Assembly (NCBI GenBank): GCA_023265155.1
Contig: JAHFUL010000002.1
Location: 36,188-80,732 of the forward strand
Direction of reading: 5' to 3'
DNA: 44,545 nucleotides
Source of the DNA: Acidobacteriota bacterium
GTDB taxonomy: Bacteria; Acidobacteriota; Vicinamibacteria; Vicinamibacterales; CAVVIG01
The position numbers and the translations under genes were made by a program. The notes below the pieces were generated by a model. That model saw only the letters and a program-made list of their open reading frames with translations, ran no database searches and was not told where the DNA came from. Below are positions 1 to 44,545 of this stretch, piece by piece (the first letter of the stretch is position 1; each line of letters opens with the position of its first letter).

Positions 1-2
1 AC

Positions 3-1712
3 GGCCCTGCCGACCCCGAAGCCTTCAGGCCCGCCCGGGATGGCGAACGCCCACCTCGTCGTGGATTTGCGCTCGTCGTCTCACCGCTCATTTCTCTCAT
101 GAAAGATCAGGTGGACGGCCTGCGCGTGGACGGCGTGGACGCGGCGTATCTGAACAGCACGCTCACGTCCAGTGAACGTGACAACGTGCTCGCCAGCCTG
201 CGCGAGGATCGCTGCCGGCTCCTGTATGTCTCGCCGGAGCGGCTGGCCGGCGAAGGCAGCCAGGGCTTCCGCCGCATGCTGCAGCAGTCGGGCGTCCGTT
301 TCGTCGCCATCGACGAGGCTCACTGCATCAGCCAGTGGGGCCACGACTTCCGGCCGGAGTACCGCCAGCTCGGATGCCTCCGCGACGATTTCCCGGACGT
401 CTCGCTCCATGCCTTCACAGCGACCGCCACCGAGCGCGTCCGTCGCGACATCGTCGCGGAGCTGCGGCTGAAGAATCCGGCGCTGCTCGTCGGTTCCTTC
501 GATCGACCGAACCTCACCTATCGCGTTCTGCGGCGCAGCAACCTTCACCGTCAACTGCTGCAGATCCTGGAGAGACACGAGAAGGAGGCCGGGATCGTCT
601 ACTGCTCGTCGCGGCGCGAGGTCGAGTCGCTCGCGGAGTGGCTGCAGGGCGAGGGCCACCGTGCGGTACCGTATCACGCGGGGCTGTCAGACCACGTGCG
701 CGCGCGGCACCAGGAGGAGTTTCTCGACGAGCGTGCCGACATCGTGGTGGCGACAGTGGCGTTCGGGATGGGGATCGATCGGTCCAACGTGCGCTTCGTG
801 ATTCACGCGGGTGCGCCGCGATCGCCCGAGCACTACCAGCAGGAATCCGGGCGGGCCGGACGCGACGGGCTTCCCGCCGAATGCGTGCTGACGTACTCAG
901 GCTCCGACTTCGCGCGGTGGCGGCAGATGCTGGAGTCGAACGGCGAGCTCACCGAGAGCGCGAAAGCGCTGCTGCGCGAGATGGAGCACTATGCGTCCAG
1001 CACGCGCTGCCGGCACAGGTCGCTCGTGGAGTACTTCGGCCAGCGGTACGAGCGAACCGACTGTGCCGCGTGCGACTGGTGCCTGAAGGAGCTCGACGCG
1101 GTCCACGATTCGACGACAGTGGCGAGGAAGATCCTTTCGTGCGTGGCGCGGGTGAAGCAGACGTGGGGCATCGGGCACGTGGCGGATGTGCTCGCGGGCA
1201 AGGCGAGCGAGAAGGTGATCGCCGCGCGGCACCAGGAGCTTTCCACGTTCGGGTTGTTGAAAGACGAGTCCGTCGCAGCCATTCGCGGCTACATCGAGCA
1301 GCTCATCGGCGAGGGACTTCTGCTCCGCGACGGCGACCCCTATCCGGTGCTGCGTCTGACGGCTGCTGGTCTGTCGATGCTGAAGGGCAAAGGGGAGTGC
1401 GCGCTGTATCGCGAGGTGGCGCCGCCGAAGGTGAAGGGCGGCAAGGGACGCGGAAGGGGTCGAGAGGCGGCGCCGCTCGTCGTCGATCCCGAGTTGTTCG
1501 ACGTCCTTCGCGGCGTGCGCCTGCGCCTGGCGCGCGAACGCGGAGTCCCGCCGTACGTCATTTTTCACGACCGCTCGCTGCAGGAGATGGCGGATCGGCG
1601 CCCTCGCACAATCGACGATCTGCATGACATCTACGGAGTGGGCGTGAAGAAGGCGGCCGACTTCGGGGATGCGTTTCTGGATGCGATTCGAGAGTTTCGG
1701 CGGCCCTATTGA
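3..1712 (+). CDS. recQ: ATP-dependent DNA helicase RecQ (5' end missing)
   Basis: 3'-5' DNA helicase of superfamily 2 acting in recombination and fork repair. The frame is open from base 3, so the start and the Walker A region lie before the window. Visible in order: motif Ia (VVSPLISLMKDQVDG, about 78-120), the DEAH box in AIDEAHCISQWGHDFRPEY (about 306-360), the second RecA-like lobe with GMGIDRSNVRFVIHAG and QESGRAGRDG (about 766-870), the RecQ zinc-binding cysteines around CRH...CAACDWC (about 1005-1082), a winged-helix region, and a C-terminal HRDC domain (about 1490-1695). That is the full RecQ-type order. The first ~23 visible residues before motif Ia match the family poorly and may be a linker or hold a sequence error. 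The gene converges on apaG with an 18-base gap. Confidence 0.95.
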   Translation, partial: GPADPEAFRPARDGERPPRRGFALVVSPLISLMKDQVDGLRVDGVDAAYLNSTLTSSERDNVLASLREDRCRLLYVSPERLAGEGSQGFRRMLQQSGVRFVAIDEAHCISQWGHDFRPEYRQLGCLRDDFPDVSLHAFTATATERVRRDIVAELRLKNPALLVGSFDRPNLTYRVLRRSNLHRQLLQILERHEKEAGIVYCSSRREVESLAEWLQGEGHRAVPYHAGLSDHVRARHQEEFLDERADIVVATVAFGMGIDRSNVRFVIHAGAPRSPEHYQQESGRAGRDGLPAECVLTYSGSDFARWRQMLESNGELTESAKALLREMEHYASSTRCRHRSLVEYFGQRYERTDCAACDWCLKELDAVHDSTTVARKILSCVARVKQTWGIGHVADVLAGKASEKVIAARHQELSTFGLLKDESVAAIRGYIEQLIGEGLLLRDGDPYPVLRLTAAGLSMLKGKGECALYREVAPPKVKGGKGRGRGREAAPLVVDPELFDVLRGVRLRLARERGVPPYVIFHDRSLQEMADRRPRTIDDLHDIYGVGVKKAADFGDAFLDAIREFRRPY

Positions 1713-1730
1713 ACGCGAAAGGCTCCCCGC

Positions 1731-2150
1731 CTAGTGCACCGTGTACGGCTCGTGGAGCGCGAAGGGAGCGATCTCCACGTCGAAATATCCGCCGTCCTCG
1801 TCCACCATCTGATAGGTGCCGCGCACCAGTCCCGTCGAGGTCTTCAGCGGACAGCCCGAGGTGTAGTGAAACGACTCGCCCGGCGCGAGCACCGGCTGCT
1901 CGCCGACGACCCCGGGGCCCTTCACTTCCTCCGCATGACCGCTGGCGTCGGTAATGGTCCAGTGGCGGCTGAGCAGCTGAACGGTTTCATCCCCTTCGTT
2001 CGTGATGCGAACGGTGTAGTGGAAAAACCACTGATTCTGGAACGGCTGAGAGTGCTCCGGTGCGTACTGCGACTCGACCTCGACGCGGACGTTGTTCGTA
2101 ACCGCCTCGGACGAGGACGCATGCATCTGTTGATCTCTGAACTCGGACAT
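1731..2150 (-). CDS. apaG: ApaG family protein
   Basis: Small beta-sandwich protein of the ApaG/DUF525 family. The role is poorly defined; it was historically tied to Co2+/Mg2+ resistance and Ap4A metabolism in enterobacteria. The core motifs are visible: VRVEVESQYAPEHSQP, FFHYTVRITNEGDE, QLLSRHWTITDASG, the GPGVVGEQPVLAPGE loop and a final FDVEIAPFAL strand. I chose the start at 2150 (MSEFRDQQ) because GAGGAG lies five bases upstream of that ATG. The alternative ATG at 2174 would add eight residues, lacks a ribosome site and lies where transcription would start from a TATCAT -10-like hexamer. The 139-residue length is normal. The gene is divergent from the dehydratase gene, with about 80 bases between the start codons. 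Confidence 0.93.
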   Translation of the reverse strand: MSEFRDQQMHASSSEAVTNNVRVEVESQYAPEHSQPFQNQWFFHYTVRITNEGDETVQLLSRHWTITDASGHAEEVKGPGVVGEQPVLAPGESFHYTSGCPLKTSTGLVRGTYQMVDEDGGYFDVEIAPFALHEPYTVH

Positions 2151-2220
2151 CAACTCCTCGCGCCGGGAAGACATGTCAATGATACCAGCCTTTGGCTGGC
2201 TGATGGAGAGTGCCCGACGC

Positions 2221-2226
2221 TAGTAT
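2221..2226 (+). promoter_or_regulatory. -10-like hexamer TAGTAT, 6 bases before GTG start
   Basis: TAGTAT is followed by six bases and then the GTG start at 2233. With the usual 6-7 base distance from -10 to transcription start, the mRNA would begin at or next to the start codon, giving a leaderless transcript. I see no Shine-Dalgarno sequence and no clear -35 box. The same spacing recurs at several other genes in the window. Confidence 0.45.
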
Positions 2227-2232
2227 GGGTAC

Positions 2233-4305
2233 GTGCAGCGCGTGGAACCCGTGCGGTTCAAATCGGGCGCCCCTGATGGCGTGGGAATTCCTGTGAACCC
2301 CGCGAGCTCCGTGAACCCCTCGAATGGCGTGAGCCCCTCGAGCTCGGTGAACCCCGCGAACCTCGTGAGAGGTAAAGCCCTGATTTTCTGGGACCTGAAG
2401 GTTCCCGGGAAACGGAAGAAGCTCGACGCCATCGATACCGATCAAATCACCCCCGCCAGCGACTGCGTGTCCGAAAGCCTCGACGCGCTGGACGCGCGCT
2501 GGAAGGCGGGAGCCTTCCGCTACCTGATGCCCGATTTCCGCGCCCGCGTCCATCGCGGCGAAACCTTTCTCGTCGCCGGCGACCGCTTCGCCATCGGATC
2601 CTCACGGGAAATGAGTCCGGCCGGGCTGAAAGCTGTCGCCGAAGAAGTCGGCCTGCAGATGGTCATCGTCTGCGGCCAGAACATGGGCGACATCTTCCGC
2701 CGCAACGCGTTCAACCTGGGACTCGAGGTCGTGCAAAGCCCCGAGGCTGTCGCGGACGCACGCGACGGCGACGCGTTCAGTTTCGATCCGTCGTCGCGCC
2801 GTCTGACGAACGAGGCGCAAGGCAGGACCTACGATCCGTTGCCCCTGACGCCCAAGGAAGACGAGATCCGACGGAGTGGCGGCATCGTCACGATGGGCCG
2901 GCGCGAGCTCCGCGCCTCGATCTCCCGCGTTCCGGTCGTGGAATGGCCCCGCGCAGACGAGGCGCGCCACATGACGTCGACCGAGCAGGTGATCTGGGCG
3001 CATCGCATGAGCAAAGACGCTGGGGTGACGCCCGGCGCGACGCTGGCCGTGTACGCGGATCTGCTGCCCGCATCCGACGGGACCGCGCCGTTTGCGATTC
3101 ACACATTCAATCAGATCACCGGCGGAGACGTCATCTTTCCGAGGCAGGCGGCGATCGCGAACGACCACTTCGTGTTCACGGGAAAGGCAGCTGACGACAA
3201 GCAGACGAACATCGGGCGCGCATTCGCGGTCCTGCACGGGATCGAAAAGCCGTACTACGCGACGCCGGGTGACGGCATCTTTCACTTCTACTTTCCGGAG
3301 CAGGGCTTGATCCTGCCCGGGCAGTTCGTGCCGGGCGCGGATTCGCACAGCCGCGCGTACGGCGCATACGGAGCGGTCGGCATCGGTGTCGGATCGACGA
3401 CGCTGGGGTTTGGATGGTCGACGGGCTACATCTACGCCACGGTGCCGCGGTCGCGACGTGTGACGTTCCGCGGCGCCCTGCAACCCTGGGTGAGCGGCAA
3501 GGACATCGTCCTCGAGTTGCTGCGGCGATGGGGCGCGGCGCAGGCGCAGGGGATGTCCGTGGAGCTGGTCGACGCGGGCCGTCAACTGCCGATGGGGTAT
3601 CGCAACACCATCGCGAACATGATGGCGGAGGCCGAGGCGTTCAACGGGATCTTCGCGCCCGACGAGGTCACGGCCGCGTGGTACCAGGCGAGGGGATTTC
3701 TGGATCTCCCATACCCGCGGTTCGGCCCCGGCGCTGACGCCGCGTACGAAATCGATGAGGCGATCGAGCTCACCGGCGTCCGCCCGATGATCGCACGCCC
3801 ATTCAGTCCTGGAAACGCGTGCGAGGCGGAAGAGATCGCCCGTGAGCGCATCACGTTCGACAAGGCGATGATCGGGTCGTGCACCAATGGCAGCTACGGG
3901 GACCTGCTGAGCGCGGCACTCGTCATTCGCGCCGCCGCCGGCGGGAGCCCGATGAAGGCCGCAAAGCCACTCGTGATCTTCCCGGGCTCGGGCAACGTCG
4001 CCCGGCAGATCGAGCGGCCCGACGCCCGGCTAGGCGGCGAGTCGATCGCGCAGGTCTTTCGAAGCGTCGGCGGCCAGATTCGCGAGTCCTGGTGCGGACC
4101 CTGCTTTGGCCAGGGCCCCGACGCTCTTCATCGCGGAGAACGAGCGATCACATCGTTCAACCGCAACTGGCAGAACCGGATGGGCATCGGCGGCGAGGGT
4201 TATCTCGCGAGCCCCGCCGTCGTGGCCGCGTCCGCGCTCGTGGGCTATATGGCCCCGCCGAGCGAGCTCGGCCTCGAGTGGAATCCCGAGGTGTTCGGTG
4301 TCTGA
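2233..4305 (+). CDS. Fused aconitase/3-isopropylmalate dehydratase family protein, small domain first
   Basis: Predicted [4Fe-4S] hydro-lyase. Residues about 45-205 form the LeuD-like swivel domain ([19 protein letters not shown]; the substrate loop is [11 protein letters not shown]). Residues about 240-690 form the LeuC/aconitase core. The cluster cysteines are C550 in GSCTNGS and C621/C624 in WCGPCFG, and all are present. The domain order is reversed relative to ordinary aconitase or fused LeuCD (core first) and recalls AcnB, but the HEAT-like N-terminus of AcnB is absent at 690 residues. Substrate (isopropylmalate, citrate, homocitrate or other) cannot be told from sequence. The start is GTG 2233 or GTG 2365. 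The residues between them ([15 protein letters not shown]-like) are encoded by a 9-bp repeat and are probably not catalytic. The ferredoxin gene overlaps the stop. Confidence 0.85.
2287..2367 (+). repeat. Degenerate 9-bp tandem repeat inside the dehydratase N-terminus
   Basis: About nine units of 9 bases, alternating GTGAACCCC and (G/T)CGARCTCS-type units. They are read as repeated V-N-P-A/S-S-S residues between the first GTG and the conserved swivel domain. The same unit type is seen at 10235-10297 and 44101-44502. Confidence 0.75.
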
Positions 4306-4711
4306 ATCTTCGCGCGATTCATTGCGTGCCATTGCGGCCGCCGTCGGCATTCCAGTGGCGCGGCGTCACATGTTTCTCTGCTGCGATCAGACGACCCCGC
4401 AATGCTGCGAGAAGGAGCGGGGTCTCGAGGCGTGGGAGTTTCTGAAACGCCGCCTGAAGGAGCTGAATCTCTCGGAGCAGGGAGGCATTCTCCGCAGCAA
4501 GGCAAACTGCCTGCGAATCTGCGAGGGTGGCCCGATTGCCGTCGTGTATCCGGAAGGCGCGTGGTATGGCTCCTGCGATCCGCCCGCACTCGAGCGGATC
4601 ATCCAGGAACATCTGATCGGCGGCCGCGTCGTGCACGCGCTCCTCATCGTCGAGCGGCCGCTCGGGTGGTTTGTCCCCAGCGAAAAGGGACCCGGTGCTG
4701 GCGGGCGTTGA
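4298..4711 (+). CDS. Thioredoxin-like [2Fe-2S] ferredoxin
   Basis: Small electron-transfer protein of the thioredoxin-fold [2Fe-2S] ferredoxin family (related to Aquifex/Clostridium Fd and the NuoE C-terminus). After a 24-residue N-terminus comes [18 protein letters not shown], then [19 protein letters not shown] and [14 protein letters not shown]. The cysteines at the two family positions (C-x8-12-C and C-x3-C) are present. The likely start is GTG 4298, which overlaps the dehydratase stop (GTGTCTGA) and implies translational coupling; a later ATG at 4370 is possible. The coupling suggests that this ferredoxin serves the neighbouring [4Fe-4S] dehydratase, for example in cluster maintenance, but that is inference. 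The TTGACA of the following promoter overlaps the stop codon. Confidence 0.85.
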
Positions 4712-4737
4712 CACAGACACGATCATAGTATTATAAA
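4708..4737 (+). promoter_or_regulatory. Sigma-70-type promoter of the toxin-antitoxin pair
   Basis: TTGACA at 4708-4713, an 18-base spacer and TATAAA at 4732-4737, inside the only strongly AT-rich stretch nearby. A dyad-like ATATATGATATAGTATATG run at about 4738-4756, directly before the ATG, could be an autoregulatory operator for the antitoxin. It is not a perfect palindrome. Confidence 0.65.
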
Positions 4738-4756
4738 TATATGATATAGTATATGT

Positions 4757-5092
4757 ATGAAGACTGCTATTTCGGTCACGCTGAAGGAGGACAACGTCAG
4801 CTGGTTGAAGGGCCGGGCCCGGACCGCGGGGCTCCGGAGCGTGAGTGAGCTGATCGATCGGCTCGTGTCGCAGGCCCGTACCTCCGGCCACGACGGCACG
4901 CGGCGCTCTGTCGTCGGGACCGTTGATATCGAGCCCTCGGATCCGCTGCTGAAGGAAGCCGACGAGGCGATCCGAGCGATGTTCGATGCGTCGCTGGCGC
5001 GACCCAGTCGCGTAAAGGAACAGAGCGACGCGTACGGCGGCCAGCCGGCGAAGGCGATCACGCCGGCAAGAAAGCGGCCGCCGCGTGGCTGA
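4757..5092 (+). CDS. VapB-like antitoxin (ribbon-helix-helix type)
   Basis: Predicted antitoxin that neutralises the PIN toxin encoded next and represses the shared promoter. Residues 1-45 look like a ribbon-helix-helix DNA-binding unit: a beta strand (KTAISVTLKEDNVSWL) followed by helices with the SVSELIDRLVSQAR motif. The rest (DIEPSDPLLKEADEAIRAMF) is likely the toxin-binding tail. At 111 residues it is long for a VapB, with a basic C-terminal extension. It ends in an 8-base overlap with the toxin GTG start, the typical order and coupling of a vapBC pair. The family call rests on context plus the short RHH-like N-terminus. Confidence 0.75.
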   Translation: MKTAISVTLKEDNVSWLKGRARTAGLRSVSELIDRLVSQARTSGHDGTRRSVVGTVDIEPSDPLLKEADEAIRAMFDASLARPSRVKEQSDAYGGQPAKAITPARKRPPRG

Positions 5093-5486
5093 CGCCGCCG
5101 TCACGGACACGCACGCGCTGGTGTTCCACGCGGCTGCCAGCGGGAAACTGGGCCCGAAGGCGGCCGCGTTCTTCAAGCGCTGCGAAGAAGGGCAGGCGTC
5201 GCTCTACGTGCCAGCGGCGGTCATCTGGGAGTGCAGCCTTCTCGCACGGGTCTCGCGCATCAACCTGCGCCGCACGGTGCGCGCGTTTTTCGACGACCTG
5301 TTCAGCAATCCGGCTTACCAGCCGCTGGACCTCAGCGTCGAGCAGGTGTACGCGGCTGACGAGCTTCGGTTCAGCCGCGACCCCTTCGACGCCCTCATCT
5401 GTGCCGCCGCGCGCACGATGAAGCTGCCCCTCATTACTCGCGACGCGGAGATCCGCGGCTCGGGCGCCGTGACGGTCATCTGGTGA
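5085..5486 (+). CDS. VapC-like PIN-domain toxin
   Basis: Predicted Mg2+-dependent ribonuclease toxin, 133 residues, the usual PIN length. Acidic catalytic residues are visible in VTDTHALVF (N-terminal Asp), VIWECSLL (Glu), SRDPFDALICAAARTM (Asp) and LITRD (last Asp), matching the PIN pattern. The start is the GTG at 5085, which overlaps the antitoxin stop. Cellular target unknown; most VapC toxins cut tRNA or rRNA. Confidence 0.88.
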   Translation: MADAAVTDTHALVFHAAASGKLGPKAAAFFKRCEEGQASLYVPAAVIWECSLLARVSRINLRRTVRAFFDDLFSNPAYQPLDLSVEQVYAADELRFSRDPFDALICAAARTMKLPLITRDAEIRGSGAVTVIW

Positions 5487-5508
5487 GATGTCGCGGCACG
5501 CTGGAGCC

Positions 5509-6207
5509 ATGAGTCGTCCGATCCGCGTACAAGTGGTTCCAACGTCGACGCACGGGCGCTTTCTGGTTCGTGAGCCGGTCCAATCGCGGTCTGCGCCCAT
5601 GCTTGTCGGGTTCCACGGCTATTCGGAGACCGCGGAGGCGCAAATGGATCGGCTCGCCTCCATTCCTGGAGCCGATCGCTGGATGCTCGTCTCGATTCAA
5701 GGATTGAATCGCTTTTATCGCGGCCGCACCGAGGACGTCGTGGCCAGCTGGATGACCCGCCAGGATCGCGAGCTGACGATGGCCGACAATACGGCCTACG
5801 TGTCGGCGGTGGTGGAATCGGTTGCGAAAGCGTCGGATGCAACCGCGCTCGTGTTCGCCGGCTTCTCACAGGGCGCCGCAATGGCGTTCCGCGCGGCCTG
5901 TTCGTCGTCGCGGCGCGTCTGGGGCGTGGTCGTGCTGGGCGGCGATGTGCCTCCGGAGCTCGATCGCGATGTGCTGTCGCGGGTTTCGCACGTGCTGCTC
6001 GGGCGTGGTGAGCGCGACGAGTGGTATTCCAGCGCGAAGCGGGCGGTCGACATCGCCCGTCTCCAGGAGGCGGGCGTGAACCTGGAAGCGCCCTTGCTCG
6101 ATGCCGGGCACGCATGGACCGAGACGTTCAGCCGCGCAGCAGGTGTGTTTCTCGAGCGGCTCGCGCCTACTTCTCCAGCGCCTCCCGAGCCTCCGCGTCA
6201 GTCTTGA
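5509..6207 (+). CDS. Alpha/beta hydrolase (phospholipase/carboxylesterase type)
   Basis: Predicted cytoplasmic serine esterase. It shows the early LVGFHGYSETAEAQ oxyanion region, a nucleophile elbow FAGFSQGAAMAFR, an aspartate in the LLGRGERDEWY stretch and the catalytic His in LDAGHAWTETF, in the order expected for the carboxylesterase/lysophospholipase family. I chose ATG 5509 because GGAG lies just upstream; an in-frame ATG at 5488 would add seven residues. There is no signal peptide. The last 41 bases overlap the convergent BON-domain gene. Substrate cannot be inferred. Confidence 0.85.
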   Translation: MSRPIRVQVVPTSTHGRFLVREPVQSRSAPMLVGFHGYSETAEAQMDRLASIPGADRWMLVSIQGLNRFYRGRTEDVVASWMTRQDRELTMADNTAYVSAVVESVAKASDATALVFAGFSQGAAMAFRAACSSSRRVWGVVVLGGDVPPELDRDVLSRVSHVLLGRGERDEWYSSAKRAVDIARLQEAGVNLEAPLLDAGHAWTETFSRAAGVFLERLAPTSPAPPEPPRQS

Positions 6208-6736
6208 GGTTGTTGGTCACCTGGCCGGCTCCAGCCTGCATGGCCAGCGATTGCGCGAGCTTGCGGTCGAGGTCACTGTGGACGATGCCGGCAAGTGTGA
6301 CGCGATTCCCCTCGACGATGATGTGAATGGGCGGGTTCCTGAGCGTCGAGTACGCCCAGAAGTTGGAGTCCCCGTAAATAGTATTGCCGATTCTTACCCG
6401 GAGCTCCTCGTTGAACTTCGAAGGCGGCAGCACCTCGATCTGGTTCCGGACACTACTGACACCCTTGATCTTCGTGACCCGCTTCTCGATCTCGTTGCGC
6501 TTGGACGGCAGGGTGACTTTGCCCGTCAACGTGGCGACTCCATCCTTCACATTGACCGTCACATCGTCGAAGATGCCGTACTGATCGTAGGTCGTAACGG
6601 TCGAGAGAATCTCGAGCGCGATTTGGAAGTCTTTCCGCGGCTGCTGCGCCTCTACCGCGATCGAGCTCCGCGCCAACAACGTCCACGCGGCCAGCAGGAG
6701 GCCAAGTGTCAGTCCGGTCCTTCTCATCCTGTCCAT
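6167..6736 (-). CDS. Periplasmic protein with two BON domains
   Basis: A signal peptide (MDRMRRTGLTLGLLLAAWTLL... ending near VEAQQ) is followed by two BON (OsmY/nodulation) domains, roughly residues 35-105 and 107-185. The first carries DVTVNVKDGVATLTGKV and KIKGVSSVRNQIEV; the second carries HIIVEGNRVTLAGIV and GAGQVTNNLKTDAE. BON domains are thought to bind membranes or peptidoglycan and to help in envelope stress. The start at 6736 has GGAG seven bases upstream; a longer frame to 6781 lacks this. The 3' end overlaps the hydrolase gene. Confidence 0.88.
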   Translation of the reverse strand: MDRMRRTGLTLGLLLAAWTLLARSSIAVEAQQPRKDFQIALEILSTVTTYDQYGIFDDVTVNVKDGVATLTGKVTLPSKRNEIEKRVTKIKGVSSVRNQIEVLPPSKFNEELRVRIGNTIYGDSNFWAYSTLRNPPIHIIVEGNRVTLAGIVHSDLDRKLAQSLAMQAGAGQVTNNLKTDAEAREALEK

Positions 6737-6899
6737 CCTACAACTCCCCGAAGTTTGCCTAAACCGCAATCTTGCGGGCAAATGAGGTGCCAGGGCGCTG
6801 GCTGGGAATGGTCAGCGAACGGGAGGCGAGCAGAGAGGCGGGCGGGGCCGTATGTCCTGTCGCGAGGACGCGAAATCGGCAGGAGGGCGTTGGCGGCGG

Positions 6900-8039
6900 T
6901 CAGGAGCCGGTGGCGAAGGCCCTCCCGAGACCATAGGTGATAGCCGCCTCGAGGATTCCGACGATGGTCATTTCGGTGCCGCTGGCCCACCACGACCGGG
7001 TGGTCACGAGCGACTTGGCGGCGCCCACCGCGAAGTGCGCTAGGGTGCTGATCACGAATGACGCGATCACGGCTGGCATCCCCACCGCAAAGAAGAACGG
7101 GATGATGGGAATGAAGCCGCCGATCGCGGTTGAGACGCCCGCGGAAAGCGTGGCCTTCAGCGGATTGGGAAAGTTTTCCTCTGCCAGACCCAGCTCTTCG
7201 TGAACGAGCGTGCGCAGGAACTGTTTGGGCTCCTTCTGAATCTTCTCGGCCATGGAACGCGCTTCCTCGGCGGAGAAGCCCTTGAGCTGATAGAAGAGCT
7301 CCAGCTCCAGGAGCTCTTCGTGAGGATCTTCTTCGATCTCGGCGCGCTCGCGGGCGACCTCGGACTCGTACACCTCGCGTTCGGACTTGGAGGCCAGATA
7401 GGCGCCGGCTCCCATCGACAACGCGCTCGCCATGGTGCCGGCCAGGCCAGCCGCGAGCACCACTTCGCTGCCGCCCGTATAACCGGCCATACCCGAGACG
7501 ATGCCGAACACGGCGCCGAGGCCGTCGTTGACGCCATAAATCGCGCTGCCGATCCAGCCGGTGCCGCGCACATGCCAGCGCTCGCGTTTGAGAAGCGCGT
7601 CGAGCGCCGATCGGGGGGTCGGCATGGAGCCGCCGGCAAGCGTCCGAAGCACCACCGCATGGTCGCGCTCCTCGAACATCGCCTCCTCGGCGATTTGGCG
7701 ATCGGCCGGATCGGTCAGCCTCGCCATCAGGTGGTTGTACTCGGCTTCGGCTCTGTTCTCCTCCTGTTCGAGGCGGTGGAGGACAACGTTCTGGTCCGAA
7801 ATCCGCTGGAACCACGTGAGACCGCTCTCCACCGCCGTCCGATCCGGCGCGTGGCCCGTGGCGAGCGCGATTCGTTCGGACCAGCGCGCTGCGTGCTTGT
7901 CCTCCTGGTCGGCGAGGCGGAGGAGAATGTTCTTCCGCTGCTGATCGGGTTCCCGCCCGGCGAGATGCCGATATGTGGTCGCGGCTTCGACTTCGCGCCG
8001 CCACATTTTCTCGACAGTGGCGAGGTTGTGTTTGTCCAC
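6900..8039 (-). CDS. mbfA: Ferritin-like domain plus VIT1/CCC1 membrane domain (MbfA-type iron exporter)
   Basis: Membrane-bound ferritin, 379 residues. The N-terminal part (about 1-150) is a rubrerythrin-like four-helix domain with carboxylate ligand motifs in WRREVEAATTYRHLA, DQEDKHAARW, LEQEENRAEAEYNHL and EAMFEERDHAVVL. The rest is a VIT1/CCC1 transporter with GSAIYGVNDGLGAVFGIVSG, SMGAGAYLASKSERE, a cytosolic acidic helix and three more membrane segments. Homologues such as MbfA export Fe2+ and protect against iron and peroxide stress. The start is the GTG at 8039, sharing one base with the stop of the ZIP gene (TAGTG), so the two are coupled. Upstream in-frame sequence has no homology and lies inside the ZIP gene. 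Confidence 0.92.
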   Translation of the reverse strand: MDKHNLATVEKMWRREVEAATTYRHLAGREPDQQRKNILLRLADQEDKHAARWSERIALATGHAPDRTAVESGLTWFQRISDQNVVLHRLEQEENRAEAEYNHLMARLTDPADRQIAEEAMFEERDHAVVLRTLAGGSMPTPRSALDALLKRERWHVRGTGWIGSAIYGVNDGLGAVFGIVSGMAGYTGGSEVVLAAGLAGTMASALSMGAGAYLASKSEREVYESEVARERAEIEEDPHEELLELELFYQLKGFSAEEARSMAEKIQKEPKQFLRTLVHEELGLAEENFPNPLKATLSAGVSTAIGGFIPIIPFFFAVGMPAVIASFVISTLAHFAVGAAKSLVTTRSWWASGTEMTIVGILEAAITYGLGRAFATGS

Positions 8040-8785
8040 TATCCAATGAACCTTTCGCACACGACGATGGTGATCACGCCCGCGCCGATGAGCGCCACCT
8101 GCCGTACACCGCTGTTGTCGAGCTGACCGCGGTGCAGATCGGGAATCAGGTCCGACATGGCGATGTACATCAGACTTGCCGCGGAGAACGCCAGGACGTA
8201 GGGGCGAATGCCTGGCACGAGGTCCACCGCCGCGTACGCGATGAGCGCGCCGGCGATCCCCGACGCGCCGGACGCGATATTGAGGATCAAGGCGCGCTTG
8301 CGGCTGTAGCCGGAAGCGAGCAGGATGGCGACGTCGCCAATCTCCTGCGGGATCTCGTGCGCGGCAACGGCGATCGCCGTGCTGATGCCGAGCGGCACAG
8401 ACGTCAGGACCGCCGTACAGACGAGCGCGCCGTCCAGAAAGTTGTGAAACGCGTCGCCCAGAATGACGAGGGGCGCCGCGGCGCCGTGCACGTGGCAATC
8501 ATCGGTGTGGCAGTGCCGCAGGAGCACGAGTTTCTCGAGGACGAAGAACGCGAGAATGCCGGCGAGCAGCGTCGCAAAGACCGGGACGGGCTGCAGCGTG
8601 GCGAGCGCCTCCGGGAGCAGTGCGAGCAGTGCCACGCCAAGCAGGGCTCCGACCGCATAGCTGACCAGCCACGGCACGATCCGGCCGCGCACGTCGTCGT
8701 TGAAGAGCAACAGGCCGGACGCGACGAGCAGACCGCCACCGCTGCCCAGGAGGCTGAGCCCGAGAGCGGTCGCGAGGAGTGGCAC
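8039..8785 (-). CDS. ZIP family metal transporter
   Basis: Polytopic inner-membrane transporter of divalent cations (Zn2+, Fe2+ or Mn2+), 248 residues, eight predicted helices. The metal-binding TM4 motif GDAFHNFLDG and TM5 motif AHEIPQEIGD are intact, and a His-rich loop (HCHTDDCHVHG) lies between TM3 and TM4, all hallmarks of ZIP/ZupT-like proteins. It starts at a GTG eight bases after the VWFA gene stop and shares its final base with the start of the ferritin-like/VIT1 gene. An importer and an exporter/storage protein for similar metals in one operon points to metal balance. Confidence 0.92.
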   Translation of the reverse strand: MPLLATALGLSLLGSGGGLLVASGLLLFNDDVRGRIVPWLVSYAVGALLGVALLALLPEALATLQPVPVFATLLAGILAFFVLEKLVLLRHCHTDDCHVHGAAAPLVILGDAFHNFLDGALVCTAVLTSVPLGISTAIAVAAHEIPQEIGDVAILLASGYSRKRALILNIASGASGIAGALIAYAAVDLVPGIRPYVLAFSAASLMYIAMSDLIPDLHRGQLDNSGVRQVALIGAGVITIVVCERFIG

Positions 8786-8793
8786 GCCGTATT

Positions 8794-9903
8794 CTAGCTT
8801 GCGACGTATCCGCGCCGGGCGCGGACCCGGTAGTTCCCTCGGTGCACTTCCACGCGGATCGCGTGCCAGCGGCCGTCCTTCTTCCCGCTGGCGGGATAGC
8901 CCAGGTAGTACTGCTTGCTCATCTCGTCGGCGATGCTCGAGGTCGCCGGGCCGAGATCCCGTGGGTCGCGAATGATTTCCGTGCGGCCGCCGCTGTCGTC
9001 GGTCAGATCCCGCAGTGCCGTGACGTTGACACGTTCATTGGTGCTGTTCCGACCGCTCTGTGTCTGCGGGCGCTTCGGGAGCGGCCATTGCCACTGGGTG
9101 GACCGAAGGAGACCCGGCCTTCGTGGAAATGGCTGCGGCACCGGAACAGGGAATCGGGGCGGCGGCGGCTGCGGCTGGGGGCGTTGTGGAGGCCGCGTCA
9201 CGTAGGTCGTTTCGCCGTCGCCGTCGATGCCGATGGCATAGACGAGCACTTCGCTTTCGCGAATGATCCTCCGTGTCTCGTCGACTCGGGGGCGGATCGA
9301 CGAGTCGTTGCCGTCGGAAATCACAACGATCGCCTTTTTCGTGTTCCGGCCCGTGGCGGCCAGAGGGATCGCCCGCGCGACGGCGTCGTACATCGCCGTT
9401 CCACCGTCGGGTGAAATGCGCGACAGCGCGCGGGAGATCGCCTGCCTGTCCTTCGTCCACCCTTCCAGGAGCAGCGGGGTCTCGTTGAATCGATAGAGGA
9501 AGAACTCGTCCTCCGGGTCTTGAAGCTCGTCGAGGAACTGCTCCAGTGCGGTTCGAGCGGCGCGAATCTTTTCGCCTGCCATGCTGCCGCTCGCATCGAC
9601 CACGATGCCGAGGCTCACGGGGACGCGATCGGCACCGAAATGCGACACACTCTGCAGCACGTTGTCTTCGTACACGCTGAAGTCGTCTTTGGCCAGACCC
9701 GGCACGAACCGGCCGCTCGAATCCGTAACCGTGGCCGTGACGTTGACCAGCTCGACGCCGCTCTTGAACTTGAAGCCTTCAGGCTGATCAGGCGGCGGCT
9801 CGGTCGGACGCTGCTGCGCCTGCACCGAGACGACAGCGAGGAACACGAGAGCGGCGGACATTCTATACGTTCTATGCGCCATCGCGTTTATCCTATGCGC
9901 CAT
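8794..9903 (-). CDS. VWFA-related (acidobacterial type) secreted protein
   Basis: Exported protein with a von Willebrand factor A fold. A signal peptide (MSAALVFLAVVSVQAQQ) precedes an N-terminal beta domain with GVELVNVTATVTDSSG, FVPGLAKDDFSVYEDN and VLQSVSHF. The VWA domain has the MIDAS motif DASGSM, a Thr loop (PDGGTAMYDAV) and VVISDGND. A Pro/Arg-rich insert (about residues 235-280) precedes the last part, ending RVRARRGYV. This architecture is a well-known large family in Acidobacteria; its function is unknown. Three in-frame starts exist (9903, 9882, 9861). The first two are copies within a 21-bp duplication; the third starts directly at the signal peptide. It overlaps the upstream gene stop. 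Confidence 0.9.
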   Translation of the reverse strand: MAHRINAMAHRTYRMSAALVFLAVVSVQAQQRPTEPPPDQPEGFKFKSGVELVNVTATVTDSSGRFVPGLAKDDFSVYEDNVLQSVSHFGADRVPVSLGIVVDASGSMAGEKIRAARTALEQFLDELQDPEDEFFLYRFNETPLLLEGWTKDRQAISRALSRISPDGGTAMYDAVARAIPLAATGRNTKKAIVVISDGNDSSIRPRVDETRRIIRESEVLVYAIGIDGDGETTYVTRPPQRPQPQPPPPRFPVPVPQPFPRRPGLLRSTQWQWPLPKRPQTQSGRNSTNERVNVTALRDLTDDSGGRTEIIRDPRDLGPATSSIADEMSKQYYLGYPASGKKDGRWHAIRVEVHRGNYRVRARRGYVAS

Positions 9904-9913
9904 CGCGTTTATC
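9872..9913. repeat. Perfect 21-bp tandem duplication at a gene junction
   Basis: Two identical 21-base copies (9872-9892 and 9893-9913). Each holds, on the minus strand, the sequence ATGGCGCATAG, which is both a start for the VWFA protein and the TAG stop of the upstream FxLYD-like gene. Because 21 is a multiple of three, the duplication adds seven residues (MAHRINA) to the VWFA protein N-terminus without a frame change. Confidence 0.95.
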
Positions 9914-10618
9914 TACGTGCGGGACGACGTGGTCGTCGCCCGTCCTGAAGCTGACACGATACCGGCCGATGTCGGCCGCGCCTGGCACGCTGACGGTGAA
10001 GGGCGCCTCGGCACCAGGCATGAGGTCGTTGGCCTCGACTACGGCCCGTCCGGTCGTGACAACAGCCCCCGCACTATTGAACAGTAGCACTACCGCGGTG
10101 AGATGGGGGACGTCAATGCCGTTCGCCGGGTTGCGCACGACGCCATGGACGGTCAGACGATCGGCACTCCGATCGTGACCGAGCGCGACGAGCTCGATCG
10201 GCGCGCTCACCGCTCGATCGGCGACGGCAGAACCCGCTGAGCCCAGGGACCCCAGCGAACCCAGCGAACCCGGTGAACCCAGCGAACCCGGTGAACCTAC
10301 AGTCCCCTTATGCCCTACAGGCAGGACGAGGGCAAGCAGGATGACGGTTCCGACGATCAATCCGCCGGCCGCGACAGCAATCGCCATTGGCGAATGCCCT
10401 TCGGACTCCTCATCGACGACAAACATGTTGGCGGCGCGCCGGAGTCCTGGGACCGGTTGAGCGGAAGGCCAGCCTTCATCCCCGATTTCAGCAGCGAGTG
10501 CCGCGATCCGCGCCTCAGACCGGCGCCGCTCGTTACGCACGGAATGCCACGCAATAGCGCTCATCGCGGCGGCCAGACCCAGGGAGGCGAAGGTGATGAG
10601 GATCAGCATGCTATTCAT
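9893..10618 (-). CDS. Membrane-anchored protein with FxLYD-like domain
   Basis: Unassigned protein of 241 residues. Residues 1-20 are a first hydrophobic segment (MLILITFASLGLAAAMSAIAW) followed by a charged stretch. A second membrane segment lies at about 77-98 (IAVAAGGLIVGTVILLALVL). Next comes a Gly-Ser-Leu/Pro repeat (GSPGSLGSPGSLGSL) encoded by a 9-bp DNA repeat, then a C-terminal beta domain (LTVHGVVRNPANG, LTAVVLLFNSAGAVV, PGAEAPFTVSVPG) that resembles FxLYD extracellular domains. The ATG at 10618 follows the TonB gene stop by five bases; the longer in-frame extension lies inside the TonB gene. Likely role: envelope partner of the TonB and VWFA proteins, by position only. Confidence 0.75.
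   Translation of the reverse strand: MNSMLILITFASLGLAAAMSAIAWHSVRNERRRSEARIAALAAEIGDEGWPSAQPVPGLRRAANMFVVDEESEGHSPMAIAVAAGGLIVGTVILLALVLPVGHKGTVGSPGSLGSPGSLGSLGSLGSAGSAVADRAVSAPIELVALGHDRSADRLTVHGVVRNPANGIDVPHLTAVVLLFNSAGAVVTTGRAVVEANDLMPGAEAPFTVSVPGAADIGRYRVSFRTGDDHVVPHVDKRDGA
10235..10297. repeat. 9-bp tandem repeat coding for Gly-Ser-x
   Basis: About seven 9-base units of the type CCCAGCGAA / CCCGGTGAA on the plus strand. On the coding (minus) strand they read GSL/GSP/GSA tripeptides in the linker of the FxLYD-like protein. Same unit family as at 2287-2367 and 44101-44502. Confidence 0.85.
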
Positions 10619-10623
10619 GGGGG

Positions 10624-11664
10624 TTACCGCATCTTGAACTCGACTGACACTTCCACGATGACGTCGACGAGCGTGCCCAGTCGGCGGGCCGGCGAGAATC
10701 GCCACTGTCGTACGGCCTGAACCGCGCGGTCGTTGAGCGCTGACGAAGAGAGCCCCTTGAGAATCCTGACGTCGCCGACCGAGCCATCGCGTCGCACGAC
10801 GATTTCCATGTCGACGGTGCCTTCCCTGCCGCTCCGCCTGGCATCTTCGGGGTAGTCTGGCTTGACCTCGGTCAGCAGGCGGGGTGGTTCGATCCCGGAG
10901 CCAGGGCGGAACGGCCCTCCGCCCGTGCCGCCGCCCGAACCGGCGCCGATCCCGGATCCCCGTCCCTCACCGATTCCCGTCCCGGCTCCGCTGCCCACTC
11001 CCGCGCCGGTCCCGCGGCCGTTGCTCTCCTTCTCTGAGCGTGCCTCTTCCAGGATTCCGATGCGATCCTGAGTATCCGCCGGCGACACCGCAACAGGGGC
11101 CACAATCCTGGGCAATGCTTCGGCGCGGAGCGGTGGAGGGGGTGGTTCGGATGCCTTGACCTCCGGTTCCATCGGTGGTGGAGGCCGGCGAATCGGCAGC
11201 GGACTGCTGATGGCCCGCCTGCCTTCGCGACGAGCCTTCGGGGGTGGCGTCTTCTGAAGCAGTCCACCGCCGCCGCCTCCGCCACCGGGCCCCGGCGATG
11301 CCACGTACACCAACCGCATCTTTGTGAGCGGACGTTCGTCGGGAGCAAGGGTGGTCGCGGTTGGGGCGAGATCAAGGGTGGTGACCAGAATCACCGCTGC
11401 GATGACAACCGCGTGCAGCGTTCCGGATACGGCGAGTCTGACGCCGCCGCGACGAACCGGCGCGCTCGACGCGAAGATCGAGAAAAGAGAGCCTGGAGCG
11501 CGAACCGGCTCACGACGAAGCCTCCGAGCAAGGCGAACGGCATGCGCGTGGGGGATGACGGCGTCCGCGCCGCCGGCCGCCTCGATCGCACGCGCCTCGG
11601 GGACGCCGGCCGCTCGGGCAATCTCCGATGGCGTGTAGACGTCGATGACTGGACCAAGGTGCAT
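10624..11664 (-). CDS. TonB family energy transducer with N-terminal helix-turn-helix-like segment
   Basis: Links proton-motive force to outer-membrane receptors. Residues about 8-45 look like a cytoplasmic helix-turn-helix/MerR-type segment (VYTPSEIARAAGVPEARAIEAA). One membrane helix lies at about 77-98 (VSGTLHAVVIAAVILVTTL). A Gly/Pro-rich periplasmic spacer follows (PPPPMEPEVKASEPPPPPL; a long Gly-Thr-Gly-Ser stretch), then a C-terminal TonB domain (KPDYPEDARRSGREGTVDMEI, LNDRAVQAVRQWRFSPAR). I prefer ATG 11664; a GTG at 11679 adds five residues. It is the first gene of a packed minus-strand set running to the iron exporter at 6900. No ExbB/ExbD is nearby. Confidence 0.87.
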   Translation of the reverse strand: MHLGPVIDVYTPSEIARAAGVPEARAIEAAGGADAVIPHAHAVRLARRLRREPVRAPGSLFSIFASSAPVRRGGVRLAVSGTLHAVVIAAVILVTTLDLAPTATTLAPDERPLTKMRLVYVASPGPGGGGGGGGLLQKTPPPKARREGRRAISSPLPIRRPPPPMEPEVKASEPPPPPLRAEALPRIVAPVAVSPADTQDRIGILEEARSEKESNGRGTGAGVGSGAGTGIGEGRGSGIGAGSGGGTGGGPFRPGSGIEPPRLLTEVKPDYPEDARRSGREGTVDMEIVVRRDGSVGDVRILKGLSSSALNDRAVQAVRQWRFSPARRLGTLVDVIVEVSVEFKMR

Positions 11665-11863
11665 GGTGGCAGGAATCACTGCAGCGAGGCAAAACGCTTG
11701 CCGCGGCAGCGCTGGGGCCGGCCTGATTTTCGGCAGGTTTTTCAGGGCTTTTCAAACGATCCCGCATGACTCCGGCACCGAGCCGTCGCTCGGGCTGTGC
11801 TCTCGTCGTGACAAGCTGTCACCTAATCCCATCTCGGCTCATCGTTGCATCATTGCCATGAGC

Positions 11864-11931
11864 CTCTCAGCTTTCAGCTTTCGGTCCTCAGCTTTCCGCT
11901 TTCGGTCCTCAGCTCTCAGCTCTCGGTCCTC
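11864..11931. repeat. CAGCTYTC/GGTCC short repeat, copy 1
   Basis: Imperfect tandem copies of TCAGCTTTC, TCAGCTCTC and TCGGTCC. An inverted, diverged copy of the same element lies at 13635-13702, on the other side of the SDR and methyltransferase genes. Confidence 0.75.
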
Positions 11932-12024
11932 CGAGGTTCGCCGCAGCCCTCTTTGCCTTCGCCTTTCCTACCTTCGGTTTCACCCTCCTCCCTGAGTCCT
12001 TCGCCCTGTCAGTGAACCTGAGCA

Positions 12025-12030
12025 TAGACT
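12025..12030 (+). promoter_or_regulatory. -10-like hexamer TAGACT, 6 bases before ATG
   Basis: TAGACT, six bases, then the SDR ATG at 12037, with no Shine-Dalgarno sequence. The string TAGACTAG(C/A)CCCATG is nearly identical to that before the DUF4159 gene at 24343 (minus strand), suggesting a shared leaderless promoter form. Confidence 0.45.
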
Positions 12031-12036
12031 AGCCCC

Positions 12037-12804
12037 ATGTCATTCCATGGAAGAGTCGCCATCGTGACTGGCGCGACGAGCGGGATTGGTCTGGAAACGG
12101 CTCGTGCATTCGCACGCGAGGGCGCGGACGTCGTCCTGGTGGGACGCAACGAATCAGCCCTGCTGGACCTCAGCAAGGCGCTGGACCTCTCCGGCCATCG
12201 CTCGGTCGGCTGCTGCGCCGACGTCACGGCGCCCGATGGCCCTGAACGCATCGTGCGGACCGCGGTCGAGGCGTTTGGCGGCGTCGACGTGCTGGTCAAC
12301 GCGGCTGGCGTCATCGCCACCGGCTCGGTCGAAACCACGGACGATGAGGCGTGGGATTCGATGATGGCGGTGAATCTGCGCGCGCCGTTTCGGCTGATGC
12401 GTGCTGCGGCGCCGAACCTGAAGCAGCGCAAGGGCGCGGTCGTGAACGTGTCGAGCGTCAACGGCCTGCGATCGTTTGCGGGAGTGCTGGCCTACTGCGT
12501 CAGCAAAGCGGGTGTCGATCATCTGACGCGCTGTGCGGCGCTGGAGATGGCGCCGCATGGCGTGCGCGTCAACGGAGTCAACCCCGGCGTGACCATCACC
12601 AACCTTCATCGCCGCGGGGGCATGGATGAGGCGCAGTACGACGCGTTCCTGGCGCGGTCGAAGGAGACCCATCCGCTTGGCCGGCCGGGGCAACCGCAGG
12701 AAGTGGCGTCGCTGATTCTCTATCTCGCGTCCGATCGCGCCGCCTGGATGACCGGCGAGACGATCCCGATCGACGGGGGGAGGCACCTCACCTGCCTGCG
12801 GTAG
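12037..12804 (+). CDS. Short-chain dehydrogenase/reductase
   Basis: NAD(P)-dependent oxidoreductase of the classical SDR family, 255 residues. The Rossmann cofactor motif is TGATSGIG (residues 11-18); NAAG follows strand 4; the catalytic triad is the Ser in VNVSSVNG plus YCVSK (Tyr and Lys); a C-terminal GETIPIDGG closes the fold. Cytoplasmic. Substrate unknown; it resembles FabG-like and sugar/sterol dehydrogenases alike. It stands alone between repeats, with the methyltransferase gene convergent on it. Confidence 0.93.
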   Translation: MSFHGRVAIVTGATSGIGLETARAFAREGADVVLVGRNESALLDLSKALDLSGHRSVGCCADVTAPDGPERIVRTAVEAFGGVDVLVNAAGVIATGSVETTDDEAWDSMMAVNLRAPFRLMRAAAPNLKQRKGAVVNVSSVNGLRSFAGVLAYCVSKAGVDHLTRCAALEMAPHGVRVNGVNPGVTITNLHRRGGMDEAQYDAFLARSKETHPLGRPGQPQEVASLILYLASDRAAWMTGETIPIDGGRHLTCLR

Positions 12805-12824
12805 AAGGGCTGCGGACGACTGGA

Positions 12825-12940
12825 AATTTACAATTGGGAGTTTTTGGGAATTGAGAATTAGGAATGCGTGAGCCCTCGCAGTCCTGATCCTCAACTAGGA
12901 ATCACGACGAATTCCTAATTCCCGATGTGCATTGTAAATT
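12825..12940. repeat. AT-rich nested inverted repeat between convergent genes
   Basis: Outer arms AATTTACAAT (12825-12834) and ATTGTAAATT (12931-12940), inner arms GAATTAGGAAT (12855-12865) and ATTCCTAATTC (12911-12921), all perfect. Its base composition is sharply unlike the surrounding DNA. It sits where the SDR and methyltransferase transcripts meet and could act as a bidirectional terminator or be a dispersed element. Confidence 0.85.
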
Positions 12941-12955
12941 GACGAATGGGGCAAC

Positions 12956-13543
12956 TCACCTGGGCTTGATCGCTTCGACGAACAGGAGCCCATCGCGTTC
13001 GGCGAGCGTTCGCACGGACCTGAATCCATCCGCCTGCAGCGACGGACCGGGATCGAAGCGTGGTCCACTCCGCGCTGGCAGGTCGGTCATGAGCACGGCG
13101 AGGGCGCGGGTCAGGAGCGCGCCGGCGCCGCCGCGTGCCGTCGCGGCGATGACCATCACGCGCCCGCCAGGACGCAGAATGCGGAGGACCTCGCGAACGG
13201 TGGCCACGCGATCCTCGGCTCGCATAGTCGCGAAGAGGCCTCCGGTATCATCGACAATCGCGACGTCAAATGCGTCGGCATCCGCCGGCAGACGCGTCGG
13301 CGGCGCTGTCTCGATCTCAACGAGCACACCCGCCTGCGCGGCGCCCTTGTTCACACGCGCGGCCGACGCCTCATCGGGAACGATCGCGACTGCACGCCCG
13401 GATAAGCCCACACCCGCGGCGATCGCCCCTAGACGTCCCCCATGCGCGCAGCCAATCTGTACGATCCGGTCGCCCATCTTCACGCCGACCATGCCGGCGG
13501 CGAGCGTGGCTGCATCAGCGCTGCGCGATAGGAAGTTGAACAT
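12956..13543 (-). CDS. Class I SAM-dependent methyltransferase
   Basis: Predicted methyltransferase of 195 residues with a Rossmann-type SAM fold. Motif I is degenerate (VQIGCAHGGRLGAIAAG, with Ala-His where Gly-x-Gly is more usual), motif II is RAVAIVPDE, motif IV DAFDVAIVDDTGG, and the post-motif LRILRPGGRVMVIA is typical of the UbiE/type 11 group. The first ~20 residues (FNFLSRSADAATLAAGMVGV) may form an amphipathic helix. Substrate unknown. A TATAAG hexamer at about 13567 (minus strand) is a possible -10. Confidence 0.85.
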   Translation of the reverse strand: MFNFLSRSADAATLAAGMVGVKMGDRIVQIGCAHGGRLGAIAAGVGLSGRAVAIVPDEASAARVNKGAAQAGVLVEIETAPPTRLPADADAFDVAIVDDTGGLFATMRAEDRVATVREVLRILRPGGRVMVIAATARGGAGALLTRALAVLMTDLPARSGPRFDPGPSLQADGFRSVRTLAERDGLLFVEAIKPR

Positions 13544-13634
13544 GCCGTCGGCTTTTCAGCACCTTATACCACGCTCGCGCGGCTCCGGCGTCCCGCCGGA
13601 TCTGACAGCCGGCATCGAACCGCGGACCATTCAA

Positions 13635-13702
13635 CAGTGACAGATGACAGCTGAGAGCCGAGAGCTGACAGTTGAGCGCTGAAAGGCTGACAGCTGAGAG
13701 GC
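13635..13702. repeat. AGCTGAGAGC-type short repeat, inverted copy 2
   Basis: Imperfect repeats of GACAGCTGAGAG and CCGAGAGCTGACAG, the reverse complement family of 11864-11931. Its distal end supplies CTGACA, the best -35 candidate for the inositol-phosphate synthase gene. Confidence 0.75.
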
Positions 13703-13717
13703 GAAGCTATATAGTCT
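13687..13717 (+). promoter_or_regulatory. Promoter of inositol-3-phosphate synthase
   Basis: CTGACA (13687-13692), a 17-base spacer and TATAGT (13710-13715); an overlapping TAGTCT (13712-13717) ends seven bases before the ATG at 13725. There is no Shine-Dalgarno sequence, so the mRNA is probably leaderless or has a leader of two or three bases. Confidence 0.55.
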
Positions 13718-13724
13718 GGGCTCG

Positions 13725-15038
<1,314 letters not shown>

Positions 15039-15074
15039 CAGTCGGTGGCGCAAGTGAGTTGCCGCCGGAAAAAG

Positions 15075-15085
15075 GGGTCAGACCC
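15075..15085. repeat. GGGTCAGACCC palindrome (REP-like)
   Basis: Short palindrome in the gap between the inositol synthase and secretin genes, followed by a partial copy (AAAGGGGTCAG, about 15102). A fuller copy lies at 21043-21066. It resembles a REP-like dispersed element; no transposase is visible. Confidence 0.6.
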
Positions 15086-15208
15086 TGTTCTACGCGCGCA
15101 ACGAAAGGGGTCAGTGCTGGGGGTGGCTGCGCGGAAGTGCACACGATTGCACGGATCTTCGGGCTTCGCCTCTACTGACAATCGGCTCAGCTACCGAGAA
15201 TCTGAGAT

Positions 15209-16456
15209 GTGAAGCGGGTGCCACCGCGCGCATTTCTGACGGTCTGTCTGCTGACCGCGTCGGTGCAGGCCCAGGCGCCCGCCCCGCCCGGTCAGCTGCC
15301 GCCGTTGCCGCTGACGCAACTCGATGAGCGAGCGCTCGCGGCCGATCTCGATAACCGGACGTTCACGCTGATGTTTGCCCAGCCGGTTCCGATTCACGAT
15401 CTCCTGCTGCTTCTCGTGCGCGGAACGACGCTCAGCGTCGTTCCCGCGCCGGACATCGCGGGAACCTTTATCGGCGAGCTCAAGAGCGTGACCGTGCGCC
15501 AGGCGCTCGGGTGGATTCTTCCACCGCTCGGCCTCGACTACTCGATCGAGGGGTCGTTCATCAGGGTCTTCCACCGTGAACCCGGCACCAGAATCTTCAG
15601 CATCAACTACATCGCCACCGAGCGCACCGGCGACTCGGTCATCGGCGGATCCCGCGACTCGGCCGGAGGTTCCGCGCGGGTGACCAGCACGACGGGCTCG
15701 GATATGTTCGCCGAGCTGGCAAAGAGCGTCGGCACGCTGTTGTCCGATCGCGGCGTCTTCAGCATCGACCGGCGAGCGGGTCTGCTGCAGGTCACCGATT
15801 TTCCCGAGCGCCTGGACGCCGTTTCGCAGTATCTCGACGCGGTTCAGGAGCGCGTCCATCACCAGGTTCAGATCGATGCCAGCATCGTCGAAGTCGAGCT
15901 CAATGACGTCAATGGAGCCGCCGCGCAGACACTGGATTGGACGGCACTCGCACGCGCCGGTGTCGAGGCGGGCAGCCCGCCGGGCGCGAGGCCGTTGATC
16001 AACGGCCTGCGCGTCTCCGACGTCTCGCGCTTTTTCACGGCCCTCGCGACACAGGGCAAACTGTCGGTGCTCGCGCAGCCGCGCGTGCTGGCGCTGAACA
16101 ACCAGCCGGCAATTGTACGCGGCACCACCACGGCCGGCGGCGACGTCGAGGAGATCACGCTGTCGGTCACGGCTCAATCGGCGGACGGCATGGTGATGCT
16201 GAGTCTCAGCCCGATCGTGACCGTGCGCGCGGCCGAAGCGAACCGGAACGGGGCCGGCACGACGACCCGGGAGGCCGACACGCTGGCTCGGGTACGCGAC
16301 GGTGAAACGATCGTCCTCGCAGGCTTTACGCGCGACCGCGAGACGCGCGAGCCGAGGAGCGGCGGCATTACGGGAGGATGGTTCGGCCGCACGACGGTGG
16401 TGACGAAGAAGCGAGTCGAGCTCCTGATTCTGCTGACGCCGCGCATAGTGTCCTGA
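15209..16456 (+). CDS. mshL: Secretin of MSHA-type pilus (MshL-like)
   Basis: Outer-membrane multimeric channel subunit, 415 residues. A signal peptide (residues 1-23, ending SVQAQA) leads to a periplasmic part with an STN-like fold (NRTFTLMFAQPVPIHDLLLLL) and N-domains (LLQVTDFPERLDAVSQYLDAV, HHQVQIDASIVEVELND). The secretin core follows, with LSVLAQPRVLALNNQPAIV, LSLSPIV and RDGETIVLAGFTRDRE, ending VELLILLTPRIV. It is compact, as MshL/PilQ-like proteins without extra N-domains are. The start is GTG 15209. The next two genes complete the mshL-M-N order known from Vibrio MSHA loci. Confidence 0.88.
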   Translation: MKRVPPRAFLTVCLLTASVQAQAPAPPGQLPPLPLTQLDERALAADLDNRTFTLMFAQPVPIHDLLLLLVRGTTLSVVPAPDIAGTFIGELKSVTVRQALGWILPPLGLDYSIEGSFIRVFHREPGTRIFSINYIATERTGDSVIGGSRDSAGGSARVTSTTGSDMFAELAKSVGTLLSDRGVFSIDRRAGLLQVTDFPERLDAVSQYLDAVQERVHHQVQIDASIVEVELNDVNGAAAQTLDWTALARAGVEAGSPPGARPLINGLRVSDVSRFFTALATQGKLSVLAQPRVLALNNQPAIVRGTTTAGGDVEEITLSVTAQSADGMVMLSLSPIVTVRAAEANRNGAGTTTREADTLARVRDGETIVLAGFTRDRETREPRSGGITGGWFGRTTVVTKKRVELLILLTPRIVS

Positions 16457-16457
16457 C

Positions 16458-17813
16458 ATGTACGAAGACTATTACGGCCTCGCCGAAAAACCGTTCAGCC
16501 TGACGCCGGATCCGAAGTATCTCTACCGGAGCCAGTCTCACGCCAACGCCTTCGAGCTGCTGCAGTACGCGATCGAACGCCGTGAAGGGTTCGTGGTCGT
16601 CACGGGCGACATCGGCACCGGAAAGACCACCCTGTGCCGTGCCCTGCTCGAACAGATCGATCGCAACACGTTCACCGCGCTCGTGCTCAACCCGTTCCTC
16701 TCCGAAGAGGACCTGCTCAAGCGCATCCTGCAGGACTTCGGCGTCATTTCCCGGGACGACCTGAAGGCCGGCCGCACGGCCGGCGTGACCAAGCAGGACA
16801 TGATCGACACCCTCTACGAATTCCTGCTTGGGCTCGTCCCGCTCAAAGCCGGCGCGGTGCTCGTCATCGACGAGGCGCAGAATCTTCCCCACCATGTCCT
16901 CGAGCAGATTCGCATCCTGTCGAATCTGGAGACCGACAAGGAGAAGCTGCTGCAGATCATTCTGGTGGGGCAGTTGAATCTGCGGACGCTGCTGCGATCG
17001 CCTGAACTGCGTCAGCTCGATCAGCGCGTGTCGATCCGCTACGAGTTGCAGCCGCTCGACGAGGAGACCGTCGCGGCGTATGTGGCGCACCGGTTGACGA
17101 TCGCCGGTGGATCGGCGGCCGTCGCGTTCACTGCGAAGGCACTCGCGCAGGTCCATCGGCTGTCTGGCGGTGTTCCCCGGCTCATCAACCTGATTTGCGA
17201 TCGCGCCCTTCTGGCGGGATTCTCGTTGAGGGCCAGCCGCATCACCCCGGAGATGGTGCGGCATGCGGCAGAGAGTCTTGATCTCCCGTCGGCGGCGCTG
17301 CCTCGTGCCAAATGGCTGACGCGCCGCGCGCCGCTTCCCGTCGGTGCCGCAGTGGTGTTGCTCGGCGCCGCGCTGGCCGTGGGCGCGAGCGCGCTTCTGT
17401 ACGAGCGCCTCGAGATGGATGCCCTCGAGGCCAGCACGACCCCTTCAACGGCTGCGGTGCCCGAGCGCATCGGCGTCCCGGTGGCCAGCGACACTCATCT
17501 GCCGTCCGCCGCGCCGAATCGTCGTCTGCCACGCGACGCGGCGCTGACGATCCTCGTCGGGTCGTATCCGTGGCCGGACGGGGACTCGGAGATCCGATCG
17601 GTGACGGCCTGGCTCGAGGCGACGGGCTATCACGTCTACTACGTTCAGGTCGACCTGGGCAGTCAGGGTATCTGGCGGCGAGTGCTCGCTGGGGCGTACA
17701 CTGACCCGAACGTGGCCCAGGTCGAAGTGGCGCGCATGAACGCGGCGGCACCGGCGCTGGAGGCCCGGATCGTCACGTCGGCGATGGCAAGGGGAGCGGA
17801 AACGCGCCAGTGA
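16458..17813 (+). CDS. mshM: ExeA/MshM-like AAA ATPase with C-terminal SPOR-like domain
   Basis: Assembly ATPase linked to secretin insertion, 451 residues. It opens with the family signature YYGLAEKPFSLTPDPKYLY, then Walker A GDIGTGKTT (residues 50-58), Walker B VLVIDEAQN (D138/E139) and LSGGVPRLINLICDRAL. One membrane helix lies at about 294-314 (VGAAVVLLGAALAVGASALLY). The periplasmic end (about 360-440) resembles a SPOR fold (ILVGSYP, YHVYYVQVDLGSQGIWRRVLAGAY), which binds peptidoglycan. The start is one base after the secretin stop; the stop overlaps the next start (GTGA). Confidence 0.9.
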   Translation: MYEDYYGLAEKPFSLTPDPKYLYRSQSHANAFELLQYAIERREGFVVVTGDIGTGKTTLCRALLEQIDRNTFTALVLNPFLSEEDLLKRILQDFGVISRDDLKAGRTAGVTKQDMIDTLYEFLLGLVPLKAGAVLVIDEAQNLPHHVLEQIRILSNLETDKEKLLQIILVGQLNLRTLLRSPELRQLDQRVSIRYELQPLDEETVAAYVAHRLTIAGGSAAVAFTAKALAQVHRLSGGVPRLINLICDRALLAGFSLRASRITPEMVRHAAESLDLPSAALPRAKWLTRRAPLPVGAAVVLLGAALAVGASALLYERLEMDALEASTTPSTAAVPERIGVPVASDTHLPSAAPNRRLPRDAALTILVGSYPWPDGDSEIRSVTAWLEATGYHVYYVQVDLGSQGIWRRVLAGAYTDPNVAQVEVARMNAAAPALEARIVTSAMARGAETRQ

Positions 17814-19000
17814 GTGTCATTCTGGACGCGCTGCGACGAAAGTCGGGTCGCGACGGCGCGCCCGCAGACCCTGGAGACCCTGCAGACAATCTCCAGACCG
17901 TTCGATCGGAAGCAGTCATGGCGACGCTCGGTTACCCGCGTCGCGAAGGCAGGCCACGCAACACGAAGGGGCTGATCGTCCTTGGGTCGGCGGCGGTCGT
18001 CCTTGGTTTCATTGCCATCGCGCTCCCGGTCAACTACTTCGCGCGTAAATCGCCACCGTCGACGGTCAAACCGGCTCCGGCGAACGTGCCACCAGCGGCC
18101 GCGCCTTCGCCGCCCGTGGCACCTCAAGGCGCACCCGCCGTGCCGTCTGCTGCGTCGCCTCCGCCGGCGCGTCCGTTGACCCCGGCGCCATTCACGGCCT
18201 CGGCCGGTTCCCGAGCTTCAGTGGCGACCCCGTCGCCAGAGCCCGCAGTGTCCCCGGTGCCCACAGGGTCGTCGGCGCAGAGTCGAACGACGCAGACGCC
18301 GTCGATGCCACGGCCCGCACCGCAGGCGCCGCCGGCTCCGCGTACGACAACCGCGACCCCTCAACGGTCACCCGCGCCGGCGCCAGGTCCAGTGACGCCA
18401 TCGCCCGCAGCGAATGGACCGGTCACTCCGCCGCGGGCCGATCATTTCGGGCTCGCGCTGTACTACCACCGCGTCGGCGACTTCCCGAACGCGCTGGCTC
18501 AGTACACGCTTCTGCTCGAGCAGAACGAAGCAAGCGCGGAAGTGCACAACAATCTCGGAATTCTGTACCAGGACCATGGGGACCTCGAGGACGCCACGCA
18601 GCAGTTTCAGCGTGCGCTCGCGCTCGAGCCTCGATACGCCAAGGCACACAACAACCTTGGCGTCGTGTGGATGCGGGGCGGGCGCCTCGAGCAGGCAGCC
18701 GCGGAGCTCCGCATGGCGCTCACGATTGACGCGCGCAGCGTCGAAGCGCTCGTCAATCTCGCGCTGGTGCAGCAGTCGTCCGGGCGGACGGCGGACGCTC
18801 GCGATTTACTGCAACGTGCGGTGGCACTCGATCCGCGCCATCCCGGCTCTCACTACAATCTCGCTGTCGTGGCCGACGGCAGCGGCGACACGCCAACAGC
18901 CGTCGAACACTACCGCGCCTTCCTGAAGTTCGGTGCCGTGACCCGTCCCGACCTCGCCGCGCAGGTGCGCGCCCGCCTCACGGCGCTTGGGTCCACCTGA
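17810..19000 (+). CDS. mshN: MshN/GspB-like TPR protein
   Basis: Inner-membrane pilus or secretion assembly protein, 396 residues. The first residues MSVILDALRRKSG match the conserved cytoplasmic start of GspB/ExeB and MshN-type proteins. One membrane helix is at about 54-75 (GLIVLGSAAVVLGFIAIALPV), followed by a ~130-residue Pro/Ala/Ser linker and about five TPR units (residues 210-385), e.g. AEVHNNLGILYQDHGDLEDA, PRYAKAHNNLGVVWMRGG and PGSHYNLAVVADGSG. The GTG start overlaps the ATPase stop by four bases. Its last residues, GST-stop, are encoded by the first unit of a 14-bp tandem repeat. Confidence 0.85.
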   Translation: MSVILDALRRKSGRDGAPADPGDPADNLQTVRSEAVMATLGYPRREGRPRNTKGLIVLGSAAVVLGFIAIALPVNYFARKSPPSTVKPAPANVPPAAAPSPPVAPQGAPAVPSAASPPPARPLTPAPFTASAGSRASVATPSPEPAVSPVPTGSSAQSRTTQTPSMPRPAPQAPPAPRTTTATPQRSPAPAPGPVTPSPAANGPVTPPRADHFGLALYYHRVGDFPNALAQYTLLLEQNEASAEVHNNLGILYQDHGDLEDATQQFQRALALEPRYAKAHNNLGVVWMRGGRLEQAAAELRMALTIDARSVEALVNLALVQQSSGRTADARDLLQRAVALDPRHPGSHYNLAVVADGSGDTPTAVEHYRAFLKFGAVTRPDLAAQVRARLTALGST

Positions 19001-19050
19001 AGGGGTCCACCTGAAGGGGTCCACCTGAAAGGGTCCACCTGAAAGGGTCT
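18989..19050. repeat. 14-bp tandem repeat GGGTCCACCTGAAR, 4.4 copies
   Basis: Units at 18989, 19003, 19017 and 19031, plus six bases. The TGA in the first unit is the stop codon of the TPR gene. The array ends five bases before the -10-like hexamer of the acetyl-CoA synthetase gene, so copy number changes would alter that upstream region. Confidence 0.95.
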
Positions 19051-19055
19051 AGTGA

Positions 19056-19061
19056 TATTCT
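19056..19061 (+). promoter_or_regulatory. Extended -10 element TGATATTCT, 6 bases before ATG
   Basis: TATTCT preceded by TGA (extended -10 form) and followed by six bases and the ATG at 19068. No Shine-Dalgarno sequence. A leaderless acetyl-CoA synthetase mRNA is likely. Confidence 0.5.
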
Positions 19062-19067
19062 CCGCGG

Positions 19068-21032
19068 ATGCCAGATCCCCAACCTTCTGAGTTCGCCGAC
19101 CTCCTTCGCGAAGATCGCACGTTTCCCCCTTCAACAGAGTTCCGCGCCGCCGCGCACGTGAGCGACGACAGCCTGTACGCCGAAGCCGAGCGGGATCCGG
19201 AAGCATTCTGGGCGGGGTTTGCCGGCGAGCTGGAGTGGTTCCGCAAATGGGACCGCGTGCTCGACTGGCAGCCCCCGAACGCCAGGTGGTTCGTCGGTGG
19301 AACGTTGAACGCCAGCGTGAACTGCCTGGACCGGCATGTGCGCGGTGCACGGCGCAACAAGGCGGCCATCATCTGGGAGGGCGAGCCGGGCGATCGGCGG
19401 ACGCTTACGTACTACGATCTGTATCGCGACGTCTCGGCTTTTTCCAACGTCTTGAAAACGCTCGGGGTGAGGAAGGGCGATCGCGTCGCCATCTACCTGC
19501 CGCTGATTCCCGAGCTCGTCGTCGCCGTGCTCGCCTGTGCGCGCATCGGGGCCGTGCATAGCGTGGTCTTTGGAGGATTCAGCGCCGAGTCGCTCTGCGA
19601 TCGCATCGACGATCAGAAAGCCAAGGTCCTCGTCACGGGAGACGGCGGCTTTCGGCGCGGACAGATTGTTCAGCTCAAGAAGGTCGCCGATGAGGCGATT
19701 GAGCGTACGCCGTCAGTCGAGCACGTCGTCGTCGTCCGGCGCACGTCGAGCACACCAATCCCCGTCACCATGAAAGAGGGACGCGACCACTGGTATCACG
19801 AGTTGATGGCCAACGCGCCGATGCGCTGCGAGCCGGAGCAGATGGACGCCGAGGACATGCTCTACATCCTCTACACGTCCGGCACGACCGGTAAACCCAA
19901 GGGGATCGTCCATACGACGGGCGGATATCTCGTCGGCACGTATGCGACGACCAAGCTCGTCTTCGACATGCGCGACGACGATGTCTTCTGGTGCACGGCC
20001 GACATCGGTTGGGTGACAGGCCACAGTTACGTCGTGTACGGCCCGCTGGCCAACGGCGCGACCGTCGTGATGTACGAAGGCGCGCCGGACTGGCCGGAGA
20101 AGGATCGGATGTGGTCGCTCATCGAGCGCTACGGTGTGACGATCTTCTACACAGCGCCCACGGCGATCCGCGCCTTCATGAAGTGGGGGACGGACTGGCC
20201 CGGGAAGCACGACTTGTCGTCGCTGCGCCTCATCGGCTCGGTGGGTGAGCCCATCAATCCGGAAGCCTGGGTCTGGTACTACCGCTTCATCGGCGGCGAA
20301 CGATGCCCGGTCGTCGATACCTGGTGGCAGACCGAGACGGGAGCCATCATGATTACTCCGCTCCCCGGCGTCACGACCTGCAAGCCCGGATCGGCGACCC
20401 GGCCGTTTCCCGGCATCGCCGCGGAGATTCGCACCGAGAAAGGCGAGAAGGTTGAAGTGGGCGGCGGCCTGCTCGCGCTGACGCGGCCGTGGCCGTCGAT
20501 GCTGCGCGGCATCTACGGCGATCCTGATCGCTACATGCGCCAGTACTGGAACAAGTGGGGGCTCGACGTGTACGTGACCGGCGACGGAGCGAAGCGCGAC
20601 GCCGACGGCAACTTCTGGCTGCTCGGACGGGTCGACGATGTGATCAACGTGGCGGGACATCGGATCGGCACGATGGAGGTGGAAAGCGCGCTGGTGGATC
20701 ATCCGAGTGTGGCAGAGGCCGCCGTCGTCGGCCGGACGCACGAGATCAAAGGACAGGCCATTGCAGCCTTTGTCACCGTGAGGGATGGCTTCGCGTCCAC
20801 GAAAGAGCTGGCGGACGACCTGAAGGCGCACGTCACCAAGAAGATAGGCGCCATCGCCCGGCCCGATGACATCCTCTTCACCGCGGACCTTCCCAAAACG
20901 CGTTCTGGCAAGATCATGCGCCGGCTCTTGCGCGACATCGCCGAAGGCAAGGTGTTGGGGGACACCACAACCCTCGCCGATCCGAACGTCGTCGCGAAGC
21001 TGAAGGTGGATTACGAGGATCGGGAGACGTAG
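19068..21032 (+). CDS. acsA: Acetyl-CoA synthetase
   Basis: Forms acetyl-CoA from acetate, ATP and CoA through acetyl-AMP; cytoplasmic. 654 residues, normal length. The AMP-binding motif [11 protein letters not shown] is at residues 269-279, [11 protein letters not shown] is the Trp-containing acetate pocket typical of Acs, and [13 protein letters not shown] is the hinge. The adenylation lysine is K615 in [16 protein letters not shown], which is also the usual acetylation control site. It lies between the mshN-like and PilM-like genes without overlap, so it seems to be its own transcription unit inserted in a pilus region. Confidence 0.97.
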
Positions 21033-21042
21033 AGATAGAGAA

Positions 21043-21066
21043 CAGGGGGTCAGACCCCTGTCTGAC
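21043..21066. repeat. REP-like palindrome around GGGGTCAGACCCC
   Basis: CAGGGGGTCAGACCCCTG plus a following inverted half (TCTGACCCC), in the 55-base gap after acetyl-CoA synthetase. Second copy of the motif at 15075-15085. It may end the acs transcript, although no T-run follows. Confidence 0.7.
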
Positions 21067-21087
21067 CCCGTATCCGAACGTATCCGA

Positions 21088-22665
21088 ATGGCTGCCCGAA
21101 TCGGTATCGAGCTATCCGCCGGAACCGGTCGAATCGTCGAGCTTGCTCGTCCGGTCTGGGGACGCGGTCGAGCGGACGCCCGCGTCAGGTCATTCGCCTC
21201 GGTGGCCCTGACGGACCCTGAGTCAAGTGAGCGATTTGCGGCGCTGCGCGGGCGTCACGCCACCGTCGTCATCTGGACTCCACACTGCACCCATCGGCAC
21301 GTCGTCGTCGCCAACGGATCGTACGATCGCATGCGCGCGGAAGCGCTCGCGACGGCCGGAGGAATTGGCCCGACGACGTCTCCCGTGCTGTCGGACATCG
21401 CGCCGGCCGCACCTCTCGCATCCGGCCTGGAGCGACGCGAGCTGGTCGTGGCCACCGTGCCGAGAACGGAAGCCGCCGGTGTGCTCCGTCGGGTGAAGGA
21501 CGCCGGCATCACCATCGACGCGGTGCTCACGCCGGCGGCGGCACTCACGTCACTGGCGCGGCTGCGTCGCGGTTGCGCTTCTCTGGACGCCCTCGAGGGC
21601 CCTGAGGGCTACATCGCGCTCGAGGAATCCGCGTCGACGATCGCAGTCGTGCGCGATGGGCATCTGGTAGCTGAACGTACGGTGCCGTGGGGCTATCTGA
21701 GCGAGTCATCGGCGCATACCGTCGTCCGCGCGCGCGAAGAGATCGTGCAGCGCCTGGCAGCTGAACTGTCGATGTGTATGGCGTCCTGGCAGTTGAATAC
21801 CAGACCACTCGAGCACATTTGTGTATGCGGCGCTCTCCCCGAGCTGCGCAGTATGGCGGTCTCTCTGACGGAGCGACTGGACATCGAGGTCGAGACGCTC
21901 GACGGGCTTTTTGGGATCGACGCTCGCCGGCTGCCCGAGCCCGCGGCGGAATTCCGCGAACGAACGGCCGAACTGCGGATCGCCTGGGCGGCGGCGGCCG
22001 ATCGAGAACCGATCCTGGACCTGCTTCGAGAACGAAAACGGCAGGCGAGAAAGGCCGCCTTCTCGAAGGTCGCGATCATCGCGGGGGTGACGGTTGGCCT
22101 CGCAGGCGGCTGGGCATTGCAGAGGCAATGGCGTCCCGTCGAATCGGTGACCGATCGCACAGCGCCGGCCGGTTCGGTCGCAGAGTACCGCTCCACCCCG
22201 AATCGCAGCGCGCCTGCTCGGGTAGCTGTGCCCCGTTCAGCACCGGAAAAGGTAACAGCGGCTGCCCCGCGTCAGGCACCAACGTCCACGCCGCAGCCTG
22301 GAGCGCCGCGGACCGCGGCCGCCGCGCCTGAACAACCAGCAACGCGGCCTCCGGCTTCTGCGCCCGCACCGGCGCCGCAGTCACTGCCACCCCCAAGTCG
22401 TCGGAGTCTCGAGCCCATCGTGCCCCAACCCGCCGCTCCCGAGCCGACGCCTCGCGTGGAACCGCCGCCGCTTCCGTTCGACGCAACACTCGGGACGATT
22501 CTCTATGGGCCCGAACGGAAGCTCGCGATCATCGATGGCCGGATCGTCCAGGCCGGCGATGATGTGAGGGGCGCGCGGATCATCGAGATCACACCGACCT
22601 CGGTGTACCTCCGGGACGAGCAAGGTCGATTACGGCGTCTGACGGCTGGAGGATCCAGCCGTTGA
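21088..22665 (+). CDS. PilM/GspL-like actin-fold protein with GspB-like C-terminus
   Basis: 525 residues, not a standard named gene. Residues 1-310 look like the actin-fold cytoplasmic part of PilM/MshI/GspL: GIELSAGTGRIVEL opens the fold, LVVATVPRTEAAGVLRRVKDAG and GYIALEESASTIAVVRDGHLV are typical of the second lobe, and CVCGALPEL matches the region before subdomain IIA. A membrane helix follows (327-345, AFSKVAIIAGVTVGLAGGW), then a ~110-residue Pro/Ala-rich linker. The C-terminal domain (466-520; LAIIDGRIVQAGDDVRGARI, ITPTSVYLRDEQGRLRRL) resembles the periplasmic end of GspB or PilP/GspC. This joins a cytoplasmic platform and a secretin-side domain in one chain. Confidence 0.7.
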   Translation: MAARIGIELSAGTGRIVELARPVWGRGRADARVRSFASVALTDPESSERFAALRGRHATVVIWTPHCTHRHVVVANGSYDRMRAEALATAGGIGPTTSPVLSDIAPAAPLASGLERRELVVATVPRTEAAGVLRRVKDAGITIDAVLTPAAALTSLARLRRGCASLDALEGPEGYIALEESASTIAVVRDGHLVAERTVPWGYLSESSAHTVVRAREEIVQRLAAELSMCMASWQLNTRPLEHICVCGALPELRSMAVSLTERLDIEVETLDGLFGIDARRLPEPAAEFRERTAELRIAWAAAADREPILDLLRERKRQARKAAFSKVAIIAGVTVGLAGGWALQRQWRPVESVTDRTAPAGSVAEYRSTPNRSAPARVAVPRSAPEKVTAAAPRQAPTSTPQPGAPRTAAAAPEQPATRPPASAPAPAPQSLPPPSRRSLEPIVPQPAAPEPTPRVEPPPLPFDATLGTILYGPERKLAIIDGRIVQAGDDVRGARIIEITPTSVYLRDEQGRLRRLTAGGSSR

Positions 22666-22717
22666 GGAGGAAAGCGCCAGACGTGCTCCCCCAGGAACAC
22701 TTCTCGGGCGCCTGGCG

Positions 22718-22723
22718 TAGTAT
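22718..22723 (+). promoter_or_regulatory. -10-like hexamer TAGTAT, 8 bases before ATG
   Basis: TAGTAT, then eight bases and the ABC ATPase ATG at 22732; no Shine-Dalgarno sequence nearby. Same hexamer and similar spacing as at the dehydratase gene (2221). Confidence 0.4.
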
Positions 22724-22731
22724 TAAGAGCT

Positions 22732-23418
22732 ATGGCACTGATTGAGACCTTCGATCTCTGGAAATCGTACGTCATGGGTACGGAAGAGATTCATGCCCTG
22801 AGAGGCATCTCCATCCAGATTGAGCGGGGCGAATACGTGGCCATCATGGGTCCGTCCGGATCGGGGAAATCGACGCTGATGAACCTGATCGGGTGTCTCG
22901 ACACGCCGAGCAAAGGCTCGTATCTGTTGAACCAAAAACAGGTCGGCAAGATGAACGACAACGAGCTGGCGCGCATCCGCAACGAAGAGATCGGCTTCGT
23001 CTTTCAGACCTTCAACCTGTTGCCGCGCGCGACGGCGCTTCGCAACGTCGAGTTGCCGCTTGTGTACGCCGGCATTCCCGCGAAGGCGCGCGAGGAGCGC
23101 GCCAAGGCTGCGCTCGACAAGGTCGAGCTCACCTCGCGCATGAACCATCGTCCGAACGAGTTGTCCGGAGGTCAGCGCCAGCGCGTGGCGATCGCGCGCG
23201 CGCTCGTGAACGATCCCTCGATCCTCCTGGCAGACGAGCCGACCGGAAACCTGGACTCCAAGACCGGCTTGGAAATCATGGGCGTGTTCGAGCGGCTGCA
23301 CAAGGCGGGGAATACGATTCTGCTGGTCACCCACGAAGCTGACGTTGCGGCGTACGCCTACCGGGCGATTCACATCCGCGACGGACAGGTCGAGAACGAC
23401 GTGCGCCGCGCGGCATAG
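22732..23418 (+). CDS. ABC transporter ATP-binding protein, LolD/MacB family
   Basis: Nucleotide-binding subunit, 228 residues. Walker [10 protein letters not shown] starts at residue 40; the Q-loop lies in [20 protein letters not shown], characteristic of the MacB/LolD/FtsE group; the signature LSGGQRQR starts at residue 144; Walker [16 protein letters not shown] contains D168/E169; the H-loop is TH in [13 protein letters not shown]. The family drives lipoprotein release, macrolide efflux or other mechanotransmission through a FtsX-like permease. No permease gene is adjacent: the next gene is on the other strand. Confidence 0.93.
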
Positions 23419-23441
23419 AACCGCTCCACCACGCCGTCATT

Positions 23442-23477
23442 CCATCACCCCATCACCCCTTCACCCCATCACCCCAT
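23442..23477. repeat. Short ATCACCCC tandem array
   Basis: Five near-identical units of ATCACCCC or TTCACCCC with one extra base each, in the gap between the convergent ABC ATPase and DUF4159 genes. Confidence 0.8.
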
Positions 23478-23491
23478 CTGTCGCCTAGTTC

Positions 23492-24343
23492 CTAGTGCGT
23501 CATCCCATAGATGAGCGCATTGATGCCAAATGCGTAGCCGATCACGGAGAACTGGTGGAAGTAGTCGGGGTCCTGATCCTCACGCTCGTAGGAATCGCCG
23601 AAGTCGGTGTTGAAGGTGATCAGCACCATGACGCGACCGTTTGGGTCGAGGATCGCGCGGACGTGCGGTGTCGCGCTCGCGGCTCCGCGCTCGGATGTCT
23701 GGCCGTAGCGCCAGTTGGCGCCGCCGATCGAGGGAATCTGCGGGACGTGATCGACGTTGAGAACCTGATGGAAGATCGGGTGGTCGAGGGGAAGGTCGAC
23801 GATCGGGTACGCGCTCGAGGGGAGCGCTTTTCGGATCTGGCTCTCCCAGATGGCCCACGCGTAGTCGCCCCAGAAGTCGTCCGCCCAGAGGAAGCCCCCC
23901 TTGAGCAGATATTTGCGGAGATTGTCGGACTCTTCGTCGTCGAGGTAGATGTTGCCGACCTCGGTCATCATGATGAACGGACAGTGGAAGAGCTCCGGCT
24001 GGCTCAGGTGTATCAGCAGATGGTTCGGCTCTTTGCGGTCGTCGAAGCTGACGGGCGTCTTGGTGAGCTCCGAGAGTCGAATGGAAAGGTTCTGATCGGC
24101 GCGCGGGTAATCCACGTCCCAACCGCCACCGTCGCCGTTCGATGCCCGTCGGAACTCGACGCGACAGAACTGGAAGGCTCCGTCGAAGCTGTCGGGCCTC
24201 GCGTAGCTCAGCGCGCTTGGGGACGGCCGATTTCGCCATTGTCCGAGCGCGACCGTCCCCATCGACGCAACCAACACGCCTACCGCTAACACGGCCACGA
24301 AAGGCCGGAGAAACCGCGCACGTGCCGCCTGGCAGGCTTGCAT
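23492..24343 (-). CDS. DUF4159 domain-containing exported protein
   Basis: 283 residues, function unknown. The N-terminus has a hydrophobic signal or anchor segment (about 12-34, LRPFVAVLAVGVLVASMGTVA). The rest matches the DUF4159 pattern: FQFCRVEFRRAS and GWDVDYPRADQNLSIRLSEL, a PEL-FHCPFIMMTEVG segment, LRKYLLKGGFLWADDFWG, and YPIVDLPLDHPIFHQ near the end. In other bacteria this domain often accompanies MoxR/VWA/DUF58 gene sets; none is present here. The ATG is preceded by TAGACT with six bases between, and has no Shine-Dalgarno sequence. Confidence 0.85.
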   Translation of the reverse strand: MQACQAARARFLRPFVAVLAVGVLVASMGTVALGQWRNRPSPSALSYARPDSFDGAFQFCRVEFRRASNGDGGGWDVDYPRADQNLSIRLSELTKTPVSFDDRKEPNHLLIHLSQPELFHCPFIMMTEVGNIYLDDEESDNLRKYLLKGGFLWADDFWGDYAWAIWESQIRKALPSSAYPIVDLPLDHPIFHQVLNVDHVPQIPSIGGANWRYGQTSERGAASATPHVRAILDPNGRVMVLITFNTDFGDSYEREDQDPDYFHQFSVIGYAFGINALIYGMTH

Positions 24344-24349
24344 GGGTCT

Positions 24350-24355
24350 AGTCTA
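24350..24355 (-). promoter_or_regulatory. -10-like hexamer TAGACT, 6 bases before ATG
   Basis: On the minus strand TAGACT is followed by AGACCC and the ATG of the DUF4159 gene. The arrangement is nearly identical to that of the SDR gene (12025). A leaderless transcript is likely. Confidence 0.45.
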
Positions 24356-24523
24356 CGGCAAGACTCGGTCGTTGGTCACCGATGCTTGGTCAGTGACCGG
24401 TGGCCCCGGCCAATGTGTTTTGGGAGGTGGTCGTTGCCGGTTTATCCCGGCCGCATGCCGCGCTGGCCCGGCTAAACCCGCGTGGCGGCCGTGCCCCGAG
24501 CCGGTCACGACCAGACGGCCTGG

Positions 24524-26026
24524 TCATCTCTCTTCGAAGACGCCGAAAACGTCGCGCATCGCGTCAGAGATCTCACCGAGCGTCGCGCTCGCTTCCACGG
24601 CGGTGACGATGGCCGGAACGAGATTGGTGCCGTCGCGGGCCGCCCGGGTGACACCTGCCAGTGCGCTCGCGCATATCTGGGCGTTGCGTTTCGCCCGGAG
24701 CGCCTGAACGCGCTCGATCTGGCGTCGCTCGGCTTCCGGGTCGATGCGGAAGACGGCCGTCGGGCTCGAGCCAGGTTCTCCCTCGGCGTACTTGTTCACA
24801 CCGACAACGGCCGTTTCGCCCGAGTCGATTGCCGTTTGAGCGCGATACGCCGATTCCTGGATTTCACGCTGAATGAAGCCGCTCTCGATGGCGGCAAGCG
24901 CGCCGCCCGCGCGATCGATCTGGGCGATCAGATCCTCCGCGCCCCGTGCGATGTCGTCCGTCAGCTTTTCAATGACGTACGAGCCGCCGACCGGATCGAC
25001 CGTGTTGGCGACGCCGGTCTCGGCAGCGATGATCTGCTGGGTGCGCAGGGCGATGCGGGCGGATTCCTCCGTGGGCAGGGCCAGCGCCTCGTCGTGTGCA
25101 TTGCAGTGAAGCGACTGCGTGCCGCCGAGGACCGCCGCCATCGCCTGCAACGCCACCCGGACGATGTTGTTGCCCGGCTGCTGCGCGGTCAACGTGCTCC
25201 CGGCCGTCTGGGTGTGGAAGCGCAGCTGCTGTGCGCGCGGGTTGGTCGCTCCGAACCGGTCGCGCATCAGGCGTGCCCAAAGGCGCCGAGCGGCGCGGAA
25301 CTTTGCGATCTCTTCCAGGAAGTCGTTGTGGGCGTTGAAAAAAAACGACAGTCGCTGTCCGAAGCGATTGACATCGAGGCCGGCGTCGATCGCGGCCTGA
25401 ACGTATGCGATGGCGTGTGCGAACGTGAACGCCACTTCCTGGACGGCGGTCGAGCCCGCCTCGCGGATGTGATACCCGCTGATGGAAATCGTGTTCCAGT
25501 TGGGCAGCTCGCGCGCGCAGTACGCAAAGATGTCCGTGACGATGCGCAGCGACGCGCGTGGCGGGTAAATGTAGGTGCCCCGCGCCACGTACTCTTTCAG
25601 AATGTCGTTCTGGACCGTGCCCGCCAGCCTTGCCAGCGGCACGCCCTGGCGCCGCGCCACCGCGATGTAGAGCGACAGCAGAATGATCGCCGTGGAGTTA
25701 ATCGTCATCGACGTCGACACGCCATCGAGCGGGATGCCGTCGAACAGCGTCGTCATGTCGTCGATCGAGTCGATCGCCACACCGACTCGTCCGACCTCCC
25801 CCTCGGCGAGCGGATGGTCGGAGTCGTATCCAATCTGCGTGGGCAGGTCGAACGCGACGCTCAGGCCGTTGACGCCGTGCGCCAGGAGATAGCGGTATCG
25901 GGCGTTGGACTCGGCCGCCGTTCCAAACCCGGCGTATTGCCGCATTGTCCACAGCCGGCCCCGATACATCGTCGGCTGAATGCCGCGCGTGAAAGGGAAT
26001 TCGCCGGGAAATCCGAGCTCGCCCAT
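24524..26026 (-). CDS. Methylmalonyl-CoA mutase, large (catalytic) subunit
   Basis: Adenosylcobalamin-dependent carbon-skeleton mutase, TIM-barrel subunit (500 residues). It starts just before [34 protein letters not shown] has the Tyr equivalent to Y89 and [15 protein letters not shown] the Arg equivalent to R207 of characterised methylmalonyl-CoA mutase, favouring methylmalonyl-CoA over isobutyryl-CoA. The C-terminal B12-binding domain is absent and must be a separate subunit outside the window. I chose ATG 26026. In-frame sequence up to 26131 is unlike the family and holds a TACAAT hexamer that may be the -10. Family members often have ~40 more N-terminal residues, so a short N-terminus is an oddity. 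Divergent from the small gene at 26245. Confidence 0.9.
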
Positions 26027-26081
26027 GGCCGCTGATTGCGGTAATTGTAGCGCGACTCGAGGGGTGTGTGGCTGTAAGTGC

Positions 26082-26110
26082 TTGACAGCGCTGCAATTTG
26101 ACCGTACACT
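26082..26110 (+). promoter_or_regulatory. Near-consensus sigma-70 promoter
   Basis: TTGACA (26082-26087), a 17-base spacer and TACACT (26105-26110). Transcription would start near 26117, leaving a ~128-base leader before the ATG at 26245. Confidence 0.8.
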
Positions 26111-26116
26111 TTTCCT

Positions 26117-26244
26117 CACATATAGGAGCATTTACACTCGATTTGCAGGCGCCCGATTCCTGCCACCGCTCGTTGCCTGCAGGTTTCGGAAGAGCAAGCG
26201 CCCCGGAACCCGGCCCGGCCCGGCGGCGGAGGGGAGGAACGAGG
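26117..26244 (+). promoter_or_regulatory. Long 5' leader with hairpin potential
   Basis: Inferred leader of the 104-residue gene. GCAGGC near 26145 can pair with GCCTGC near 26178. A GC-rich CCCGG repeat lies near 26205-26225, just ahead of the GAGG-rich ribosome site. It matches no riboswitch class I know. Confidence 0.35.
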
Positions 26245-26559
26245 ATGGACGACGTCGTCAACCGGTTCGCGCGCGAACTGGCCGACGCGATCGCCGCTGC
26301 GGTCGCGGAGAATCCCCAGGTCGAAGCGTGCCGCGAGAAGGCGCGCGCCGCGGGTTTCGAGATGAAAGTGACGCTTGAAGCCGTGGTTGGCTTCGTGAAC
26401 CGATCGCAACAGACAGGGGCGCTCACCAAAGTGGCGGCGCCAGCTCACCCGGCCAAAGATGTGACGCCGCGCCGGGCATTGGAAGTCACGGCCAACGATC
26501 GGCGATTCCTCCGCTCGCTGAGGATCGCCGCCGACGAGGCCGCTGAGGAAGTGAACTAG
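26245..26559 (+). CDS. Small conserved-looking protein of unknown function
   Basis: 104 residues, not recognised. The start is fixed by GAGGAACGAGG directly before the ATG. Residues 1-55 look helical (FARELADAIAAAVAENPQVE and CREKARAAGFEMKVTLEAVV), with no signal peptide or membrane segment. The middle is Pro/Ala-rich, and a second helix-rich part (NDRRFLRSLRIAADEAAEEV) ends the protein. It is basic in the middle and acidic at the end. It has its own near-consensus promoter, a long leader and a terminator, so it is an independent and probably well expressed gene. A longer in-frame extension up to 26098 overlaps the promoter and is not coding. Confidence 0.7.
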   Translation: MDDVVNRFARELADAIAAAVAENPQVEACREKARAAGFEMKVTLEAVVGFVNRSQQTGALTKVAAPAHPAKDVTPRRALEVTANDRRFLRSLRIAADEAAEEVN

Positions 26560-26568
26560 AAACGTAGT

Positions 26569-26586
26569 GTCCGGCTTCGGCCGGAC
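26569..26586. repeat. GTCCGGC-TTCG-GCCGGAC hairpin
   Basis: Perfect 7-bp stem with a TTCG tetraloop, ten bases after the small gene stop, part of a longer GTAGTGTCCGGC... element. An inverted near-copy lies at 27458-27475, across gpmA. Confidence 0.9.
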
Positions 26587-26606
26587 CGTGAGTCTGACGA
26601 TCGAAG

Positions 26607-26643
26607 GGCCGGTCCACTGCGGTGGCGCCGGCCTCTTTTATTT
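26607..26643 (+). terminator. Rho-independent terminator of the small gene
   Basis: GGCCGG-T-CCAC-TGC(G)-GTGG-CG-CCGGCC stem-loop (26607-26633) followed by TCTTTTATTT. It lies at the convergent end of gpmA, whose TAA stop falls in the T-run. Confidence 0.75.
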
Positions 26644-27384
26644 CTGAGCCGCCTGGTTGGCGACGCGGGCGGCGGCCGCCGCAATCTTTTCGGGATCCCC
26701 CAGGTAGTAGTGTTGGCCCGGCCTGAGGTCTGCGTCCAGCTCGTAGACGAGCGGACTCCCCGTCGGGATATTCAGCTCGACGATCTCGGCATCTGAGACG
26801 CCGTCGAGGTACTTGACCAGCGCGCGCAGGCTGTTGCCGTGCGCGGTGATGAGGACGCGTTGGCCGGTCTTGATGGCCGGAGCAATCGTGTCGTGCCAGC
26901 AGGGCAGAAAGCGCTCGACGGTGTCCTTGAGCGATTCGGCGCGCGGCAGATCCTTGGGGTCGATCGCAACGTAACGCGGATCGCGCGACGGGTGACGCGG
27001 GTCATCCTCGTCGAGCGGCGGCGGCGGAATGTCATAGCTTCGCCGCCAGGTCTTGACTTGCTCTTCACCGTGCTTCGCCGTGGTCTCGGCCTTGTTGAGA
27101 CCTTGAAGCGCGCCGTAGTGGCGCTCGTTGAGCCGCCAGTTCTTCGTGACCGGAATCCACAGGAGATCGAGTACGTCGAGAGCGATGTCCTGGGTTTTGA
27201 TCGCGCGCTTGAGGACCGAGGTGAAGGCCACGTCGAACACGTAGCCGCCTTCCTTGAGCAGTCGTCCCGCCTCGCGCGCCTCTTCGCGGCCGCGCTCGGA
27301 CAAATCGACGTCTTTCCAGCCGGTGAACCGGTTTTCCCTGTTCCAGCTGCTTTCGCCGTGCCGCAGGAGCACGAGTCGGTGCAT
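26638..27384 (-). CDS. gpmA: 2,3-bisphosphoglycerate-dependent phosphoglycerate mutase
   Basis: Interconverts 3- and 2-phosphoglycerate in glycolysis and gluconeogenesis. 248 residues, the usual dPGM length. The phospho-acceptor His is H9 in [12 protein letters not shown], followed by [30 protein letters not shown] carries the catalytic Glu, and [14 protein letters not shown] the second His. AGAGGA sits a few bases before the ATG at 27384; upstream in-frame sequence lies in the enolase gene. It follows the enolase gene on the same strand, with a repeat-filled 92-base gap between. Enolase uses its product. Confidence 0.96.
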
Positions 27385-27410
27385 GGCGGTCCTCTGAGTC
27401 GCGACGTGGT

Positions 27411-27427
27411 GTCCGCCTTCAGCGGAC
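27411..27427. repeat. GTCCGC-CTTCA-GCGGAC hairpin
   Basis: Perfect 6-bp stem in the eno-gpmA gap, same GTCCG-type family as the palindromes at 26569 and 27458. A further imperfect pair (27433-27451, GTCCGGCC/GGCGGAC) lies between. Confidence 0.8.
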
Positions 27428-27457
27428 GTGCGGTCCGGCCAAACAGGCGGACGTGCG

Positions 27458-27475
27458 GTCCGGCTGAAGCCGGAC
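27458..27475. repeat. GTCCGGC-TGAA-GCCGGAC hairpin at the enolase stop
   Basis: Perfect 7-bp stem. On the minus strand the element reads GTAGTGTCCGGCTTCAGCC and its first TAG is the enolase stop codon. It is an inverted near-copy of the element at 26565-26586. Confidence 0.9.
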
Positions 27476-27476
27476 A

Positions 27477-28871
<1,395 letters not shown>

Positions 28872-28890
28872 TCACGACGAACGCTCCCGG

Positions 28891-30180
28891 TCACCCACCG
28901 CCGCCGCGCTTGTCGGCGTTGATCTCGTACTGCAGTATCTGGGGGTCGAGCGAGGCGATCAGTGGGTTGTCATCCGGCGTGACAACCACGATGCCCGAGT
29001 CGGTGACGGTGTGACGCTTCCGATCCTCATCGGGGTCGTAACCGATGAGGGCGCCGCGCGGGATGAGCACGTCGCGGTCGATGATGGCGCGGCGAATCTT
29101 GGCGTGGCGGCCAATGCGGACGCCCGGCATCAGGATGCATCGCTCGATGTGGCAAAAGCTGTGCACGCGGACATTGGGACAGAGGACACTGCCCGAGACG
29201 GTACTGCCCGAGACGATGCACCCGGGTGAAATCAGCGAGTCGAGCGCCTGGCCGAAACGCTGGCCCGTTTCGGCAAACACGAACTTGGCCGGCGGGGCCT
29301 GCGGCTGGTACGTGCGCAACGGCCATTCCGGATCGTACAGGTTGAACTCAGGGCTCACCTGACACAGATCCATGTTGGCGTCGAAGTACGCATCGAGGGT
29401 GCCGATGTCGCGCCAGTATTTCGATGCTTTCTTGTTCTCGTCGTAAAAGCGGTACGCGTACAGGGGCTCGCGATGAATCAGCGCCGGAATGATGTCCTTG
29501 CCGAAATCGTGCGTGGTGGACTCGGTGGCGTCGGCCTCGAGCGCGTGAACCAGGACGTCCGTGTCGAAGATGTACACGCCCATCGATGCGAGTGCGAGCT
29601 CCGGGGAGCCCGGAATCGGACTTGGCGTCTGCGGCTTCTCCTGAAAGCCGGTGACGCGCTCCTGCTCTTCGATCGCCACGATGCCGAATCGGCTCGCCTC
29701 CGCGAGAGGGACTTCGATCGCCGCGAGCGTCACCGCCGCCCCGCGCTCCTGATGGAACCTCAACATCCGCGAGTAGTCCATCTTGTACACGTGATCCCCC
29801 GACAGGATGATCAGGTAGCGCGAGTTCTCGCGGAGGATGGAGTACAGATTCTGGTACACCGCGTCCGCCGTGCCCTGGTACCAGTGCTCACTGACGCGTT
29901 TCTGCGGGGGAAGGATCTCCACGAACTCGCCGAGCTCCTCGGAGACCACGTTCCAGCCCATCCGGACATGCCGGTTGAGGGACAGCGACTTGTATTGCGT
30001 CGCGATGAAGACGCGCCGCAGGCCCGAGTTGATGCAGTTGCTCAGGACGAAATCGATGATGCGATACGGCCCGCCAAAGAACACGGCCGGCTTGGCCCGA
30101 TCCTTCGTCAGCGGATACAGGCGCTCGCCGGCACCGCCGGCGAGGACGATGGCGAGACTGTCGTCGAGGAGGGCCGACAC
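28891..30180 (-). CDS. glgC: Glucose-1-phosphate adenylyltransferase
   Basis: Makes ADP-glucose, the committed step of glycogen synthesis. 429 residues from a GTG two bases after the cyclase gene stop. The N-terminal nucleotidyltransferase fold shows VLAGGAGERLYPLTKDRAKP (product/allosteric loop), GPYRIIDFVLSNCINSG, the catalytic Asp in ILSGDHVYKMDYSRML, and SMGVYIFDTDVL with the glucose-1-P region near it. A C-terminal left-handed beta helix has SLISPGCIVSGSTVSGSVLCPNV-type hexapeptide repeats. The regulatory Arg/Lys residues of the family lie in the N-terminal loop. No glycogen synthase gene is present in the window. Confidence 0.96.
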   Translation of the reverse strand: MSALLDDSLAIVLAGGAGERLYPLTKDRAKPAVFFGGPYRIIDFVLSNCINSGLRRVFIATQYKSLSLNRHVRMGWNVVSEELGEFVEILPPQKRVSEHWYQGTADAVYQNLYSILRENSRYLIILSGDHVYKMDYSRMLRFHQERGAAVTLAAIEVPLAEASRFGIVAIEEQERVTGFQEKPQTPSPIPGSPELALASMGVYIFDTDVLVHALEADATESTTHDFGKDIIPALIHREPLYAYRFYDENKKASKYWRDIGTLDAYFDANMDLCQVSPEFNLYDPEWPLRTYQPQAPPAKFVFAETGQRFGQALDSLISPGCIVSGSTVSGSVLCPNVRVHSFCHIERCILMPGVRIGRHAKIRRAIIDRDVLIPRGALIGYDPDEDRKRHTVTDSGIVVVTPDDNPLIASLDPQILQYEINADKRGGGG

Positions 30181-30182
30181 GC

Positions 30183-30809
30183 TCAGCTCCGCCGGAGGAT
30201 GACGCGCGCCGGCGCGCCGTCCGCGCCGACGATGCGCAAGGGGAGACAGAACATGTCATAGATTCCGGGCTCGACGTCGCGGAGATTCAGTCCTTCAATC
30301 ACGATCGTGCCGCCGCCGAGCAGAATATGGTGAGCGGGCGCGCCCGGCTTCTTGAATTCCTCGACCGACAGATAATCCACACCGACGACCTTCACGCCGT
30401 GATCGACCAGGTAACGGGCTGCCGCCTCGGTGATGCCGAGGTAGTCCGTGCGGAATTCAGATGATCCCCAGAGGTGGGAGTTGTGGGTCTTGAAGAGCAC
30501 GCGGAGATCCTCGGAGAGGTCGAGGGCTGCGAGATCGCCGGGGGCGATGGCTTTCCGGTTCAGCAGTTCGACGACGCGGGTTCGACCGAGGAGCAGCTCG
30601 AGCGCCAGCGACTCGACCCCGGGTCCGTCGTCGAAGAAGTGGCGGGGAGCGTCCACGTGCGTGCCGGTGTGCGCGCTCAAATGAAGCGTCGACACGTTAG
30701 AGCTGTCGCCACGGGCGATCCGCTTGATCGGCTCGACGTTGAAAGGCGTGTTCCCGGGGTAGACCGGAAGGTTCGCGTCGAGCGGCACCGTGACGTCGAT
30801 GAGCTTCAT
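30183..30809 (-). CDS. Cyclase/arylformamidase family metal hydrolase
   Basis: 208-residue protein of the cyclase (kynurenine formamidase-like) superfamily. The metal-binding signature HTGTHVDAPRHF is intact, and the N-terminal LIDVTVPLDANLPVYPGNTP is typical. Further motifs are GVDYLSVEEF and HHILLGGGTIVIEGLNL. The family hydrolyses N-formylkynurenine or other amides and lactones; no tryptophan-degradation genes are nearby, so the substrate is open. I chose ATG 30809; a longer frame to 30863 adds unrelated residues. A TATCAT -10-like hexamer lies 18 bases upstream. glgC starts two bases after its stop, so they are co-transcribed. Confidence 0.88.
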   Translation of the reverse strand: MKLIDVTVPLDANLPVYPGNTPFNVEPIKRIARGDSSNVSTLHLSAHTGTHVDAPRHFFDDGPGVESLALELLLGRTRVVELLNRKAIAPGDLAALDLSEDLRVLFKTHNSHLWGSSEFRTDYLGITEAAARYLVDHGVKVVGVDYLSVEEFKKPGAPAHHILLGGGTIVIEGLNLRDVEPGIYDMFCLPLRIVGADGAPARVILRRS

Positions 30810-30909
30810 GGCACGAACCGGCTGGCGATGATAGCACGCACGCGAGAACCCGCCCGGGGACACGCCACGGCCCCGAAGGAACCGACTGAAGTGCTGATGC
30901 TAGAACGGT

Positions 30910-30938
30910 TTGACATGGCGGGATCGGCCGCCTATGAT
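30910..30938 (+). promoter_or_regulatory. Consensus sigma-70 promoter
   Basis: TTGACA (30910-30915), a 17-base spacer and TATGAT (30933-30938). It is the best promoter match in the window. Transcription would start near 30945, giving a ~38-base leader with GGAG before the ATG at 30983. Confidence 0.85.
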
Positions 30939-30982
30939 GAGCTGTTTAAATATCGTTTTTCTGTTACGCTGGAGACGATTTT

Positions 30983-32086
30983 ATGGTCATTGCGCGACGC
31001 GCGTTGGTTCTCGCTTCCATCGTGGCTCTCCTTGGTTCCGCGACGCTCGCGGCGCAGCGAGGCAACACAGCCCAGGGAGGCGGCCGGGGAGGACGTGGGG
31101 GCGGCGGTCTCACAGAAGCCCAGCGAAAAGCCATCCAGGCGATTACCGCGCTGGCTGACGACGCGGCGGCGGGACGTCCCGCACCAAACGATATGTCACT
31201 GGCGTGGGTCCACGACGATGTGCTGAAGGTGGCGCAGGAGGGGCAGGCGTTCGTGCCCTTCATCGTCACGATCGACCCCTCCAAGGTGGCTCCTGGCCCC
31301 GTGTCGGTTTACTGGCGCGTTGTGTCGAAGAACGCGCCTCCTGCGCCCCCTCCGTCAAGCGACAAGGACAAGAAGAACGACAAGAAAGCGCCGACGCCCC
31401 CGCCGTCCTTTGCATACGAGGCGCTCACCTCGGCGACCGTTGCTGCCGGACAGCAGCCGATGCGCATCAGCCGCTCGTTCACAACTCTATCGGGCAACTA
31501 CGACGTGTACGTCGTGGTGAAGGAAGGTTTGCCGACGGGAGACAACAAGAAGCCCGACAAGAATGCCCCGGCGCCGAAAGCCTCGGTCATCAGGCAGCCG
31601 ATCACGGTCCCGGATTTGTGGAATGGCGAGCTCAACACGAGCTCGGTCATCATTGCCGAGAAACTCGAGCCGCTGCCGGCGCCGTTGTCCGCGCAGGAAA
31701 AGATCAACCGCCCGTACGCGCTCGGCGGGATCGAGATCATTCCGTACACACGGACGAAATTCGTCAAGAAAGAAGAGCTCGACGCGTTCATCCTGATCTA
31801 CAACGCCAAGACCGACGCGGCCAGCCAGCCGGACGTGAAGGTCGAGTTCAACTTCTACTCGAAGCAGGCCGGCGGCGAGAAGTTCTTCAACAGCACGCTT
31901 CCGGCGAACCTGAATGGCCAGACCCTGTCGGCCCAGGACTTGGCCGCCGGGCAGTTGCAGGCGGGACAGGCCGTCCCGCTGGCGAGCTTCCCGGAGGGTG
32001 ACTACCGTCTGGAAATCAAGGTGACCGACAACGTCGCGAAGAAAGAACTGAAGCGCGACGTGAACTTCTCGGTGACCGGTTCGTAG
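30983..32086 (+). CDS. Secreted protein of unknown function
   Basis: 367 residues with a signal peptide (residues 1-24, cut near LAAQRG). A Gly/Arg-rich stretch (GGGRGGRGGGG) and a short helix (LTEAQRKAIQAITALADDAA) follow. The rest appears to be two or three beta domains: SLAWVHDDVLKVAQEGQAF to VSVYWRVV; a Lys/Pro-rich spacer (KDKKNDKKAPTPPP); FAYEALTSATVAAGQQPMRI; and a C-terminal domain ending DYRLEIKVTDNVAKKELKRD. The C-terminal part recalls the bacterial Ig-like region in acidobacterial GWxTD-type proteins, but I cannot assign a family. It starts an operon with the outer-membrane protein gene 27 bases downstream and has a consensus promoter. Confidence 0.7.
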   Translation: MVIARRALVLASIVALLGSATLAAQRGNTAQGGGRGGRGGGGLTEAQRKAIQAITALADDAAAGRPAPNDMSLAWVHDDVLKVAQEGQAFVPFIVTIDPSKVAPGPVSVYWRVVSKNAPPAPPPSSDKDKKNDKKAPTPPPSFAYEALTSATVAAGQQPMRISRSFTTLSGNYDVYVVVKEGLPTGDNKKPDKNAPAPKASVIRQPITVPDLWNGELNTSSVIIAEKLEPLPAPLSAQEKINRPYALGGIEIIPYTRTKFVKKEELDAFILIYNAKTDAASQPDVKVEFNFYSKQAGGEKFFNSTLPANLNGQTLSAQDLAAGQLQAGQAVPLASFPEGDYRLEIKVTDNVAKKELKRDVNFSVTGS

Positions 32087-32113
32087 CCGTAACCCCGCCG
32101 AGGCGAGTGAACG

Positions 32114-34051
32114 ATGAGAAGCACCATCAGACTGACAGCGGCGGCGGTCGGCGGGTTGGTGCTTCTGGGAACGTCCGCGATCGTGAGCGCGCAGGGCACC
32201 GGAGTGCGGGTGCAGCCTGTCAGCTGGACGGCTCCGATCGCTCCGATCACTCCGGGTTCCATCGAGGGCGTGGTGAGCGATGAGAAGGGCTCGCCGATTG
32301 CCAGAGCATTGGTGTCGGCTCTGGGCACCACGACCACATTCACGACCACCGATCAGAAGGGCCGATTCGAGCTGCGGTCTCTTCCGCCCGGCCGGTATTT
32401 CGTCCACGCGCGTCTGAGTGGATACGCCGCGGCGCGACCGCAGCTGGTCGAAGTTCACGCCAGCTCCCGTGCCGCGACGTCGATCGCGCTCCGTCGCGCT
32501 GATGTGGCCTCGGCGCCCGTTCTGGCCGCCGGCCTGGGGGCCAAGCCGACGAGTCCTGATCCCACCGATACCGACGCGTCCAATCCTTCCAACGATCGGG
32601 CTCCCGACACCGTCGCCGATCCGGATGAAACGGCCTGGAGGCTCAACCACGGGCGGAAAACCATCTTGAAAGACGCGTCGTATTTCGACGGACTTTTCGC
32701 GAGCGGAGCCCCCGCCACTGTTCTGAACCCTCTCGACTATGCTGCCCGGGCGGCTGGCTCGTCCTTGCGGCTGGCGTCGAGCTTCATCAGCGACACACCG
32801 TTCTCCGGTCAGGTCAACCTCCTGACGAGCGGTTCGTTCGAGGCGCCACGAGAGCTCTTTTCCCCGGGCACGGTTTCGCGCGGCATCGCGTATGTCAGCC
32901 TGTCAGCGCCGGCCGGTTCACAGGCGGACTGGACCGTCCGCGGCGCCTTGACCCAGGCAGACATCTCTTCCTGGATTGTTGCCGGGTCGTACGAGACCCG
33001 CGCGACGGCTCACCAGCAGCGTGGGTTCGGCCTTTCGTACAGCACCCAGCGCTACGACGGCGGCAATCCCCTGGCGCTTCGCGAAGTCACCGACGGGAGC
33101 CGCAACGTCGGCGAGATCTACGGGTTCGAGACGCTTACGCTGATGCCGGCGATGTCACTGACCTACGGCGGACGGTATGCGCAGTACGACTATCTCGAAG
33201 GCCGCAACCTGATCAGCCCAAGGGTCGAACTGGTCCTGACCCCCGGCGAGAACGTGCGCATCAACGGAGAATTGTCGCGACGGGCGCTCGCCCCTGGGGC
33301 CGAAGAGTTCCTGCCACCCGGCGACTCTGGGATCTGGCTCCCGCCGCAGCGGACGTTTTCGGCGCTCGAGCCGGGCCGCCCGCTGCAAGCCGAGCAGACC
33401 CTGAACGCCGCCGTTGGTGTCGAACGCGATTTCGGCGCGTCCACCCTCTCCTTCCGGGCGTTTCACCAACGCGTGAGCGATCAGCTGATGACGCTGTTCG
33501 GCGCCGAGATGCCGGATCAGCCGAGCGCCAAGCTTGGACACTACTTCGTCGGCAGCGCGGGGGACGCGAAGGCCACCGGCGGTTCGGCCACATTCGAGAC
33601 CGCCCTGTCCAAGCGGGTTCGCGGGTCCGTCGAGTACTCGCTCACGAACGCGCGGCTCAGACCCGTCGGCGACCTGAAATACATCATCTTGATGGCGCCC
33701 TCTGCCGTGCGCCCGGAAGCCGAACAAATCCACGATGTTGTGGCGTCCATCGAAACGAGCGTGCCCGAGACCGCCACGAGAATCCTGATGCTCTATCGCA
33801 TCGGCAACGGGTTCGCCCACGGATCGCAGGTGTCCACCGGCACAACCACGAAGCGCGCGCTGGACTCCCGCTTCGACCTGCAGGTCCGCCAGTCGCTGCC
33901 ATTCATGGATTTCCGGACGGCTCGGTGGGAGATGCTCCTCGCGGTCCGCAATTTCTTCCGCGAAACAACGGCCGACCAGTCCATCTACGATGAGCTGCTC
34001 GTCATTCGGCCGCCGAAGCGCATCGTCGGCGGTATCACGATGCTTTTCTAG
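32114..34051 (+). CDS. Outer-membrane beta-barrel protein with carboxypeptidase-regulatory-like domain
   Basis: 645 residues. Signal peptide at 1-26 (ending IVSAQG). Residues about 45-125 form a carboxypeptidase regulatory-like (transthyretin-type) domain: GSIEGVVSDEKGSPIARALV, KGRFELRSLPPGRYFVHARL. A ~70-residue Asp/Pro/Thr linker is followed by alternating polar/hydrophobic strands to the end, e.g. SLTYGGRYAQYDYLEGRNL and VELVLTPGENVRINGEL. The terminal residue is Phe (GGITMLF), as in outer-membrane barrels. The TonB plug domain is not evident, so this is related to acidobacterial TonB-dependent-receptor-like proteins but may not be a TonB receptor. Confidence 0.8.
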   Translation: MRSTIRLTAAAVGGLVLLGTSAIVSAQGTGVRVQPVSWTAPIAPITPGSIEGVVSDEKGSPIARALVSALGTTTTFTTTDQKGRFELRSLPPGRYFVHARLSGYAAARPQLVEVHASSRAATSIALRRADVASAPVLAAGLGAKPTSPDPTDTDASNPSNDRAPDTVADPDETAWRLNHGRKTILKDASYFDGLFASGAPATVLNPLDYAARAAGSSLRLASSFISDTPFSGQVNLLTSGSFEAPRELFSPGTVSRGIAYVSLSAPAGSQADWTVRGALTQADISSWIVAGSYETRATAHQQRGFGLSYSTQRYDGGNPLALREVTDGSRNVGEIYGFETLTLMPAMSLTYGGRYAQYDYLEGRNLISPRVELVLTPGENVRINGELSRRALAPGAEEFLPPGDSGIWLPPQRTFSALEPGRPLQAEQTLNAAVGVERDFGASTLSFRAFHQRVSDQLMTLFGAEMPDQPSAKLGHYFVGSAGDAKATGGSATFETALSKRVRGSVEYSLTNARLRPVGDLKYIILMAPSAVRPEAEQIHDVVASIETSVPETATRILMLYRIGNGFAHGSQVSTGTTTKRALDSRFDLQVRQSLPFMDFRTARWEMLLAVRNFFRETTADQSIYDELLVIRPPKRIVGGITMLF

Positions 34052-34097
34052 ATATTGTTCCCCTCCACGGCCCGATTGGATCCAAACTATTGAATGA

Positions 34098-34121
34098 GTG
34101 AATCCAGTCAACTGGATTCAC
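34098..34121. promoter_or_regulatory. Perfect inverted repeat GTGAATCCAGT-CA-ACTGGATTCAC
   Basis: 11-base arms with a 2-base centre, between the barrel protein stop and the histidine kinase start. A T-run (TTTTTTG) lies about 15 bases after it. It may be a terminator for the upstream operon or an operator for the kinase genes; the perfect symmetry and tiny centre fit an operator somewhat better. Confidence 0.6.
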
Positions 34122-34165
34122 TGTCGTTTCCCTACGTTTTTTGTTAGCGCCGTGCGGCGTCTCGC

Positions 34166-37100
34166 GTGGCCGGGCTCACAATGTCTAACGTGGCGGTGTC
34201 TCCCTCAAACCGCGGCCTTCGGGACGACTCAGACTCCTTGGTGCGCTCCGAGCCTGTCGACAGGTCTGCATTGATGGCCACGAAGGAGACCCGATGGTTC
34301 GCATGGGGCCGCTCCGTTCTGGCGGTCGCGCTGGTTCTGGTTCTGCTGGGGCTAGGAATCTCGAACATCGCCCTTCGTGCACGCTGGCATCCGGTCGAGG
34401 ACGGGGTGCTTTGGGGTGCGCGGACAGAGGGCGTGACGGCTGTCGAGGTCGCGCCGGCCTCCGGAGGTGCCGCCGCCGGCATCCAACGAGGCGACGTGCT
34501 GCTCGCTGTCGACAGCGTGCCGGTGCGCACCCCCGACGAGGTACTGGACTATCAACGGCACGCTGACCCGGGCCGTCCACTCACCTACACCCTCGCCCGA
34601 CTTGGCGACCAGAGGGTTCTCGACGTTTCTCTTGCGAGCGCGCCGAGACTCGGATCGCTGTATTACGTGCTCGCAACGGTCGGTCTCTTCACGCTGTTGG
34701 TCGGTGCGTCGGTCCGCCTGCGCCGGCCGCGCGACCAGGCGACGCTCCATTTCTTCTGGCTGTGCGTCGCCTTCTTTGGCACGTTCACGTTCTCGTTCAA
34801 TGGACCGCTCGATCGACTGGACTGGGTGTTCTACTGGGGCGATGCCATTGCCACGGTCATGCTGCCTCCGCTGCTGCTGCACTTTACGCTGGGGTTCCCT
34901 CAGCGCCCGTCCGCGCTCGATCGGTCCCGGTGGTCGCCGGTGTTATTGCCGATTTACCTGCCCGCGCTTCTCATCGCCGTCGCGCGGATCGTCGCCGTGT
35001 CGCGCGCCGCGGCAGATGGGCCGGCGTTTTCGCGGACGCTCGGCCTGCTCGACCGGGCAGAGCCGCTGTATCTGTTCACGTGCGCGATGGCCGCCGTCCT
35101 TGTTCTCGCCCGCGCGTCCGAAGAGATCGAGTCGCTGACGGGACGGCGCCAATTGCGATGGATCGCCTGCGGCACCGTGCTCGGTGTGGGTCCGTTCGCG
35201 TTGGGATACGCGCTCCCATGGGCGCTCGGTTCCGACCCGCCGTTCGGGCTGCAGCTCACGGCCATTCCGCTCTGCCTCGTGCCCCTCACCTTCGCGTCGG
35301 CGATCGTGCGCTATCGCCTGCGCGACGTGGAAGTGATCGTGAAGCGCGGCCTCGGTTATGCGGCGTTCCTGGGCGCGACGGCCGGGTTGTTTTTTGCCCT
35401 TCGCAGAACCGTGGGCTTCACCTTCGGCAACGACGCGGACGCGCACAACTGGGTCGTGGCATTTCTGGCGACCATTGTCGTGGTCCTATTGGCGCAGCCC
35501 GTCAAGGCGGCCGTCCAGACCGCGCTCGACCGCGCCTTCTATCGCGATCGCTACGATTACCGGCGTGCGCTCGTGGCGTTTGCGCGCGACCTCAACAGCG
35601 ATCTCGACATCAATCGGCTGAGCCAGCGCCTCGTGGATCGGATCGTCGAAACGCTGGTGCTCGATCGGATGGCGCTGATGCTCGCCGACGACCGCCACGG
35701 CAACTTCCGCGCGGTCGATGATTACGGGTTCGCCGGCGTCGTCCCGGCGCTCGAGCGCGGGTCGTCCTTCACGGCACGTCTCGACACCGGGCACATTGTG
35801 GCGCTCGACGGGTCGGATCCCATTGCGGTCGCCAGGTTCTCGGCGGAGGACGTTGAGTTCTGGCGCGATCAGGGGATCTACTACTTCGTGCCCTGCATTC
35901 ATGAAGGGGCGGCGATCGCCGTGATGGCGCTCGGACGAGAGGAAACCGATGAGCCCTTCAACAGCGAGGACCTCGCCCTCCTGGTGGCTGTCGCCGGCCA
36001 GGTGGCGACGGCCATCGAGAACGGGCGGTTGTACCGGCAGCTTCATGTGAAGGCCGAGGAGCTCGGCCGCCTCCGAGAGTTCAACGAGAACATTCTCGAG
36101 TCGCTCGAGGATGGTCTGATCGTGTTCGATGAGGACGAGCGAGTCGTCCGCTGGAATCGTGCCCTCGAGCACTTTTACGGCATCAGGCAGGCAGACGCGA
36201 TGGGCCGGACGCTGGAGGAGCTGTTCGACGTCCCCTTCGTCGAAGCGCTCCGCGCCGCTCGTCGAGAGAATCCGCTCGGCGCCAGGCTCTTCAAGGTGCC
36301 GCTGACCGCGCGGCGGCCGCGCCCCGAAGCCGGCGCGTCGGCCTCCGACCCGCTGCGGCTGCTGGTGAATGCGACGGTCGTTCCGCTTCGAGGCGGCGCG
36401 AATCCGGAGGCGGTTGCTGGAACGATTCTCCTCCTGGAAGACCTCACCGATCGCGTGCGGCTGGAAGAGCAGCTGCAGATTTCCGAGAAGATGGCGTCGA
36501 TCGGTTTGCTGGCTGCCGGCGTCGCGCACGAGGTCAACACGCCGCTGACGGGCATCTCGAGTTTCACGCAGATGCTGCTCGAAGGCGCCGTTCCGGGCGA
36601 TCCCAGGACGATCCTGCTCGAGAAGATCGAGCGGCAGACCTTCCGCGCGGCCAGGATCGTGAACGGCCTCCTCACGCTGTCGCGTCCGGGCACCGCCGGC
36701 AGCGAGCGGACGAATGTCGACCTCAACGACGTGATCACCGATGTCTTCTCGCTGCTCGAGCATCAGTTCACGGCCGGCAAGATCAAAGTACGCCGCGAGC
36801 TGTCACCGGATCGGGTGGACGTCCTCGGCATCGAGCACCAGCTTCAGCAGGTGTTTCTCAATCTGTTTCTCAACGCACGCGACGCGATGCCGCGCGGCGG
36901 CTGGCTCACGGTGACGACGCGGGCCGAGGGGGATCAGTTCATCGCCGAGGTGTCGGATACGGGCTCGGGAATTCCACCGGAGCACCTGGCGAGGATCTAC
37001 GATCCATTTTTCACGACGAAGGCGATCGGCCGTGGCACGGGCCTCGGCCTCTCGATTTCGTACGGCATCGTGCATGAGCACGGCGGGTCGATTCGCTGCG

Positions 37101-37180
37101 ACAGTGGCGTGGGGCAGGGAACCCGATTCACAGTGATGCTGCCGGCAGCGCGGACCGTCGCGCGCAGCGCGGCGCAGTGA
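34166..37180 (+). CDS. Membrane histidine kinase with PDZ, GAF and PAS domains
   Basis: Sensor kinase, up to 1004 residues. Starts: GTG 34166, ATG 34181 or ATG 34274, the last only 12 residues before the first membrane helix (about 49-66). A PDZ domain follows (74-155; AVEVAPASGGAAAGIQRGDV, LLAVDSVPVRTPDEVLDY), probably periplasmic, then about seven membrane helices (161-415). Cytoplasmic domains are GAF (about 470-625), PAS (650-770, NENILESLEDGLIVFDED), HisKA with H788 in GVAHEVNTPLTGISSF, and HATPase with NLFLNARDAMP, DTGSGIPP and GTGLGLSISYG. The stop overlaps the response regulator start (GTGA), so they form one two-component system. Signal unknown; the PDZ suggests sensing of a peptide or envelope protein end. 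Confidence 0.92.
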   Translation: MAGLTMSNVAVSPSNRGLRDDSDSLVRSEPVDRSALMATKETRWFAWGRSVLAVALVLVLLGLGISNIALRARWHPVEDGVLWGARTEGVTAVEVAPASGGAAAGIQRGDVLLAVDSVPVRTPDEVLDYQRHADPGRPLTYTLARLGDQRVLDVSLASAPRLGSLYYVLATVGLFTLLVGASVRLRRPRDQATLHFFWLCVAFFGTFTFSFNGPLDRLDWVFYWGDAIATVMLPPLLLHFTLGFPQRPSALDRSRWSPVLLPIYLPALLIAVARIVAVSRAAADGPAFSRTLGLLDRAEPLYLFTCAMAAVLVLARASEEIESLTGRRQLRWIACGTVLGVGPFALGYALPWALGSDPPFGLQLTAIPLCLVPLTFASAIVRYRLRDVEVIVKRGLGYAAFLGATAGLFFALRRTVGFTFGNDADAHNWVVAFLATIVVVLLAQPVKAAVQTALDRAFYRDRYDYRRALVAFARDLNSDLDINRLSQRLVDRIVETLVLDRMALMLADDRHGNFRAVDDYGFAGVVPALERGSSFTARLDTGHIVALDGSDPIAVARFSAEDVEFWRDQGIYYFVPCIHEGAAIAVMALGREETDEPFNSEDLALLVAVAGQVATAIENGRLYRQLHVKAEELGRLREFNENILESLEDGLIVFDEDERVVRWNRALEHFYGIRQADAMGRTLEELFDVPFVEALRAARRENPLGARLFKVPLTARRPRPEAGASASDPLRLLVNATVVPLRGGANPEAVAGTILLLEDLTDRVRLEEQLQISEKMASIGLLAAGVAHEVNTPLTGISSFTQMLLEGAVPGDPRTILLEKIERQTFRAARIVNGLLTLSRPGTAGSERTNVDLNDVITDVFSLLEHQFTAGKIKVRRELSPDRVDVLGIEHQLQQVFLNLFLNARDAMPRGGWLTVTTRAEGDQFIAEVSDTGSGIPPEHLARIYDPFFTTKAIGRGTGLGLSISYGIVHEHGGSIRCDSGVGQGTRFTVMLPAARTVARSAAQ

Positions 37181-38691
37181 GCATGGTCACATCCGCGCAA
37201 ACGCGAAAAGGCACGATCCTCGTCATCGACGACGAAGAGATCATGCGGGAGATTCTCGAGACGCTCCTCGGTCGTGAGGGGTACGACGTGCGGTGCGCGG
37301 CGTCGGGCCCGGAGGGCCTCGATCTCGCGCGGGCGCTGCCCTTCGATGCCGCGCTCGTCGACATCATGATGCCCGGACTCGACGGCATCGCGACCCTCGA
37401 CGAACTGAAGCGGATCGATGAGGACCTGGCCGTCATCATCATCACGGCGTACGCGTCGGTCGGCAGTGCGATCGCCGCCATGAAGAGCGGCGCCTTCGAC
37501 TACATCGCCAAGCCCTTCAAGAACGAAGAAGTGCTCGTGGTCGTCCGCAACGCGATGGAGCGCCGGCGGCTCGTGCACGAGAACCGATCGCTCCGCCAGA
37601 ACATCCAGGAGCGCTATCACAAGTTCGCGAACATCATCGGCCGCAGCCCCCGCATGCGACAGGTGTTCGATCTCATCATTCAGGCGGCGCCCAGCCGGTC
37701 GACGATTCTCATTCAAGGCGAGAGCGGCACCGGCAAGGAGCTCGTGGCGCGCGCGATCCATGCCAATTCGTCGCGGTCGGACCGCTCGTTCGTCGCCGTG
37801 AATTCGGGGAACCTCCCGCCGGACCTCCTCGAGTCGACGCTCTTCGGCCATGTGAAGGGCGCGTTCACCGGAGCGGTCTACGCCAAGAAGGGGTTCTTCG
37901 ATCTCGCGGATCGAGGCAGCATCTTCTTCGACGAGATCGGCAACGTGCCGCCGGAAACGCAGGCCAAGCTGCTTCGCGTCATTCAGGAGCGCGATTTCAT
38001 GCGGCTGGGCGGCATGGAGACGATCAAGGTCGACGTGCGGATCATTGCCGCGACCAACGTGGATCTGCGCCAGATGATGGAAGAAGGCCGCTTCCGCGAG
38101 GACCTGTTCTATCGGCTGCACGTGATCTCGATTCAGCTGCCGCCCCTTCGCGATCGCAAGGACGACATTCCGCTCCTCGTTCAGCATTTTTTCCTGAAGT
38201 ACGGCGAGGACAACAGGAAAACGGACCTGGAACTGACCCCCGACGCCCTGGACCTGCTCACCGCGTACGACTGGCCCGGGAACGTCCGGGAGCTCGAGAA
38301 CGTCATCGAGCGCGCCGTCGTCTTGACGCCAGGACCGCGCATTGGGGTCGAGCTCGTGCCGGAGCACGTCCGGAAGGCGCCGAATTTCGCCATGCCGACG
38401 TTCGTCATGCCGCCAGAAGGCATCTCGTTCAAGGACGTCATCACGGATTTCGAAAAGCGGCTGATCGAGTCGACGCTCGAGACGGCGGGCGGTGTGCAGA
38501 AGCGGGCGGCGGAGCTCCTGCACATCAAGCCAACGACGCTCAATGAGATGATCAAGCGGTACGATATCCGGCCGCGCCGGAAACGTCACGTCAACGGAAG
38601 CGGGAGTGACCGGGAGCCGAACGCCGGCACCGAGGCGCCCGAGCTGCCGTCCCCCGTTGGCGATCCTCCGCCAGCGCTCAGCAACAAATAA
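37177..38691 (+). CDS. NtrC-family sigma-54-dependent response regulator
   Basis: 504 residues. The receiver domain (about 12-125) has acidic residues in LVIDDEEIM, phospho-acceptor D62 in ALVDIMMPG, and KPF. The central AAA+ domain (150-385) has Walker A GESGTGKE, the sigma-54 contact loop GAFTGA, Walker B SIFFDEIG, and an Arg finger region in REDLFYRLHV. A Fis-type helix-turn-helix follows (about 430-475; VQKRAAELLHIKPTTLNEMI), then a disordered tail. GTG 37177 overlaps the kinase stop; ATG 37183 is an alternative start. It acts with RpoN at promoters that I could not find in this window. Confidence 0.95.
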   Translation: MSMVTSAQTRKGTILVIDDEEIMREILETLLGREGYDVRCAASGPEGLDLARALPFDAALVDIMMPGLDGIATLDELKRIDEDLAVIIITAYASVGSAIAAMKSGAFDYIAKPFKNEEVLVVVRNAMERRRLVHENRSLRQNIQERYHKFANIIGRSPRMRQVFDLIIQAAPSRSTILIQGESGTGKELVARAIHANSSRSDRSFVAVNSGNLPPDLLESTLFGHVKGAFTGAVYAKKGFFDLADRGSIFFDEIGNVPPETQAKLLRVIQERDFMRLGGMETIKVDVRIIAATNVDLRQMMEEGRFREDLFYRLHVISIQLPPLRDRKDDIPLLVQHFFLKYGEDNRKTDLELTPDALDLLTAYDWPGNVRELENVIERAVVLTPGPRIGVELVPEHVRKAPNFAMPTFVMPPEGISFKDVITDFEKRLIESTLETAGGVQKRAAELLHIKPTTLNEMIKRYDIRPRRKRHVNGSGSDREPNAGTEAPELPSPVGDPPPALSNK

Positions 38692-38704
38692 CGCCCGCCT
38701 GTCC

Positions 38705-39988
38705 CTACCGTGCGTGTCGAAGCTTCGCGAAGACGCGCTCGTACTTGTCGAGCACGACATCCCACTGATAGTTCTTCTGGACGTACTCCCGCCCGTTGCG
38801 TCCCATCGTCTGTCTGAGCTGGCCGTCGTCGACGAGCAGCCGAAGGCATTCGACGAACTCATCGCGATTGGCGTAATAGAGCCCCGCGTTGCTTCGGACC
38901 GAATGTTCGACCAGTACGTCGCTGCGCGCGTTGGCGAGCACCGGTGTTCCAACCGAAAACGCCTCGAGCGCCAGAAGCGAGAGGCTTTCGTAGGGAGACG
39001 GGCAGACGACGACCGTCGCGGCTTCGAGCGCCTGAACGCGCTCGGGATCGGACAACAGACCGGCGAAGCGGATGAATGGCTCCTCCGGCAGGGCCATGAG
39101 CTTGACGCCCATCAGCGCGAGCGTGGCGTCGCCGCCGTCCTTCACGTAGGCGCTGAAGTATTCGATCAGCTCTTCGCAGCCTTTTCCGGGATCGATGCGG
39201 CCCCCGTAGAGCGCGATGGGGCCGTGCAGACGATGACGTCGGCGGAACACGGCGCCGCGGGCCATGAGATGGGATGGGAAATCGCGGATCGAACCGTGTT
39301 CGCCCGCCGGCTCCTCCTCTGTGTCGTGTGCGAGCGACAGGTCGTCGGTTGCAGGCATCCGAGGATACGGCTGCGGCTGCGGCACGTCGACGCCAACGCC
39401 CACCACTTCCTCGAGAAGCGGCCGCTCACTGAACCGGCCCTGAACGAACAGCCGTTCGCTGTCGGTCAGATAGCAGAGCGCGGCGGGGCGCTTGAAGACG
39501 TCCTTGTAGATTTCGAGCTGAATCGCCGGTTCGTCGTGGGCGGTCGTGACGACCGCGCTCTTGGCGGGGTTCGCCTCCAGGCCAATCACCGTCGGCGCGT
39601 ACAGATAGGTGAAGAAGATCAGCACGTCGTACTGCTGCTCGGTCCGTCTGAGGTACTCGATGAGGGGCGGACACCACGGGCCCTGTTGCTGAAGCCACTC
39701 CAGTTCGTCCGCGCGGGTGTGCGGGTTGTTGTAGATCCACTCCGAGTAGCGGTTGAACGCGTCGATGTCCCGGACGCGCGCGTTCGGAAAACGGCGGATC
39801 GTGACGCCGCGAATCCGGTCGGTCCCCTCCGGATACACGTTCGCCCACGTGACGTAGTCCCGCGCGCACGTCGTCAGCACCTCCACGTCGTGCTCCGAGG
39901 CGAGCCGTTCCGCGACGAGGCGGCAGAGGTGTTCGGATCCGCCAAGGACTTCCGGTCCGTAGCGCTGGACGATGAACGCGAGCTTCAT
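38705..39988 (-). CDS. GT4-type glycosyltransferase (paralogue A')
   Basis: 427-residue GT-B fold transferase, probably for a surface polysaccharide or glycoprotein. The N-terminal lobe starts KLAFIVQRYGPEVLGGSEHL, close to the gene at 43687. The donor-binding lobe has ALYGGRIDPGKGCEELIEYF and the E-x7-E motif in PSPYESLSLLALEAFSVGTP, ending in DLV-type helices. An acidic insert (TDDLSLAHDTEEEPAGEHG, about 215-235) between the lobes is not in the paralogue. Its ATG overlaps the stop of the preceding gene (ATGA). Last gene of the operon; it converges on the response regulator gene with 13 bases between. Confidence 0.9.
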   Translation of the reverse strand: MKLAFIVQRYGPEVLGGSEHLCRLVAERLASEHDVEVLTTCARDYVTWANVYPEGTDRIRGVTIRRFPNARVRDIDAFNRYSEWIYNNPHTRADELEWLQQQGPWCPPLIEYLRRTEQQYDVLIFFTYLYAPTVIGLEANPAKSAVVTTAHDEPAIQLEIYKDVFKRPAALCYLTDSERLFVQGRFSERPLLEEVVGVGVDVPQPQPYPRMPATDDLSLAHDTEEEPAGEHGSIRDFPSHLMARGAVFRRRHRLHGPIALYGGRIDPGKGCEELIEYFSAYVKDGGDATLALMGVKLMALPEEPFIRFAGLLSDPERVQALEAATVVVCPSPYESLSLLALEAFSVGTPVLANARSDVLVEHSVRSNAGLYYANRDEFVECLRLLVDDGQLRQTMGRNGREYVQKNYQWDVVLDKYERVFAKLRHAR

Positions 39989-41067
39989 GACGAAGGGAAC
40001 GATCCTCCCGAGTGTGCGAGCACGGCCGTCAATTCCCTGGTGAGTCTCGCGTCGCCGAAGTCCGACAGGCGACGGCGCTGTCCGGCAATGACGCTGGCCC
40101 TCAGGTCGTCGTCGAATGCGAGGGCGCCGGCCAGTTCAGCAGCGTACTCCAAATCCTTGGGCGCGAACTGAATCCCTGCCCCGCCCAGAGTCTCGGGGAC
40201 CGCGGCGGCCCCGTAGGCGAGAATCGGGACATCGGCAGCCATCGCCTCGAGCAGGGGCGCGCAGAAGCCCTCGTGCTCGCTCAGCGAGATGTAGACCGCC
40301 GCATGCCGGTAGTAGACCGCCAGGTCCTCGTCGGGAACAGGTCCGGTGAAGATGAAGCGCTCGTTGAGCAAGCGGTACTCGGTCATCATGGCGCGGATCG
40401 TCGAGTAGTAGCGGGGGACCGAGTCGCATCGCCCGACGAAGATAAACCGGTAGTACGCGTCAACGTAGCGCTTGTAATGCTCGGCGAGCCGGATGTGATC
40501 CTCGATCTTCTTGTTCGGAGCCATCCGTCCGACAAAGAGGAAATTCACGAATTCGTCGTCGAGAATCTTCTCGAGCGCCGGACGTCGCACCGGCCGCGTA
40601 ATTCTCGACAAGTCCACCGGCAGCGAGAGGACGCCGGTGGGGTCGAAGCCGAGCAACTCCAGTTCCTGTCGGTTGAACTCCGAGACGCCGAGGGCGAGAT
40701 CGACCCCACCGGCGAGCGTGACCAGCTCGCGTCGAGCCACTGTGGCGAGACGAAAGAGCCCCGGGTCGTACGGAGCGAAGAAATGAGCGGGCGTGACGTT
40801 GTGATAGTAGAGCACGCGGCGCCCCGGGAGCGCGCGGAAGGCGTCGGTCATCGGAGATGGCAAGGCGTAATGAAAGATCGTCAGGTCGCCGTTCTGCGCG
40901 GCGGGGTCGCTGAACGGACGCACATCGCGCTGCAGGTCGTCGTCGATGGTGAGCGCGTAAATCTCCGCCGCGTGTCCCATGCGGTGGAGCGAGTCGCGCA
41001 GGCACCTCGCGCTGTCGCCGACCGCGTCCGCGCGATGGGCGGCGGGAACCCACTGATTCACGACCAT
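39985..41067 (-). CDS. GT4-type glycosyltransferase (paralogue B')
   Basis: 360 residues from ATG 41067, which overlaps the previous gene by ten bases. The start VVNQWVPAAHRADAVGDSAR is followed by DLTIFHYALPSPMTDAF, LALGVSEFNRQELELLGFDP, a donor lobe with NFLFVGRMAPNKKIEDHI, and YISLSEHEGFCAPLLEAMAA with the E-x7-E pair. It is a clear paralogue of the gene at 41058-42257. The longer in-frame extension up to 41466 is a shadow inside that gene. Sugar donor and acceptor unknown. No signal peptide; cytoplasmic. Confidence 0.88.
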   Translation of the reverse strand: MVVNQWVPAAHRADAVGDSARCLRDSLHRMGHAAEIYALTIDDDLQRDVRPFSDPAAQNGDLTIFHYALPSPMTDAFRALPGRRVLYYHNVTPAHFFAPYDPGLFRLATVARRELVTLAGGVDLALGVSEFNRQELELLGFDPTGVLSLPVDLSRITRPVRRPALEKILDDEFVNFLFVGRMAPNKKIEDHIRLAEHYKRYVDAYYRFIFVGRCDSVPRYYSTIRAMMTEYRLLNERFIFTGPVPDEDLAVYYRHAAVYISLSEHEGFCAPLLEAMAADVPILAYGAAAVPETLGGAGIQFAPKDLEYAAELAGALAFDDDLRASVIAGQRRRLSDFGDARLTRELTAVLAHSGGSFPSS

Positions 41068-42257
41068 GGCAGCGCCTTGTAGATCGACGGCCGATCCAGC
41101 CGCAGTTCTTCGAGCTGTTCGGCTGCATCGAATTGCTCCCAGAAATCGCGGGCAACCCGTGGCGGGACCGCACGGGGCGCCGCGATGATCTGGTCGACCA
41201 GACCGAGGAGAATGCCGCCGAAATCCTGCGAGTGCAGCCGCTCGAGAGCAGCGGCCTGGCCCGCCAGGATGGCATCCTGCAGGTCGGGGTCCGAGACGAT
41301 CGCGTCCATGAGCCCGGCGACAAGCTGCGGATCCTTGTCGTCGAACAGCACGCCGGCGCCGTCCAGTGTGGCCGGCACGGCCGTCGCCGCGTACGCCAGG
41401 ACCGGGACCTCGCTGTAGAACGCCTCGACCAGCGGCACGCAGAATCCTTCGTGTTCGCTGGCGCACAGGAAAAGGTCGGCGACGCTGTAGTACGCGACCA
41501 GTTCCTCGTCGGAAATGTGCCCGCTGAAGTGCACGTGCGACAGGCCTAGTTCCGCAATCAGGTGGTGGAGGGCGGCAAGATAACGCTCGAACATGCTGAA
41601 TGCGCCGACGATGAGCAACCGGGAGCGGGGATTGAACGCCGTGTGGTAGACGTGAAAGAAGCGGATCAGATCCTCGATCTTCTTGTTGCTGATGACACGG
41701 CCCACGAACAGAATATTCGTCCAGTCGTCATCGTACTGATTGGCCACGAACCCATCGGGCGGACGGTCCAGGTGCGAGAAGTCCGGCACGACTGGCAAGA
41801 CGGCCGTGCGCGAAAATCCGAACGCTTCCAGGTCCTGCCGGTTGAATTCGGAGTCGCCCATCGCCAGATCGCAGCGATCGATGTACGCCCGGATCTCGCG
41901 ACGGCCCCTGAAGCACTGCCGTGCGAGCGTGCGGTGGATGCCGGCGAAGTATTCGGGCGGCGTGATGTTGTGATAAATGAGCGCCATGCGATCGGGTAGC
42001 GCGAACGCCGTTCGAGAGGCCCTGGATCCGATGGAGAAGTGGTGCAGCAGCAGGTTGTCGGGATGGCTGGCGTCGACGAGCTCGCGGTAGTCGCGCGTCA
42101 GCGATTCCAGCGTGCGATCCGCTGTCTCGACGAAGATCTCGGACTCGTAGCCCGCTTCCCGCAGCACACGCTGAATGCCGAGCACCTCGTGGCCGATGGC
42201 ATCGCCATACGCGAGCGTGGCCAGCACCTGATGAATCGCCGGGGGGCGTGATGGCAC
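41058..42257 (-). CDS. GT4-type glycosyltransferase (paralogue B)
   Basis: 399 residues from a GTG that shares one base with the previous stop (TAGTG). Motifs: IHQVLATLAYGDAIGHEVLG at the N-terminus, NLLLHHFSIGSRASRTAF, LAMGDSEFNRQDLEAFGFSR, NILFVGRVISNKKIEDLIRF, and LFLCASEHEGFCVPLVEAFY with the E-x7-E pair. Segment by segment it matches the gene at 39985-41067, so the two arose by duplication. It carries an extra C-terminal stretch of about 40 residues (AAPRAVPPRVARDFWEQFDA). Confidence 0.88.
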   Translation of the reverse strand: MPSRPPAIHQVLATLAYGDAIGHEVLGIQRVLREAGYESEIFVETADRTLESLTRDYRELVDASHPDNLLLHHFSIGSRASRTAFALPDRMALIYHNITPPEYFAGIHRTLARQCFRGRREIRAYIDRCDLAMGDSEFNRQDLEAFGFSRTAVLPVVPDFSHLDRPPDGFVANQYDDDWTNILFVGRVISNKKIEDLIRFFHVYHTAFNPRSRLLIVGAFSMFERYLAALHHLIAELGLSHVHFSGHISDEELVAYYSVADLFLCASEHEGFCVPLVEAFYSEVPVLAYAATAVPATLDGAGVLFDDKDPQLVAGLMDAIVSDPDLQDAILAGQAAALERLHSQDFGGILLGLVDQIIAAPRAVPPRVARDFWEQFDAAEQLEELRLDRPSIYKALPWS

Positions 42258-43687
42258 TACGTGCTCCTCGGCCGGGGGGAGCCGCCACGCCGGTGATGCC
42301 GGCGGCGCTCGTCGGGGGCCGACCGTCGAGGACGAGCGGGCGCGTCCGGCGGTTGTGACGGCTCAACCGGCGGTGGATCGCGCGGGACGGGCGACGGGCT
42401 GCCCAGGCTGGACGACGGTCCTGACGGAATAGAAGCCAGGACGTCCACGGCCGGCCGGCAATCCTTACGATGCCGGTCGAGCCACCCGGGAAGCGGCTCG
42501 ATGTGGTGGCTCGGCGTGTCTTTGGAGAGCCTGTCGAACATTTCCAGGTACTTCCGCTCGATGATGGGCCAGTCGTAATGATCGCGGAAGAACTGGCGCC
42601 CGCTTCGTCCAAGAGAGCCGCTCACCCAACGGTGCTGCTCGATTGCCCGGAGCGCCCCGACAAACTCCGCCTCGTTCTCGTAGAAGAGTCCGGCGTTGCT
42701 GCGGATGCACTGTCCCTTCAACACGTCGCACCTGGCATTGGCGACGACAGGTCTGCCGAGCGCCCACGCTTCGAGGGCGACCATCGAGAGGCTCTCGAAA
42801 TACGACGGCATGATCAGCAGATCGGCCGCGGCCATCGCATCGAACTTGTCCGTGTCGTCAAGGAAGCCGAGATGTCGAATGCGGGGATGGCTGGGAATGG
42901 GGAGCAGCGAGTGGCCAATGAGCACCAGCGACAGGCGCCCCTCGTCAAGACGGAGGTACGAGTTGAAGAACTCGAAGAGCTGCTTGCAGCCCTTGTTCTC
43001 GTCGATCCGTCCGACGTAGATCGCAAACGGTCCGCGAATGTTGTGCCTTTGCCTGAACCGGGCCGGTTGCGGGTTCTGCGGTACGTCCGATCCGATGCCG
43101 ACGACGACCGACGGCACGGCATGATTCCCGGAGACCGCCTGAATCATCGCCCGTTCTTCCGGAGAGTTGTACATCAGCGCGCGCACGCCGCTGAAGATGG
43201 GCTTGAAGATCGACAGGCCGATCGCCGAATCGCGCTCGGCGGTGGGAACGAGGATCGCGCGCGACGCTGCCGCGCGTGTCCCATGGTAGGCGTGGTAGTA
43301 CCGATAGCTGAAGAACAGCAGGTAATCGTACGCGTGTCCGTGTCGCGCGATGTAACGGACGAGCGCCGGGCTGGCAGGTCCCTCGGAGTCCAGCCAGGCC
43401 AGCTCGTCGGCGACCGAGTGCGGCTCCTCGAACACGTGGCCGGAGCGGCGGCCGAAGACAAGCGGATTGCGCTCGTGTCTGACCCGGAAGCGCCGAACCG
43501 CAATGCCGTTGATCCTGTCCGCGCCGGTAGGAAGCTCGTTCCTCCAGGTGACATAGTCGAGCGCGCACGTGGAGAGGACTTCAACCTCGGCGTGGCGGCT
43601 CAGGTGCTCCGCGATGTAGCGGGCGTGCAGCTCGGCGCCTCCGTTGATGGTTCCGCCGTAGCGCTGCGCGACGACGGCGAGTTTCAC
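42257..43687 (-). CDS. GT4-type glycosyltransferase with Pro/Arg-rich tail (paralogue A)
   Basis: 476 residues. The start (GTG 43687) overlaps the previous stop by four bases. N-terminal lobe KLAVVAQRYGGTINGGAELH, VEVLSTCALDYVTWRNELP and GADRINGIAVRRF parallel the gene at 39988 closely. Donor lobe: FAIYVGRIDENKGCKQLFEF and IMPSYFESLSMVALEAWALG with the E-x7-E pair, then VANARCDVLKGQCIRSNAGL. The last ~80 residues are a Pro/Ser/Arg-rich disordered tail (e.g. PPPVEPSQPPDAPARPRRSA) not found in the other three enzymes. Confidence 0.9.
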   Translation of the reverse strand: MKLAVVAQRYGGTINGGAELHARYIAEHLSRHAEVEVLSTCALDYVTWRNELPTGADRINGIAVRRFRVRHERNPLVFGRRSGHVFEEPHSVADELAWLDSEGPASPALVRYIARHGHAYDYLLFFSYRYYHAYHGTRAAASRAILVPTAERDSAIGLSIFKPIFSGVRALMYNSPEERAMIQAVSGNHAVPSVVVGIGSDVPQNPQPARFRQRHNIRGPFAIYVGRIDENKGCKQLFEFFNSYLRLDEGRLSLVLIGHSLLPIPSHPRIRHLGFLDDTDKFDAMAAADLLIMPSYFESLSMVALEAWALGRPVVANARCDVLKGQCIRSNAGLFYENEAEFVGALRAIEQHRWVSGSLGRSGRQFFRDHYDWPIIERKYLEMFDRLSKDTPSHHIEPLPGWLDRHRKDCRPAVDVLASIPSGPSSSLGSPSPVPRDPPPVEPSQPPDAPARPRRSAPDERRRHHRRGGSPRPRST

Positions 43688-44545
43688 TGCTCGCCGTTTG
43701 GATCCGAACCGCTGGACGGATCGTGGCCAGAGCCCGCGGCTGGAGTTGAGTCGCCCGGCGCCGCGGAGTCATTGGTCGCCGCCTCGAAGGGGATGTCTCT
43801 GCTGCCGGTCCCTTCATCGATTTCTGTAGAGTCCGTTCGGTCAGCTTGCGGGTCAGAGGCGGACGCGCTGGAATCGGCGTCGGGTGGCGCTTCCATGATC
43901 CCGGTGGCAGACCCGCCTCCCCGGCGGCCGCGGCGCCGTCTGCGGCGGCGGCTGCGCTGACCCGGACCCTCACCAGGTTGCCCGGAAGCAGACGCGGCAC
44001 CAGAAAGCGCCGGGACCTCCGGGCTGGCCGGACTGTGTGAACTTTCCGGAATGGACACCTCCGGCGAACCCTGCGCGTCCTGCGAAGCCCGTGAATCCCG
44101 CGGGCCCTGAGAAGCCCGTGAATTCTGGGAACCCTGGGAACCTTGCGAATCCTGGGAACCCTGGGAACCTCGCGAATCCTGGGAACCCTGTGAACCTTGC
44201 GAATCCTGGGAACCCTGGGAACCTCGCGAATCCTGCGAACCCTGGGAACCTCGCGAATCCTGCGAACCCTGGGAACCTCGCGAATCCTGCGAACCCTGGG
44301 AACCTCGCGAATCCTGCGAACCCTGGGAACCTCGCGAATCCTGGGAACCCTGGGAACCTCGCGAACCCTGTGAACCCTGGGAACCTCGCGAACCCTGGGA
44401 ACCCAGGGAACCTCGCGAACCCTGGGAACCCTGGGAACCTCGCGAACCCTGGGAACCTCGAGAACCCTGTGAACCTTGTGAACCCTGTGAACCTTGTTTC
44501 GATCCCTGCCCGGCGAGCTGTTCATCGTCCGAAGGCTTGTAGACG
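43684..44545 (-). CDS. Low-complexity (Gly-Ser-Gln/Arg)n protein, 5' end outside window
   Basis: At least 287 residues, open to the window edge. Visible from the N-terminal side: YKPSDDEQLAGQGSKQ, then about 44 tripeptides G-S-Q, G-S-R or D-S-Q/R (44101-44502), then an Asp/Ser/Ala/Pro-rich part with a basic patch (QRSRRRRRRRGRRGGGSA) and an acidic end (SGSDPNGEQ). Gly-x-y periodicity is collagen-like but has no proline and is broken by D-S-x units, so a disordered linker is as likely. I set the frame by continuity with the GTGA overlap at the next gene; the other open frame (V-P-R-V-R-E-type) runs into the glycosyltransferase and is rejected. First visible member of the four-glycosyltransferase operon. 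Confidence 0.65.
   Translation of the reverse strand, partial: VYKPSDDEQLAGQGSKQGSQGSQGSQGSRGSQGSRGSQGSQGSRGSLGSQGSRGSQGSQGSRGSQGSQDSRGSQGSQDSRGSQGSQDSRGSQGSQDSRGSQGSQDSRGSQGSQDSQGSQGSQDSRGSQGSQDSQGSQGSQNSRASQGPRDSRASQDAQGSPEVSIPESSHSPASPEVPALSGAASASGQPGEGPGQRSRRRRRRRGRRGGGSATGIMEAPPDADSSASASDPQADRTDSTEIDEGTGSRDIPFEAATNDSAAPGDSTPAAGSGHDPSSGSDPNGEQ
44101..44502. repeat. 9-bp tandem repeat array with 27-bp higher-order unit
   Basis: About 44 units of the type CCCTGGGAA / CCTCGCGAA / TCCTGCGAA on the plus strand. At about 44217-44345 three units form a 27-bp higher-order repeat (coding D-S-R-G-S-Q-G-S-Q) present about five times. There are no spacers, so it is not a CRISPR array. Confidence 0.95.

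Follow-up and report, generated by a model that had tools for sequence, protein, structure and literature searches.

The window analysed here, a stretch of 44,545 nucleotides from a member of the Acidobacteriota (order Vicinamibacterales), contains a run of five minus-strand genes at positions 6900-11664, preceded by a promoter-like motif and followed by a gene for a BON-domain protein with a motif of its own. Read in the direction of the genes, the features are as follows:

11689-11702, minus strand: sigma-54-type -24/-12 motif GGCAAGCGTTTTGC, lying some 25 nt ahead of the TonB start codon (ATG)
11664 (ATG) to 10624 (stop), minus strand: TonB-family protein, with an N-terminal HTH, one TM helix, a Gly/Pro-rich linker and TonB_C; an in-frame GTG also lies at 11679
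11497-11664, minus strand: MerR/BldC-like HTH of the TonB protein (residues 1-56, N-terminal, cytoplasmic), seen in the family alignment
10618 (ATG) to 9893, minus strand: two-TM FxLYD protein (NF038353; alignments; AF2 model); junction with TonB +5
9903 (ATG) to 8794, minus strand: VWFA protein of the TIGR03436 family, predicted to be secreted, with MIDAS residues D103xS105xS107, T169 and D197; junction with FxLYD -11
8785 (GTG) to 8039, minus strand: ZIP-family divalent metal transporter (PF02535, 98 bits; HNFLDG and HEIPQE); junction with VWFA +8
8039 (GTG) to 6900, minus strand: ferritin-like domain fused to VIT1 (Er-VIT1, MbfA-like; VIT1 about 216 bits, 215.6); junction with ZIP -1
6778-6791, minus strand: sigma-54-type motif GGCACCTCATTTGC, upstream of BON; with the preceding T it is a perfect TGGCAC-N5-TTGC
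6167-6736, minus strand: BON-domain gene (BON 68.9 bits), the next one downstream of ferritin-like/VIT1

The five-gene run had been described in an earlier note, and its open reading frames, its four junctions (checked on the ORFs and on the sequence) and its protein families were all confirmed; the BON gene and the conserved promoter motifs were absent from that description. A perfect 21-bp tandem duplication (9872-9913) covers the FxLYD/VWFA junction, which makes an ATG at 9882 an alternative start for VWFA. Rfam gave zero matches in the window at its gathering thresholds, and there is therefore no known riboswitch in it.

The first protein of the run resembles the ExbB/ExbD-coupled TonB of E. 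coli in its TonB_C domain (72.1 bits against a Pfam cut-off of 24.6), its single N-proximal TM helix with an SxxxH motif and its long Gly/Pro-rich periplasmic linker. The SxxxH motif is invariant (25/25) and is taken here to correspond to S16/H20 of E. coli TonB; a Pfam scan of 30 proteins of the window gave no member of the ExbB/ExbD families. The differences from the E. coli type are a MerR/BldC-like HTH of about 50 residues ahead of the TM helix and the setting, that is, the FxLYD and VWFA genes in the locus and the sigma-54-type promoter motif. The HTH-bearing TonB, in which the HTH precedes a TonB-type membrane helix, occurs once per genome. In one ortholog, L130, Pfam identifies AbiEi_4 (28.9 bits), and HTH_17 is found in 7 of 28 members; the AF2 model of L130 (pLDDT 88) has BldC, Xis, BmrR, SoxR and RacA as its best PDB folds in Foldseek, at E 0.009 and weaker. 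A three-helix HTH-like fold is thus predicted for the TonB N-terminus from the ortholog model, and it is this fold, together with the best PDB matches, that recalls the BldC/MerR type. The present domain differs from that type in being tethered to the membrane, in a wing that is shortened in family f1 and in a charge that is not conserved, with pI values from 4.7 to 11.3 across the family, and such variation calls for caution about DNA binding. A PDB sequence match to 8vd6 (E 1e-6), in which no single stretch passed when taken alone, was set aside.

The FxLYD protein consists of a first TM helix, a cytoplasmic loop that carries an LF-type motif and is rich in arginine over part of its length, a second TM helix and a periplasmic FxLYD beta-sandwich; its domain scores marginally above the NF038353 cut-off (23.8 bits against 23), and the fold matches are generic beta-sandwiches. 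The LF-type motif recurs in the cytoplasmic portions of both TonB and FxLYD, more often than in shuffled sequences (27/32 versus 7.8, and 34/40 versus 13.3); given the non-independence of the relatives and the crude placing of the linker boundaries, this is a lead at most. The VWFA protein matches VWA_2 (60 bits) and lies well above the curated TIGR03436 cut-off (196.5 bits against 81.25); its MIDAS is complete, with residues invariant in 25/25, and the profile matches MIDAS-type ligand-binding VWA domains, fimbrial Mfa5 included. The same genome carries many other copies of TIGR03436 VWFA-like stretches. Intact MIDAS and profile score place the protein in this acidobacterial family, from which the present subgroup stands apart by its fixed position behind TonB-FxLYD and by a Pro/Gly-rich insert.

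Both metal motifs of the ZIP protein are present in the window, and among relatives HNxxDG is found in 28/37 and HExPxE in 30/37. The last protein shares with the MbfA/erythrin-VIT1 iron exporters of alpha-proteobacteria a VIT1 domain, whose family profile matches the solved structure 6iu3 at E 2e-42, and a ferritin-like N-terminal domain with diiron-type residues (E16, E46, H49, E94, E124 and H127), although the Rubrerythrin match of that domain is weak (20.3, below the cut-off of 22.8). It therefore belongs to the wider kind in which a ferritin-like domain with diiron ligands is fused to VIT1, whereas its score against the NCBIfam MbfA equivalog is 18.2 versus the required 450 bits, and its gene follows ZIP in an operon that carries a sigma-54-type motif. 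MbfA genes, by contrast, are reported to be under the control of Irr (PMC7762939).

Comparison with relatives, all of them members of one order and the loci thus not independent, shows that FxLYD lies directly before VWFA in 42 of the 45 loci read and that TonB and FxLYD are adjacent in 37 of 45. The five-gene order is far beyond chance, since the identical order recurs in many genomes. The earlier note had named a gene order not conserved in relatives as something that would speak against its proposal, and the order has turned out to be strongly kept across the bacterial order. Outside it, 14 stretches with weak matches to FxLYD proteins were read, and none of these has TonB, VWFA, ZIP or BON neighbours. 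BON lies downstream of the operon in most loci. It might be argued that the order was kept merely through slow rearrangement of the neighbourhood, the genes having no common function: a divergent inositol-phosphate synthase and a methyltransferase also border the cluster throughout the order, and a downstream alpha/beta-hydrolase is kept in f1. This we consider very improbable, since the starts of TonB, FxLYD and VWFA overlap (by -4 and similar) in distant families and a promoter motif stands before the first gene, with almost none before the inner ones.

The same comparison bears on the idea, put forward in the earlier note, of an operon for metal handling. Such an operon would be dedicated to metal homeostasis: TonB would energise the uptake of metals or siderophores across the outer membrane, FxLYD and VWFA would bind the metal or hand it on, ZIP would import it and ferritin-VIT1 would store or export the excess. 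What stands of the idea is that ZIP and ferritin-like/VIT1 lie directly behind VWFA, at 8 and -1 nt, with similar junctions in f1 relatives, and that ZIP follows VWFA in 34 of the 42 loci with enough sequence; ferritin-like/VIT1 follows ZIP in 19 of 39 loci, and in 23 of 26 close ones. A metal role for the whole unit is not supported, because the core and the metal pair each occur alone. The core lacks ferritin-VIT1 in 20/39 loci and ZIP in 5/42, and in 3/42 ZIP is on the opposite strand; families other than f1, f7 and f11 have the core without ferritin-VIT1, some also without ZIP or with ZIP inverted. Conversely, five intact loci in five genomes carry ZIP/ferritin-VIT1, or ferritin-VIT1 alone, without the core. 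TonB-FxLYD-VWFA is, then, an order-wide core, and ZIP with ferritin-VIT1 a second, separable pair. The operon holds no TonB-dependent receptor, and the Fur-type site suggested upstream of 11664 did not materialise, the best Fur-box match there being 9/19, under the shuffled mean of 9.8. Nor does the MIDAS of VWFA point to metal transport: a MIDAS is a site that uses a metal ion to bind a ligand and is by itself no evidence for transport. A dedicated metal operon is accordingly an unlikely reading, and the distribution of the promoter motif argues against it as well.

Sigma-54 promoters have GG-N10-GC at -24/-12 within the consensus TGGCAC-N5-TTGC. The GG-N10-GC spacing is found here, the TonB site having A/G where the consensus has C, and the BON site is the top-scoring sigma-54-type site of the window. 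A strict form of the motif occurs in 17 of 29 upstream regions of TonB and in 21 of 33 such regions of BON, where shuffles, which control for composition only, predict 0.15 and 0.23. A weighted score of at least 7 is reached by 20/32 TonB upstreams (and thus not by 12/32) and by 34/36 BON upstreams, as against 7/276 in a set of eight other genes from these loci. In L050, which lacks TonB and FxLYD, the motif stands before VWFA, and in L062, from which both are likewise lost, a site lies at -207; L065 has no site, and the motif is absent from the five loci with ZIP/ferritin-VIT1 or ferritin-VIT1 only. The motif thus goes with the core and not with the metal pair. RpoN is encoded in the genome (E 1e-65), as are sigma-54 activators, with 23-129 matches per genome. 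One activator ortholog, the counterpart of the gene at 37177-38691 of the window, lies on the same contig, 13-41 kb off, in 10 of 12 genomes (identity 70-88%, next-best matches about 47%), and its link to the promoter is by position only.

The TonB site is also near-palindromic, with a dyad GGCAA-N5-TTGCC in 11 of 31 TonB upstreams. Its internal bases are conserved, the pattern GGCAAGNNTTTTGC has its single occurrence in the whole genome there, and the exact pattern occurs once each in three of six genomes searched, always at the TonB locus. These features would suit an operator, bound by the HTH of TonB itself or by another repressor, in place of a sigma-54 promoter. Nevertheless, the variants GGCGAGCGTTTTGC, GGCAAGGAACTTGC and GGCACGGTTGTTGC break the dyad and retain GG and GC at sigma-54 spacing, the BON sites share the sigma-54 positions and not the dyad, and most sites lie 30-60 nt ahead of the predicted start codon, so that an operator seems quite improbable. 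A further dyad far upstream of TonB (GACAGGTGTCA and similar), considered as an activator site, was inconsistent between loci and was dropped. It is also conceivable, if distinctly doubtful, that the HTH-bearing TonB is a membrane-tethered regulator whose cytoplasmic domain, by binding DNA, signals directly to its own near-palindromic sigma-54 promoter when the envelope is energised or receptor-bound, with the FxLYD protein sharing a cytoplasmic LF contact motif with this TonB.

Taken together, these observations favour, with a probability of about 0.58, an operon for an energised cell-envelope module, dependent on sigma-54 (RpoN) and particular to this acidobacterial order, with a metal importer/exporter pair appended. 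The cluster is apparently switched on by the sigma-54 system and not by iron or zinc, and the metal-transport genes are apparently an addition to an older core of envelope proteins. The genes would be transcribed together, and the ancestral core would build an inner-membrane, energised, envelope-spanning assembly, in which the HTH-bearing TonB couples to ExbB/ExbD through its TM helix, the two-TM FxLYD protein presents its beta-sandwich in the periplasm and the secreted VWFA binds a ligand through its MIDAS. BON would form a second sigma-54 unit adjoining the core operon. In one branch, a ZIP importer and a ferritin-like/VIT1 oxidiser-exporter, presumably of iron (or Mn), were placed directly behind the core, and we therefore propose that the proteins for metal entry and detoxification are made together with the envelope module.

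The presence of envelope genes behind -24/-12 motifs agrees with the scheme in which sigma-54 controls the cell exterior (Francke et al., 2011; PMC3162934), a text in which Acidobacteria are unmentioned. A 2025 survey places TonB (COG0810) in predicted, unconfirmed sigma-54 regulons of Flavobacteriia (PMC12316311). Among open-licence PMC papers, and hence as a weak negative, no paper was found on TIGR03436 or the "VWFA-related Acidobacterial domain", nor on a TonB energy transducer fused to MerR; TonB with HTH gave unrelated matches only, and no paper containing FxLYD matched a search for it with a VWA domain and TonB. If the HTH-bearing TonB were indeed a membrane-tethered regulator, one protein would be both transducer and transcription factor, and, should it bind DNA, the fusion would link envelope energy to transcription in a novel manner. 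As for the VWFA family, one TIGR03436 protein now has its place in a conserved order-wide unit, together with a TonB that bears an HTH and a membrane protein with FxLYD, behind a sigma-54-type promoter. This gives it a concrete, testable setting, namely sigma-54 control and an energised assembly in the envelope, to which one branch adds metal homeostasis.

The five-gene run that an earlier note had read on the minus strand at 6900-11664 (TonB, an FxLYD-like protein, a VWFA protein, ZIP and a ferritin-like/VIT1 protein) is present as described in the open reading frames of the window, and directly behind it lies a gene with a BON domain. The source genome is a 2.53-Mb assembly of 114 contigs, 66.5% complete. 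In domain searches of the window proteins, TonB_C, TIGR03436 (VWFA), Zip and VIT1 were matched far over their cut-offs and the FxLYD profile marginally over its own; every part of the locus falls into known families. The same note had referred to MbfA-type proteins for the role of the last gene: its product is a ferritin-like/VIT1 fusion, but falls far short of the NCBIfam MbfA equivalog (18.2 vs 450 bits). Its residues E16, E46, H49, E94 and H127 are conserved (15/15), and E124 occurs only in the 10 close members. MbfA iron export is reported from alpha-proteobacteria, where it is under Irr (PMC7762939).

The gene order on which the proposed operon depends is kept in relatives, of which 120 genomes were searched. 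The FxLYD protein was matched in 76 of them, and ferritin-VIT1 at 68-87% identity in 24 (21 of the 26 genomes of f1, the window's own family, one of family f7 and two of family f11). Sixty stretches were read, comprising 24 with close and 14 with distant or degenerate ferritin-VIT1 and 22 with FxLYD matches outside f1, and in all 22 of the latter VWFA adjoins FxLYD. Among 45 VWFA-bearing loci (including the window and three extra loci, and leaving out 18 others, apparently repeats of the same contigs), FxLYD directly precedes VWFA in 42 and TonB directly precedes FxLYD in 37. Of the 42 loci with enough sequence, 34 have ZIP behind VWFA in the same orientation, 3 have it inverted and 5 lack it; ferritin-VIT1 follows ZIP in 19/39. 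Since the TonB-FxLYD-VWFA core occurs without the metal genes and these also occur without the core (as a pair in loci L059, L070 and L072; ferritin-VIT1 alone in L068 and L069), two separate modules can be distinguished. Locus L085 is degenerate.

Across 247 genomes of the phylum, strong full-length FxLYD matches fell in the window's own order, and the 14 stretches read outside it held no TonB or VWFA neighbours of FxLYD. Named relatives of the protein are mostly Acidobacteria/Vicinamibacteria MAGs; 2 of 21 are labelled Acidimicrobiia, one of them probably wrongly. An SDR, a methyltransferase and a myo-inositol-1-phosphate synthase (12037-15038) stand beside the operon in most relatives, and the methyltransferase, on the operon strand, immediately precedes TonB in loci without the SDR. 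Behind the synthase, a secretin-domain protein, an AAA_22 ATPase and a TPR protein follow consecutively (15209-19000, plus strand).

The sigma-54 layout GG-N10-GC recurs upstream of both TonB and BON in the loci compared. The strict pattern was found in 17/29 TonB upstreams (0.15 expected) and 21/33 BON upstreams (0.23 expected); among eight other genes it precedes FxLYD in 2/38 and VWFA in 1/42 and, in the loci examined, was never found upstream of ZIP, ferritin-VIT1, the methyltransferase, SDR, inositol-phosphate synthase or hydrolase genes. With a weighted score, whose weights were chosen by the analyst, the threshold of 7 was reached by 20/32 TonB and 34/36 BON upstreams vs 7/276 for other genes, and the highest-scoring site of the entire window is that of BON. 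The excess of the simple pattern across the window is small (4 vs 1.3 expected, with one place contributing on both strands), and the stricter TGGCAY-N5-TTGCW is rare in the genome (4 occurrences vs 2 of its reversed control). The argument therefore depends on where the sites lie and on their conservation. GGCAAGNNTTTTGC is present a single time in the genome, ahead of TonB; two of five related genomes have it too, again a single time and ahead of the orthologous TonB. RpoN is encoded in the genome. Between SDR and TonB (11850-11960) lie short degenerate repeats, variants of GAGGACCGAAAGCTGA, and a similar GAGTTCT repeat is found upstream of the ferritin-VIT1 gene of L068.

A candidate activator is encoded in the same window, behind a receptor-like gene:

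32114-34051, plus strand: receptor-like protein with a CarboxypepD_reg domain and a TonB-dependent beta-barrel match, immediately upstream of the kinase
34166-38691, plus strand: histidine kinase (PDZ, 7TM-type, GAF, PAS) and sigma-54-dependent response regulator

The kinase and regulator genes overlap by 4 bases, and the pair is retained in the same neighbourhood throughout the order. Activator orthologs (70-88%) lie on the same contig, 13-41 kb away, in 10 of 12 genomes, this one included, and on a different contig in the other two. This is linkage and falls short of proof of control; the regulator is a candidate for activating the TonB and BON promoters.

The first ~50 residues of TonB form a conserved HTH-like domain in the family alignment, with partial Pfam support (HTH_17 in 7/28 members; AbiEi_4 over its cut-off in a representative). 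The AF2 model, made for the ortholog from locus L130 and not for the window protein, has three helices (pLDDT 88), and its best fold matches, all at E values of 0.001 or higher, are to BldC, Xis and MerR-type domains. The domain is present as a single copy, at this locus, in 9/10 genomes, and the tenth (G063) gave no match. DNA binding is uncertain, given a pI that ranges between 4.7 and 11.3 and, in f1, a short wing. The TonB transmembrane helix retains SxxxH in 25/25. An LF-type dipeptide, commoner than in shuffles, lies ahead of the transmembrane helix in TonB (11482-11487) and FxLYD (10421-10426), possibly reflecting a shared binding partner.

According to the alignment and AF2 model, the FxLYD protein comprises TM1, an arginine-rich loop, TM2 and a C-terminal beta-sandwich (pLDDT about 96), with a topology predicted from the positive-inside rule. 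Judged from its sequence, the VWFA protein begins with a signal-like segment and has no lipobox cysteine. It carries an intact MIDAS site, as the earlier note had proposed, and the genome holds 23 paralogous pieces that match it. A perfect 21-bp tandem duplication (9872-9913) lies across the junction of the two genes, taking in the stop codon of FxLYD and the beginning of VWFA, and leaves two possible ATG starts for VWFA (9903 and 9882).

We infer that the core may be an envelope-spanning assembly, produced under sigma-54 control and powered via TonB, in which VWFA would bind a ligand at the surface or in the periplasm, while the metal pair behind it would serve simultaneous uptake and detoxification of divalent metal. 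Regulation is the part of this mechanism with the strongest support; the assembly and its ligand are putative. As far as the literature searched shows, the new features are a TonB that carries an HTH, a TonB-FxLYD-VWFA unit found across the order, and the sigma-54-type motif in the promoter region of that unit. Francke et al. (PMC3162934) tie sigma-54 to the bacterial exterior, in keeping with this locus.
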